Below are positions 1-64,000 of a DNA stretch of 64,000 nt, one piece after another; the first letter of the stretch is position 1; every line of letters starts with the position of its first letter. The translations under genes were made by a program, and so were the position numbers. The notes beneath the pieces were generated by a model. That model was not told the DNA's origin, ran no database searches, and was given only the letters and a program-made list of their open reading frames with translations. The stretch is from positions 16,663,262 to 16,727,261 of the forward strand of contig NC_058063.1 of assembly GCF_020085105.1 (NCBI RefSeq), written 5' to 3'. Source of the stretch: Siniperca chuatsi. Taxonomy: Eukaryota > Chordata > Actinopteri > Centrarchiformes > Sinipercidae.

Positions 1-303
1 TGTCTTCTTGACTCAGTTTTGAAAACTCTCAGACTTGGTCTTGTCTAAGACTCTGCTAAAGTTGTCTTGACTACAGCCCTGCTGTCATTGATGTACATTC
101 AGTGTGTTCAGTGTCTCTGATGTGCCAAATATAATCAGCATAGGGCTTGGTTGTCCTGTGGCACTTACCACTAGCTATGTATTAGAGTTCCTACCACAGA
201 ATTACATTCATCACATTTTGCTAAAATAGTTTTTTAAACGATAGCTCCTTGGGAATTTCTTGAGCCAGAACAAAAAAATCAACCAGTGCTTAAATGAAAG
301 ACT

Positions 304-2661
304 TCAGTGCTCATCAACCAGGTCAGGAAGCGGTAAGGAGCAAGCTGCCAGATCTGTGTATGGGTGTGGCATAGCCCCCAGGTTTTCCCAGCAACCCTCC
401 ATGGGGTCATAGCGATGCACCCACTTGGTATCCCTCGCTGTGCTTGCTGAAGACCCTCCCACCACGTATAACCGTCCATCAAGCACAGTTGCCCCTGGTG
501 ACAGATGAGGTTGAGGCAGGGCAGAGGTAGAGGACCAGGAGTCATGTATGGGGTCATACAGCTCACAGAGGAGTTGGTCTCCGAAGCCCATCCAGAGTGG
601 CTGCAGCCCTCCAGCTACCACTAACCCTCTCCCCAAGGCTAACATGATATGGCCAGCACGTCCCGCTCCTGCAGTCATCGGTGCTCTGGTGGAACAGCCA
701 CGGGAAGGATGGTAGTGCCACATAGAGGGAAGGCAGCGCTGATGGGGGTCACAGCCTCCAGAGATGTAGATCTGCCCATCCAGTACAGCTGCAGCGTGGC
801 CACAGACAGCTGTGTCCAGAGGGTGAGCCCGCCTGCCGGAGGGGGGGGGGAACCAAAGGTTACAAGCAGATTTATATCAGGGAAAAGTGATAAATTACTT
901 TTCCCCCAAGTTCTCTTTAAGTGGCTTTAAAGTGAGATAGAACTTTTTTCCACATTATAATAAACATATTCTTCCTCTGAGATCCCAAGATTTTTATTAG
1001 CTATGACCGGCAGCTCTATAGCTCGCTCTGTCTGTTGGTCGGTCCACAAAAATGTCCCTACCCCACAGTTTTCACCCTAGGAGGCTGCAATTAAGCATGG
1101 AGGTGTGTGTGTGTGTGTGTGTGTGTGAAGGTGCGTGTTTGTATTCACGCCAATTGGCTAAAAGGGGGCGTGGTAATGGGAGTGATCTATTGCAAAGAGG
1201 TGCATGACTTCCAAATAGATTCACAGACTTGCACAAAATTTTGTGGAAATGTTGGTCATGAGCCAAAGGACAGCTGATTAACTGTTCATGCCAATTGGCA
1301 AAAAGGGAGTATGGCAGCGGGAGTGGCTTATAACAAAAAACACACCCCCAAACATTGTTGGTGCATATGCACAGTATTTTGTAACTGTACTCCTAATACA
1401 ACGATTTTACAACATTTCAGTAGATTTTATGCCAATAAAGACTTAAAAGAGGCTAAATAATGTAGCTAGTGCTGACTGTATAACATCTAAGTCAAGTCCA
1501 GGTCTCTGAAAAGTGTATTAAAGTGCTAGAATACAGCTCAGACATGCCTGCTTCTTCAGGTTTTGTTACTATTTTCTGTGCAGCCCTTCTAGTGTTGTAC
1601 TGTACCTCCAGGTGTTCTCCTCAGGAGTGTAGTACTCAACAGCATCCAGGTATTGGCTGTCGTCATGGTTACCACCCAGAGCGAAGACCTTACCGTCCAG
1701 ACACACAGCAGAAAAGTAGTCCCTTTGACAGAGCATGTCAGGTAGTTGTTCCCATTTACACTGAGACAGGTCAAACCTATTGAGAGGGACCGAAACTGAC
1801 TGAGAGCAGATGAAAGGACTCTAAATAGAAAACAAAACTTTATTGCAACATTCAAACACAGCAAGTGAGGATGTTTAGAGGAGTCTCCCATGCTGAAAAC
1901 ACTTTATGGCTGTTGTTGGCTAAACAATGCAGGAACAAGACCAATACATGATACTCATGTCTGTGAATTTACTTTTACAAAAACATTATTTTATAAGTAA
2001 AAATAACATTTAAAAAAAAATGGATTGTCATTGCAGTTTTTCCAGACTCTTTAACTGTAACTGTGGATAGTGAAAAATCAAACTGACAGTGACTGATGTT
2101 TGACACGACTGCAGACTGTACAAAACTCAGCTGCTAGGCTGTTAACCAGGACCAAGAAGTATGACCACATCACACCTGTTTTAGCCTCTTTACACTGGCT
2201 CCCTGTTGGTTTTAGGATTGATTTTAAGATCTTGTTGATTACTTTTAAGGCTCTTCGTGGCCTGGCCCCAGATTATATTTTAGACATAGTAATCCCTTAT
2301 GAACCTTCACGTAGTTTGAGATCTTCGGGCAGGGGTCTCCTGTCTCATCCTGAGTCCAGGATGAAAACTAAGGGGGACAGAGCTTTTGCTATCAGAGCCC
2401 CGAGGCTCTGGAACAACTTGCCCGAAGAAATTAGGTTGTCTGAGTCAGTGTCTTCGTTTAAGTCTCGTCTCAAAACACATTTTTATCTGAAAGCATATCC
2501 TGATTTTACCTGAACTGGCTGTTTATTTTACTGTTTATTATATTGCTTTTGTGTATTTTATGTGTTTTATTTCTTTATATTTCGTCATTCACTGTGGTAT
2601 TTTATTTTTCTTGTTGTGAAACACTTTGTACTTTGTTTTGATAAGTGCTCTATAAATAAAG

Positions 2662-2701
<40 letters not shown>

Positions 2702-5700
2702 ATCTAACTTTGTTAGTGCTCAATGGCTCCCCTAAATGTCAAGTTTTGAAACTGTGAACTGTCCTTTCAAACATCAAGCTGAATGTTGCATAATCATGCT
2801 GGAAGGCAAGTTTTGGATATGGGGCACGTCAGGCGCTCTAATAAAATCAGGCAGCATATCTTTAAAATAAGAATGAAGTTACAATGAACAAATTCTGTAA
2901 TGAAAAGTGTTTTAGTTTGGTAGATTAGAGTGTGTAGGAACAGACTGGAGGCTCAGCACTGACATCACACATGAGCGACTGATGGAAAACACCTGGGAGT
3001 TGCCAGGATCAGCAGTGGAGATGTTGAGTTGTGTCACACCGAGACAATCCTGAAAGGGTTACATTTTTTGGAATGTTGACATCTACCTTTTACCCATAAA
3101 ATAATACATGTACTGCCTATTTTAAAATAAAAGTAGGCCTAATAGCCAGAGCAGCTATCACCACCAGCTTTGCAGGAGGATGTTGCATCACACATGTGAC
3201 ACAGATTCCGATCCTGCAACTATGAGTGACTCAAACCTGTTTTTCCCCAGGCCAAGGAAACAGAACACACGCATGAGCTACAAACAGGAACTTCCTCAGG
3301 GCCAGGCTGACATGCTAGGCAGAAGGTAGACCAAATCTCCTGCAGTGTCCTAATCTTTTCGCAGTATCACAGTATCTTTAAAGTTTTCCCTGTCTAAACT
3401 GACTGTTAAACCCTTGTGTTATTTATCTTTGTGTCTGCTGTGAAGAGTAAAACTGACATGCCAGTTGATAAATTATTTATTCAATTGACAGAAAATGAAT
3501 GGGCAACATTTTTATAATCAATTAATTGTTTAAGTCAATTTTTTTTTTAACAAAGTGCCAACAATTCACTGGATCTAGTTTCTCAAATGTTAATATTTGC
3601 CAGTTTTCTTGGTCTTATGATATTAAACTGAATATCTTTGGGCTTTTGACTGTTGGTCAGACAAAACAAGTTATTTTAAGATGTTACCTTGGGCTCTGAT
3701 AAATTGTGATGACATTTTTCACTATTTTCTGACATTTGATAGACCAAATTATTCATAAATTGAAAAATGAAAAATAATGGGCAGATTAATAATGAACATA
3801 ATTGTTAGTTGCAGCCCTAGTGAAGAATTTTAGTGTCCCATCTCATTGCCATTTTAGAGACAAAAACCCATTTTCAGCAGCGCCAAGAGCGAAAAGTGGC
3901 TGATGTTATGCCACTAGTGTTCAGCGGCATGTGCCGATCCCAGAGTGGTTTACCGATCTGTATATCTTCTTACGCAAATGTGATGCCAATGAGATAGTTT
4001 TTCGACAAGCACCGCCGTAAATGGATTTTTTTCTTTCTTTATTGACAATGTTAGCACAACATATTGCTCAAATTGGACCTAACCCTAGCTAACATGGCTA
4101 TTGTCGTTATGCCAATCATGTCTGTACCGGTAGAAATCGGCTTATGTACGGTGAAGTAACTCTGTCAAAGTATTTATGGTAAATAATAAATAATATGCCA
4201 TATGTATGCCTGAAAACAAGTAGTAGGCTATTTCAGCCTATTATTTGGTTGGTCGGCTCAAAATTTCTGTTATCGATTAGTCAGACTGGCTACGGTGGCT
4301 AGGCTAACAATAGCCATATTAGCTAGGGCTAGCTCCAATTTGAGCTTTTGAGTACATTATATTACTTTACTGTCATTTCAAAAGCATATCGCACATATCA
4401 CAACAACAGAACGACGGTAGAAACGTATACATTCCTTTCCATTTACAGCGCCATGTTGTGCTAACATTGTCAATAAAAAAGGGGGGGGGGGAAATCCATT
4501 TACGGCGGTGCTTGTCGAAGAACTATCTCATTGGCATCATATTTGCATAATGCATCAGGGGGCGGTGCTGGTGTGACAGCGGCTTACCCCATGAGCGGCA
4601 CCTGCCGGTAGGAAACGGTGTGTGCCGGTGGAACAGAGCGGAACACCACTGTAGGATCGGCATATACCGCTGAACCACCAGTGGCATACCAGCAGACACT
4701 TTTCGCTCTCGGCGTCACTTTTTGGAATACATTTGATGATATTGAACATTGGCACAAAATAAAAACTACCAGCAGCTCTGTTCTTGGCCTTTTGGGAATC
4801 CTACTTGCTACCCACACCCACACACACACCCTACCTCAATGCAGACTTGAGGATATCCAGCGCTCCGTAGTACTTGCGTCCTCCCAGGACATACAGTTTG
4901 TTGTTGAGGAGACAGACGCAGTGTCTGAACCGGGCCGGTTTGGGGATATTGGCGAATGGCCTCCACTCTATGCTTCTAATCAGACCGGGTCCACGGTGGA
5001 AATGCTGAGCGAACCACAAGGTCTGGCTGGGAACTTTCTTCATGAATTCATCATCGACAGTGTCCCCACAGACCAGAACCAGGACCTAAACCAAGGTATG
5101 AGGTATTTCTAACAAATATATTTCTACGGAGAATTGCACTGGAAACATTAGAAGAAGTACAGAACATTTAAAAGATTGCTATGGCTTTCCTTTTAAAGAT
5201 ATTAACAAAAAATTTAGATTATTTTTAAATGCATTTTTACCAATCTCCACATCTCCATCTCGAGAAATACAATAATATGATTTTGCAAGTGCAAGGTAAT
5301 TATTGTGAGTACCTGGTTTGGGGTGCGAGGTCGGCATTCAGGCCCTCTGTAATCCCCTTCCAGGAGGCTTTGGAGGGCCTTCAGGGAACCTCTGGCCCCA
5401 GGGCTCCTGCAGAGGAGGCTGCAGCTCAGAGCCTCCTGGAGCTCAGAGTAGCTGAGTAGGGGGAGGCGAACATGGTGGAGCAGGCCTGGCAGATCTGGCA
5501 GTCTCTCTTTGGGGTTGTCCTCCACCCAGCTCACTACTGCCCTGAACACCACTATCTAAGTATGACGGGAGAAAATCCATGTAATTTTACATGTTACTCT
5601 CATTTATCAAAATTTTACTGTCTTTTTCGTTGGAATTAAAGGTTTAAAAATTGGCAGGATAAGGTCCTGGCAAAAAGTAGGCATCAAGGATTCCCCGATT

Positions 5701-8700
5701 TTTTTAAATTAACATTAATTTAATGTTATTCAATAAATTGTCAAAAAGCCAACCATGCGTTAATAAAGTCCAAAGTGTTCTTTAGAAATTTCTTATTTTG
5801 TCTCAAAAACAGTTTAAAAAATCCCAAAAGTATACCATTTACTATGTTATGAAATGAAAGGAGACAAGGCAAATCCTCTCATTTCAGCCATTGTCTGCCA
5901 GAGGGTCTTTAATACATGTACCACCAGATGGCACCAAAGTAACATTTTCAAAATCTAAGCACAGTAGCTGGCAGCAATGCTGTACAATGGCCACAAATAT
6001 AAAGTTGTACTAACTGTAATGTAAAAATAATTAATTACAAGTCATTGTCCTCCATTCCTAACCTTTATTTTTTTCAAATTACTTAAGAAAAAGTTCAAAA
6101 GTGCCATTTTTGAAATGCACATAAAGTATCAAAAGTAAAAGTACCGGTGCTGCAGAAAAATGTGCCCCTTAATATTATTCTAAATGACGTTATTAGATCC
6201 TCCAAAGGGTCACAAGATAAATCTGAGGGGTCGTGAGATGATTAATGGGAGAGGAAAGAAGAAAAAACAAAGTTCTGATACACAAATCTATATTGTATTT
6301 CTTTTATCTCATTGTAACTTCTGCTGTGTGCCTGACTGCTGACCAGGTGAGAGGACAGCTGATGAAACTCCACTCAAACAAGGCTGCAGGCCCCGATGGC
6401 GTTTGCCCCGGGGTGCTAAAAGCCTGTGCCCCCCCAGCTATGTGGAGTCCTTCAACATGTCTTCAACCTGAGCCTGAGTCTTCAAAGGGTCCCTGTTCTG
6501 TGGAAGACATCTTGCCTCATTCCTGTGCCGAAGACACCGCGTCCCAGTGGCTGCAAGGACTACAGACCGGTGGCACTGACCTCCCACATAATGAAGACCC
6601 TGGAGAGACTGGTGCTGGAACAGCTGCGGCCCATGGTCAGACCCCTCCTGGACCCCCTTCAGTTTGCCTACCAGCCCCGGCTGGGAGTTGAGGACGCCAT
6701 CATCTTCCTGCTGAACCGCAAGCACGGTGAGGATCATGTTTTTTTACTTCTCCAGTGCTTTCAACACCACCCGGCCAGCCCTGCTGGGGGAGAAGCTGGC
6801 AGCAATGCAGGTGGACTACCTGACTGGCAGACCACAGCATGTGCGTCTGCAGCACTGTGTGTCGGACAGCATGGTCAGCAACGCTGGGGCCCCTCAGGGG
6901 ACTGTCCTCTCTCCCTTCCTCTTCACCATCTACACCACAGACTTCAGCTACCACACAGAGTCCTGCCACCTTCAGAAGTTTTCTGATGACTCTGCTGTGG
7001 TGGGATGTATCAGCGGTGGTGATGAGACGAGTACAGGGCTGTGGTGGGGAGCTTTGTCTCATGGTGTGAGCAGAACCATCTGCAGCTCAATGCAACAAAG
7101 TCCAAGGAGTTGGTTGTTGACCTGCGAAGGGCCAAGGCACCAGTGACCCCGGTTTCCATCCAAGGGGTCAGTGTGGACATTGTAGAGGATTACAAGTACC
7201 TGGGAGTAAACATGGACAATAAACTGGACTGGGCTAAGAACACTCAAGCTCTTTACAGGAAGGGCCAGAGCTGCCTCTATTTCCTGAGGAGGCTGAGGTC
7301 CTTCAACATCTGCCGGACAATGCTGAAGATGTTTTATGAGTCTGTGGTGGCCAGTGCTATCCTGTATGCTGTTGCATGCTGGGGCAGCAGGCTGAGGGTA
7401 GCGGACGCCAACAGACTCAACAAACTGATCCGTAAGGCCAGTGACATTGTGGGGGTGGAGCTGGACTCTCTGGCGGTGGTGTCAGAGAGGAGGATGCTGG
7501 CCAAACTACATGCCATCTTGGACAGTGTCTCCCACCCACTCTATGACGTTCTGGTCAAACAAAGGAATACCTTCAGCGGAAGACTCATCCCCCCAAAAAG
7601 CACCACGGAGCGCCACAGGAAGTCATTCCTGCCTGTGGCCATCAAACCTTTTAACTCCTCCCTCTAAGTGTCAGTCTATATGACCCTAAGTCATTAAATT
7701 GGACATTGGATCATTAAAATCACTGCAGTAATTGAAAATATTGTGCAATATTCTCTGTTTAATACTCCGGTGCAATATACTCGGTTTTCAGTTTAATTTA
7801 TTGATATTTATTCATACTTCTATTACTGCTGTGCAATGTCCACCATCTCATAATCATCTTAATAAGCTACACTTTACTTGACAGCACATGCACTATTACT
7901 TATTATTACACTGTACATACTTATCATCAACCGGTAAATCCACTTTGTACTTTACACTTATTTTAATTAATACTTATATCCACTTTGCACTTAATTTATC
8001 TTGCCTGTATTACAGTGTATTTGATTTTGATTTGCATAGTACTATTCCTGTGTGCACTAACGTGCAGCTGTAACAAAAGAGTTTCCCCTCGGGGATCAAT
8101 AAAGTATTTCTGATTCTTATTTTTGCTGTTTTTGTGAAATATTGGATACTTTTATCTCTTTGAGCCTTGAACAATTATTTAAATGAAACCATCTGATTAG
8201 TTGGCAGAACTAGTAGTTTGTACAAAATATCTATTTGGTGTAAATGATAAACTGAACAAACATCTGAAACATGACAAGGGGGCCCAACTGCTTTTTTTGA
8301 CAGGGGTCACAAGTCAAAAAGGTTGGGAACTATTAGTCTAATCTTTAACAAAGCAATTTGTAAATATGTGTTTTTATGTAAATATTTAATCTGTAGAGTA
8401 AGAGTAACTAGAGCTGTCAAATAAATGTAGTGGAGTAGAAGTATAAAGTAACATAAAATGGATATACTCAAATAAAGTACCTCAAAAGTGAACTTAATTA
8501 CAGTACTTGAGTACATGTACTTAGTTACTTAGTGACTCAGATTCACAGTGAAATATTTTTCTCTTAAGTTAATCTGCAAACTACAGGTATTAAGACAGAC
8601 AGAAATAAATAAAAAATTACCTCACTCTCTACACACAATGAGTCCTTCTCAAGCAATTTGTCCAGGAGGGAGAAGGGGACGTCCTTGAACTTCTCCCCAG

Positions 8701-11700
8701 CAGAGATGCACTGGAAGTGGGCTTTGATGTACTCCTCTGCAGGCTGCCCCAGATGAACCAGCCCATAGGTTTCAGCCAGGACCAACACGTCCAGACAGGT
8801 GCTTTCATCCATTCTGTCCCGCAGGAAGTCGATGCACAGCGAGAGCGCCCCCTGCAGCTGGAACTGAAACAGTGCATCTGTGAGCTCCCAAATCTGGCTC
8901 CAGCCCAGTCTGAGCTGACCCGTGTAGATGAAGCAGAGTATGGATTCGATGACCCGGGATGCCACGCCTCGCAGGCACACAACATCCTCACTGGACTCCC
9001 GTAACCCTCCGCAGAGCAGTGCCCTGAAATAGTCCCCACCTGCTGCTAATACCACACGGTGTGCTGAGAAAGGAGAAAGGAAGGATAAAGACACAGACAG
9101 ATAGGCCTATGTGGAGGATGAGAAAAAGACCAGAGGCATTGACAAACAGGTGGAAGGCTTTTTCACCAAACCTACTCCAGAAATGTCAGTGGATGACTGT
9201 CTAAAAATGTTTCTTTCTGCAGGGCTGGACTAAACCACAAACTGTGACACCACCCAATGACAGCCCCCTGAAAAATGTCATGGACATGGAAATTTAGCCT
9301 GAAAACAGCTCATGTTGGGTCAGCATGTGTCATAGAGAAGTTATAGTAGGCAGGTTTTCAACCTCACGCAAAACATCCATTGAGTAAAGTAGTGTCTCAC
9401 TGTTTGACTGGAAAAACTCATTCTCTTGTTGCTATACTATGTTCTCCTCCTACCTGCATACAACAGCCGATAGCAACAAATTTACTATTTTGGAAAAGGG
9501 TGACTGGGATATACAAAAACTCTAATTGAGGTGGAAGTACATGACAGGTTAAGGAGTGTTGGTGTGCGCCTAGAATTGGACACAATTGACAGTAGTGGAA
9601 TGTCAAGTAGTCTACTGTACTTAAGTACAGCTTTGAGGGACTTGTTACTTGAGTATTTGTATTTTATGCTACTTTATGCTTTTACTCCACTACAATTCAA
9701 AGGGAAATTTTAGACTTTTTAATCCACTATGTTTATCTGACAGCTACAGTTACTTTGGAGATTCAGATATTACATACAAAACATTTGATCGGGTAATAAA
9801 ATGTAATATAATTGTTAAGGCCCTGACACCCGGGCCGACCAGCCGTCGGCCAATATTGGGGCCGACGGCTGGTCATATGGGGGTCTGTAGCCCTAGTTTT
9901 TGTGGTGTGTTCCGCACTTGGATGTATAAAGACTGGATACAGCGCTGAAGGCAGTTACCCGTTCATTTCTATGAAAGCTGCTCAGTGGTGCATGAAGCCA
10001 AAAAAAAAAAGTTCGACTTCCCGGTATAAAATTACCAGCCAACAAGCCAACTGGAGACTACACTGCCGTGCCGACTAACTTCCGGTTTAGCTCTCCGCTA
10101 ACTTGAATGGGGAAAAAATTATTTAATCGTGCGGCTCTACTAGACTTTTCAAATGTTATCTGACTAAATTCTGATTGTGAAATGATTTTGTGGGGGTTGT
10201 GACGCTCAAAAAAAATTTATTCACCATTTTACAGCCGCCATTGTGCATCACATGACGGACCTGGAAGTTGTAATTCCACGATTTTGCCACCATGTCAAAT
10301 AGGCTTCAAAGCCCGGGGCACTTCCTGAGGGCTTGGTTAAGCACCGTTGGCACTCGTCGGCGCTCGTCTGCTGCTTTTCTGCCCGACTGGGCATATTGAA
10401 TCGGTGGCGGAGGCCATTGGTCAGAGAAATCACTCTGTTTAAGTTCAGCTTAAGCGAATCAGTGTACGAAAAGATAAATATATTTAAATATCATTTGTGT
10501 TGTTGTTATTGTACTAACGTTAGCTGGCAAACTAGCATCTTGAATCCGTCCAGGACAGGAGATCAGACATGGAATCACATATTTTCTCGATTAGAAGCAG
10601 CTGTTTTACAGCGACGCACCAGTCGGCTTTTGTCGCTGCTAGTTCTTTGACATCGGTTTGGTGTGTCAGAGCCTTTATATCCTAAAGTACCCAACAGTAT
10701 ATAAAGTGATTAAAAGAGTAGCCTACTCCATCGATTTAGCATTACACGCCTATAACATTGTTGAACTCAAGACATTTTGGAAAAAAATATCAAAATAGAG
10801 GCAGCAGAACCAGACATGTCGTCTTTTTTATTCCAAACATTCTTCTTCCTTGTCAAAGCCTAGGGCCTACATTACCCAGGATGCAACTCAATTCAGTTGG
10901 AAATTCAATTTAGTGTTGTGTCGTTCACGAAAGTTTCGTTCAAAAGAACGACTTTACTGGGTGAACGACCAGACCTGATTCACTTCCTGAAAAGATTTGT
11001 TCATTTCTCAGTCAGTTCAGCTCTCAGTCAGTTGCAAGCAAACGTACAGGGATACACTCACTCACTGAGTGAGTGATTCAAGTCATTCATTCGCAGGAGG
11101 AATGGGATGTGTTCAAGACAGCAAATACACAGCTGATTCCAGTTGCTAACATTTGGCTGCAATGATTCAACACCACTGGTCTTGGACTGCATTCCAGATA
11201 TGACAATATCCATTATTTTGTAAAAGTAGCAATACCACAGTATAAAAATACACTGTTACAAGTAAAAGCCCTACATTCAAAATCTTACTTGCTAAGCATT
11301 AGCATCAAAATATCCTTAAAATAAAAGTACTCAGTATGCAGAATGGTTATTATTATTGGTTATTATTCTGGTATTTCAGAATAATATACAGTATATTATA
11401 TCACTGGATTCTAATTAGTGATGCATTAATTTGTAAGCATCACTAATGTTGGAGGTGGTAAAAATTTAAGTACTTTATATACTGCTGGGTACCTTAATCC
11501 ATAATAATATATCAGAATTTATTGGTTGATTTATATGTTGCATTAATAATCTGAATCTACAAAGTAACCAGTAACTAATGTTGTCAAATAAACATAGTGT
11601 AAAGTAAAAATATTTGCCTCCAAAATGTTGTGGAGTAGAAGTAAAAAGTAGAATAAAATGGAAATACTCAACTAAAGTAGAAATATCTTTTAAATTGAAC

Positions 11701-13066
11701 TTAACTACAGTACTTGAGTAAATGTACTTAATTACATTCCACCACTGGAGTTTATGGAGTGGTTACATTGTTGTGTTGCTTGCCTGAGACCAAGTTGTGA
11801 CACAATATGAGAGATGGGATAGTATCATAGAGTGCATTAACAAAATTCCTGCATCTGCATATTTAAAATATTTTTGTATTTTTATTTTCCTTGTATGAGG
11901 AAGGAAATGTATTCAGTATGTTTGTCTAGCCTCAAAGATACACGCATACAACCGATTTAGTGAGTAACACTGGATGTAAACATTTGTTTGTTTACAAGAA
12001 AACTGCACAGGGCACCATTTAAACCTGGCTCAACTTTTGCTGCCATGCATCATTATCATCATCTGGCAATACACTGCAGTGGTATATATACAAATACATG
12101 TAAGTGCACATTCCTGGTAGATTGCTTTTTTGAGCAGTGTATGTGAACATCGTCTCACTGGTACCCGTAACAACATGCCCTCACCAACGCAGATGTTGCA
12201 TAAAAACGTCACACTACTTCCAGCTTTGTTTTTTGAACAAACAACCAATGCTGTAGTTTTACTGGTGAAGACAGTCAAGAGGACTCCTTTGGTTGTATCT
12301 TACCTGAGTATCTCTCTCCACTCTCTGCTTGTATTGTGACATCACAACCAACACCTCTCTCCCACATGTCCTTGATGATTGCCAAGCTCTTCTCTCTCTC
12401 TGTGGCTGCAGAGGTTGTGACCTTTGACATGCACCTTTGCCACAGCCTCTCCATCTCTAGACACCTGCAAGCATTCAGTACCTCCTCCATTACCCCTTCC
12501 TTACTCAAGTCCATGGCTACATCTCCACAGTACGCAAAGTCTAGAACAGCCCTTAACCCAACTGGGGTCAAACGATGGGCTATTTCCTCCACTCTCAGCC
12601 TAAATTTTTGTTTTGAGCCAAAAAGTGCATCTGGGGTTTGACTGGCAGCTGCCAGCACAAGTCTGTGAGCTTGGAAGGAGTTGCCTTGGATGGAAAAAAT
12701 GCAGTCTAGCAGTAGTTCTTCTTCCTGAAGGCTATGTAGACAAGTGAAGAGGCTCTCTGAGTGTGAGGGAAGGATGTAAGAGAAGAGATCTGAGTCCTCG
12801 GGGAGAGATGAAGGGTGGTGAGGGTGACAGGCTTTAGAGTCTGGCATGTGCTCTAATTCTGTGTCTGTACCACATTTATGGTTTTGTAAGAGACTTCTTG
12901 GTCTTCCTTCCTGCCCATCTTCATCTATATCCATTTTACTTTCTCCAGAGTTTCCTCTTCCTTCTCCAACTCCACCTCTTTTAATTCCTCCTTCTTTTTG
13001 TTTCTCTCTATAATTGGTTGCTGTGTCACCTGGCCCACCTGCTGCACGATGCAGACCACCAGACAT
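304..13066 (-). CDS. klhl33: Kelch-like protein with two BTB-like modules, probably KLHL33
   Basis: Six coding exons read on the minus strand: 13066-12304, 9063-8621, 5555-5313, 5085-4835, 1776-1606 and 832-304, all with GT-AG boundaries and matching phases, giving 799 aa plus stop. The ATG at 13066 is preceded by an in-frame TGA nine bases upstream. Residues about 105-215 form a first BTB-like module (FQAHRLVLAA) and about 238-350 a second (YSAHRVVLAAGGDYFRALL). A BACK domain follows (about 355-460; AVVSWVEDNP, HVRLPLLS), then Kelch repeats to the end with Gly-Gly doublets in LYVLGG, VFALGG, IYISGG, LVVAGG and LYVVGG. Proteins of this architecture usually serve as substrate adaptors for CUL3 ubiquitin ligases. 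The first about 90 residues are Lys/Glu/Gly-rich and look disordered. The symbol rests on the double-BTB layout; another KLHL paralogue is possible. Whether the protein binds CUL3, and its substrate, cannot be read here. Confidence 0.85.
1103..1127. repeat. GT microsatellite
   Basis: An uninterrupted run of GT dinucleotides in the last intron of the Kelch gene. Confidence 0.95.
1146..1327. repeat. diverged direct repeat pair
   Basis: Two similar segments of about 40 bases, at 1147-1186 and 1287-1327, both contain GCCAATTGGC followed by an A-rich run and GGGAGTG. They are spaced about 140 bases apart in the last Kelch-gene intron. They resemble a decayed two-unit tandem repeat or part of an old transposable element; no coding content is seen. 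Confidence 0.45.
2095..2699 (+). mobile_element. 5'-truncated L2-type LINE, 3' end
   Basis: The frame 2100-2513 is the C-terminal end of a non-LTR retrotransposon ORF2. It contains the segments LQTVQNSAARLLT, LASLHWLPV and LWNNLPEEIR that are typical of fish L2-like elements. It is followed by a short AT-rich 3' UTR, a GCTCTATAAATAAAG-type tail and an ATT microsatellite at about 2667-2699. No reverse-transcriptase core is left, so the copy is dead on arrival. It sits in an intron of the Kelch gene on the opposite strand to that gene. Confidence 0.8.
2667..2699. repeat. ATT microsatellite (LINE tail)
   Basis: About eleven ATT units directly after the AATAAA-like end of the LINE fragment. This is the usual tail repeat of L2-like elements. 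Confidence 0.9.
3875..4745. mobile_element. fold-back element with very long inverted repeats
   Basis: The left arm (about 3880-4110) and right arm (about 4310-4735) are reverse complements over several hundred bases. GATGCCAATGAGATAGTTTT at 3980-3999 is mirrored near 4519-4539. AGAGCGAAAAGTG near 3886 is mirrored by CACTTTTCGCTCTC near 4697, and the segment with GACAATGTTAGCACAACAT is mirrored by ATGTTGTGCTAACATTGTC near 4453. No protein is encoded. It is probably a non-autonomous DNA transposon with long terminal inverted repeats. Its right end is only about 100 bases from the 3' end of the fourth Kelch-gene exon, where the intron begins in transcript order. Confidence 0.75.
6325..8120 (+). 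mobile_element. degenerate non-LTR retrotransposon (Rex/CR1-like LINE)
   Basis: The region holds broken frames of a reverse transcriptase. Segments seen are KAAGPDGVCPGVLKAC, CKDYRPVALTSHIMKTLERL, LDPLQFAYQP, GAPQGTVLSPFLF and FSDDSAV (the catalytic Y/F-x-D-D box). The C-terminal part lies in one frame at 7041-7667 (YKYLGVNMDNKLDW, LYFLRRLRSF, RHRKSFLPVAI). At least three frame changes and the missing endonuclease show it is inactive and 5'-truncated. The 3' end is the GGGGATCAATAAAGTATTTC tail near 8092-8111. It lies in the intron between the second and third Kelch-gene exons, on the opposite strand. Confidence 0.8.
8390..8530. mobile_element. fragment of a fish hAT-type MITE
   Basis: The sequence (GTAGTGGAGTAGAAGTATAAAG, then CAGTACTTGAGTACATGTAC) is the same family as the element at 17719-18269 and as the right part of 9590-11747. 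Only one end is present. Confidence 0.55.
9590..11747. mobile_element. composite hAT-like MITE, interrupted
   Basis: The left side starts with CAGTAGTGGAATG and runs into the TACTGTACTTAAGTACAG motif. The right side ends with CAGTACTTGAG and TTCCACCACTG. These are the ends of the family seen intact at 17719-18269. The two parts are separated by the Harbinger-like insertion at 9818-10674 and by other repeat sequence (10800-11160, including GTTCACGAAAG and GTTCAAAAGAACG). The outer flanks do not show a clear target duplication, so the ends may come from two different insertions. Confidence 0.5.
9818..10674. mobile_element. Harbinger-like non-autonomous transposon
   Basis: The left terminus AGGCCCTGACAC and right terminus GTGTGTCAGAGCCT are imperfect inverted repeats. 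They are flanked on both sides by TTA (9815-9817 and 10675-10677), the TWA-type three-base target duplication of PIF/Harbinger elements. No transposase frame is seen in the 857 bases. Confidence 0.65.
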
Positions 13067-15180
13067 TTTCTGTCAGATTGCATTGTACAAGGACAAAAGG
13101 GGAGAGGCAAGATAAGGAATGAACAGAGACAGTGGGGAGGAACAGTGAACACTGCATTCCTGGAAATGTCACATGCATAGTCACTGCACTTATTTTGACA
13201 TCAGACATGCATAGATTGTCCTCGTGATCCCTTTTACACTTTCTAAACATAACCTCACCTACAAAATAATCCGTTAGCAATGTCATTATGACAGACCCTC
13301 CCAAGTTCACAGGAGGTTACAGTAGTCACTCTCTTTTAGCAATGCTGCAAGAGTTGGATGTGTCAACACACAAACATCGCTCTGTTGCGCAATCCTGATT
13401 ATCTGCATGGCCTTATACACAGAGGTCAATATATGAAGAGTTATATCCAATTTTGAAAGTGAAAAAATTTGAAAAGCACTCAGTATCCCTACAGTTTGCC
13501 AGATCAGAGACATGGGATACACCAGCACCACACAGTCTAACTATTATAAGTGGATATTATAAGTGGAATCTTTTTACAAATGGTTAATATCTCAATTTGG
13601 AACAAGACACTGCGTAGACACCTACCTTAGTGATTCCTCTACCAGTGTGGGTGTAACAACTGACTTTGACCAGGGCACAATGGCATTGTGAGCATGTAGG
13701 GTGCAGGAGGCAATAGAGCAGGTTTAATAATAGCTGCATACTGGCACTGGGAATAATACACTGCAAGAAGTTTCCACCATTACAGAAGTCACTCAGTATG
13801 GAGTCTAAAAAGCCTATTCATCTTAAACCAAAGGGAAAATGGATTGACGTAACTTAAAAAAATAAAATTGAAGAGATTACATTTCATTATTACAGGAGTA
13901 GTCAGCTAGATTTCAAAATATTTTCAAGAAAAATACCTAATCAAGTTTAAGTGTAGGGGACTATAGGGGATTTCACCTACCCGAACTCCTGATAATTCCT
14001 TTGTTCATGAATTATTAATTTTCAAATTGTAAGGCATGAAATTGATTAAATCACTTATTGGGATTTTTTTTTTTGTGAAATGTCAACATCAACCACAACA
14101 CAGGCTTTTACATGTGTATGTATGTTAGGAGCCAAATTCTCATTGTACCTCACTATCTGTTGTGTACACTGTTTAAAATGAAACAGTTATTAGCTAGTTT
14201 TTGAATAGATACTGATTGACATTGTTTTGTGTCTTTAGAGTGACAATTTCCACTTCTAGAGCACTACTTGACGTAGTAAACATTACTACGTCATGTACAG
14301 TCAACAAGTCTTAAAAAAACATAGGTTGAGTCAGCTAACAAAAACTTTTCAGCTCAGCTGTTGCCTCATCTCAGAACATTTTAAAATATGCAGTCATTTA
14401 TGATATATTATATTGTTGTATTTAGAAAAAATAAGTAAGTTATTTTTTTTAAATATAAATTAGAAACATTTATCTGGGATAATACTCATTCTACAAGCAT
14501 TTTTGAGTACCAGAATACGTTAAATAGCAAAAATCCCAGAAAAAATGATGAATAAAGACCCCAAAACATTATAAAAATGTTAATCTTCACGTCATTTAAG
14601 TGTTGAAGCGTTAAGTGGGGAATTAATTTGGTGTTACTGTTTTTTCTGGTCAACATTTTGAGCTAAATGACCATTAATGTGACATTTTAGGTGTGTGCTT
14701 CTTTTACTTTTTAGAATCTGTTCAGCTATGGTGGGCATTAATAACCATCTGCTTGTTGTTCTTCTGTTTACACCAAACTTTGCCGATTTATTTTCCTAGA
14801 GAGCAGCTACCAGACACTATCGATAACAGAAAATATAAGAGGTTACCTGGGTATATGTTGGTAAACATATTGTCAACAGACACTTTAGATCTGTTAAAAT
14901 GTTTCATTAAGATTCAAATATTGTATTTTTAGTTTATGTGAAAATGATAATAATGTAAAGATGAGTGTGTGATTTGTTTCAAGATTTTTTTTTATCATAA
15001 ATTGAGTCATTTGTTTAATTTCAAATTACAGAATATCTGGAATAAACTACAAGATCATGCATCAAAAAGAAGCACAATGATCTTTTTTTATGTACACAAT
15101 GATAAGGTGTGTGTGTGTGTGTGTGTGTAAGGGGGAGGGAGGAAGCTGAGGAAGGAGGTGATGTCCCCTACCTCATTGAA
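13067..15180. other. intergenic region between divergent klhl33 and slc12a genes
   Basis: AT-rich DNA with no supported coding frame. It contains a perfect 9-base inverted repeat at 14270-14292 around a 5-base loop and a GT microsatellite at 15107-15128. The part next to 13066 should hold the 5' UTR and promoter of the Kelch gene, but no clear TATA box or CpG-rich segment was recognised. Confidence 0.6.
15107..15128. repeat. GT microsatellite
   Basis: Eleven GT units about 55 bases upstream of the TATA-like box at 15183. Confidence 0.95.
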
Positions 15181-15270
15181 GGTATAAATATAGAGTCGCA
15201 GTGTGAAATGAAAGAAGGAACATATTCTTCTGTTGACAACCGCTAATCCATCTGGAATAGAAAACATCTT
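15181..15270 (+). promoter_or_regulatory. TATA-box promoter and likely 5' non-coding exon of the cotransporter gene
   Basis: TATAAATA at 15183-15190 follows a purine-rich stretch. About 80 bases downstream of it is a good splice donor, CATCTT/GTGAGT, at 15270/15271. The stretch from about 15212 to 15270 would be an untranslated first exon. The next coding start on this strand is the ATG at 16583, preceded by a possible acceptor CCCCCATAG at about 16553-16561. Assignment to the cotransporter gene is inference from position and strand. Confidence 0.45.
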
Positions 15271-16582
15271 GTGAGTATGCTTTACATTCTCTACTAAGTG
15301 GTATAGTACTTAAATGTTTTCACATATCTGAATCATTAAAAGGTTTAATCACATTTAAAACTTGTATTGTGACTGGAGGAATTTCAGGTTATTGCTGTGA
15401 GTTTTATTGGTTTTTATTACTGTTGATACTAACAGTAACAGTGTTTATCACTTTCCTTTTAGCATTTGACATCTAACTCATCAACTGAACTGAATCATCA
15501 ATACATGCCGAGAATTTTTTTTTTTGTGTAGGATGGTAGGGGATGGTTGTTGTGTCCTTACCACTGTTGAGACCAAACCTGCACTCTTGATGACCAATAT
15601 ATTAGGTTAAATACATTTGCAACAGTTTGTGGCAGTAATGTGTTTTGGTCTCACTGGAAAGAAATAATATGTTTACAAGAAAATCTCACATAATAAAACC
15701 ATAGCCTATTGTATGATCCTTTGTTATACTGAAGGTTGTCTAGCAGGTTAGAAAAAAGACTTGCACATTCACTATTTCTAATGCAAGTGCATAGACAAGC
15801 TCAGTATCTTGTTGAAAAGACGACTCCCACACACTGCTGTTGCATTCAAGACTTCTAAGGAATCAGTTACCAGTCTGCATCTGTAATTAGTCAAATGGGG
15901 GTTCCTTTTAATTGTATGAATCAATATCAGTGAAATGAAACATTTAACTGCTATAATGCACCAAGGGTTACAGTGGAGAATATTTACATTGTAAAGCTGC
16001 ACTGATGATTTTTTAATAAAAGGGGAACTTCACCGATTTTACATATCAAAGTCTGTTTACAGGTCTTGGGGAGTACTACTGCATATGTGAAAATAGTTGT
16101 ATAAAGCCTTTTGTGGCTCCAAAGGGAGCTGCGTGAAATCTGATAAATAGCCTCAAGTGATGTCACTTGAGTCAGCGGTGTTGGAGCTGGGGACTACAAG
16201 TTTGAAAATGAAAAAAATCTGGGAGTGTGGAATTAGAAAGAAGTGAGTTTACCAGACCTCTTTAGCCTACTCCAGAAGTGCAATGTTAAATCTTTGGAGT
16301 ACTCTTTTAACAATCAAATGACTGCAGTATATGTATTGTGAAAGAAGCTGCTCATAGTGACAAACCCACAGAAAATTACCAGTAACCAGTAACAGTTAGT
16401 TACAGACATGGTTACTGTTAGAGGACAAATGTGGCATCTTGAGCATTAGCAATTAAAGAAATACACATAATTACCTCTTCAGTTAATTGATAATCTCTTA
16501 GTATTGGTGACAATCATTTCTGTATCTCATACATCGTTTAAAAAAGAAAAAAATCCCCCATAGGAATCGGTAAGACGTGCTG

Positions 16583-19500
16583 ATGGGGCAGTTGACATCC
16601 AAGCATGACGCATTGGTCCCGGGCGTTATCCCTAGTGTCCGCTTCTCAATAAATAAGGAAAGGCCTCCCAGATACTCTTCACACCATAATGACGCCGGCA
16701 GCCAGCAACAAGATGGTAACCTCCAAAATCCTCCAACCATCATCGTCTCGGACGTGGATTCAAGGTTTGTGTTGCTAACTTCTAGTGTTCATTTCCACTT
16801 TCCAAATCATATTTTTAAAGTTTTTCTTTCAATAATGGCCCACTTTGGCAAAACTGGTATATCCTTTATTCCATATTTAAGAATTTATTATACATGCTAT
16901 GTAAATGTTAACTTAATTAAATCCTGGTTGTCTTACACTACAGGCTGACTCAAATGAAACTAACAAAATGAAATGAATCAAACAAAGTAATAAATGAATT
17001 AATTGATGGCATTTATACCAGAAACCATGTAGATGGGTTATTTTTATGCCTGCATCATTAGATATAGGTACACAGAGAAAGACAAGCCATTTCGTGAAAT
17101 GGAGAGAGTGATAATATGTGATAAAGGCCTGAATTCGAAACATGACACTGAACTTCACATCATGATGGTAGATTTTTCAGCATGTTCATCTAGTGGCCAG
17201 TAAAGGAACTGCAGCTCATGACAATTACTAATTAGCTTCAGCATTTACTGCAATATTTGCCTTTATTTTTTCTGTTTATTTAAAATAACACTTTTACTTG
17301 GACTTCCTATCTACCAGCGAATCAGAGCACCAGGGGTCAAGGATGGCACTGCGGAGATCTTCCTTCTACAGCACGTTGGACCTGGTGCCACAGCTGGAGC
17401 ATTATGCCAGCACACTGCCACGCCAGCAGTCAAGGAGCCGACCATCTCTTGAGACTCTCCGCAGATCATTTGAGGTAAGATTTCCACCACTGGGAACCAC
17501 ATCTCACTGCAAGCTGCATCAGTTAGCGGATTCTTGCCTCTCAAACCGTGAACGAATACAGAGTACATTATTAATATAGTCTATAGTCTTCATTACCTTG
17601 TAGAAAGTGTGCACAATATTCTTTGCAAACAAACAGTTAGTACAGATCACAGTAAAAAGTAGGTAATTCAAAAACATTAAATTGAATGCAACTGAAATAG
17701 TAAGTTTCTTGAAACAGCCAGTGGTGGAAAGTCACTAAGTACATTTACTCAAGTATTGTACAAGTACAATCCTAAATTACTTGTACTTTTCTTGAGTGTC
17801 ATCATTTTTTGCTACTTTATACTTCTACTTCACTACATTATGGATGGAAATTCTTTTTACTCCACTACAATTATTAGGTACCTATAGTCACTAGTTTCTT
17901 TACAGATAAAGATTTTTAAAACCTATAATGAGAATATAAAATGCAATTAATTGTTATACAGTAAATTAAACTACCAGTATATAACAGTCCAACAATAAAC
18001 ATATAGAAATGACTAAAATTAGCTCTACTGCAGCGAGCTACAATATTAAATGTTAAATCTTACATGTTTCTGCATCAATGATATAATAATGTAACACCAA
18101 CAGAGCCCATTTGGCTGCATAGTGAGTACTTTTACTTTTATACTTATACATTTTCTTGATAATACTTCCGTTCTTTTACTTAAGTAAAATTTTGAATGCA
18201 GAAGTATTTTAAAATTTTGGTATTGTTACTTAGGATTACTTAGATCTTAGGCTAATACTTCCACCACTGGAAATAGCACTGAATATTCAGGGTCAAAGGT
18301 CATTAGTTGTTATTCAGTATACGTGTCACAATCACATCAAAATTAGTTGATTATATATATATATATATAATTATATTTTTACTAATTCATTGTCAATTCC
18401 AAAGGTTTTTGAATATTTGGGGTAGGGGCTAAATTGCATTCAGTATCATTAGGCTATTTTAGTTGTTCAGACTTAAACATATGATTCAAATATATATGTG
18501 CCATGTCTGCTCTGTAACCTTGTCGAAACAAACAGAGTAAAGATTTGTAGTAGCGTTAACCTTAATTTTGGGAAGTCTGCTGACAAGATTACAGTGTTCA
18601 GTGGTTACAATCAGTTATTCATGTTGTAGACTATGAAGCTGATGACTAGCGAATTGAAACTGACAAAGACGTCCGCTGAATCTCCTTTAATTTCATTATC
18701 AAATTAAAGTTATCACTACATTATTGTACAATGCAGTTTAGAACCCTGCAATGTCTCTTTTGTATAAAATGTATTTTTTCAGGCGATCGACGTGGCAAAC
18801 ACCACCACAGACCCAAGAGTTAGTAGTCTGTCAGTCTCGGACAGCGGGAATGAAGAGTCACAAGCTCCGCAGGAGAAAGCTCCAGTTAGATTTGGCTGGG
18901 TGATTGGAGTCATGGTGAGCGAAGCTTGTTTGTATTTGAGTGTACATACAGACTGCAAAACATGGACAAAAGCTTTATACACTGGTTATTTCGATTGTTT
19001 TAACACATGATATATGAAACAATCTACTGAGCTGTTTTTATTATACTCTTGTTACAGGTTCGTTGCATGCTGAATATTTGGGGAGTCATCCTGTTTCTCC
19101 GTCTATCGTGGATCACTTCTCAAGCAGGCATTTGTGAGTTATCACTTCATTCATCCCTCCATTCATTAGTCTCTTGCATTCCTCTGTTTTGTGGCTGTAA
19201 CACTCCATTGCATGCTTTCACTCTCAATGACTTTAATTGATTTACCTTTATACATGATGTTGCATGACAATAGTGTGTGCACATTGCTGGTAGAGCTTTA
19301 TGTCAGGTGCAGGGTAAAACCTGAAGTTAAGGAAAAGGAAATGACAATTCCCTGAAATGCATAATGGTTGAAAGCAAATGAAATAGTAAAAGCATTTCAG
19401 CCTTTATGCAGTATTGACAATTCAAGTCACACTTGATGCCGATCAGTGTCTCACCCACCCCCCAATCACAGAAACAGACCTTTCTCTTGCTAGGATGGAG

Positions 19501-22500
19501 AAGCAGGCCTCGAAACCTAAAAATAAATACCCAACAATATTTATATAGTAATGATGAATACCTTCATTCATCTCATTTCAGTGTTGACCTGGGTTATTAT
19601 CCTGATGTCTATGACGGTGACCTCAGTAACTGCCCTCTCCATCTCTGCCATCGCCACCAACGGGAGGGTGATCTCAGGTCAGTCACATCCTGTGTCTCAA
19701 AATCAAGTTATGCACTGGGAGGTTCAAACTAAGGTTTAAAAACATCATACACAAGGATGGCTACAGTAATGTACTGATTTTATCTAGTGTATGAAAATTA
19801 TTTCACGTGTTAGACATGTGATACACTTATCATTTGGACTTTTAAAAATAACTGATTGGGCCTTTAAGAATTGAAACTTGTATTTTATCTCAAACAGTTT
19901 GAAGACAAAGGAAATACATATGTTAATGTATAATACAGTACTTCTTCAGATATTGCTTTTTAAATTTTCCTGCCCTGCTAAAAACCATAAATTTAAAATA
20001 ATAATACATTTTTTTCTTTTAGCTGCACAAGTCAACAATGCTTTCCACAAAATGACTTATAATTTGTATCTAAATGGTTTCTGATTTTTAGTATCTACAG
20101 TATTTTATGATCAACAACCTTGTCTTTGAACATAATATTCAGGTGGGGCATATTTCATGATCTCCCGCTCCCTGGGTCCTGAAATTGGTGGGCCAATCGG
20201 GATGGTCCTTTCCTTCGCCAATGCTCTGGCCTGTGCCCTCAACACTGTTGGCTTTGCAGAGGTGGTCTGTGATCTAATGCAGGTACTTATTATACTTCAG
20301 CACTCTAAAGATGGATAGTTTGTTTTACATAAAACTTAAGAATCTAGATATTTGACAAGGCAAGAATCCCTGATAAGACACGGTTGTTATGTTTTCACTT
20401 GACTATTTTAGCTCTCTACTTGGCATAACATAACACATTTCTTCCTTTGTAAACGGTCTAGAATAATTTGACAACCTGAAATTAATAAATCAGTATTGTA
20501 AAAGCATATATACTATGCCTATATTCCTATGCAATATGACTTTGAACTCAAAAACATTTTAACTGTTAAGCGAAGGTCCTACTTCGTCCTACGACTCCTG
20601 ACTTTAACGTTTACCCAACCTAATCTTTATACATACACTTCGTTTGGTTTCTTATGTATGTGTGAATTATTTGGTTGTATTAATGTAGGAGTTCGGTGTC
20701 GTCATGGTCGACAACATCAATGATGTCCGTATTGTGGGCGTGATCACAGTGACTTGTCTTCTGTTCATTTCATTGGCTGGAATGGCATGGGAGTCCAAGG
20801 TGAGCATCTTGACACATCTCACTTTATTTGCTGGATTTGTCCAGTAAATCTCCTTATCTCTTTCTAACTTTTACTCTCTATCATATCTATTCCCTTTTTC
20901 TCTCTAATGTGTCTCTCTCAGGCCCAGATTTTGTTCTTTATAGTTCTCATGGTCTCGTTTACCAACTACTTTGTGGGCACATTCATCCCTCCCAGTCCAG
21001 AGAAAAAGGCCCAGGGCATCTTTGGATACCGCAGTGAGTTCAGGCATCTCAGGACAAACTAATGCCTTTTAATACAAAAACTGTGTGAATAAGTCACCAT
21101 CATTTACTTGGTGTAGGGATCATTGTTTCAATTCATAATTTAAAAAATGAATTTTTCTGCGCTTATTAAAACCATGTCAATCTGTTGAGAAAAATCACAA
21201 ATGCAAAAATCAGGGCAAAATTGGATTACGAAAAAATATAATTTGTAGCTCAAACTTTCTGTAGTTTAACTTTTTTGCATTGTATCCCCAGTTTCTATTT
21301 TCAGTTTTTATTACTGGTTTCAAATAAAATGAAAAGGAAACAATTGTAACTGAAATGCAATTTCATGAGTGCATAACATCTGTGTTAAAAGCAGTTTAAA
21401 TTAATTTACTCTGGGTATTCTTTTCACTGATAAGGTTAAACAGATTATCTGTGCCAAAGTACCTGCAATAAAGATTTTTTAAGTATTTGACCAGAGAAAG
21501 AGACTGTTGTTTCAGAAAGTGCCCCGAAATGACATATATTTACATTCAAGTGACAAAGCCCTCTAGCGGTCGTAATAATTATGACATGAGCAAAGGGGGA
21601 CACAAGGCGATGTAGAGCAACAAAGTCTGTGTAGGGGGGAGGTCGGGGTGGATGGTTGGATGGATGGTGACTTTAACTCAAGAGACCGCTGTTCATTTCC
21701 CATGTTTTTTAAGCATGACCACAATCATTCCATAACCTTAAACACGTGGTTGTTATTGTAACCATGACGACAAATGTCCCCTAACCTTAGTGTTTTTGTT
21801 GCCTGTCACCAGGTGAGATATTCATATCAAACCTGAAACCAGACTGGAGAGGAGCTGAAGGCAACTTTTTCCAGATGTTTGCCATTTTCTTCCCCTCCGC
21901 CATCGGCATCCTGTCTGGAGCCAACATATCTGGAGACCTCAAAGTATGAAGAGAAAGAAAGCAGAGAGATACTTCTTACGTCACAGCCACCAGCAAGGGC
22001 TACATGAATGTTGACTTGTGTATTATTTCCTTTTGCAGGACCCTGCTACTGCTATCCCCAAAGGCACTCTCGGAGCCATTTGCTGGACTACATTCAGCTA
22101 TCTAGTTATTTCTGTAACTGTTGGTAAGCTACTCATTTAACATTTTTATTTTTATGAATTTGCTCCTCATTTGTTTAATTATCTGAACTGGTAGGGATTC
22201 TTTGAGGTGCTAGATAGTTTGGAGGAGATCCATGAGGCATGGAGCCGGAGATGTTTATCACTCATATTAAGGGCAGTGTCATCAGTGTACTGCATGAGCG
22301 TGAGAGTGTTGGTGGGCTTGACATGGTAAAAAAAGGAGAGATGTGACAGTTTATGACATCAACATTTTATTACATCACACAGGACCCTTAAAAACTTTGT
22401 CATACCTCATCAAGGTATAAAGTCCCTCTGGCCAGGACAAACACCTCCAAAAAAATCATTAATTTCAGCTGCCATTGATATTATAAACAATCAGTGAAGG

Positions 22501-22999
22501 ACTTGCACATGAACACCTCCAGATATTTGCACTTTGCTACTTTGAGTACAGCCACCATTTTTGATTTATTCAATATATTTTTGTAATATTTGTGTAGTGT
22601 GTGTTTTACTAGAGGTCTTCATGGGTGCAAAATTTTGATCCCAATGTAAAATGTCCTTGTGGACAATGTACCCAAACTCGACATGCTTAAATTCATTTTC
22701 ATACCTAGAAGGACACTCGCAGAGCGCAGACCTTCTCCAAGACCAATAGTCCAGTTTTCTATGAATCTGCAAGAGCAGCCACTATATATGTCTGGATATA
22801 TTTCCAAAATTATTAGAATTATAGTATTTCAAACAAGCGTGCTGTGGTTGTAACAACTACAACTATGGACAAAGCAGGTGGAAATATTGCTTTTCTACTT
22901 TTTCTGCTTTTTACTCGAGTTCTAGCCAACTTGAGTAAAACGTTACCTTCACTTCACCTGGTTTACTATCTCCAACGTGGCCTCTCTGCTCTGCTGTCC

Positions 23000-23057
<58 letters not shown>

Positions 23058-26000
23058 CTTAGCCCCATCCTCATTCCCTGATTGGAAAAGCCAGTAGACC
23101 CAAAATGTTGTCAACTCAAATAAACACAAATACAGAAAGAACACCAACACAGACAGCAACAGGAAGCACCACTAATTAAATTTAACTTTTTTTTTTTTAC
23201 ATTTTTCTCTGCACAGTTTACACTCTCCATCTTGCATCAAAAAACACATTCTGCTGATGATAATTACAGCATGACACACCACATGATAAGAGCTGATAGT
23301 GAGTCCTCTCAGATCCATAGGTAGGCTGATATATTGACACACAAACCCAATGTCAAAGACAAATTTCCATCCCCTTGGACTGGGTAATCGCATTTTTCTG
23401 AATGTGATTTGCTTAGGATACAGTGTTAGAAAACTGTTAAGCACTTTATTATCCGAGATATGAGAACCAACTACAGAAAAGCAGTGCATTCACAAGCTAT
23501 GTTGCCAGAAAATCAAATCCAGTAGAAAAACAATCATTGAAGAGTACTTCATTTATTCCCTGCTTGGCAGCCAACTTATCTTATCTATCACATTACACCA
23601 TGAGTATAATATTTACATCGTCATTCTCCTCCAGCGTCATGTGTGGTGCGGGACGCCTCTGGTAACATAAATGACATTCTGACTGGAAACATCACTGACG
23701 GCTGTGTGGGTCTGGGATGTAACCTGGGCTGGAACTTCACAGAGTGCATCCAGTCACAGTCTTGTGAATATGGCCTGGCCAACAATTCAAAGGTACCATT
23801 CAATATAGAAGGGCTTTAATCATCATGGAATAAAACTATGACAACTTTTTTTTATCCAAAACTGTTACACTGGGTTTGTAAAATGAGCCAGTTTTCCTTA
23901 AATGTTGATGTTAACAATCTGTGTTCACAAACCTCTGTTCATAACTGTTTCATGATATATGATAATGTAAATACTCCTTCTTAATGATGACTATTCCAAC
24001 CAGGTACTGGGCCAAATTTCAGGTTTCTCCTACCTCATTACTGCTGGTGTCTTTGCAGCCAGCTTGTCGTCTGCCCTCGGCTTCCTCGTGTCCGCACCTA
24101 AAGTCTTTCAGGTGAGAAGCCACAGCCACACCCTGATGTTAAAATGCCTTACACATTTATCTACAGTAAACTGTATTTTTATTAACAAAAATATACAATT
24201 CTGTATTTGAAAAAAGCAATAAAACAAACACGAATAAACAATTAGCTTTGATAAGCGGGGAGTTGCACTTTTTCCTCTATTATACATAATATACATATTT
24301 AAAAATGGTTAATGTATCCTCCTGCACATTTTCTGTGTATAAAGATGTTCTCCATTCTCTTTTATTGAAAAATGCAGCAAGAAAAATGCAGCAAGAAAAA
24401 TATTTTCTTGCTGGGTAAAAACCAAGTAAAGTCGAAAACATTTCCCAGTTTTTCACTCCATGTGTGTATTTTGACGCATTGAAAAAATTCACAGCATTGA
24501 CCATTTAACACTTCCACCTAAATTAAGACTGTGTGACTGTTGTAAGGATTTATTATATTGTTGAACTGCCAGACTGCTTTTGAATCTACTGATAATGTCT
24601 TAAAATTCCATATTCATGTAGCTTTTTATGGTACTGGCAGACTGTCAAGGTTCTGCATAGTACTAATGTCCTACCTGCGGAACAGTGGCTGGCTTTTCCA
24701 TGTTTTTTTGTTTTTTTTCTTTTTGTTTTTTCTTTTTCACAATGATTGAATGAAATTACACCACCATCCATAACAGCTCTGCCATGTTTGCTGTGGTTTC
24801 AGTTACCTCTCAAAAGGGCAACAGCATGCAAGAAAGTTACAAATTTACAAAATAAAAATGGTATACATATGAAGCTTATATTTTCTGCTTTATCTGCCAG
24901 TGTCTGTGCAGAGACAACCTATACCCGTACATTGGATTCTTTGCAAAGGGTTATGGGAAAAATGATGAGCCATTCCGGGCCTATTTTCTCTGCTACATCA
25001 TTGCTGTGGCTTTCATTCTCATTGGTAGGTGTGATCTAATGCTGTCACTGTTTGTTATTGGAATTATTGATTTGCTAATCTTTTCACAAAAAGGTGTTTT
25101 TGTTCTTGTTATAACAATTGAATATTTAGGTAAAGAGAAAACAGCTGAAGGAGTTTTCATAAGTTTGTGATTACCTTTATCTAGCTCTGGATTTGTAATG
25201 TGTTTTTGATTTCTCTCGCCTGTATCATTACAGCTGAACTGAACACCATCGCAGCCTTGATCTCCAACTTCTTCCTGTGTTCCTACTGCCTCATCAACTT
25301 CAGCTGCTTTCATGCCTCAATCACCAACTCCCCTGGTGAGTTACCTGCTCACACACAACACTACACACAAGTCCTCCAAGCTAAATGACAAAATTGGTTG
25401 TTTGTCATTGCCTTCCAAAACGACCCATATGACCTTTCCTGTCCAGCCTGTATTTTTTCTCTTTTAGTTTAAAGTGGTCATATTATGCTCATTTTCACGT
25501 TCATAATTTTATTTTGGTGTTGTAGCAGGATAGGTTTACATGGTTTAATTTTCAAAAACACCATATTTTTGCTCATACTGCACATTGCTGCAGCACCTCT
25601 TTTCACCTTGTGTCTTGAACGCTCCGTTTTAACTACCAAGTGAGGCATCTCACTTCTATTAAATTTTTGTTGGGAGTTGCACATGTAGTACCTAGGTAAG
25701 GACTACTAGCCAATCAGAAGCAGAGTAGGGCGGGTCCTGACGAGCAAGGTAGCGTGATTCAAAACAGAGCTGCTTCAGCCGTAACTGGCTTTGGTTTAGC
25801 CAAACATGTTCCAACAACCTGAACCAGCTTCACAACTGAGACTGAAGCAAGACGTTTAAGAGTGGCTATTAATTAAGTTATTAATTTGTAACAAATTTAT
25901 TTTTCATAGGTAACATTTTAACTATGCTCTGTCTCTACATCACAGTAATAACTTTATGGCCATTGACTGCCTAGAGGGTATCCAACATTATTTTAATTTC

Positions 26001-29000
26001 ATATTTAGGTGTACTTGTGGAAACTGCTCAATTCATGCATTATGACGCATGTTACATAGTGACAGATATGTTACAGAAGTAAAGGGTGGACTACAATCGA
26101 GCTGTTTTCAGGCAGTTCAGGAGCAGTGTTTTTTCTGTGGGAGAGGGTAACTTCCTTTGGAGTAGACTTCAGGCGTTTTCACTTTGCAAACCTATTACAT
26201 GCGTAAAAAAGACATACAACACAATAAAGGAAAGGGAAAAAGCCAAAAAGCATAATATGACCACAGTATTTTTTTTATAACAGGGACAGTTAAAAGATTT
26301 CTCCCTCCCTTGCACATTGAAATACAGTAGACCACATGGAATTTGGGTTAAGAAATCAAATAGCCCGTTGTTTTTTTCCAAGCTTTTCAACATGTATTTT
26401 AAAATGCAAAGTCATCAAATGACTAAAGCCATTTGCCCTCTAGCTGCCATATTGGACAGAGGTGTAGCTATGTGTGATTAGAGGTTATGTGTTATGCCAA
26501 CTCTATTTCCCTTTAGGTTGGAGGCCGTCATTTCACTACTACAGTAAATGGACAGCTTTGTTTGGAGCAGTGATCTCTGTGGTGCTGATGTTCCTGTTTA
26601 CCTGGTGGGCTGCTCTCACCACCTTCTGCATCATCTTCTTCCTGTTTGGATACATCAACTACAACAAGCCAAGTGAGTCCAAAACAAATTATATTACGGC
26701 CTCGATTAAAGAATGGAATATGTCAGAATTGTATGATTTTTCTCCCTTTCTTAGTTTTGTCTCTTGGTTCTTTCATAGTCACCTCACTTGTGTGTGTTTT
26801 GACATCCACAGAGGTAAACTGGGGTTCATCAGTCCAGGCAGGCACATATAACATGGCTTTGTCATACACTGTCTCTCTGTCTGGTGTTGAGGATCATGTC
26901 AAGAATTTTAGGTGAGTGACTAGAAATATATCATATTATGCATCGATAATCCCCCCATCACATGTCAGCTGATGTTTGCATGAGATCATGAGTTATTCGC
27001 ATTTGAATGCTAATATCACCTCTGTCACCTCATCAACAGTGAATGCAGCATTGGTGTAAAACACCAAGCCAATATACTGTATAAGCATATAGACTTCTCT
27101 CTAATAGTATTTGTCTTATCCATTTTTTAACTGATATTTGATCTCATACTTCTCATTTGGTAGAATAATCCTGTATTTACATTTTATCTTTTGAGAGTGA
27201 TTATCAGTGGTGATAGTATTGATTCACACAGTGACTGTCCCTCATCAATGTTTTCTTTCAGACCACAATGTCTCGTCCTGACTGGGCCACCAAACCAGCG
27301 ACCAGCCCTGGTGGACTTTGTTGGCTCCTTCACCAAACATATAAGCCTCATGATCTGTGGAGACATACTCATGGTCAGTCTCAACAATTTTGTTCCCAAA
27401 AGGAAAATACGAGAGATGATTTATATCCTTGTATTAAAGAAACCATCCTTACAGCATCATTTCATCAGACATGTTTTACTGGTCATGTTGAATGTCTTTA
27501 GCTTGCTTTTATGTCATTAAAGATATTATTGAATTCCTGACTCCTTTAGGAGAAGGACAGGCAGACTCGACCACATGACGCCACAGATTGGTTGGTGAAG
27601 TGGATGAACAAGAGGAAGGTGCGCTCCTTTTATACTCCTTTCACCAGTGATGGCCTCAGAGTTGGAGCTCGACACTTGCTACAGGTAAAACATCTCTTAT
27701 TTGAGAAGCTGCATGTGTTTATCTGTGGGAAGTAACTACAGCTTCAATTGTACAAAGCACATTTACGGGGAATTTATCTGGTGTCAGATTAGCAATTTTG
27801 GCTGATGGCAAGTAGTTTGTTTCAATGCCCACAGATGGCTCTATATTTTTGACATTAATTTCTGTATGTTCCTATTTATATCTCTTCTCATTTATTTGTC
27901 AGGACACATCATCCATTGGGTGCTAAACATTACTTTCAGTAGAGCTTTTGATCATCCTGGAACTACCTATACCCATATAGTATTTCTACTTACAGTGTGT
28001 TTTTATTTGTATTTTATGAACCCTAAAACTTTAAATATATTTTTTGTTCTCATTCAATATTTTTTTCAAGGCTTCTGGTCTTGGCAAGCTGAAGCCCAAC
28101 ACTCTGGTCCTGGGCTTTAAGGCAAACTGGAGGGACAGTTCCCCTGAAAGCATTGAAGATTATACCAACACCATATAGTAAGTAGTGTAGTTAAAGGAAA
28201 AAAAAAATATCTCAGTTTTACTGGCATTGAAAGTTTATACAGTTCTCTATAGTGTGAGGAAATATTGCACATTTTAAAAATGCTGTTATTTAGACTACTC
28301 ATTGATATAAATGGGGTGGGCAAAATAATATAAACACATGCCAGTATTACGCAATACAGTTTAACAGCACCACAAACTACATCCTCCAAAATGACCATAC
28401 AGTTGAATCGACACCTCTCTAAAACAGTTTCAACAAAAACTGAGTATTATAAACTTCATGAAGGGAGGATATATTGCAAGACTGCTGTATTAAATTGCAT
28501 TAGTTTTAGCTAGGTATACCTAATAAACTGGCAACTGAGTGTATAACGCTGCCTTAATAAAATAAGTTGTTGACAATGTGGCAAGAAAAGAAAAGAAAAA
28601 ACAAAAATATGCAATCTGTTGTTGATAATTAACAACAATAATTTGTATTACAATGTCTCTTCTTCTCTTGCTTTTCTTTTCTCTAGTGATACCTTTGACT
28701 CCAACTACTGTTTGTGTATCTTGAGGATGATGGATGGGCTGGATATCTCTGATCAGTTTGATTTTGAAGGTTAGAAATCCAGACTTCATAATCTCTTTGA
28801 ATTTTATCAGTGTGCTTTCCTACAGCATGACATATTTGTACAATATTGAACTAAAAAAACACTGGTGAAGTATGTCATGTCTGTTCTTCAGTGAACCAGG
28901 GCTTTGAGCCTGATGAATCTGTTGAAAATAACGACCAGCAAACCCCTGAGGGGGAATCAGGTGAGCACTTACTGTACACATACACATTAGACTACAATAT

Positions 29001-32000
29001 TTTGAGGATGTTGTATTGACTTGAAGAACCACCTGTACCCTTAGATCCTAACTGATCCACATCTAACTGTAAATAGAAAAGCATTTTAGCTCCAGCTCCC
29101 ACTTTTACACGTTACATTTTTAATGTACAAAGTTTAATGCACTTTACAACATTAACTCTAAAACCTAAGGAATTGCATTGAGTGTGGTGAGAACCTATGA
29201 CATTAACAGTCCTTCCCTTCCTCGATTACTCATTCATTTTGCCTCTTAGCTCTTCCTGCACCGCACACACAGCAGACAATGACAATATATTACAGCTTCT
29301 GTTTTTCCTTTGGTAAGTGGCCACACCATTAGTACAATAATGCTCTCCAAAGTTTTTTGGATGTGTAAAATAATGGACTAGACCCTCTCTGTGTCTGCGT
29401 CTCTGCCACCACCTCATTCTTTACAGTATTTCATTATATTGGGACATCTCAGAGTGCATAATTACTTTGTTATATTACTCAGTAAATATAATTATTGCCC
29501 CCACACCTCACTCTCCCTTCCCTTGCTGTTACAGCTGACGACATCTCCGATAAAGGCGACAGTGATCAGATCAAGACAGTGTTTCAGAATGACCAGGGGA
29601 AGAAGACCATTGATGTCTACTGGATAGCTGATGATGGAGGTGAGCCCTATGCCAAGTATAGATACGACAAAACAAGCACAATACACTAGTTGTATGTCCA
29701 CTTGTTGTTAATATGTGTAAAATATAAAATACATATAATAGAATGTGGATGGGATGATAATCAATATGATATCTCAGTTTTAAAAAAATGTTACAGTATA
29801 GTTTTAGTTTTTTACTACTGTTATTTATTACAATAATGGTCAGTGGAAACAAGGAGGAGGAACCTATATGTCTTACACTGTGGACTTGACACAGAGGCTT
29901 GCTGAGAAATACGCATGGCTCTTCTTTCTTAGCTGCAGTATTTCTCTTCTTCTTCTCTTTGAAGGTCTGACTCTGCTGGTGCCTTACCTGCTCACCAGGA
30001 GGAAACGCTGGCACCACAGTAAGGTCAGGGTCTTCATTGTAGGAGATGAGCAAAACATGGAGGAAGGACGCAATGAGTAGGTTTTCTCTCTTCTCTCCAG
30101 TGGATAATTTAATTTGGGCTTGTAATGATCTGCATTTATACAATTGTATCTTTTTTAAACCAGATTTTTATATTAAATCTTGTGCATTTATTCATGCAGG
30201 TAGATTGGATTGTAAAATGGTCCAGTATTTTGTGCAATACATAAAAATTTCAGATTTCTTAGTTCATGGACACTTTTCTGTTGCAGTATATCACAAGGTG
30301 CATGATGGTCTGTGGAAACTGATTAGACTTTGATTGTTGTTTCTTTTAGGATGATCGCTCTGTTGAAGAGGTTTCGTTTGGATTTTAACGATGTTACAGT
30401 CATGACGGACAGTGAGAGGCGTCCACATGCCAAGAAGTATGTCCGCAAAACCTTTCGCATTCACTGTCACAAGTCAGTGAACATACACTGAAAACTGAAC
30501 AGTTGTACTGATACAGGAAAGGATCAGTCTATAATGACAGACTATTCAATTTCACTGCCATGCACAAACCCAATTTCAGGTGTAGATTTATTATGTGCAA
30601 ACAAATGACAGAATATTAAAGCCACCATGTGCAGTATTTGAAATGTTCTGACACTGGCGCCCCGAGTGGTATGTTTCAAGAGGACACCACCATGGATTTT
30701 TCCACACACAAACACATGCTGTAATGACAAATAAGACAAATACACCACAATGGCCTTTTAATGCGCTTTTAACCTTTCACTTTAAAATTTCACCTAAACT
30801 TGTCACTTATCATAAGTGACCAACAGACATTTATTTACTGTAGGGAAATTGAGATTTTCAAAATATTTAAATTAAGATAGTATATTACAAATGTTAAGAG
30901 GTCTTTGAACCGTCAAAGATAAAGACTAGATTTCTGTAGTTTTTTGTAATTTCAGTAGATTTTATCTCCTTCACCTCAAACTGACTTCTGTCCTTTTGTT
31001 CTTGCTACTTCTCAGCCTGAGTAGGTTTGTGGACAGTGTCGCCCCCTTCAGGCTATATGATGAACAGCAGGAAGGTGTCTCAGTTGAGCAACTGAGACAA
31101 AGCACACCGTGGAAAATATCAGACAAAGAGTTTGAGGCCTTCAAACTTAAGGTATGTGTGTGTATACATAATTCCTTTTGACGTTATCCACTGTGAATAA
31201 ATAAATTGTCAAATGTCTCTGTCTATGAGGCCCTTAGGTTGTAAGTTAACTAACTTTTATTTCCTCCCTTCACAGTCTGAGAGAAAAGTGAGGCTGAATG
31301 AAATCATCCGGAGGAATTCACAACACACTGCTCTCGTGCTTGTGTGAGTACACAGTTTAAATTATCAGTTCAGATCAGGATATGAAAGATTAATGAAAAT
31401 ATTACATCAAGTCTCATTAGATTTACTGTAAATTGAGCATACTTAATGCACATGGCATATTTTAGTTTCCTCTTAAGATGCTGCACCCCCTAGGGGGAGA
31501 AAGTAGGAGGGTGGTCGGTATTTTTGACATTTATACAGTACATTTAATATTTTGGAGATGTTTCCCTTTGTTTAGGAGGAAAGTGATTTAAAAAAAAGTA
31601 GCAATGTTTATGTTGGGTGATGAGGCCTGACTCAGTTAGAGCTAGAGTTCCAGTTCATCCCAAAAGTGCTGGATGTGGTTGAGGTCAGGTCTCTGTGCAG
31701 ACCTGTTAAGTTCTTCCACAGCAGAAAACCATTTCTTTATGTACCTTGTTAAGGGCCTTCTCCAAACGGCTGCAACATAGAAGGAAGCATACTACTGTCT
31801 AATATATCATTGTATTCTGAAGCATTAAGATTTCTCTTGATTGAAACTAAGGGGCCAAACTGTGTATAATAATGATCATTTAACTTATTTTGAGTTTTTA
31901 AACCACAAGACAAAAGGATTCCTTTCTGACATGTAAGTGCGAATTTAATTAGAGTCAGTGTCTAAATATAATACAGCATGCAAACAATACATTATCTGAT

Positions 32001-32375
32001 GTCTACAGGGATGCAAAATTATAAACAAAGAGCCACCAGACCATGGCTATTTCCATGGCAGTGTGATTCAGACAAAAGAAAGAGATGTGAGGGACTAGGT
32101 CTTTGTGGGTTCGCTGCAAACCACAGTGTGCACTCATTTGACTTGTGTAATATTTTAATCATGGGTCAAATAAGGGCAGCGTTTGTTCTTGTTGTGCTGT
32201 TTTGTTATGTTCATGTAAATGTGATGGTTTTTCCAGGAGCCTTCCTGTGCCACAGAGCGACTGCCCCAGTGCTCTGTACATGGCCTGGCTGGATACTCTG
32301 ACCTGTGGCCTCCACTGCCCCGCTGTGCTGATACGAGGAAACCAGCAGAACGTCCTCACTTTCTACTGCCAGTGA
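16583..32375 (+). CDS. slc12a10: Na-Cl cotransporter, SLC12 family (NCC type, probably NCC2/SLC12A10)
   Basis: Electroneutral Na-Cl cotransporter of the plasma membrane. There are 27 coding exons: 16583-16764, 17318-17474, 18783-18914, 19058-19133, 19582-19677, 20143-20282, 20689-20799, 20922-21033, 21813-21943, 22039-22123, 23635-23792, 24004-24111, 24901-25024, 25234-25335, 26517-26672, 26812-26911, 27262-27373, 27550-27684, 28071-28177, 28687-28769, 28892-28960, 29535-29639, 29965-30076, 30350-30436, 31016-31151, 31276-31343 and 32237-32375. They total 1040 aa, close to mammalian NCC. The N-terminus has a SPAK/OSR1 docking motif (RFSI, residues 20-23) and a Ser/Thr cluster ([13 protein letters not shown], 73-85) matching the activating phosphosites of NCC. 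The membrane core starts near residue 158 ([15 protein letters not shown]). The extracellular loop in exon 11 has NIT and NFT glycosylation sites and several Cys. The C-terminus ends NVLTFYCQ as in NCC. Paralogue choice (slc12a10 rather than slc12a3) is inferred from the klhl33 neighbour and is less certain than the family. Confidence 0.92.
17719..18269. mobile_element. hAT-type MITE
   Basis: Terminal inverted repeats CAGTGGTGGAA and TTCCACCACTG bound a 551-base non-coding element. It is flanked by 8-base near-identical sites, GAAACAGC (17711-17718) and GAAATAGC (18270-18277), as expected for hAT target duplications. It lies in the second coding intron of the cotransporter gene. Confidence 0.75.
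18352..18370. repeat. AT microsatellite
   Basis: Short run of AT units in the intron before coding exon 3 of the cotransporter gene. Confidence 0.8.
23003..23055. repeat. long GT microsatellite
   Basis: About 26 uninterrupted GT units in the intron between cotransporter coding exons 10 and 11. Confidence 0.97.
25472..26264. mobile_element. MITE with GTGGTCATATTATGCT termini
   Basis: AGTGGTCATATTATGCT at the left and AGCATAATATGACCAC at the right are inverted copies enclosing about 790 bases without coding capacity. The element lies in the intron between cotransporter coding exons 14 and 15. Other copies of this termini family are known from teleost genomes; superfamily not assigned. Confidence 0.6.
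31600..31800. mobile_element. probable decayed DNA-transposon fragment
   Basis: The text around 31660-31760 (GCTGGATGTGGTTGAGGTCA, then CAGACCTGTTAAGTTCTTCC) resembles a fish interspersed repeat seen in many introns. No ends or coding frame could be defined. It lies in the last intron of the cotransporter gene. Confidence 0.35.
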
Positions 32376-33764
32376 ATCCTGTCTTACAGGGATGGATATT
32401 TTGAGACAGTAAATTAAAACAATGCCCTGAGAACAAAGGGAAACAGCCACGTGAACCTAATGAGTTAAATTTAAAAAAAAAAGTTTTTGCAAGGTGTGCA
32501 ATTGCTACCAAGGGTGGGTTAACAAACTTTATCATATCTGAACAAAGAACATATGTGTACAGAGTAAGAGCTCTTATAGGCAATGATGGAAGATAACACC
32601 AATGCAGTTACTTGCATCACTGTCATCAAGATCATCTTTTGGATGATGTGGATGCCATCTTGGTCGGTTGCCCTAAACAACAGCTCCTGGTGAAAGCAAA
32701 GAGAGGAAGAGTTGAGGACCCCCCCGATGCTACTTGGCCACAGCCAAATTCTTACAGTAAAGTACAGTTCTTCCTAAATATGGGGAAATACTGTAAATGT
32801 TGATGCTTTTTGGAGCCCAAAACAAGAACAAACATTAACAGTAGATTACTGTAAGATTTGACGGCACAATACAGTATTTCCATTTTCGCAGCAGTAACGG
32901 ACCGAAGCCACATGCAACCATCAACATCATATAGCTTAATCATTCTTCATCCTCCCTCCAGGAATCAAACTAAAAGGGCAGTAAACCTAATAATGTAGCC
33001 TCTTGAGAAAATATAATTATATTTGTGCATCTGGTTACAAGTAGGTTTAGACATACAAGGAATTTGCTTTGGTATTTTGGTGCAAAAACAGTAAACGTAG
33101 TAGAAATGTAAAGCAAGTACTGCAGGTCAAGAAACACAAATATAAAAATATATAAAAATATAAAATTATAAAAACAATAATATGTATGAGAGTCAGTGTT
33201 AGTGGGGTCCCGGGCCTTGTTGATGAGGCCAGCTGCAGACGGAAAGAAACTGTTTTTGTGGCGTGAGATTATGGTCCTGATGGAGCGCAGCCTCCTGCAA
33301 GAGGGAAGTGTCTGAAACTGTTTGTGTCCAGGGTGGGAGGAGTCAGCCACAATCTTTCTTGCTCACCTCAGGGTCCTGGAGGCATGCAGGTCGCCATTTT
33401 GGAGAGGTCAAGATCTGTGCGTCCTCGATCATTTTTCGTGATTGGCAACTAGAAAGCATCCCGATCTCAAAATCGCATATTTTTACTGAATATCGGCCGA
33501 TAATGATCTGGGATCCCTCGAAATAAATAATCAAAATAGGACAAAATCATTGCTGGCAAATTCAATATTTTCCCCATAAATTGCAAGATTTTTTGACCCC
33601 TTTTCTTTCAAATGTCATTTATCTGCACTATTTGTAAAGGCTGCATTTTGTGTAATGTAAATTTTGTCTGCTTAATACGTTGATATTGTTTGTTTTCTAT
33701 AATATTAAATTAAATTACAACTATCCTAAAGGATATGGACTAATTCTTGTCAACAATAGACAGT
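32376..33764. other. cotransporter 3' UTR and intergenic DNA
   Basis: An ATTAAA variant polyadenylation signal lies at 32413-32418, 38 bases after the stop codon; a more distal site may be used instead. The rest has no supported gene. It contains the LINE fragment near 33150-33400 and otherwise AT-rich sequence. Confidence 0.5.
33150..33400 (-). mobile_element. 3' fragment of a LINE
   Basis: On the minus strand the frame around 33350-33200 reads PGHKQFQTLPSCRRLRSIR and then HKNSFFPSAAGLINKA. This matches the conserved C-terminal end of ORF2 in CR1/Rex-like fish LINEs (a Leu-Pro-Ser-Gly-Arg-type segment followed by KxSFxPxAxxxxN). The upstream coding part is absent. Confidence 0.55.
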
Positions 33765-33859
33765 TTCCTGGCAATGATAAAGATCTGAAAGCTTGATATT
33801 TTAATATTCAAATGCAACGTCAATGTGGCAACTAGAGTGTATGAACAGGATTAATATAC

Positions 33860-33932
33860 TATTGTGAGCAGTCTGCATCAGCACAGAAGGGAGAGACATC
33901 AGAGCAGGGTGAAGCTGAGAAGAGCAGGAAAT
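33860..33932 (+). promoter_or_regulatory. putative promoter-proximal non-coding exon, lectin copy 1
   Basis: GCATCAGCAC and GAGAGACATCAGAG are followed by a splice donor (GAAAT/GTAAGT at 33932/33933). The same block precedes lectin copies 2 and 3. A TATA-like AATATACTAT lies just upstream, near 33853. The next acceptor (CATCTAACAG) abuts the AGCAAAGATG that begins the signal-peptide exon. Confidence 0.5.
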
Positions 33933-35476
33933 GTAAGTTAAGACTCTGCTGTATTATTTGAGATTTAATGTTTAATGTTTTATCCAGTAGATTCAGTTTC
34001 TTTTAAAATAAATTTGTGTGTTCAAGTAATACTGAACGTTGTGCAACAGTGTGTTTGCATTTTTTAAATCTTTTTGGACACAATAACAAAAATAAATACG
34101 ACAGTAAATAGTGTGTAGAGAGGGTTTTGTTGTGTCAGAGTGACGTTTTGAATTCTAACAATGTAAAACTTGCTGTTCAATGTTTTATTACCCAAGAAAT
34201 ACTTCATATCATTAAGCTGTGCGGTTATTTTGATTATCCCGCATAAAATGGGCTCATTGCTTTTGGAGAGACATCTTGAAAATAGATTTTTAATATAATT
34301 TTAATTTTAATATAGTGTTTGTGGTAGTGATTGCACACGTAGCCCATAAAAGAATACGCTCAAGCATCTTTTGTTAACTTTGGCATGATCAATGCTCATT
34401 TCACTCAGAGTTCATCAGATAAATGAGCTGAATAATAAAAGGTGTGAACAACAGGAAATAAAACAGTAATCCATCCAATCCAAGACAAACAACACCAATC
34501 CAATATGAGGAAAAAGCACCTTTGAGCATTATATACACACAAAAGACAAAGGGCCAAAAAAGGTATAGGCTACAAAATGAAATAAATACATGAAAAATAA
34601 GAGAAAAAAGTGGAATAAATTTTAAACAATGTGGTTTATTTTTTTGTGACTCCGTCCTGCTTGCTGTTAGCACCTCTTCCTCTTACACTTTGTGCAAAGC
34701 TCCCTCCTCTTTTTCATATGAATAAATATGACGTAATAATATGACATCATAAAACAAAATGTTAAAACCCAGTTCATTATTATGATGTGTTGTTTCATCC
34801 TGCTTCGTTTCACAATAACAACTTTCGAGGATGAAGCCTGAGATCTCTTCATGGCCAATGTGGGCAGGAGGAACAATTACAGTGACTAATGTCTCTTTCA
34901 TTGTACATGTGCATGTCAGTATTGTATTAAGACAGACATGAAAAAATATGAACCTATCCTTTGACATATTGCATGGCTTACAAACAGGGAAATACACCAG
35001 ATGACTTAAAAATGTATTTGTTATCACCCCCTCAGCATCCCAGACAGCCATGGTGGTGCATTTTCTCCTAAGCGCTGTCTTTGGAAACGCCAGTTAAAGG
35101 TAATAAGTGTGTTAGGGCCCAGAACATTAAATTATTATTTAATTAATTTAATAATGAATTCATAATAGCCCAGTGCATTTTGTTATCTGTATTTTACTCA
35201 AATCACACATTTCCATTGGCTAAAGGGGCACTTCTGGATGTGAACAAATGTTGAGTCTTGTTGTGCAATGATGAGAATACTTCCCACTAATTTATATTCC
35301 TCTTTCTTACTAGACTCCTGCCTAAACATTGAGTCCTGAGGGAATTGGACAGTTATTTTTTCTTACTGGACATAGAAGAGTTTCAGTGCATGTCCCTTAG
35401 CCTAAAGACAAGCTGTTAAAATCAAGTTTTTTGTTCACTGCACACTAAAATATCAGTGTCATCTAACAGAGCAAAG

Positions 35477-38087
35477 ATGCAGTGGAGTCTGTTTCTACTC
35501 ATTCTGATGGGTAAGTGGATCATCTTACCAGCTCTACTGCAGTATAACTACAGTACAACCGCTACCATTTTTTTTCTATAATCACTTCAACTTAATCTGG
35601 AGTCATACAACAGCTGGAAAGCTCTGTCATCTTATCAATAAAATGTAGAATAAGTGGACTCAGAGCCACATTTTAAATTCAGGATGGTTACTTACAGGAT
35701 GGTGTAAGTAGTGGGTGTGACCTGGGTACTCATGATTTTGATTTATTAAACAGATGTTTGTCATGCTATCAGCTCCAACACTACTATTTTCTCTGTTGTT
35801 AGGTCAGTGTTCCTTCGTCACTTGTCACCTCTATGAGTACCACTTTATTGAAGAGGAAAAGTCCTGGAAGGAAGCCCAGAGGTATTGCAGAGAGAATTAC
35901 AGGGACCTGGCCACAGTGTCTAACATGACAGACATGAAGAGACTCCGTGACTCTACAGTGAAGCAAGACGAAGCCTGGATTGGGCTGTACAGCAACCCAA
36001 ACAGGAGCTGGCACTGGTCTCTGCCAGGGGTGGAGTTCAATGATAGTGAGACAGAATGGGACTCGAACGAACCAAATGATATCAAAGGTTTTGAGAACTG
36101 TGTGGGGATGGACAATCATAAATGGAGGGATTTCCCTTGTGTAAATGAATTTAAAGTTATCTGCTACGATGGTGAGAATATGTGGCTAATATTGACATTA
36201 CGTGTACTCAGCATATCATCCTGCCTAACAATTGTTTTTGATGAGAACATAACCTTTTTTTAATAGAAAAATCATTCTAAACCACTGTATGCCATATTTT
36301 TCTTTTATTTTACACAAAATTATCTGATCTACCTTATTATACCACAAACACTTTCATCTAAATATCTGAAACTGCATGATCATTTATCTCACATTATTGT
36401 TTCACCTGTTTTAAATAAGAAAATAGGATTTTATGAGACTAAATAACATAAAACAAAAAACAAAAATGTGGATTTCTAACTGTCCAAGTTTGTCTTTTTA
36501 TTCCACAGAAACAAAGCAATCCAATAATAAATTCAGTTTGATTAACAACGTAATGACCTGGCCAAAGGCTCAGAACTACTGCAGACAACATCACACTGAG
36601 CTGGTCAGTGGACTCAATCAGTTAAAAGAACTAAAGAATGGCCATTATTCTGGAGAGAAATTGTGGATCGGCCTGTTCAGAGACACCTGGAGGTGGTCAG
36701 ATGGGAGCAATTCTTCTTTCAGAAACTGGGATCTGGAGTTATTTAAAGATGAAGACAACAAGACATGTGCTATGACTGTGTTAAATAGATTTGGAAAATG
36801 GAACTCTGATGATTGTAATAAAACAAAGCCCTTCTTCTGCTATGACGGTGAGTTTTGCAAAGGTCTCTCTCAACTGTTTTCTCCAATAGGAGCAGAACTG
36901 GAATCAGCTAGAGAATCCATCTGAATTTACAGTATTTAATAATTATTTTAGTTAAATGTTTATGCATGAATGTTGAATTTCTTTCATGAATATTTTTGTT
37001 CCAAATCTCAGGATTTCACATCTGGATTCTGGATGCTTCACCTGTTGCTTTTGTTTGTTTGTTTTTTTCATTCTTATTTTCTTTTAAAAGAAGGGGTTTC
37101 TTTAAAGGTCCAGTGTGTAACATTTAGGAGGAGCTATTGGCAGAAATGGAATATAATATTTGTATGTAAGTATGTTTTCAGTAGTCTATAATCACCTGAA
37201 AATAAGAATCATTGTGTTTTTGTTACCTTACAATAAGCCGTTTTTATCTACAGAGGGAGCGGGTTCCCTTTCACAGAGGCCGCTCCTCTCTGCACCACCA
37301 TGTTTCTACAGTAGCCCAGAACGGACAAACCAAACACTACATAAGGGCATTCGTGTTTTTCGTGGCCACCGTAGTTTCTCCTACACGCGTGGAAAGGGAG
37401 GGTGAGGCGAGCAGTATTCAAATGGTTGCAATCTGCAATTTCACCGCTAGATGCCACTAAATCCTACACACTGGACCTTTAAATGTCTTTCTTATTTTAT
37501 TAATCAAATTTATGTTAGATGTTGTGTCCTGGCATGGCATGCTTTAAAATAAAATGTCACTTACTCAAGACATTCTTAAAATTTGAAAGATATTTGTTAT
37601 TAGCACCAAACATATAAGCAGGCACCTAAAACATTCCATATCAGTATTGAAGATCCATATTGGATCGCAGTGTTCTCAATAATGAACTGAACACAGCTGC
37701 TGGTATGATCCTGTGTTTGTCTCAATTTCTTCCATGACAGATAAAGTGATCCTGATCAAACAAAACAAGACCTGGGAGGAGGCCTTATATTACTGCAGAG
37801 AGAACCACAATGACCTGGTCTCCATCACTAAACCTGACGAGCAGAGATGGGTCCAAGAGAGAGCCAAGAAGGCCGACACTCCTTTTGTCTGGCTGGGACT
37901 GCGCTACACCTGCACTCTGGGTTTCTGGTTCTGGGTCAGTGACGAGGTAGTCAACTATAAGAACTGGGCTCCAGGTCAAAACATGGATGAGTGTAACATG
38001 TCAGGAGCCATGGGCAGAGGAGGACAACATGAGTGGATCAAAAAGGTGGATAATGAGGAGTTTAATTTCATCTGTTCTAAGCGTTGA
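35477..38087 (+). CDS. secreted triple C-type lectin domain protein, copy 1
   Basis: Four coding exons, 35477-35510, 35803-36171, 36509-36847 and 37741-38087, give 362 aa; all introns are phase 1 and each of exons 2-4 is one C-type lectin domain. The N-terminus is a signal peptide (MQWSLFLLILMG, cleavage near residue 20) and there is no membrane segment, so secretion is expected. Domain 1 (about 21-134) keeps WIGL, an EPN sugar-specificity motif (NEPND), ENC and W-x-D (KWRDFPC), suggesting calcium-dependent mannose/GlcNAc-type binding. Domain 2 has no EPN but keeps KWNSDDC. Domain 3 has APGQ where EPN would be. Several N-x-S/T sites are present. The closest known proteins are fish 'macrophage mannose receptor-like' or CLEC20A-like multi-lectin proteins. 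The loop in domain 1 is shortest here (SNPNRSW). Confidence 0.85.
37102..37483. mobile_element. MITE in lectin copy 1, intron before last exon
   Basis: The inverted termini AAAGGTCCAGTGTGTA and TACACACTGGACCTTT are flanked by TTAA-like sequence. The same element is at the orthologous place in copies 2 and 3, so it was inserted before the gene was triplicated. Confidence 0.7.
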
Positions 38088-38566
38088 AACCCACTGTGCT
38101 CACTGGGAGCAGACGTTTTATTCATTCACTCGCTTTGTCTTTTACTTTGGAAGAGGTTTACACTATATATATGTTCTCTGGGTTTATTGAATGGAATTCT
38201 GGGAAATGTAGGAATCCGAACCTGAGGAGGAGAGAAATGGAAATTACTAATATGCAGATTTTAATTTGAGGTAAAGTGGTTACGCTTTATTCAGTCACAA
38301 AGTACCACAAGATTACTAAGGATGTGACCAGTAACATGTTTTTCTGTCTCCTTTTTCTGATTCACTAACACCTGAATGATCACTAGATGCCAGATTACAG
38401 TGACTATTTGTTATTTTCTGAAGATATGGAACATTTTATATTCTTTTTATCAAGTTTTGGTTAAGATCTGGTGATGGTTACATAGTTATATTATGTAAAA
38501 TCTTTGTTTTTGATGGTGACATTTTTGGAGTTAATAATTGCTTAATAATTGCTTTTTCTGAGTCTG

Positions 38567-38572
38567 AATAAA
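38567..38572 (+). other. polyadenylation signal, lectin copy 1
   Basis: AATAAA 480 bases after the stop codon, in the conserved context CTGAATAAACTGAGTGG that recurs after copy 2. Confidence 0.55.
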
Positions 38573-40884
38573 CTGAGTGGTCCTCTCTCTTTTTCACTTA
38601 ACCAAGTGCTTATTAAGCCAACCCATTCTTTCCCTAAACCTAGCCAGGCTGTTTTTGTGCCTAAACCTAACCAAACCTTATAGCGTAACATCATAAAACA
38701 GTGGTTTGCATGGCACAGACAATTGATGTCGTCCTGCGGATAAAGGCATCAGATCAGAAAACTTTTCTGTGTGTCGTTCCACCAGACACTGGATACTCAG
38801 ATCAGCAAATGTAAATGCTTTTAAATGCATACGCTAGTAAATTAAGTATGTGTAATTAAGTCATTTTACTACACCATCCTCCCCCTCCCCTCTGCTCTGG
38901 ATGAGTGGCTTCACATGCTGTACCGCATTATTCCAGCTGATGGCAGCAGACTGACCGCAGCCAGGATTCCACTCATCTCTCTTTAACTGACTTGTTTACC
39001 ATTTACCCATGACACATGGCCAAAGATTGTCATTTTTCTTTTAAAGTCATCTAATTCCAGCTCATGGAAAGTTATCTGTTCCAGTATGTAACAGGGCGCA
39101 TGATCAGCGCACTTCAGTATGCTGTTGTTTCGTGGTCTGTGGAAACTGATGGGCTGACACTTTGGCTGTTTTTAAGTTTCTCTGGTGGAAAAAAAAAAGC
39201 TTTGCATTCACTTTCAAAGTCACAAAATAAACAACAAAGTGAAGACTAGTGGTCTGAATAGTATTAGTTTGTGTCTAGAGTCTCCTGTTCAGTTCAAATT
39301 GGCCAGTTAACAGCCAGTCACATTGGGGGGTAATTATTGTCTGTGCAGTGGCAACTCACAGCTTTTCTTCCCAGCTTAGAGAGTGTCAGAGATTTGTTTT
39401 CCACAAGTTTTGAGTTTTAACCATTTTATTGCAACAAAAAGGTTCGGTCCCTGTGTCAAGTCTCATGCAGCAAAGGGTGAGTCCGATATTGCTACAGTTA
39501 AACATTTAATATTGTTTTTATATTTACAGGAGGTTTTACTGATTTATCTGCCAACGCACAAGTATATGAGACAACAAGAAGAAGTATGTCAAAAATCATG
39601 TTTACGTACTGATATACTTTATATTGTACTGATTTAATTTTTACATGGGAATTTTTTGATCACACTTAAGAGATGAATATTGGGAATATTGTCCTGGAAT
39701 ATATTTACTTTTAATGTATTATCTAATTACAAACTGACTACAAATAAAGGTGTATGTACACTTATTGGCTGCTTAAAAACATTTTCCTCCACGGTGTTCT
39801 GATGATAAAAAAATAGATACTTTACTTCGATGATATTTCTGACAGTGAGGTTATTGTTGTAAAGTGGGGCTGCTTTTTAAAAGAGATTAACACCAGTGCT
39901 TGTATATAATACAGCTACTCTGTGACCTGAGAGGTCTTGATCTGGTCTTCTTCTAGTTTTGTCTTGCTCTTGAGACTTGTATACATGCCTCTCTATCATA
40001 GGATGAATGAAATATACTGTCTGAGAGGGAAACAACTGAGATGGGCGGGATTAGTGAGCACGGACAGGGCTTTCCCCCGGAAATGTGTTTAAGGAAGTGG
40101 TACGCTCGCTTCATCCGCCTACCCCTTCCAAAAAGAAAACAAAAATACAAACTGCCTTTATTCTCTGCACACACAAAATGTCACCTGCAATTACAAACTA
40201 TGTGACTGGACTTGGGAAAATAATAATGACAGTCTACACACTTATAATATTTGGGGATCTAATAGAGCCAGAGCCTGTGTTTTAGCTGTGTGAAAAATGG
40301 TTAAAAAAATAGCCTCCTGATATGTTGAACAAGATGTCCTAAACGACAAAACAAAATGACAAAATAGGTTATTTGTAATGTTGTCGCCTTCAAATATGCA
40401 TATGTGTTAGAAAAATGATTCATATGCGGACTGTTCTTTTGTTAAGTTTACAAACAAATGTACTTAGTTAAGGTTAGGGAAAGATCATAGTTAGAGTTTG
40501 GAAGAAACTACTTAAGGTGTTTACTCTGTTCTGTATGTATCTATCTATTATAGATATATATTTTTATAAAGCTGAATTTGACACCATAAACCTTGTATTT
40601 TAACAAATATTAGTTAAAATCATTGCTGGCGTAACACTAATCCTAACTCAAGGGGTAAAGATTATTTTTGAATTTCACAAAATAGATTTTTACAGAAGGT
40701 AAAATTCTTTAGCTTCAATTATAGCTCAAAATTTGATGAATTCAATTCATTTCCCCCAGAAGTGGCTGTAGCGTTTTGAAATGATGCTTGTTGGACAGTC
40801 AACAGTCCAGTGTTTTCTATTTCTGTTTGTTTTCCATCACATTATGTAAATGACCTCTTTCATAACTGCCTTCTTGTCATCAAT
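38573..40884. repeat. lectin spacer, first copy
   Basis: No gene recognised. The short open frames here (for example 39064-39249, 39383-39637 and 40085-40285) recur almost unchanged in the second spacer (44951-47284). That reflects duplication rather than proven coding constraint. A GGCTTTCCCCCGGAAATGTG segment near 40067 and AT-rich stretches are seen. Confidence 0.6.
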
Positions 40885-40984
40885 GGATCCTTCTGGCAGT
40901 GATAGAGATCTGAAACTTCTGCATTTTAATATTCAAATGCTGACATTGAAGTGGCTACAAAAGACCGCTGTGTTAGCAGAGCAG

Positions 40985-41057
40985 GTAATATTTTATATCT
41001 GCATCAGCACGTCAAGGAGAGACATCAGAGAAGCGAAGAGAGAAGAAATCACCAGAT
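40985..41057 (+). promoter_or_regulatory. putative promoter-proximal non-coding exon, lectin copy 2
   Basis: TTTTATATCT at about 40991 is a TATA-like box. GCATCAGCACGTCAAGGAG follows, then a donor, CCAGAT/GTAAGT, at 41057/41058. The block matches 33860-33932 and 47385-47457. Confidence 0.5.
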
Positions 41058-41509
41058 GTAAGTTTAAACTCTGTTGTGTCACTTGAGATTTTAATGTTGT
41101 GTCCTAAAAGGTGGACAGAACAGTGTATCCACTATATAACTATTTCCAATATGTTCACAGAGCTATTTGTCGTTCAGTACTTGTATTTAACATTTTGTAT
41201 ATAACAAATAGTCAAATTAATATCGTGAATATAGCTTTTTCATTCACACATACACCTGACAATATAATGCAAACAATTCAAAAACACCTGCAATAAATAC
41301 AACCTTTGTTAAGCTCACTGTGCAGTGTTTAGGTTTTGATGACGCTGTCAGAGGAGTTTTGAATTGACTGGTACATTTTCATGACAGATTGCATCTTGTA
41401 AGGTGTTCCTCTTATGTTGTGAATCACCTTCACATTCATAATAGACATTACAAGAGTCTACACAGAAAATGTATTCCAGGTTCTTGTATTGCACTATGTT
41501 TCAAATCCA

Positions 41510-41635
41510 TCCATCCATCCATCCATTTTCTACCGCTTGGTCCCGTTAGGGGTCGCGGGTGACTGGAGCCTATCCCAGTGACTTTGGGCCTTAGGCAGGG
41601 TACACCCTGGACAGTGGCCAACTCGTCGCAGGGCT
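41510..41635 (-). mobile_element. LINE/SINE tail insertion with target duplication in unit 2
   Basis: A TCCATCC tandem run followed by TTTTCTACCGCTTGGTCCC and GGGTACACCCTGGACAGTGG, a common fish retroelement 3' end in reverse orientation. It is flanked by the 13-base direct repeat TGTTTCAAATCCA (41497-41509 and 41636-41648). The same place in unit 3 (about 47899-47911) has a single copy of that sequence and no insertion. Confidence 0.85.
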
Positions 41636-41937
41636 TGTTTCAAATCCATATTTTACTCAAATATCTAACTTTCATGGGCTAAAAACATTTATGATTGTGT
41701 ACTTAGTTCTGGTTTGACTATGTTTTGCATATTTCCTACCATCCTATATTCTTCTTCCTTATTGGACTAAACTTCGTACACTGGAGGGAGTGGTGCAGTT
41801 TTGTTTTTTTTTGTTAATTTTAACTTTGACATCCAGTAAGTGTTGAAGTGCATTTCATCTAACAGAGATAAACTGTTGAAATCATTGTGTTTGGTTCACT
41901 ACACACTAATATATCAGTTTCATCTAACAGAGCAAAG

Positions 41938-44465
41938 ATGCAGCAGAGTCTGTTTCTACTCATTCTGATGGGTAAGTGGATCATCTTACCATTTATTTAG
42001 ATAAAGATTATTTGTACAGCTTAATATGGATTCACAGAACAGTTGGACATCTCACACTTTCATCAAATAAAAAGTAAAATATATAAATGAAGAAACTAGA
42101 CGCAGAATTCCAACTGAAGTAAGGAGCATTGTATAAGTAGTAGGTGTGACTCATGATTTTGATTTCATGCTATCAGCTCCATCACTGCAGCCTTTCCTCT
42201 GTTGTTAGGTCAGTGTTCCTTCTTCACTTGTCACCTCTATGAGTACCACTTTATCAAAGAGGAAAAGTCCTGGAAGGAAGCCCAGACGTATTGCACAGAG
42301 AACTACACGGACCTGGCCACAGTGTCTAACATGACAGACATGAAGAGACTCCGTGACTCTACAGTGAAGCAAGACGAAGCCTGGATTGGGCTGTACAGCA
42401 ACCCAGGAAACAGGAGCTGGCACTGGTCTCTGCCAGGGGTGGAGTTCAATGATAATGAGACAGAATGGAGCTTGGGAGAACCAAATGATAAAGGAGGTAT
42501 CGAGAACTGTGTGGAGATGAAAAATCCCAAATGGGAGGATTTCCCTTGTACAGATACATTTAAATTTATCTGCTACGATGGTGAGAATATGTGGCTAATA
42601 ATGACATTACTCAGCATATCATCCTGCCTACCAATTGTTTTTGATGAGAACATAACTCTTTTTTTCATAGAAAAATCGTTCTAAACCACTGTATGCCATA
42701 CTTTTCTTTTATTTTACACAAATTATCTGCTCTACCTTATTATACCACAAACACTTTCATCTAAATATCTGAAACTGCATGATCATTTATCTCACATTAT
42801 TGTTTCACCTTTTTTAAATGAGAAAATGGGATTTGTGAGACTAAATAACATAAAACAAAAACAAAAATGTGGATTTCTAACTGTCCAAGTTTGTCTTTTT
42901 ATTCCACAGAAACAAAGCAATCCAATGATAAATTCAGTTTGATTAACAACGTAATGACCTGGCCACAGGCTCAGAACTACTGCAGACAACATCACACTGA
43001 CCTGGTCAGTGGACTCAATCAGTTAAAAGAACTAACGGATGTCAGTTATTCTGGAAAGAACTTGTGGATCGGCCTGTTCAGAGACACCTGGAGGTGGTCA
43101 GATGGGAGCAATTCTTCTTTCAGAAACTGGGATCTGGAGTTATTTAAAGATGAAGACAACAAGACATGTGCTATGACTGTGTTAAATAGAGTTGCAAAAT
43201 GGAACTCTGATGATTGTAATAAAACAAAGCCCTTCTTCTGCTATGACGGTGAGTTTTGCAAAGGTCTCTCTCAACTGTTTTCTCCAATAGGAGCAGAACT
43301 GGAATCAGCTAGAGAATCCATCTGAATTTACAGTATTTAATAATTATTTTAGTTAAATGTTTATGCATGAATGTTGAATTTCTTTCATGAATATTTTTGT
43401 TCCAAATCTCAGGATTTCACCTGTTGCTTTTGTTTGTTTGTTTTTTTCATTCTTATTTTCTTTTAAAAGAAGGGGTTTCTTTAAAGGTCCAGTGTGTAAC
43501 ATTTAGGAGGAGCTATTGGCAGAAATGGAATATAATATTTGTATGTAAGTATGTTTTCAGTAGTCTATAATCACCTGAAAATAAGAATCATTGTGTTTTT
43601 ATTACCTTAGAATAAGCCGTTTTTATCTACAGAGGGAGCGGGTTCCCTTTCACAGAGGCCGCTCCCTCTGCACCACCATGTTTCTACAGTAGCCCAGAAC
43701 GGACAAACCAAACACTAGATATGGGCATTCGTGTTTTTCGTGGCCACCGTAGTTTCTCCTACACGCGTGGAAAGGGAGGGTGAGGCGAGCAGTATTCAAA
43801 TGGTTGCAATCTGCAATTTCACCGCTAGATGCCACTAAATCCTACACACTGGACCTTTAAATGTCTTTCTTATTTTATTAATCAAATTTATGTTAGATGT
43901 TGTGTCCTGGCATGGCATGCTTTAAAATAAAATGTCACTTACTCAAGACATTCTTAAAATTTTAAAGATATTTGTTATTAGCGCCAAACATATAAGCAGG
44001 CACCTAAAACATTCTATATCAGTATTGAAGATCCATATTGGATCGCAGTGTTCTCAATAATGAACTGAACACAGCTGCTGGTATGATCCTGTGTTTGTCT
44101 CAATTTCTTCCATGACAGATAAAGTGATCCTGATCAAACAAAACAAGACCTGGGAGGAGGCCTTATATTACTGCAGAGAGAACCACAATGACCTGGTCTC
44201 CATCACTAAACCTGACGAGCAGAGATGGGTCCAAGAGAGAGCCAAGAAGGCCGACACTCCTTTTGTCTGGCTGGGACTGCGCTACACCTGCACTCTGGGT
44301 TTCTGGTTCTGGGTCAGTGACGAGGTAGTCAACTATAAGAACTGGGCTCCGGGTCAAAACATGGATAAGTGTGACATGTCAGGAGCCATAGACAAAGGAG
44401 GACAACATGAGTGGTTCAAAAAGGTGGATAATGAGGAGTTTAATTTCATCTGTTCTAAGCGTTGA
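41938..44465 (+). CDS. secreted triple C-type lectin domain protein, copy 2
   Basis: Coding exons 41938-41971, 42209-42580, 42910-43248 and 44119-44465 give 363 aa. It has a signal peptide (MQQSLFLLILMG) and three lectin domains, one per exon, with no membrane anchor. Domain 1 (about 21-135) has WIGL, GEPND (EPN type) and KWEDFPC; its loop has one extra Gly relative to copy 1 (SNPGNRSW). Domains 2 and 3 differ from copy 1 at only a few residues (for example VAKWNSDDC for FGKWNSDDC, and CDMSGAIDKGG for CNMSGAMGRGG). It is likely a soluble carbohydrate-binding immune protein. The ligand cannot be read from sequence, and domain 1 is the only one with an intact EPN motif. Confidence 0.85.
43481..43861. 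mobile_element. MITE in lectin copy 2, intron before last exon
   Basis: Same element and position as 37102-37483 in copy 1, with the AAAGGTCCAGTGTGTA and TACACACTGGACCTTT ends. Confidence 0.7.
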
Positions 44466-44944
44466 AACCCACTGTGCTCACTGGGAGCAGACGTTTTATT
44501 CATTCACTCGCTTTGTCTTTTACTTTGGAAGAGGTTTACACTATATATATGTTCTCTGGGTTTATTGAATGGAATTCTGGGAAATTAAGGAATCCGAACC
44601 TGGGGAGGAGAGAAATGAAAATTACTAATATGCAGATTTTAAATTGAGGTAAAGTGGTTACGCTTTATTCAGTCACAAAGTACCACAAGATTACTAAGGA
44701 TGTGACCAGTAACATGTTTTTCTGTCTCCTTTTTCTGATTCACTAACACCTGAATGATCCCTAGATGCCAGATTACAGTGACTATTTGTTATTTTCTGAA
44801 GATATGCAACACTTTATATTCTTTTTATCAAGTTTTGGTTAAGATCTGGTGATGGTTACATAGTTATATTATGTAAAATCTTTGTTTTTGATGGTGACAT
44901 TTTTGGAGTTTTATGTAAACAGATAATTGCTTTTTCTGAGTCTG

Positions 44945-44950
44945 AATAAA
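44945..44950 (+). other. polyadenylation signal, lectin copy 2
   Basis: AATAAA 480 bases after the stop codon in the same context as after copy 1. Confidence 0.55.
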
Positions 44951-47284
44951 CTGAGTGGTCCTCTCTCTTTTTTTCACTTAACCAAGTGCTTATTAAGCCA
45001 ACCCATTCTTTCCCTAAACCTAGCCAGGTTGTTTTTGTGCCTAAACCTAACCAAACCTTATAGCGTAACATCATAAAACAGTGGTTTGCATGGCACAGAC
45101 AAATGATGTCGTCCTGCGGATAAAGGCATCAGATCAGAAAACTTTTCTGTGTGTCGTTCCACCAGACACTGGATGCTCAGATCAGCAAATGTAAATGCTT
45201 TTAAATGCATACGCTAGTAAATTAAGTATATGTAATTAAGTCATTTTACTACACCATCCTCCCCCTCCCCTCTGCTCCCAGTCTAAATTGGTTCGTATGA
45301 GTGGCTTCACATGCTGTACCGCATTATTCCAGCTGATGGCAGCAGACTGACCGCAGCCAGGATTCCACTCATCTCTCTTTAACTGACTTGTTTACCATTT
45401 TACCCATGACACATGGCCAAAGATTGTCATTTTTCTTTTAAAGTCATCTAATTCCAGCTCATGGAAAGTTATCTGTTCCAGTATGTAACAGGGCGCATGA
45501 TCAGCGCACTTCAGTATGCTGTTGTTTCGTGGTCTGTGGAAACTGATGGACTGACACTTTGGCTGTTTTTAAGTTTCTCTGGTGGAAAAAAAAAAGCTTT
45601 GCATTCACTTTCAAAGTCACAAAATAAACAACAAAGTGAAGACTAGTGGTCTGAATAGTATTAGTTTGTGTCTAGAGTCTCCTGTTCAGTTCAAATTGGC
45701 CAGTTAACAGCCAGTCACATTGGGGGGTAATTATTGTCTGTGCAGTGGCAACTCACAGCTTTTCTTCCCAGCTTAGAGAGTGTCAGAGATTTGTTTTCCA
45801 CAAGTTTTGAGTTTTAACCGTTTTATTGCAACAAAAAGGTTCGGTCCCTGTGTCAAGTCTCATGCAGCAAAGGGTGAGTCCGATATTGCTACAGTTAAAC
45901 ATTTAATATTGTTTTTATATTTACAGGAGGTTTTACTGATTTATCTGCCAACGCACAAGTATATGAGACAACAAGAAGAAGTATGTCAAAAATCATGTTT
46001 ACGTACTGATATACTTTATATTGTACTGATTTAATTTTTACATGGGAATTTTTTGATCACACTTAAGAGATGAATACTGGGAATATTGTCTTGGAATATA
46101 TTTACTTTTAATGTATTATCTAATTACAAACTGACTACAAATAAAGGTGTATGTACACTTATTGGCTGCTTAAAAACATTTTCCTCCACGGTGTTCTGAT
46201 GATAAAAAAATAGATACTTTACTTCGATGATATTTCTGACAGTGAGGTTATTGTTGTAAAGTGGGGCTGCTTTTTAAAAGAGATTAACACCAGTGCTTGT
46301 ATATAACACAGCTACTCTGTGACCTGAGAGGTCTTGATCTGGTCTTCTTCTAGTTTTGTCTTGCTCTTGAGACTTGTATACATGCCTCTCTATCATAGGA
46401 TGAATGAAATATACTGTCTGAGAGGGAAACAACTGAGATGGGCGGGATTAGTGAGCACGGACAGGGCTTTCCCCCGGAAATGTGTTTAAGGAAGTGGTAC
46501 GCTCGCTTCATCCGCCTACCCCTTCCAAAAAGAAAACAAAAATACAAACTGCCTTTATTCTCTGCACACACAAAATGTCACTTGCAATTGCAAACTATGT
46601 GACTGGACTTGGGAAAATAATAATGACAGTCTACACACTTATAATATTTGGGGATCTAATAGAGCCAGAGCCTGTGTTTTAGCTGTGTGAAAAATGGTTA
46701 AAAAAACAGCCACCTGATATGTTGAACAAGATGTCCTAAACGACAAAACAAAATGACAAAATAGGTTATTTGTAATGTTGTCGCCTTTAAATATTCATAT
46801 GTGTTAGAAAAATGATTCGTATGCTGACTGTTCTTTGGTTAAGTTTACAAACAAATGTACTTAGTTAAGGTTAGGGAAAGATCATAGTTAGAGTTTGGAA
46901 GAAACTACTTGGTTAAGGTGTTTACTCTGTTCTGTATGTATCTATCTACTATAGATATATTTTTTATAAAGCTAAATTTGAAACCATAAACCTTGTATTT
47001 TAACAAATATTAGTTAAAATCATTGCTGGCGTAACACTAATCCTAACTCAAGGGGTAAAGATTATTTTTGAATTTCACAAAATAGATTTTTACAGAAGGT
47101 AAAATTCTTCAGCTTCAATTATAGCTCAAAATTTGATGAATTCAATTCATTTCCCCCAGAAGTGGCTGTAGCGTTTTGAAATGATGCTTGTTGGACAGTC
47201 AACAGTCCAGTGTTTTCTATTTCTGTTTGTTGTCCATCACATTATGTAAATTACCTCTTTCATAACTGCCTTCTTGTCATCAAT
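44951..47284. repeat. lectin spacer, second copy
   Basis: Nearly identical to 38573-40884, with scattered substitutions and small indels, for example the CCCAGTCTAAATTGGTTCG segment near 45277 that the first spacer lacks. No gene recognised. Confidence 0.6.
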
Positions 47285-47384
47285 GGATCCTTCTGGCAGT
47301 GATAGAGATCTGAAACTTCTGCATTTTAATATTCAAATGCTGACATTGAAGTGGCTACAAAAGACCGCTGTGTTAGCAGAGCAG

Positions 47385-47457
47385 GTAATATTTTATATCT
47401 GCATCAGCACGTCAAGGAGAGACATCAGAGAAGCGAAGAGAGAAGAAATCACCAGAT
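47385..47457 (+). promoter_or_regulatory. putative promoter-proximal non-coding exon, lectin copy 3
   Basis: Same TATA-like box, GCATCAGCACGTCAAGGAG block and CCAGAT/GTAAGT donor as in unit 2; the donor is at 47457/47458. Confidence 0.5.
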
Positions 47458-48199
47458 GTAAGTTTAAATTCTGTTGTGTCACTTGAGATTTTAATGTTGT
47501 GTCCTAAAAGGTGGACAGAACAGTGTATCCACTATATAACTATTTCCAATATGTTCACAGAGCTATTTGTCGTTCAGTACTTGTATTTAACATTTTGTAT
47601 ATAACAAATAGTCAAATTAATATTGTGAATATAGCTTTTTCATTTACACATACACCTGACAATATAATGCCAAACAATTCAAAAACACCTGCAATAAATA
47701 CAACCTTTGTTAAGCTCACGGTGCAGTGTTTAGTTTTTGATGACGCTGTCAGAGGAGTTTCGAATTGACTGGTACACTTTCATGACAGATTGCATCTTGT
47801 AAGGTGTTCCTCTTATGTTGTGAATCACCTTCACATTCATAATAGACATTACAAGAGTCTACACAGAAAATGTATTCCAGGTTCTTGTATTGCACTATGT
47901 TTCAAATCCATATTTTACTCAAATATCTAACTTTCATAGGCTAAAAAACATTTATGATTGTGCAGTTAGTTCTGGTTTGACTATGTTTTGCATATTTCCT
48001 ACCATCCTATATTCTTCTTCCTTATTGGACTAAACTTCGTACACTGGAGGGAGTGGTGCAGTTTTTTTTTTTTTGTTAATTTTAACTTTTACATCCATTA
48101 AGTGTTTAAGTGCATTTCATTGAATAGAGATAAACTGTTGAAATCATTGTGTTTGGTTCACTACACACTAAAATATCAGTTTCATCTAACAGAGCAAAG

Positions 48200-51031
48200 A
48201 TGCAGCAGAGTCTGTTTCTACTCATTCTGATGGGTAAGTGGATCATCTTACCATTTATTTAGATAAAGATTATTTGTACAGCTTAATATGGATTCACAGA
48301 ACAGTTGGACATCTCACACTTTCATCAAATAAAAAGTAAAATATATAAATGAAGAAACTAGACGCAGAATTCCAACTGAAGTAAGGAGCATTGTATAAGT
48401 AGTAGGTGTGACTCATGATTTTGATTTCATGCTATCAGCTCCATCACTGCAGCATTTCCTCTGTTGTTAGGTCAGTGTTCCTTCTTCACATGTCACCTCT
48501 ATGAGTACCACTTTATTGAAGAGAAAATGTCCTGGAAGGAAGCCCAGACATATTGCAGAGAGAACTACACGGACCTGGCCACAGTGTCTAACATGACAGA
48601 CATGAAGAGACTCCGTGACTCTACAAAGAAGCAAGACGAAGCCTGGATTGGTCTGTACAGCAACCCAGGAAAAGAAAACAGGAGCTGGCACTGGTCTCTG
48701 CCAGGGGTGGAGTTCAATGATAATGAGACAGAATGGAGCTCGGGAGAACCAAATGATAAAGGAGGTATCGAGAACTGTGTGGAGATGGAAAATCACACAT
48801 GGAAGGATTTCCCTTGTATAAAAAAATTTAAATTTATCTGCTACGATGGTGAGAATATGTGGCTAATAATGACATTACTCAGCATATCAACCTGCCTAAC
48901 AATTGTTTTTGATGAGAACATAACTCTTTTTTCATAGAAAAATCATTTTAAACCACTGTACGCCAAACTTTCCTTTTATTTTACACAAAATTATCTGATC
49001 TACCTTATTATACCACAAACACTTTCATCTAAATATCTGAAACTGCATGATAATTTATCTCACATTATTGTTTCACCTGTTTTAAATAAGAAAATAGGAT
49101 TTTATGAGACTAAATAACATAAAACAAAAAACAAAAATGTGAATTTCTAACTGTCCAAGTTTGTCTTTTTACTCCACAGAAAGAAAGCAATCCAATGATA
49201 AATTCAGTTTGATTAACAAAGTAATGACCTGGCCACGGGCTCAGAACTACTGCAGACAACATCACACTGACCTGGTCAGTGGACTCAATCAGTTAAAAGA
49301 ACTAACGGATGTCAGTTATTCTGGAAAGAAATTGTGGATCGGCCTGTTCAGAGACACCTGGAGGTGGTCAGATGGGAGCAATTCTTCTTTCAGAAACTGG
49401 GATCTGGAGTTATTTAAAGATGAAGACAACAAGACATGTGCTATGACTGTGTTAAATAGAGTTGGAAAATGGAACTCTGATGATTGTAATAAAACAAAGC
49501 CCTTCTTCTGCTATGATGGTGAGTTTTGCAAAGGTCTCTCTCAACTGTTTTCTCCAATAGGAGCAGAACTGGAATCAGCTAGAGAATCCATCTGAATTTA
49601 CAGTATTTAATAATTATTTTAGTTAAATGTTTATACATGAATGTTGAATTTATTTCATGAATATTTTTGTTCCAAATCTCAGGATTTCACATCTGGATTC
49701 TGGATGCTTCACCTGTTGCTTTTGTTTGTTTGTTTTTTTCATTCTTATTTTCTTTTAAAAGAAGTGTGTTTTTTAAAAGGTCCAGTGTGTAACATTTAGC
49801 AGGAGCTATTGGCAGACATAGAATATAATATTTGTATGTAAGTATGTTTTCATCAGTGTATCCATCCATCCATCCATCCATTTTCTACCGCTTGGTCCCC
49901 GTTAGGGGGTCGCGGGTGACTGGAGCCTATCCCAGTGACTTTGGGCCTTAGGCAGGGTACACCCTGGACAGTGGCCAACTCGTCGCAGGGCTAACACAGA
50001 CACAGACAAGGACAGACAACCATTCACTCACACATTCATTCAATACGGGCAATTTAGAGTTATCAATTAACCTACACATGCATGTCTTTGGACGGTGGGA
50101 GGAAGCCGGAGAACCCGGAGAGAATTCATCAGTGTATAATCACCTGAAAATAAGAATCATTGTGTTTTTGTTACCTTAGAATAAGCCGTTTTTATCTACA
50201 GAGGGGGAGGGTTCCCTTTCACGGAGGCCGCTCCCTCTGCACCACCATGTTTCTACAGTAGCCCAGAACGGACAAACCAAACACTAGATAAGGGCATTCT
50301 TGTTTTTCGTGGCCACCGTAGTTTCTCCTACATGCGTGGAAAGGGAGGGTGAGGCGAGCAGTATTCAAATGGTTGCAATCTGCAATTTCACCGCTAGATG
50401 CCACTAAATCCTACACACTGGACCTTTAAATGTCCTTCTTATTTTATTAATCAAATTTATGTTAGATACTGTGTCCTGGCATGGCATGCTTTAAAATAAA
50501 ATGTCACTTATTCAAGACATTCTTAAAATTTTAAAGATATTTGTTATTAGCACCAAACATATAAGCAGGCACCTAAAACATTTTATATCAGTATTGAAGA
50601 TCCATATTGGATCGCAGTGTTCTCAACAACTAACTGAACACAGCTGCTGGTATGATCCTGTGTTTATCTCAATTTCTTCCACGACAGATAAAGTGATCCT
50701 GATCAAACAAAAGAAGACCTGGGAGGAGGCCTTACATTTCTGCAGAGAGAACCACAATGACCTGGTCTCCATCACTAAACCTGACGAGCAGAGATGGGTC
50801 CAAGAGAGAGCCAAGAAGGCCGACACTCCTTTTGTCTGGATGGGACTGCGCTACACCTGCACTCTGGATCTTTGGTTCTGGGTCAGTGACGAGCTGGTCT
50901 GCTATAAGAACTGGGCCCCAGGTCAAAAGATGGATGAGTGTGACATGTCAGGAGCCATGGACAGAGGAGGACAACATAAGTGGTTCAGTCGGCGTGAAAA
51001 TGAAAAATATAATTTCATCTGTGCTGTATAG
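48200..51031 (+). CDS. secreted triple C-type lectin domain protein, copy 3
   Basis: Coding exons 48200-48233, 48471-48848, 49180-49518 and 50688-51031 give 364 aa with a signal peptide and three one-exon lectin domains. Domain 1 keeps WIGL, GEPND and TWKDFPC, and has the longest version of its loop (SNPGKENRSW, two residues more than copy 2). Domain 2 matches copies 1 and 2 almost exactly. Domain 3 is the most diverged of the three copies: LCYKNWAPGQ with an extra Cys, and a C-terminus ending FICAV rather than FICSKR. The third intron is longer because of a retroelement inserted inside the resident MITE. Function is as for the other copies, a probable soluble calcium-dependent lectin; specificity unknown. 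Confidence 0.85.
49774..50429. mobile_element. MITE in lectin copy 3, interrupted
   Basis: The same MITE as in copies 1 and 2 but split by the insertion at 49861-50124. The right end TACACACTGGACCTTT is intact. Confidence 0.7.
49861..50124 (-). mobile_element. retroelement 3' end nested in the MITE
   Basis: A longer member of the same family as 41510-41635 (TCCATCC run, TTTTCTACCGCTTGGTCCCC, then CATTCACTCACACATTCATT and GGAGAACCCGG). It is flanked by the direct repeat TTCATCAGTGTA (49849-49860 and 50125-50136). It is absent from copies 1 and 2. Confidence 0.85.
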
Positions 51032-51664
51032 TAAGTTCTACAATACACCCTAACTCACTGGTGACAGACTTCATGTTTCTAGACTGAATTCATTTTATGC
51101 ATTTCATTTTCTTGAATACAACAAGCTTCATTGTCTGTTCTGAATTGGCATTATGGCACATGTAGAAATCAGGTGAAAAATTAAATTACAGATTAGATGT
51201 TGAGAGAGAGTGGCTACACCAAAAAAAATCAATCGTAACGCATTGCATGATCACTAAGGATGTTTACATGTCAGTAGCTAAATCTGAAGTAACCCTGAAA
51301 ACATGTGTTTCTGTCTCCTTGTCCTGATTCAGGAACGTCTGAATGACCTTTATCATTGCTGGATGACAGAGAAGTACAGACAACAACAAGCAGCAGTAAT
51401 CGTTTAATATTCGTTGAGGATGATGTTATATTTTACTTTTTATGCATCTCTTGAGGTTGTATTTTGCATCCCATCAGTGTGGTACAGTAGTAGAAAAAAT
51501 AGGAATAAATAAACCAACCTATAGTTTGCTATAGTAAACATTTCATATACTGACTTTGGAATGTTTTATGATCGGGTGATGTTTTAAATATGTAAAATCA
51601 TATTTCTGTGATTATCATATTTTTCATTTTTTTTGTAAACAGATCAATTATTTTTCTGATGCTG

Positions 51665-51670
51665 AATAAA
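51665..51670 (+). other. polyadenylation signal, lectin copy 3
   Basis: AATAAA in the context GCTGAATAAACTCTGACATG, 633 bases after the stop codon. It is recognisably homologous to the signals of copies 1 and 2. Confidence 0.5.
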
Positions 51671-51717
51671 CTCTGACATGTTTTATGTCCAACGTTTACA
51701 TAAGTGATGCCTAATTT

Positions 51718-51727
51718 GAAAGTGAAA
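51718..51727 (+). promoter_or_regulatory. ISRE-like site upstream of parp14
   Basis: GAAAGTGAAA matches the GAAANNGAAA core bound by IRF/ISGF3 factors, about 510 bases before the parp14 start codon. Confidence 0.45.
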
Positions 51728-52059
51728 ATGCACACGTAATGCACATGTATGAAAGGAGTTGTTAAAGTTGTTCAAATCAAAAAATCAAAAAACATGTCTG
51801 AATATGTTCTGAAATGGATTTAAATAACAATGCTGTTTATTGTATATATTACGGTGGCCGACAAGGATAAACACGCTGCAAATACACACAACACAGCTAA
51901 ATACAGAAACCAATACAAGTAGCAGCCTACCTCGAAATTAAACTTAAAATGTACTTTCCAACACTGAAGCAGTGCATTACCAGACTCCATTTGGCTTTGT
52001 TGAGTTATGTGGAGCGTCAAAACCAACAGAGGGAAGTCGGAAGTGTTGTCTTTACTGGA

Positions 52060-52236
52060 AGTCACGGATGGTTTTGTTGGTTACATCTTCTACTAATAGA
52101 CTAGAGGGCGCACCTGAGCCCGCAGGTCTCACTTGACACAAGACCGCGGCCCAACCCGGTTCCACCATCGCGTAGTTTGCTCTTAACTAATCGGGCCTAC
52201 AGTTTACATGTGTCATTCATTCTGAGTGTTTACACC
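52060..52236 (+). promoter_or_regulatory. probable parp14 promoter and 5' UTR
   Basis: A comparatively GC-rich stretch (GAGGGCGCACCTGAGCCCGC, GACCGCGGCCCAACCCGG) without a TATA box sits directly upstream of the ATG at 52237. The ATG lies in a good context (CACCATGG). The exact transcription start cannot be placed. Confidence 0.4.
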
Positions 52237-55200
52237 ATGGAGGATCCTTGCAAGTATCCTGTTTTCTTCGAGTGCCCCTCTTTGGACGGAGAGCAAAGAA
52301 AGAGGATAGAAAACTACTTCCAGATTCGCCGCAAATCAGGAGGAGGAGACTGCAGCGCAGTGACAAACATAAATGATAAAGTTTACAGCATTGCTTTTAA
52401 AGAGCGAGATGGTAAGACACGCTATTTAAAATATGTATCTGTTGAATTGGGTCCTTGACGTTGATTTCTTAAATTATGTCGTAAAATGTCTTGTGCTGGT
52501 GAAAGTGAAAGTATTCCTGCACTGGAAACGGATGGATTTCATTCGATTATTTCAACGTTTTTTTTTTTTTTTTTTTTTTTTATTAAAGATCAATTTTACT
52601 GCTTGCAGACCCACATTCAAACTTTTTGACTGTCGATGTTACTTTTTCACGTACTGTATATCAAGCTGTCTAAATTTAGAAACGTGTCATTCATGTTTCA
52701 CTTTCACATTTAGGTCAGACTGCTCTTCGAATAGTAGCCTACAAAATGAATCTTAGACGCTGCATATGGACACAGTATTTGATATTTGTGTCATATATTC
52801 TCTTAAGATGAGCTAAATAGTCTTGCAAATCCTAAATGACTCCTACTCTAAAAACACATGTCATAATCACAAGTCACATGACATGTCTGTCAACTTTATG
52901 ATCTTGTTGATTCTGTCTCCTTGTAGTTGTTTTGTGTATCAATGTTGTCGTTTTCCACCTCTTTGTAGTCGTTTTGTGTTTCTTTTAGTGACATTTTGCA
53001 GGTGAAGCAGAACTCTTAGGTGTTGTTTTTGGTTCAAAACCTGCAGCTGGACTTCAGTATTTAGTTCACACTGGAGATGAAGAGAGGCTGTCTGACTCCT
53101 GTCCAAAGATTCCTTTCACAGCAGATCCACATTAACACTACTCTGCACAGATATTATTCTAAATACTACAGCACACCGTACAGAATATGGTTCCCCCTGA
53201 CCCCTTGGGTCTCTGGGCCTGTGTCTGGTTTGACGTATTCTATCCATTCATTCTGTCCAAGAGTGAAGAGTAAAGTGCAACTACAATAAGGCCTCAGCTC
53301 TAATTCACACAGTCAGGGACGAATTCAGGATTCAACATTCTACGCACTTTATTTCATTTAAATAAGCACAGAGGCAGGGAGAGAGGGTGGAGGGGCAACC
53401 AAACTGAATCTAGTGCTGAAAGACAAAAGCCCTAATAAGTAATGTCCCCATTTCTGTTCTCAGCTCAGCAAAGAGTCCTGCAGAGATCTGAACATGTGTT
53501 GGAGTTTGCAAGTGGTCCTCTGGTGCTGACTGTGCGAGACAGCCCTGAACCTACAAGCAAGAAAGTTAGCCCTACACTGGACTTAACTTCATCACAGGTC
53601 AGTGTGGAAAGTCTTTTATTAATAGTGTTTAATCTCTCAGTAAATGTTGAACACTACATTTGGAAAAAAAATATTTCAGTTATAAAAACAAGTTTCATTA
53701 TTATCATTATAAGGCATCACAAGCACTTGCTGAGTTCAGATTGATTGGAACAATTGAAAATGATTTTCTCTATATTCTGTATGTCTTAAACACCGTTTTG
53801 GATTGAATATCAATAACTCTTTAAAACTGTTGCCATGTACTTAAAATCAAACTTGATATAATGTAAATCTTTCCAACAGCAGAGCCCACAGGCCATTCCA
53901 GCCTCAACTCCTCCACCAAGTGGTGAAGAATATGAACTACAACTTGATACTTACCTCCTTCGTTACCTAAAAGAATGTCCCAAGGCTGGGAAAGAACTAG
54001 AGAAAGAACTTGCCTCTGTGGCCTGCTCTGCCCAGCTTTACCCAGAGGAGGAGAGGGTTTTAGTCAGGAGTTTAGCTCAACCTGGTGCTGTAGATGAAGC
54101 TAGAAATCGGAAAGTCAAGGTAGGCAAAATCTTTGATGGCTACCTGTGCCACTATGAGATGGACCCTCACAAAGTTAAAGCTTTGCTTCAGTCTTGCAGC
54201 TCTGATCAGACCACAGATGAGGTGAAAGTGTACAGCGAGCTTGGGATGGCTGTTGTGGTTGGGAAACATTCTCAGGTGAACGCCAGGTTGATGGATGTAG
54301 AGGACAGGTCAGGTTTAAGTGAGACGCAAACCAGCATTCGTCGACTGGGCAAGGCCAAGCTCCGCCTCCTCTGGAAAGAGATTGAGCACAGTTTGCGACG
54401 AGATTTTCCAGGAGTGAAGGTCACGCAGGGAGATGCAGGTCAGTTAGTTTTGGAAGGCTCTGTGGAGGAGATTCTTAGGGCTGGAGATTGGATCTCTGAT
54501 AAGGAGAATTTGGTGTTAGAAAGGACAGTTTCTGATAGGAGCCCACATTTTTTGGCCTTTCTAAGGAAGGCATACGGAGGTCCGGGGGTGCTAAATGACT
54601 TTTTAGGGGTTGGTAACAAAGTGGAAGTAGAGTTACGAGACACAGAGCTACGTTTCTTCACACTCTCTGCTGATAAACTGGATGACACAGAGAAAAAACT
54701 GCAAGAAAAATTCAAGGAAGTCAAGATTGATGTGCCTAACTGCTCTGCTGTGCCATCTGAGCTTCGGGAAAAGCTGAAGTCCAAGACAAATGAGATGAAC
54801 CAAGGGCAACATAGGGCTCAGGTCGTGTTTGGCTCAGACAGCGCAGTGTGCTTACTGGGCCACACGAAAGAGGTTGAAGAGCTGAGTGACGATGTCATAC
54901 AGTTTATTTTGGACCAGTTAAGCATAGAAGGCAAAGTCATTCTCCCTTTCCCAGAGTTAGTACAACTCTTACCAGAATTGCTGCAACTGCACAAGTTTGA
55001 CTATTCAGGGGTTACCTTCCATCCTTTAACATCTTTCTCTGGGCCCATGGTGATGCTGGAAGGTCCATCCCTCAAAGTGACTGAGGTCAGGAACAGGCTG
55101 GGTCCATTTCTGGACTCCCTTGTTCAGGGTAAAGTCACCATTGACCTGCCAGGTGCAGTAAGATATTTTAAAAGTCCCTCTGGAAGAGAGAACATTTTAA

Positions 55201-58200
55201 GTGTTGCTCATTCTCAGAAGTGTCTCATACAGCTTCAAGAACAACCTAACACTACTAGACAGAATATGGCATCTGGTGCACATTTAAGTAAAGGAGGCAC
55301 AACAGTGGCTAGCTACAGCCTTCGTGACGGGCTCCAGGTGCTGGTGTGTCAGGGTGACATCACCAAACAGGATGCTGATGCCCTGGTGAACGCTGCCAAT
55401 GAAGACCTGGACCACTGTGGAGGTGTTGCTGCTGCCCTGAGTAAAGCAGGTGGCCCTCAGGTGCAGAAGGAGAGCAGAGCTTTAATAAGGCAGACAGGAA
55501 AAATCCCTACAGGTGAAGTGGTAGTGACCACAGGGGGGGACTTAAACTGCAAGAAACTGCTGCATGCTGTTGGGCCTGTTGGTGGAAAATCAGGTGGCAG
55601 AGAATGGGTGTTACTCAAAAAAACTGTCCATTCTGCTCTGAATTTAGCAGAAATCATGGAGTTCCAGTCTATAGCCATGCCCTGTATCAGCTCAGGTATG
55701 TTTGGTGTTCCTGTCACTGTGTGCTCTGAGGCTATTGTAACTGCTGTTAAAGAGTTTGGCAGTCAGGGAGGGCGAAGTCTGAGCAGAATCATCCTGATTG
55801 ATAACAGAGGAGAGGTGGTGAGGGCCATGCAGGAAGCATGTGACAGACTTTTCCAAGGGATCACTGTAGGAAACATTACAAGTGATTTGGGGTTTGGGAT
55901 AGGTGTTGCTGCCCAAAACACTGCAAGAGGAGCCACTGCAGCTCCTGGAGACGGTGTCTATGTCAAGGTCATTCAGGGAACCATCGAGACCCAGCAGGTA
56001 AGAGACTTTGATGAGATATTGAAGCTGCATTAATTTAAGTTTTGTTACTGGATTCAGGATGTTTCAGAAGCTTATCTGTCATAGTTGCTGGGTACCATTG
56101 TCTGTTTGCATAAAGAGCAGATGCTTTCAGGATGAACATGGTGGTCAGGATTATCCAAGTGTTGGATGAAATTAGATTGCTGTATTCTCCTAGGTGGATG
56201 GCCTGGTATCTCCTATGGTTGGCCATGATCCTCTCTCTACCCGTGTTGGAAACGCTTTGTCCAACATGGTTGGACCTCAGCTGACTGCAAAGTTTCATAA
56301 GGAAGCAGATGGAGCAACAAAGCCTGGTGACACAGTCCTGGTAGAGGGCTTGCCTGCACTTCAATCTAAAGGAGTGTTCTTCCTCAACCTCTTTCCCTGG
56401 GATAATGACCGACATGGAAATGCAGTCCAGGTGAAATCATGTGTTCAGTGATTATGTCTTTGTAGGTTTTTGTGCAACCAGGTTTGTCTTTACTGTGTCT
56501 GTGTTTTGTTTTTCCTACTGTCTTAAAATCTAAGGGGTGCAGTAACCTTGATAATCCTTGAATCTTTCAGGTTCTGAGTCAGAGCATCAGAAAGATTCTG
56601 GCTTCCTGTGAGATCAGAGGCTTCAGTTCAGTTGCTTTCCCTGTGCTTGGGACCGGTGCTGTCTTGTGTTTTCCTCACAGTGTGGCTTCCAAGGTTTTAC
56701 TGGAGGAGCTCCGTGTATTTGAACAGAATCGAGCCAGAAGAACATCTTTCCTGGTCCGTATTGTCATCCACCCCAATGACAAAGAATCTAGCAAGGTAAA
56801 GAAAATGTAGTTGCAGTGCCTTGTAAGAAAAAAGAGAGTACAATAAAATTGCCCACATCCTAAAGAGTAAGCCCAGGTTTATTATTTGTAGGCTGTGCCC
56901 TTTGTAATCTATTACGTAAATGCTAATATTATAACTACAAACATTTTGAAAGTATTTTGAAAATGCTGCATCAAAATAATTCTTTCACACATAATTCTTT
57001 ATGTCTTTTTCCCATTAATTACCATTGGAGTTATTGACCAGTTTAAAATAACACCAGATTGCATTGTTTTTTTTGTTTTGCAAGTGGAACTGGAATGAAA
57101 CCTTTCACTTTGTTACTACAGGCCTTCCAGTCTGCCCAGGAAACTTTGCATCTCAGAGGATTCACGAACGATGCTAACCCAGACCAAGGTTAATATGAAT
57201 ATTTCCTTTTCAATTTCAGGTTGAGCAAGACTTACTAACTTGTTTCCTCAATCTTTAAGACTGCAACAATAATTTTAAGGCCACAAGGGGGCAGAAAAAA
57301 CATGAAAGAGGCTCCTATACAAAGCCACCACCATATTATTTTGAAGTTATGGCTAATGTGTTAGCAGACTGTTATGTATGTATTCATTTGGAGTCTTATT
57401 TCAGTCTCCTTTTAACTCCTTATGTTCCTCAGCTATTTGCTCATTTGTTGTTGCTGCTGGGCTGGTAGTGTACAGAGGCTGTTTGCTAAAAATAGCTGCC
57501 TGCTACTGCTGGAAATTAGGTTGATTAGAGTGGTGAGATTTTGTCATGCAATAAATATGTGTGTGTAAAACCAAAACAAGAAGCTAAACGAGGCTAAAAA
57601 AAAGTGTGTGTTCTCTGTCAGTATAATTTTAGTTAATTTTTCTTTGATTGTGTCTTTTGATTGTCTTTTTTATTGGCATAACATTAGCTTCCTTTTACCG
57701 CCATGTCTCGGTAACTAATGATGAGGTCACAGCCATGCTGGGTGGAGTCAAGCTTCAGCTGGTCCATGGTGACATCATTAATGAGAGCACTGATGCAATT
57801 ATCAACACAACTGACTTCTCCAACAGCCAATCCGGTATGACTGATGGATTTTCTAAATGTTTTGAGTGACTTAAAATATACACATAGAGGATCACAGCAC
57901 CTCAGACTAGTGTTATTTATGAGGATTTTATACATTATATTAATCTTAAAGGTTAAATGCTACAGTAACTGTGTGTTCACAAACTCCACAGGTGTGTCCA
58001 AAGCCATTCTGACTGCAGCAGGGTCCACTGTCCAAGCCGAGTTAGCACAAGGTAAGCCTTAAGAGTGAACTGAAAAATACTGTAAAAATACTTGTTAGAA
58101 GTTTTGGTGTGCACATTACTTTTGTTGCATGTACTGCAGCAGGTAAAAATTGACTCGTTTCCATCTACCTGTTTTTAAGCAGATTTTCAATTTTGCTGTT

Positions 58201-59237
58201 AAAAAACCTCAGTGGAAACACCAGAAACCACACAAAAATTCAAATATTGCAAAAAAGCTTTTATGCTTGGCTGAGGTGGAAAAGTTGGTGTATCAATAAA
58301 AACAAATGGAAACTGACTGAAATATAAATGAATAAATCATGACGTACATGAAGCATTTGACTTAAACGTCACTTGTCACTGAAGAAACGAAGACGAACAC
58401 ATCTGATCTGTGTGAACCAATAAGGAGACTGTAATATTTTTCAAATTAATGCAAGAGATAATCATAAACGCCATATATCCATCATGTTTTCTACATTGTT
58501 TTTCATTATTTGAGATTTAAAGGGCACTCTTAATTACATCATCTTGTTGCACCGTCCTCTTCTGCAATGGTATAATGGCACCTGACTGGAGGATTAGTGC
58601 CACCAACTGTTTATCTTGATGTGCCCAAATAATAGTCACATAACAGTAGTGGATGGAAATGTGCAATTAATATTTTCTTCTGCTGATTTTCTGGTAATTT
58701 GGTTAAAAGTTTTACTCAGTCAAGTCACGTTCTATTCTCCAGCTTACATATTTTCACAACCCAACATCTTTGTTTTTTCAGTGGGCATTCCAGCAGACTA
58801 CATGTGCACCACAGGACCCGGGTCGCTTGGGTGTAGGGAAATCATTCATGCTAGTTTTAAGTGTGACCCTCAGACGATTCGGAACTATTGCAAAAAGATA
58901 CTGAAGCAGTGTGAGCGCAAAGGCTACCGCTCAGCAGCCTTCCCAGCTATCAATACTGGTTTGTACTGTGTGCATATGGGATGTGCACGTGTGTGTTTAT
59001 TTGTATTTGTGCATTATGGTCAACACCAAATTTGTCTTATTCACCTAAATGTAGAACGAATTTCAGGTTTACATTTGAGTTTAATAAAAAAACCTGACAT
59101 GTAAATTAATGACACATGACAACAACTAAAAGTATAATTCAATTAAATTTTATTTATAGAGCACCAATTCATAACAGGAGTTATCTCATTGCACTTTTCC
59201 TATAGATCAGGTCTAGACCGTACTCTTATTTATTTAT

Positions 59238-59295
<58 letters not shown>

Positions 59296-62200
59296 TTAAC
59301 ATAGTAATAATGTAATGGTAGTAAAACAACTTCTTCGGGTAGAAATTGTATTTACTATTGTATTGCAGTATGCCAATACATTATGACACATGACAAATAA
59401 TGGCACTTGAGGGCAACATAGTGAAAAAGGTCACAACCAGTCACTGCAGCAATATAAATGGCATCATTGGTGTCATCTCCATGTAGATTCACAACCATTG
59501 TGTTTATATCCTATTAGGTTTGGCTGGTATGGACTCTGCCAAAGCTTGTAAAGCCATGCTGGATGGCATAACCTCAGCTATAACGGGCTTGAAACCAAAT
59601 TCCCTCTCACTCATCCGCATTGTCATCCTGCGACAACCGGTCTTCCAGGCATTCAGGTCAGAAATTAATCTTACTCATATAGCAACAAACAATAGAAGGA
59701 AAAGTTATTGTTTTAGCATGGATTGCATTGTTTGAACAGTCAGAGTAGCTTTTTTAAAACTTCCTGTCCTGTAATATGTTTTTGCAGATCAGAGCTGGAG
59801 AACCGCTTTGGACGAACAGCCGCTTGCAGCCTCAGCCTGAGAGGTTTGTTTTCACTTATAATGCTTGAAGATTTTATACTTTGTACCCAATTATTATCAA
59901 GTTATATTTACCAGGTTCATCATCTTTGTATAGCCTGTTAGTATGCTAACATTTGCTAATTGGCACTAAACAAAGTACAGCTGAGACTGTTATGAATGTC
60001 ATTAGTTTCGCAGGCATTTGGTCATATACCACAGTATTTGGCAAAAAACATAGGAATTATGACCTGAAGAATGGCGCAAGCTGAAATGTCAGGGGATTAC
60101 CAAATGTATTAGAATTGATCATCTAGGGACCTTGAATATCTGTTACAACTTTAATGCCAATCCATCCAATAGTTTTCAAGATGTTTCACTCAAATGATGA
60201 ACCACAAATGTCAACCTCATGGTGGTACTAGACGAAAGTCAGGGAATCACAAAAGTCAATAGACTCCATCCTCTGGAGACAATGAATGTCTGTACAAAAT
60301 TTTATGACAGTCCATCCTATAGTTATAGATATTTCAATCTGGACCCATGCGGTAGACTAACTGACAGATTTTTAATTTTTTTATTTTAGTTTGTTAAATT
60401 GAAAAGTGCATGGGAATCAGATATTCAAATGATGAAGTCTGCCACAAGAGAATGCCAAAGAATTTTCCATGATGATCAACAAATTCATATTAACTTATGA
60501 TAACTGGTCTATAAAGCCTTAATAAATAGTGTATTAACCAACTTCTAGCTCTTTTAGAAAGTGTATTATTAGGAAGTAATTTTAAAATTAATATGTTAAA
60601 TATTTGTTTTCCAAAACAAAAAAGTTATTTTAACTTAGCAACTCATTGATATGTATTGATAAATGGTAAGATTGGCACATGAAAGGATGGACATTTGATC
60701 AGTCAGATAAACAATGTTCTCAGTTAAGTGGATATTGATATTGTGGATGCCACACATGAAGACTCTTATTGGGTTATTGGGGCTTAAATTATTGATGTAA
60801 TGAGGTGTTACATCCACATTTGTTCTCTCTTTTTTGCTCTTTTTTGTAGAAAAAGCTCTACAAAAGCTCAGGAAGTGGCATGACAAGTATTTAAGAACCT
60901 CCACAACTTCAGCACCTCAAGGCAAAACCTTTATCTCCATAAAGCCACTGCCAGCTGTGATAAGTGTGATTAGTTGTAGTCCTGACACCATCAGGACCAT
61001 CAAGGGAGATTTGGAGGGGATCCTGCAGAAGCAGCTGGTAGAGAGAGAAGTGGATGTGAAAGATTTGTCCAGGCTTGATGCCATGGAGCTGGAGGCAGTG
61101 CAAGCAAAAGTCAAAGTCTCAGAAATAAGCCTGGAGTACAGGAGAAGTCAAAGTTCTGAAGATGTGAATGGCAACAGAGCAAGATACTCAGCAAGAGCTG
61201 AAGCTAGAGACCGGTCAGGAGGAGAGGTCTGCGTGCTGAAAGGCCTAAAAGAGGACGTTTTGAGCGTCATTGAGCTTGTAAACAGAGCAATCCAAAAAGC
61301 ACTTTGCGAAGACCTTCAAGATAAAGAAGAAGCAACGTTGGCTCTTACTGTCCAGTGGTCGATTCAGGATATAAATGGAGACTGGCACGAGCTGAGCCTG
61401 CATGACAACTATGTGCTGGAGGAGGCTCACGTGAAGAAACAAGTGTTTGTTGATATGATGGCATCAGACGGCATGATGGTGAAAATAAACCTGAAGACAC
61501 AAGAAGCCACAAATTGGCAAACAGGCATCACGTTCAAAGTGAAAAGGAACAAGTCTGCATTATGTATGTCACATTTTGCATGTTTCCCCTTTTTACTTTG
61601 GATTTAGCAATTTTTGGGAATTTGTTAAAAATGCTCAAACCATAACATTAATTTGTGTGACTTCTACTTTAGCCATTGAGTTGCCAACACAATGGGAACC
61701 TATGGACGAAGAAGTCTTTAAAAAGATCGAGGTGCAACCTAACTCACCAGAGTACCAGGACGTAGCCCAGGGTTTCCTCAAAACAGCTAAATACAACATT
61801 CGCAAAGTGAGTATACCAACACAAAAACACGTTTCCCTACTGTACAGAATAAGTAACTGATTGATTTTTTTCTGATCTCAGATTGAGCGTGTGCAAAACT
61901 TCTACCTGTGGCATGCCTATACTGTGTGTAAGCAGCGTATACTTGCCAAGAATGGTTCAGCAGACCTTGGGGAGAAGTCTCTCTACCATGGCACATCAGC
62001 AGAGTCATGCAACTGCATTGAAAGGGACAGATTTGACAGGAGCTTCGCAGGAACACATGGTAAGAATTTGTCACATGTTGTTATATTTAATCCCCTGAAA
62101 ATCTAAAGTATTTTTCTAAAACAATAGAGCTTATATAATCATGAATAAATAAGTAAAAATCTAAATAAATGTTACATTACATACAGTAAGGAACAAAACA

Positions 62201-63702
62201 TCCTTTATTATTTATCAAAAGTTTATCAGTCAAAAACAGCTTTATCAGGACTGTGTGGGTGTGGTTTGATCAGATTTGATCAGTGGCCTGACAACATAAG
62301 CCAACAATCCACGACTGTCATCACATTTTGATTCAAATGGTGATAATCCTGATTAGTAGAGGATTGTGATAACACATTTTTCCAACTGTGCACCACACAC
62401 TTCAAACTAGTGAGGAAACCACAGACAAAAACACAAATATACAAATAATCTCTAATTTGAAAAAAAATTAAAAACATTTGTTGTAACTTTGGCAGAGAAT
62501 TGTGTGTTCATGTATGACCCCATTATTCATAGTAATAAGCTGATTGAGATAAAAGAGGCTTTTAAAATTTGCTGTAAAGTACTGCAAACAGAATTAGGTA
62601 TATTTGCACAGGCATCTGTCGAAGATAATTTTTCCTGTGTCTTCTTTACTGACCCCAAATGCATGTATATTATTTTTTCTTGTCCTTCTAGATCATAGGT
62701 TGAGTATAGTATACACAGCACCTTACTTGATAGCAGTTTAACAGTCTTTGAGAACACTGCAAAATTAAATTTTACCACCCATGTCACACTCTGTGATCAC
62801 TTTTTGTTTGCAGTGACCATCAACCACAAGTGGTCACTTTATTAAAATATGAGCGCTGCCCAAATGCTGAATGCAGCGTATTGACATTTTGATTTTTAGG
62901 TTTTGCACTTAAAATGACATCCCGTTGCCATTTTTACTCGACACTGCAAATGAAAAAACAGTATTTGCAGTTTCATATGTAAAAAACCATGCTGTCTTAC
63001 CTGTTTAAGTGAGATTTTGGGAATTACACTTATTTGCTTTCTTGCCAAGAGTTAGATGAGACGATTGATACCACTCTCGTGTTTGTATTGATGAATATTA
63101 AGCTACAGCTAGCAGCCGATTTGCTTAGCTTAGTATAAAGACATAAAACAAGGGGAAACAGCTAGCCTGGCTCTGTCCAAAAATAACAAAATCTGCCTAC
63201 CAGCACCTCTAAAGCTCACTAAGAAATATGTTAAGTGTAAAAACAACACTTGCTGGTTTTACCGCGTCTATGTGCTGGACTGTCTCATGGCCGGGCCAAG
63301 CTAAGCTAAGCTACCCGGCTCCTGGCTGTTGCTTCATGAGAATGGTATCAGTCTTCCAAATTTCCCAAAATGTTGAACAATTCCTTTAAGTTGATGTGTC
63401 TTTTCTTATGTAATTCTGTCACAGCTGCTGTATATGGAAAGGGAGTTTACTTCGCAGTCAATGCAAGCTATTCAGCCGCATATTCCCCAGCTGATGCGTC
63501 AGGCCTGAAGCGGCTGTATGTTGCTCGTGTCCTGACCGGCCGTTACACAGTCGGTTCCTCTTCCATGAAAGCCACACCTCCTCGAGGCTCAGACCGCACT
63601 GACTGCTTCGACAGTTTGGTGGACCAACAGCAGAATCCCACCAAGTTTGTGATCTTCCACGATGACCAGGCCTACCCAGAATACCTCATCACCTTTGACT
63701 GA
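52237..63702 (+). CDS. parp14: PARP14-like mono-ADP-ribosyltransferase with macrodomains
   Basis: Fifteen coding exons: 52237-52411, 53464-53597, 53880-55997, 56194-56430, 56571-56795, 57122-57188, 57688-57834, 57992-58051, 58782-58958, 59518-59656, 59788-59843, 60850-61563, 61673-61806, 61882-62059 and 63425-63702. They total 1612 aa (human PARP14 is longer, about 1800). Domains: an RRM-like start (PCKYPVFFECP), repeated RRM/KH-type segments to about 570, macrodomain 1 (about 580-765; QGDITKQDADALVNAAN), a degenerate macrodomain 2 (about 795-963), macrodomain 3 (about 990-1165; HGDIINESTDAIINTT), WWE (about 1344-1412) and the PARP catalytic domain. His1497 (YHGTS) and Tyr1529 (GVYFAV) match the NAD-binding residues. 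The strand KFVIFHD (1594-1600) has no catalytic Glu, so mono-ADP-ribosylation is expected. In mammals PARP14 acts in interferon and IL-4/STAT6 signalling. ISRE-like sites surround exon 1. Confidence 0.92.
52501..52510 (+). promoter_or_regulatory. ISRE-like site in parp14 intron 1
   Basis: GAAAGTGAAA, 90 bases downstream of the first coding exon, continued by GT to give a fuller GTGAAAGTGAAAGT context. Confidence 0.5.
52696..52705 (-). promoter_or_regulatory. ISRE-like site in parp14 intron 1, inverted
   Basis: TTTCACTTTC on the plus strand is the reverse complement of GAAAGTGAAA. It is the third copy of this exact 10-mer within 1 kb. Confidence 0.45.
57250..57600. mobile_element. unclassified interspersed repeat in parp14 intron
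   Basis: Sequence around GGCCACAAGGGGGCAG and GAAAGAGGCTCCTATAC resembles decayed fish repeats. No termini or frames could be defined, and it may be ordinary intron. Confidence 0.25.
59130..59225 (-). mobile_element. SINE/LINE tail fragment
   Basis: AATTAAATTTTATTTATAGA followed by GCACCAATTCATAACAGGAG and GTTATCTCATTGCAC is the start of a very common fish retroelement 3' region, here in reverse orientation. Confidence 0.5.
59244..59290. repeat. TA microsatellite
   Basis: About 22 TA units preceded by a TTTA-rich run, in the intron between parp14 coding exons 9 and 10. Confidence 0.95.
59940..60370. mobile_element. common teleost interspersed repeat
   Basis: The text contains repeated half-units: CCAATCCATCCAATAGTTTT near 60159 and CAGTCCATCCTATAGTTATA near 60309, with TCAACCTCATGGTGG between them. 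This layout is typical of a widespread fish repeat. No coding frame. Confidence 0.55.
63005..63390. mobile_element. common teleost interspersed repeat in last parp14 intron
   Basis: GCTTTCTTGCCAAGAGTTAG, GGGGAAACAGCTAGCCTGGC and CCTACCAGCACCTCTAAAGC mark a well-dispersed fish repeat. It ends about 35 bases before the last parp14 exon, so it abuts that splice acceptor region. Confidence 0.6.
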
Positions 63703-64000
63703 GGAAAACTGCTAAAAGTCACAGTTCAGTACCTTTTTTTTCCTGAGCTGATTTTAAGCAGTGTTAATTTCTCAGCAACACAGAAACACTTTATAGTATA
63801 ACAAAAACAACTAGATGTGGTGACAAATAAGACATGATATCATCTTAGCTGAACAAGCACAGCACTGCAACAGATTATGAAGAAGGCATGTAGTAAATTA
63901 GAACATTCACTAACTGTATTGAACAGCCTTTTATTGAAAGCCAAAGCTGTACCACAAAGAGACTCCTTGAAATTTTCCTTTTCCTTTTTGGAAATCCTTT
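63703..64000 (+). other. parp14 3' UTR (start)
   Basis: Sequence after the TGA of parp14. No canonical AATAAA was found before the window ends, so the polyadenylation site is probably outside. Confidence 0.5.

Follow-up and report, generated by a model that had tools for sequence, protein, structure and literature searches.

A probable chimeric gene in a tandem array of three-domain C-type lectin genes of Siniperca chuatsi

Organisation of the lectin gene array

Three lectin genes, referred to here as U1, U2 and U3, lie head to tail in one orientation in the analysed window, a 64,000-nucleotide stretch of the Siniperca chuatsi genome. Their reading frames are intact, their coding introns are of the GT-AG type and each product consists of a signal-like stretch and three C-type lectin domains (CTLD1-3). 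The PF00059 profile, with a curated cut-off of 22.6 bits, scores 144.2, 149.9 and 146.4 bits against the three proteins and matches three stretches in each, which places all of them in the C-type lectin-like domain superfamily and bears out the three intact triple-lectin genes described by an earlier sequence-only reading. No strongly hydrophobic 19-residue stretch was observed past residue 25 in U1-U3 by hydropathy (highest mean 1.01), and no EGF or Sushi domains were found in them by the profile search. The products are probably secreted, fast-evolving ligand-binding lectins, with a likely role in innate immunity. A fourth copy, U4, is inverted and located 12 kb outside the window.

Coordinates of the features are listed in Table 1. 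Among these, the 139-bp repeat insertion lies upstream of U2 and is absent from U3, and the related insertion of ~265 bp in U3 is absent from U1 and U2.

Table 1. Features of the lectin gene array (positions in the window)
Feature	Position	Strand	Basis or remark
U1 5' region (putative promoter, noncoding exon 1, intron 1)	33765..35476	+	Like U4, unlike U2/U3; promoter and exon 1 predicted from sequence only
U1 gene, 362 aa	35477..38087	+	Frames, PF00059
U1 coding exons	35477-35510, 35803-36171 (CTLD1), 36509-36847 (CTLD2), 37741-38087 (CTLD3)
U1 3' flank and U1-U2 spacer, first copy	38088..40896	+	45/2808 against U2-U3 spacer
U2 5' region, common to U3	40897..41937	+	U2-U3 17/1128 differences, 5' region through intron 2
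139-bp repeat insertion upstream of U2	41497..41635		Target sequence TGTTTCAAATCCAT duplicated; limits approximate
U2 gene (probable chimera), 363 aa	41938..44465	+	Frames, PF00059, site patterns, quartets
U2 coding exons	41938-41971, 42209-42580 (CTLD1), 42910-43248 (CTLD2), 44119-44465 (CTLD3)
Raised U2-U3 divergence, exon 3 and intron 3	42217..42967		37/750 aligned sites (4.9%), 1.46% outside
Putative crossover zone, U2 switch from U3-like to U1-like	42601..43247		Site patterns, polarised sites, quartets
U2 3' flank and U2-U3 spacer, second copy	44466..47295	+	Pairwise comparison
U3 5' region, common to U2	47296..48199	+	Sliding comparison, quartets
U3 gene, 364 aa	48200..51031	+	Frames, PF00059
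U3 coding exons	48200-48233, 48471-48848 (CTLD1), 49180-49518 (CTLD2), 50688-51031 (CTLD3)
~265-bp insertion in U3 intron 4	49860..50124		ATCAGTGTA on both sides; limits approximate

Affinities of the two halves of U2

U1 and U2 differ at 33/369 nucleotides in CTLD1 (8.9%), 12/339 in CTLD2 (3.5%), 7/347 in CTLD3 (2.0%) and 45/2808 in the 3' flank and spacer (1.6%), and the near-identity of their domains 2 and 3 and spacer, with most of the differences in domain 1, was thus confirmed. Over the stretch from the 5' region to intron 2 inclusive, 457 of 1197 aligned sites (38.2%) distinguish U1 from U2 and 17 of 1128 distinguish U2 from U3, and U1 and U4 are 13.9% different, while between mid-exon 5 and ~600 bp of the 3' flank the differences number 202/644 for U2-U3 and 27/771 for U1-U2. 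Sliding-window identity across the units, proposed earlier as a check, gave profiles that mirror each other: upstream of exon 3 the U1-U2 windows are 21-61% different, and downstream of exon 4 they all lie within 0-3.5% except one (6.2%), and U2-U3 windows are 0-3.6% different upstream and 32-53% past the stop codon.

U2 is very probably a chimera of its two neighbours, with a front half derived from U3 on the right and a back half derived from U1 on the left. The 5' region, the signal exon and the CTLD1 exon of U2 group with U3, and intron 4, the CTLD3 exon, the 3' flank and the spacer group with U1. In quartets of U1-U4, the pairing of U1 with U4 and U2 with U3 was favoured by 761 lnL for the 5' region and 9.9 lnL for exon 3 (p-AU 0.054 for one of the two rejected topologies), and that of U1 with U2 and U3 with U4 by 10.4 lnL from intron 3 to intron 4 and 86 lnL for the 3' end, the last split resting on U1-U2 likeness because the divergence between U3 and U4 is 27% in that region. 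The block shared by U1-U3 holds 131 informative sites. Up to and including 43191, 40 of these are U3-like and 22 U1-like, and to the right of this position the counts are 7 and 62, respectively; the best single split accounts for 103 of the 131 and was equalled in 0/10000 shuffles. A single sharp crossover point was rejected, as the best split falls at 42601-42622, yet U3-like sites reach 43191 and polarised sites show both patterns as far as 43247. The switch is blurred, intron 3 favouring U1 (10 sites vs 3) and exon 4 favouring U3 (10 vs 4), and more than one exchange would therefore be needed.

The array probably started from two adjacent genes that had already diverged, A (the present U1) and C (the present U3), with similarity largely confined to 35761-38075, which runs from shortly upstream of exon 3 to roughly the stop codon, and to ~155 bp at the signal exon. 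Misaligned exchange within the main shared block, in intron 3-exon 4, would have duplicated ~6.4 kb and left the order A, C front/A back, C, with U2 as the hybrid; one such unequal crossover would cover most of the pattern. The copies of the 6.4-kb block differ at 117/6236 sites overall and at 70/4850 (1.44%, noncoding) when exons 3-5 and intron 3 are left aside, and on this comparison a single duplication was preferred to conversion as the source of spacer uniformity. As is expected of a hybrid gene, the halves show opposite sister relations and the tandem copies are of one age on both sides, except for the exon 3-intron 3 block. U2 is probably regulated like U3.

Some exchange within exon 3-exon 4 is required anyway, which would also suit a whole-gene tandem duplication followed by long conversion of the U1 3' half and spacer, or of the U3 5' half, onto U2. 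Such a two-step origin, however, would call for a tract of several kb and chance-equal divergence on both sides (1.6% in the spacer, 1.8% in the 5' region); a single crossover yields this equality at once and is therefore preferred, the two-step origin being regarded as very unlikely.

Two haplotypes of a two-gene locus joined in mid-gene by the assembly would also give a false hybrid, and the low noncoding divergence of the copies, which is within the reach of heterozygosity, is consistent with such an artefact, as is the local near-identity of U1 and U3 around exon 4. Nevertheless, the window contains no N, and one of the two copies has a repeat insertion as well as ~5% exon 3 differences. 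A protein search of the species' own genome (90 candidates scored) recovered 12 exons at 77-99% identity, all belonging to U1-U4 on C22, with all other matches at or below 58% identity, and thus gave no sign of a stray haplotype copy. In the single assembly examined, the hybrid may stem from a misjoin or a private haplotype, and an assembly artefact is given a very low probability.

Divergence and selection in the first lectin domain

The sequence-only reading had explained the array by diversification of the binding domain, domain 1, the rest being kept uniform by conversion or recent duplication. Recent duplication with some sequence exchange was upheld; diversification of domain 1 alongside homogenisation of domains 2 and 3 by conversion was not retained as the main cause, since the uneven look of the three genes would result mainly from the U3-front/U1-back composition of U2, which would explain both the likeness of U1 and U2 in domain 3 and spacer and their unlikeness in domain 1 and upstream DNA. 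Between U1 and U3, CTLD3 is as diverged as CTLD1 (dN 0.099 vs 0.089). The dN/dS values for CTLD1, a comparison suggested earlier, are 0.78-1.30 across the three pairs and overall near 1, and 0/8 chosen binomial tests for nonsynonymous excess fell below 0.05 (lowest 0.090). Diversifying selection on CTLD1 combined with conversion is thus considered unlikely: the uniform part takes in 2.8 kb of spacer, the diverged part takes in nearly unrelated upstream DNA, and divergence is also raised in intron 3 and at synonymous sites in exon 3.

Several observations nevertheless speak for this alternative, and the binding region may have diversified as the earlier reading hinted. The C-terminal half of CTLD1 differs at 21/165 sites between U1 and U3 vs 43/1223 in introns 3 and 4 (Fisher p 5e-6), and the position of the WND Asn holds three different charged residues. 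Codon bootstraps gave dN > dS in nearly every replicate for some comparisons, such as the CTLD1 C-terminal half of U2-U3 (9 nonsynonymous and 0 synonymous differences) and CTLD2 of U1-U2 (12 and 0), both at 1.000 of 500, but these are cases with zero synonymous differences. In introns 3 and 4, U1 and U3 resemble each other far more closely than either resembles U4, consistent with an older core exchange.

Raised divergence in the U2-U3 exon 3-intron 3 block was as extreme in 0/1000 permutations, and because intronic sequence is affected too, exchange between copies is a better fit than selection on its own. The likeliest cause of the ~5% divergence of this block, against 1.44% in the noncoding DNA elsewhere in the 6.4-kb copies, would be short tracts exchanged later with copies outside this data. 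No donor of the U2-private differences was found. U4 was rejected as the donor of the block: at the 36 differing sites compared (19 in exon 3, 17 in intron 3), it has the U2- or U3-private state at 10 (five in each) and a gap at 3. Some of these 10 sites may be changes common to U1 and U2.

More generally, comparing tandem genes two at a time can give a false appearance of domain-specific selection if one of them is a chimera; most of this signal disappears once all three genes are compared.

Sugar-binding site and related systems

In U1-U3, EPN occurs in CTLD1 only, in agreement with the earlier reading. The loop strings SNPNRSW (U1), SNPGNRSW (U2) and SNPGKENRSW (U3) were also exact. As the loop of U4 (SNPGNRRW) has the length of that of U2, the graded insertion proposed for them is more simply read as a one-residue loss in U1 and a two-residue gain in U3. 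EPN and WND together mark a Ca2+-dependent mannose-type CRD. Both are present in U4, and the combination is absent in U1-U3, where the WND Asn, placed through the L-selectin alignment, is replaced by R (U1), E (U2) and K (U3) to give WRD, WED and WKD; U4 keeps N. EPN, the following Glu and the last Asp of the calcium/sugar site are retained, but with the WND Asn lost, classical Ca2+-dependent sugar binding by CTLD1 of U1-U3 is probably weakened or changed. An AlphaFold prediction of U2 CTLD1 from three window sequences had a mean pLDDT of 37.7 and is uninformative on the CTLD fold either way. Tentatively, and with rather low probability, U1-U4 might make up a set of recombining modules, with reassortment of upstream/CTLD1 and CTLD3/3' halves, rapid diversification of the half of CTLD1 that bears the calcium site towards a non-classical binding surface, as in the three charged replacements of the WND Asn, and regulation swapped along with the binding domain.

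Among solved structures, the best matches to the whole U2 protein without its signal peptide are CTLDs of the mannose receptor family (yolk sac IgY receptor, PLA2R1, LY75, MRC1 and MRC2), and LY75 heads the list for U3 CTLD1. Members of this family are long membrane receptors with 8-10 CTLDs, whereas U1-U3 have three CTLDs and no predicted membrane segment. The best single-stretch match to U3 CTLD1 is the lectin domain of L-selectin (3cfw; 54.2 bits, sequence E 1.1e-13), which shares EPN with CTLD1 of U1-U3 but has an intact WND, as well as the EGF and Sushi domains that they lack.

By domain make-up, the closest known proteins appear to be the soluble two/three-CTLD proteins of the fish F1 group, the Fugu 'dual-CTLD' group described by Zelensky and Gready 2004 (PMC514892). 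In the parts of that account consulted, the group has two or three CTLDs and no transmembrane segment, as U1-U3 do by hydropathy, and at least one CTLD with the Ca/carbohydrate residues, which are complete in U4 and, in U1-U3, include EPN but lack the WND Asn. Those parts mention no hybrid gene, and a literature search covering titles and abstract openings, with subscription papers mostly outside its scope, returned no chimeric gene for this lectin group. U2 would represent a clear, single-age hybrid immune-type lectin gene formed by unequal crossing-over, with an internal divergence control.

Such a hybrid is an ordinary outcome of unequal crossing-over in immune-type gene families. According to the portions of the source considered, the chicken BG region likewise holds immune genes in the same orientation, with two 5' and two 3' types recombined and a scrambled middle, for which unequal crossing-over (or deletion) was proposed (PMC4046983). 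It resembles U1-U3 in its recombined 5'/3' halves and differs in that its twelve genes are butyrophilin-related, haplotypes were compared and expression correlates with the 5' type (PMC4046983).

Organisation of the lectin array

The window (C22:16663262-16727261; whole genome 718.8 Mb, 65 contigs) contains three secreted-type lectin genes, U1, U2 and U3, each with three C-type lectin-like domains (CTLD1-3, encoded by exons 3, 4 and 5, respectively). Gene content and the literature suggest that the DNA is from a fish. The three genes lie head to tail; all reading frames are intact, all coding introns have GT-AG ends, and each gene carries three PF00059 domains; no other Pfam family above its own cut-off (E up to 0.001) and no strongly hydrophobic stretch past the N-terminal signal-like one were found in U1-U3. 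The sequence-only reading had restricted the Ca2+/sugar-site motif EPN to CTLD1 in these genes, and this is confirmed. The fourth copy, U4, is 77-85% identical to U2 by exon, keeps both EPN and WND, the other such motif of mannose-type CRDs, and resembles U1 in its 5' region. A protein search of the assembly, in which 90 candidates were scored, revealed no additional close copy. PARP, WWE and Macro domain exons between U3 and U4 (about 52237-63702, + strand) presumably represent a PARP14-like gene.

Coordinates of the lectin genes, duplicated blocks and repeat insertions (window positions unless C22 is stated)
Feature	Position	Details
U1, coding	35477-38087	362 aa
U2, coding	41938-44465	363 aa
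U3, coding	48200-51031	364 aa
U4	C22:16739245-16741774 (L009)	three-CTLD gene, inverted, ~12 kb past window end
Duplicated block, copy 1	36848-43248	
Duplicated block, copy 2	43249-49518	
Repeat insertion	41497-41635	U2 upstream region
Repeat insertion	49860-50124	U3 intron 4

Hybrid structure of U2 and the duplicated block

Divergence within the array is uneven, as had been noticed, but it is not a hotspot of domain 1 alone; the U1-U2 and U2-U3 comparisons are mirror images. Over the 5' region and the gene as far as the end of intron 2, 457/1197 aligned sites differ for U1-U2 and 17/1128 for U2-U3; over a stretch that begins in the middle of exon 5 and takes in about 600 bp of 3' flank, the corresponding values are 27/771 and 202/644. 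A 200-column comparison table gives the same pattern. Thus, U2 has the front of U3 and the back of U1. The quartet topology with U4 also flips along the gene: (U1,U4)|(U2,U3) is favoured by 761 lnL in the 5' region and by 9.9 lnL in exon 3, and (U1,U2)|(U3,U4) by 10.4 lnL in intron 3-exon 4-intron 4 and by 86 lnL at the 3' end. The middle segments are only moderate, with one rejected topology at p-AU 0.054 (exon 3) and 0.045 (intron 3-intron 4), and the 3' split is driven by the likeness of U1 and U2, U3 and U4 still being 27.4% different there.

The shared block has 131 informative sites: those up to and including 43191 comprise 40 U3-like and 22 U1-like ones, and those beyond it 7 and 62, respectively. 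The best single split (42601-42622) fits 103/131 sites and is equalled by 0/10000 shuffles; since U3-like sites extend as far as 43191 and the polarised sites over this stretch are of both kinds, the switch is placed in the interval 42601-43247.

One unequal crossover between two diverged neighbours, A (now U1) and C (now U3), would account at once for the hybrid U2, for the presence of a third gene and for the repetition of the spacer; less probably, the U1-U2-U3 array may be an assembly error. The two copies of the ~6.4-kb block differ at 117/6236 sites, or at 70/4850 (1.44%) without exons 3-5 and intron 3. The parts diverge similarly (spacer 45/2808; 5' region and 34-bp signal exon 17/935; intron 4 7/870; intron 2 1/237), and both halves of the block are therefore of about one age. 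The limits of the copies were set at the end of exon 4; had the crossover occurred nearer the 5' end of the switch interval, the U1-U2 comparison would apply to intron 3 (10/328) and exon 4 (12/339), and both would still be above 1.44%. Two insertions of one repeat family (start CCATCCATCC...) have duplicated flanks, and that at 41497-41635 looks younger than the duplication, being absent from U3.

Possible exchange and selection in the lectin domains

The segment 42217-42967, covering exon 3 (19/372) and intron 3 (15/328; 17/328 in another alignment), differs at 37/750 sites between the block copies, compared with 1.46% outside (0/1000 permutations as extreme). Both nonsynonymous (~15/303, p 0.0014) and synonymous differences (~4/66 vs 18/1172 in the 5' side, p 0.026) are raised in exon 3. 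As the excess is common to the intron and the synonymous sites, exchange with a copy or haplotype from outside the sample would fit better than selection alone; no donor sequence for this segment was found.

CTLD1 dN/dS is 1.30 (U1-U2), 0.82 (U2-U3) and 0.78 (U1-U3), U1-U3 dN is 0.089, 0.047 and 0.099 in CTLD1, CTLD2 and CTLD3, respectively, and whole-gene dN/dS is highest among the three pairs in U1-U2 (1.90). The p value for nonsynonymous excess was below 0.05 in 0/8 comparisons (binomial test, rounded counts), the lowest value being 0.090 (CTLD2, U1-U2). Codon bootstrap gave dN > dS in 500/500 replicates for CTLD2 of U1-U2 and the CTLD1 C-terminal half of U2-U3, both with zero synonymous differences; the latter has 9 nonsynonymous differences (p 0.191). 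The same half differs at 21/165 sites between U1 and U3, in excess of introns 3 and 4 together (43/1223, p 5e-6), and gives the strongest hint of selection. Exon 5 is likewise in excess (37/347), with 33/37 in its second half beside the diverged 3' flank.

Introns 3 and 4 are 3-4% different between U1 and U3 and each is 14-22% different from U4, which suggests that the cores of A and C became alike through an older exchange. The earlier proposal that conversion keeps the remainder of the genes uniform is supported in this limited sense. Within exon 4, six differences in 21 bp (36635-36655) set U1 apart from U2 and U3, with ELKNGHYSGE in U1 and ELTDVSYSGK in U2, U3 and U4; this looks like a small exchange or a mutation cluster in U1.

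Binding site, relatives and other window content

The Asn of WND, whose loss in mannose-type CRDs should weaken classical Ca2+-dependent sugar binding, is replaced by R (U1), E (U2) and K (U3) and is N in U4, the residue ahead of the conserved Asp having been located by L-selectin alignment of U3 CTLD1. WND occurs in 4/9 distinct EPN/EPD domains at the loci examined, by one pattern that misses other layouts. The U4 loop, SNPGNRRW, equals the U2 loop in length, and so one residue was probably lost in U1 and two gained in U3.

Among the groups described in the literature consulted, the Fugu F1 set, made up of soluble two-/three-CTLD proteins, comes closest; its authors inferred that it evolves fast (PMC514892). 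Hybrids in which 5' and 3' ends are swapped around a scrambled middle have a precedent in the chicken BG genes (PMC4046983). By analogy with these families, U1-U3 may have a role in innate immunity.

Elsewhere in the window, ORFs with BTB/BACK and Kelch domains, one matching BTB_KLHL33, occupy 304-13072 (- strand), and a reverse-transcriptase fragment lies at 6715-7146 (+ strand; 29.9 bits vs cut-off 29.6). An ORF at 26468-26851 (+ strand), which scores 27.0 bits against the amino acid permease family (cut-off 24.6), is probably a piece of a cation-chloride cotransporter.
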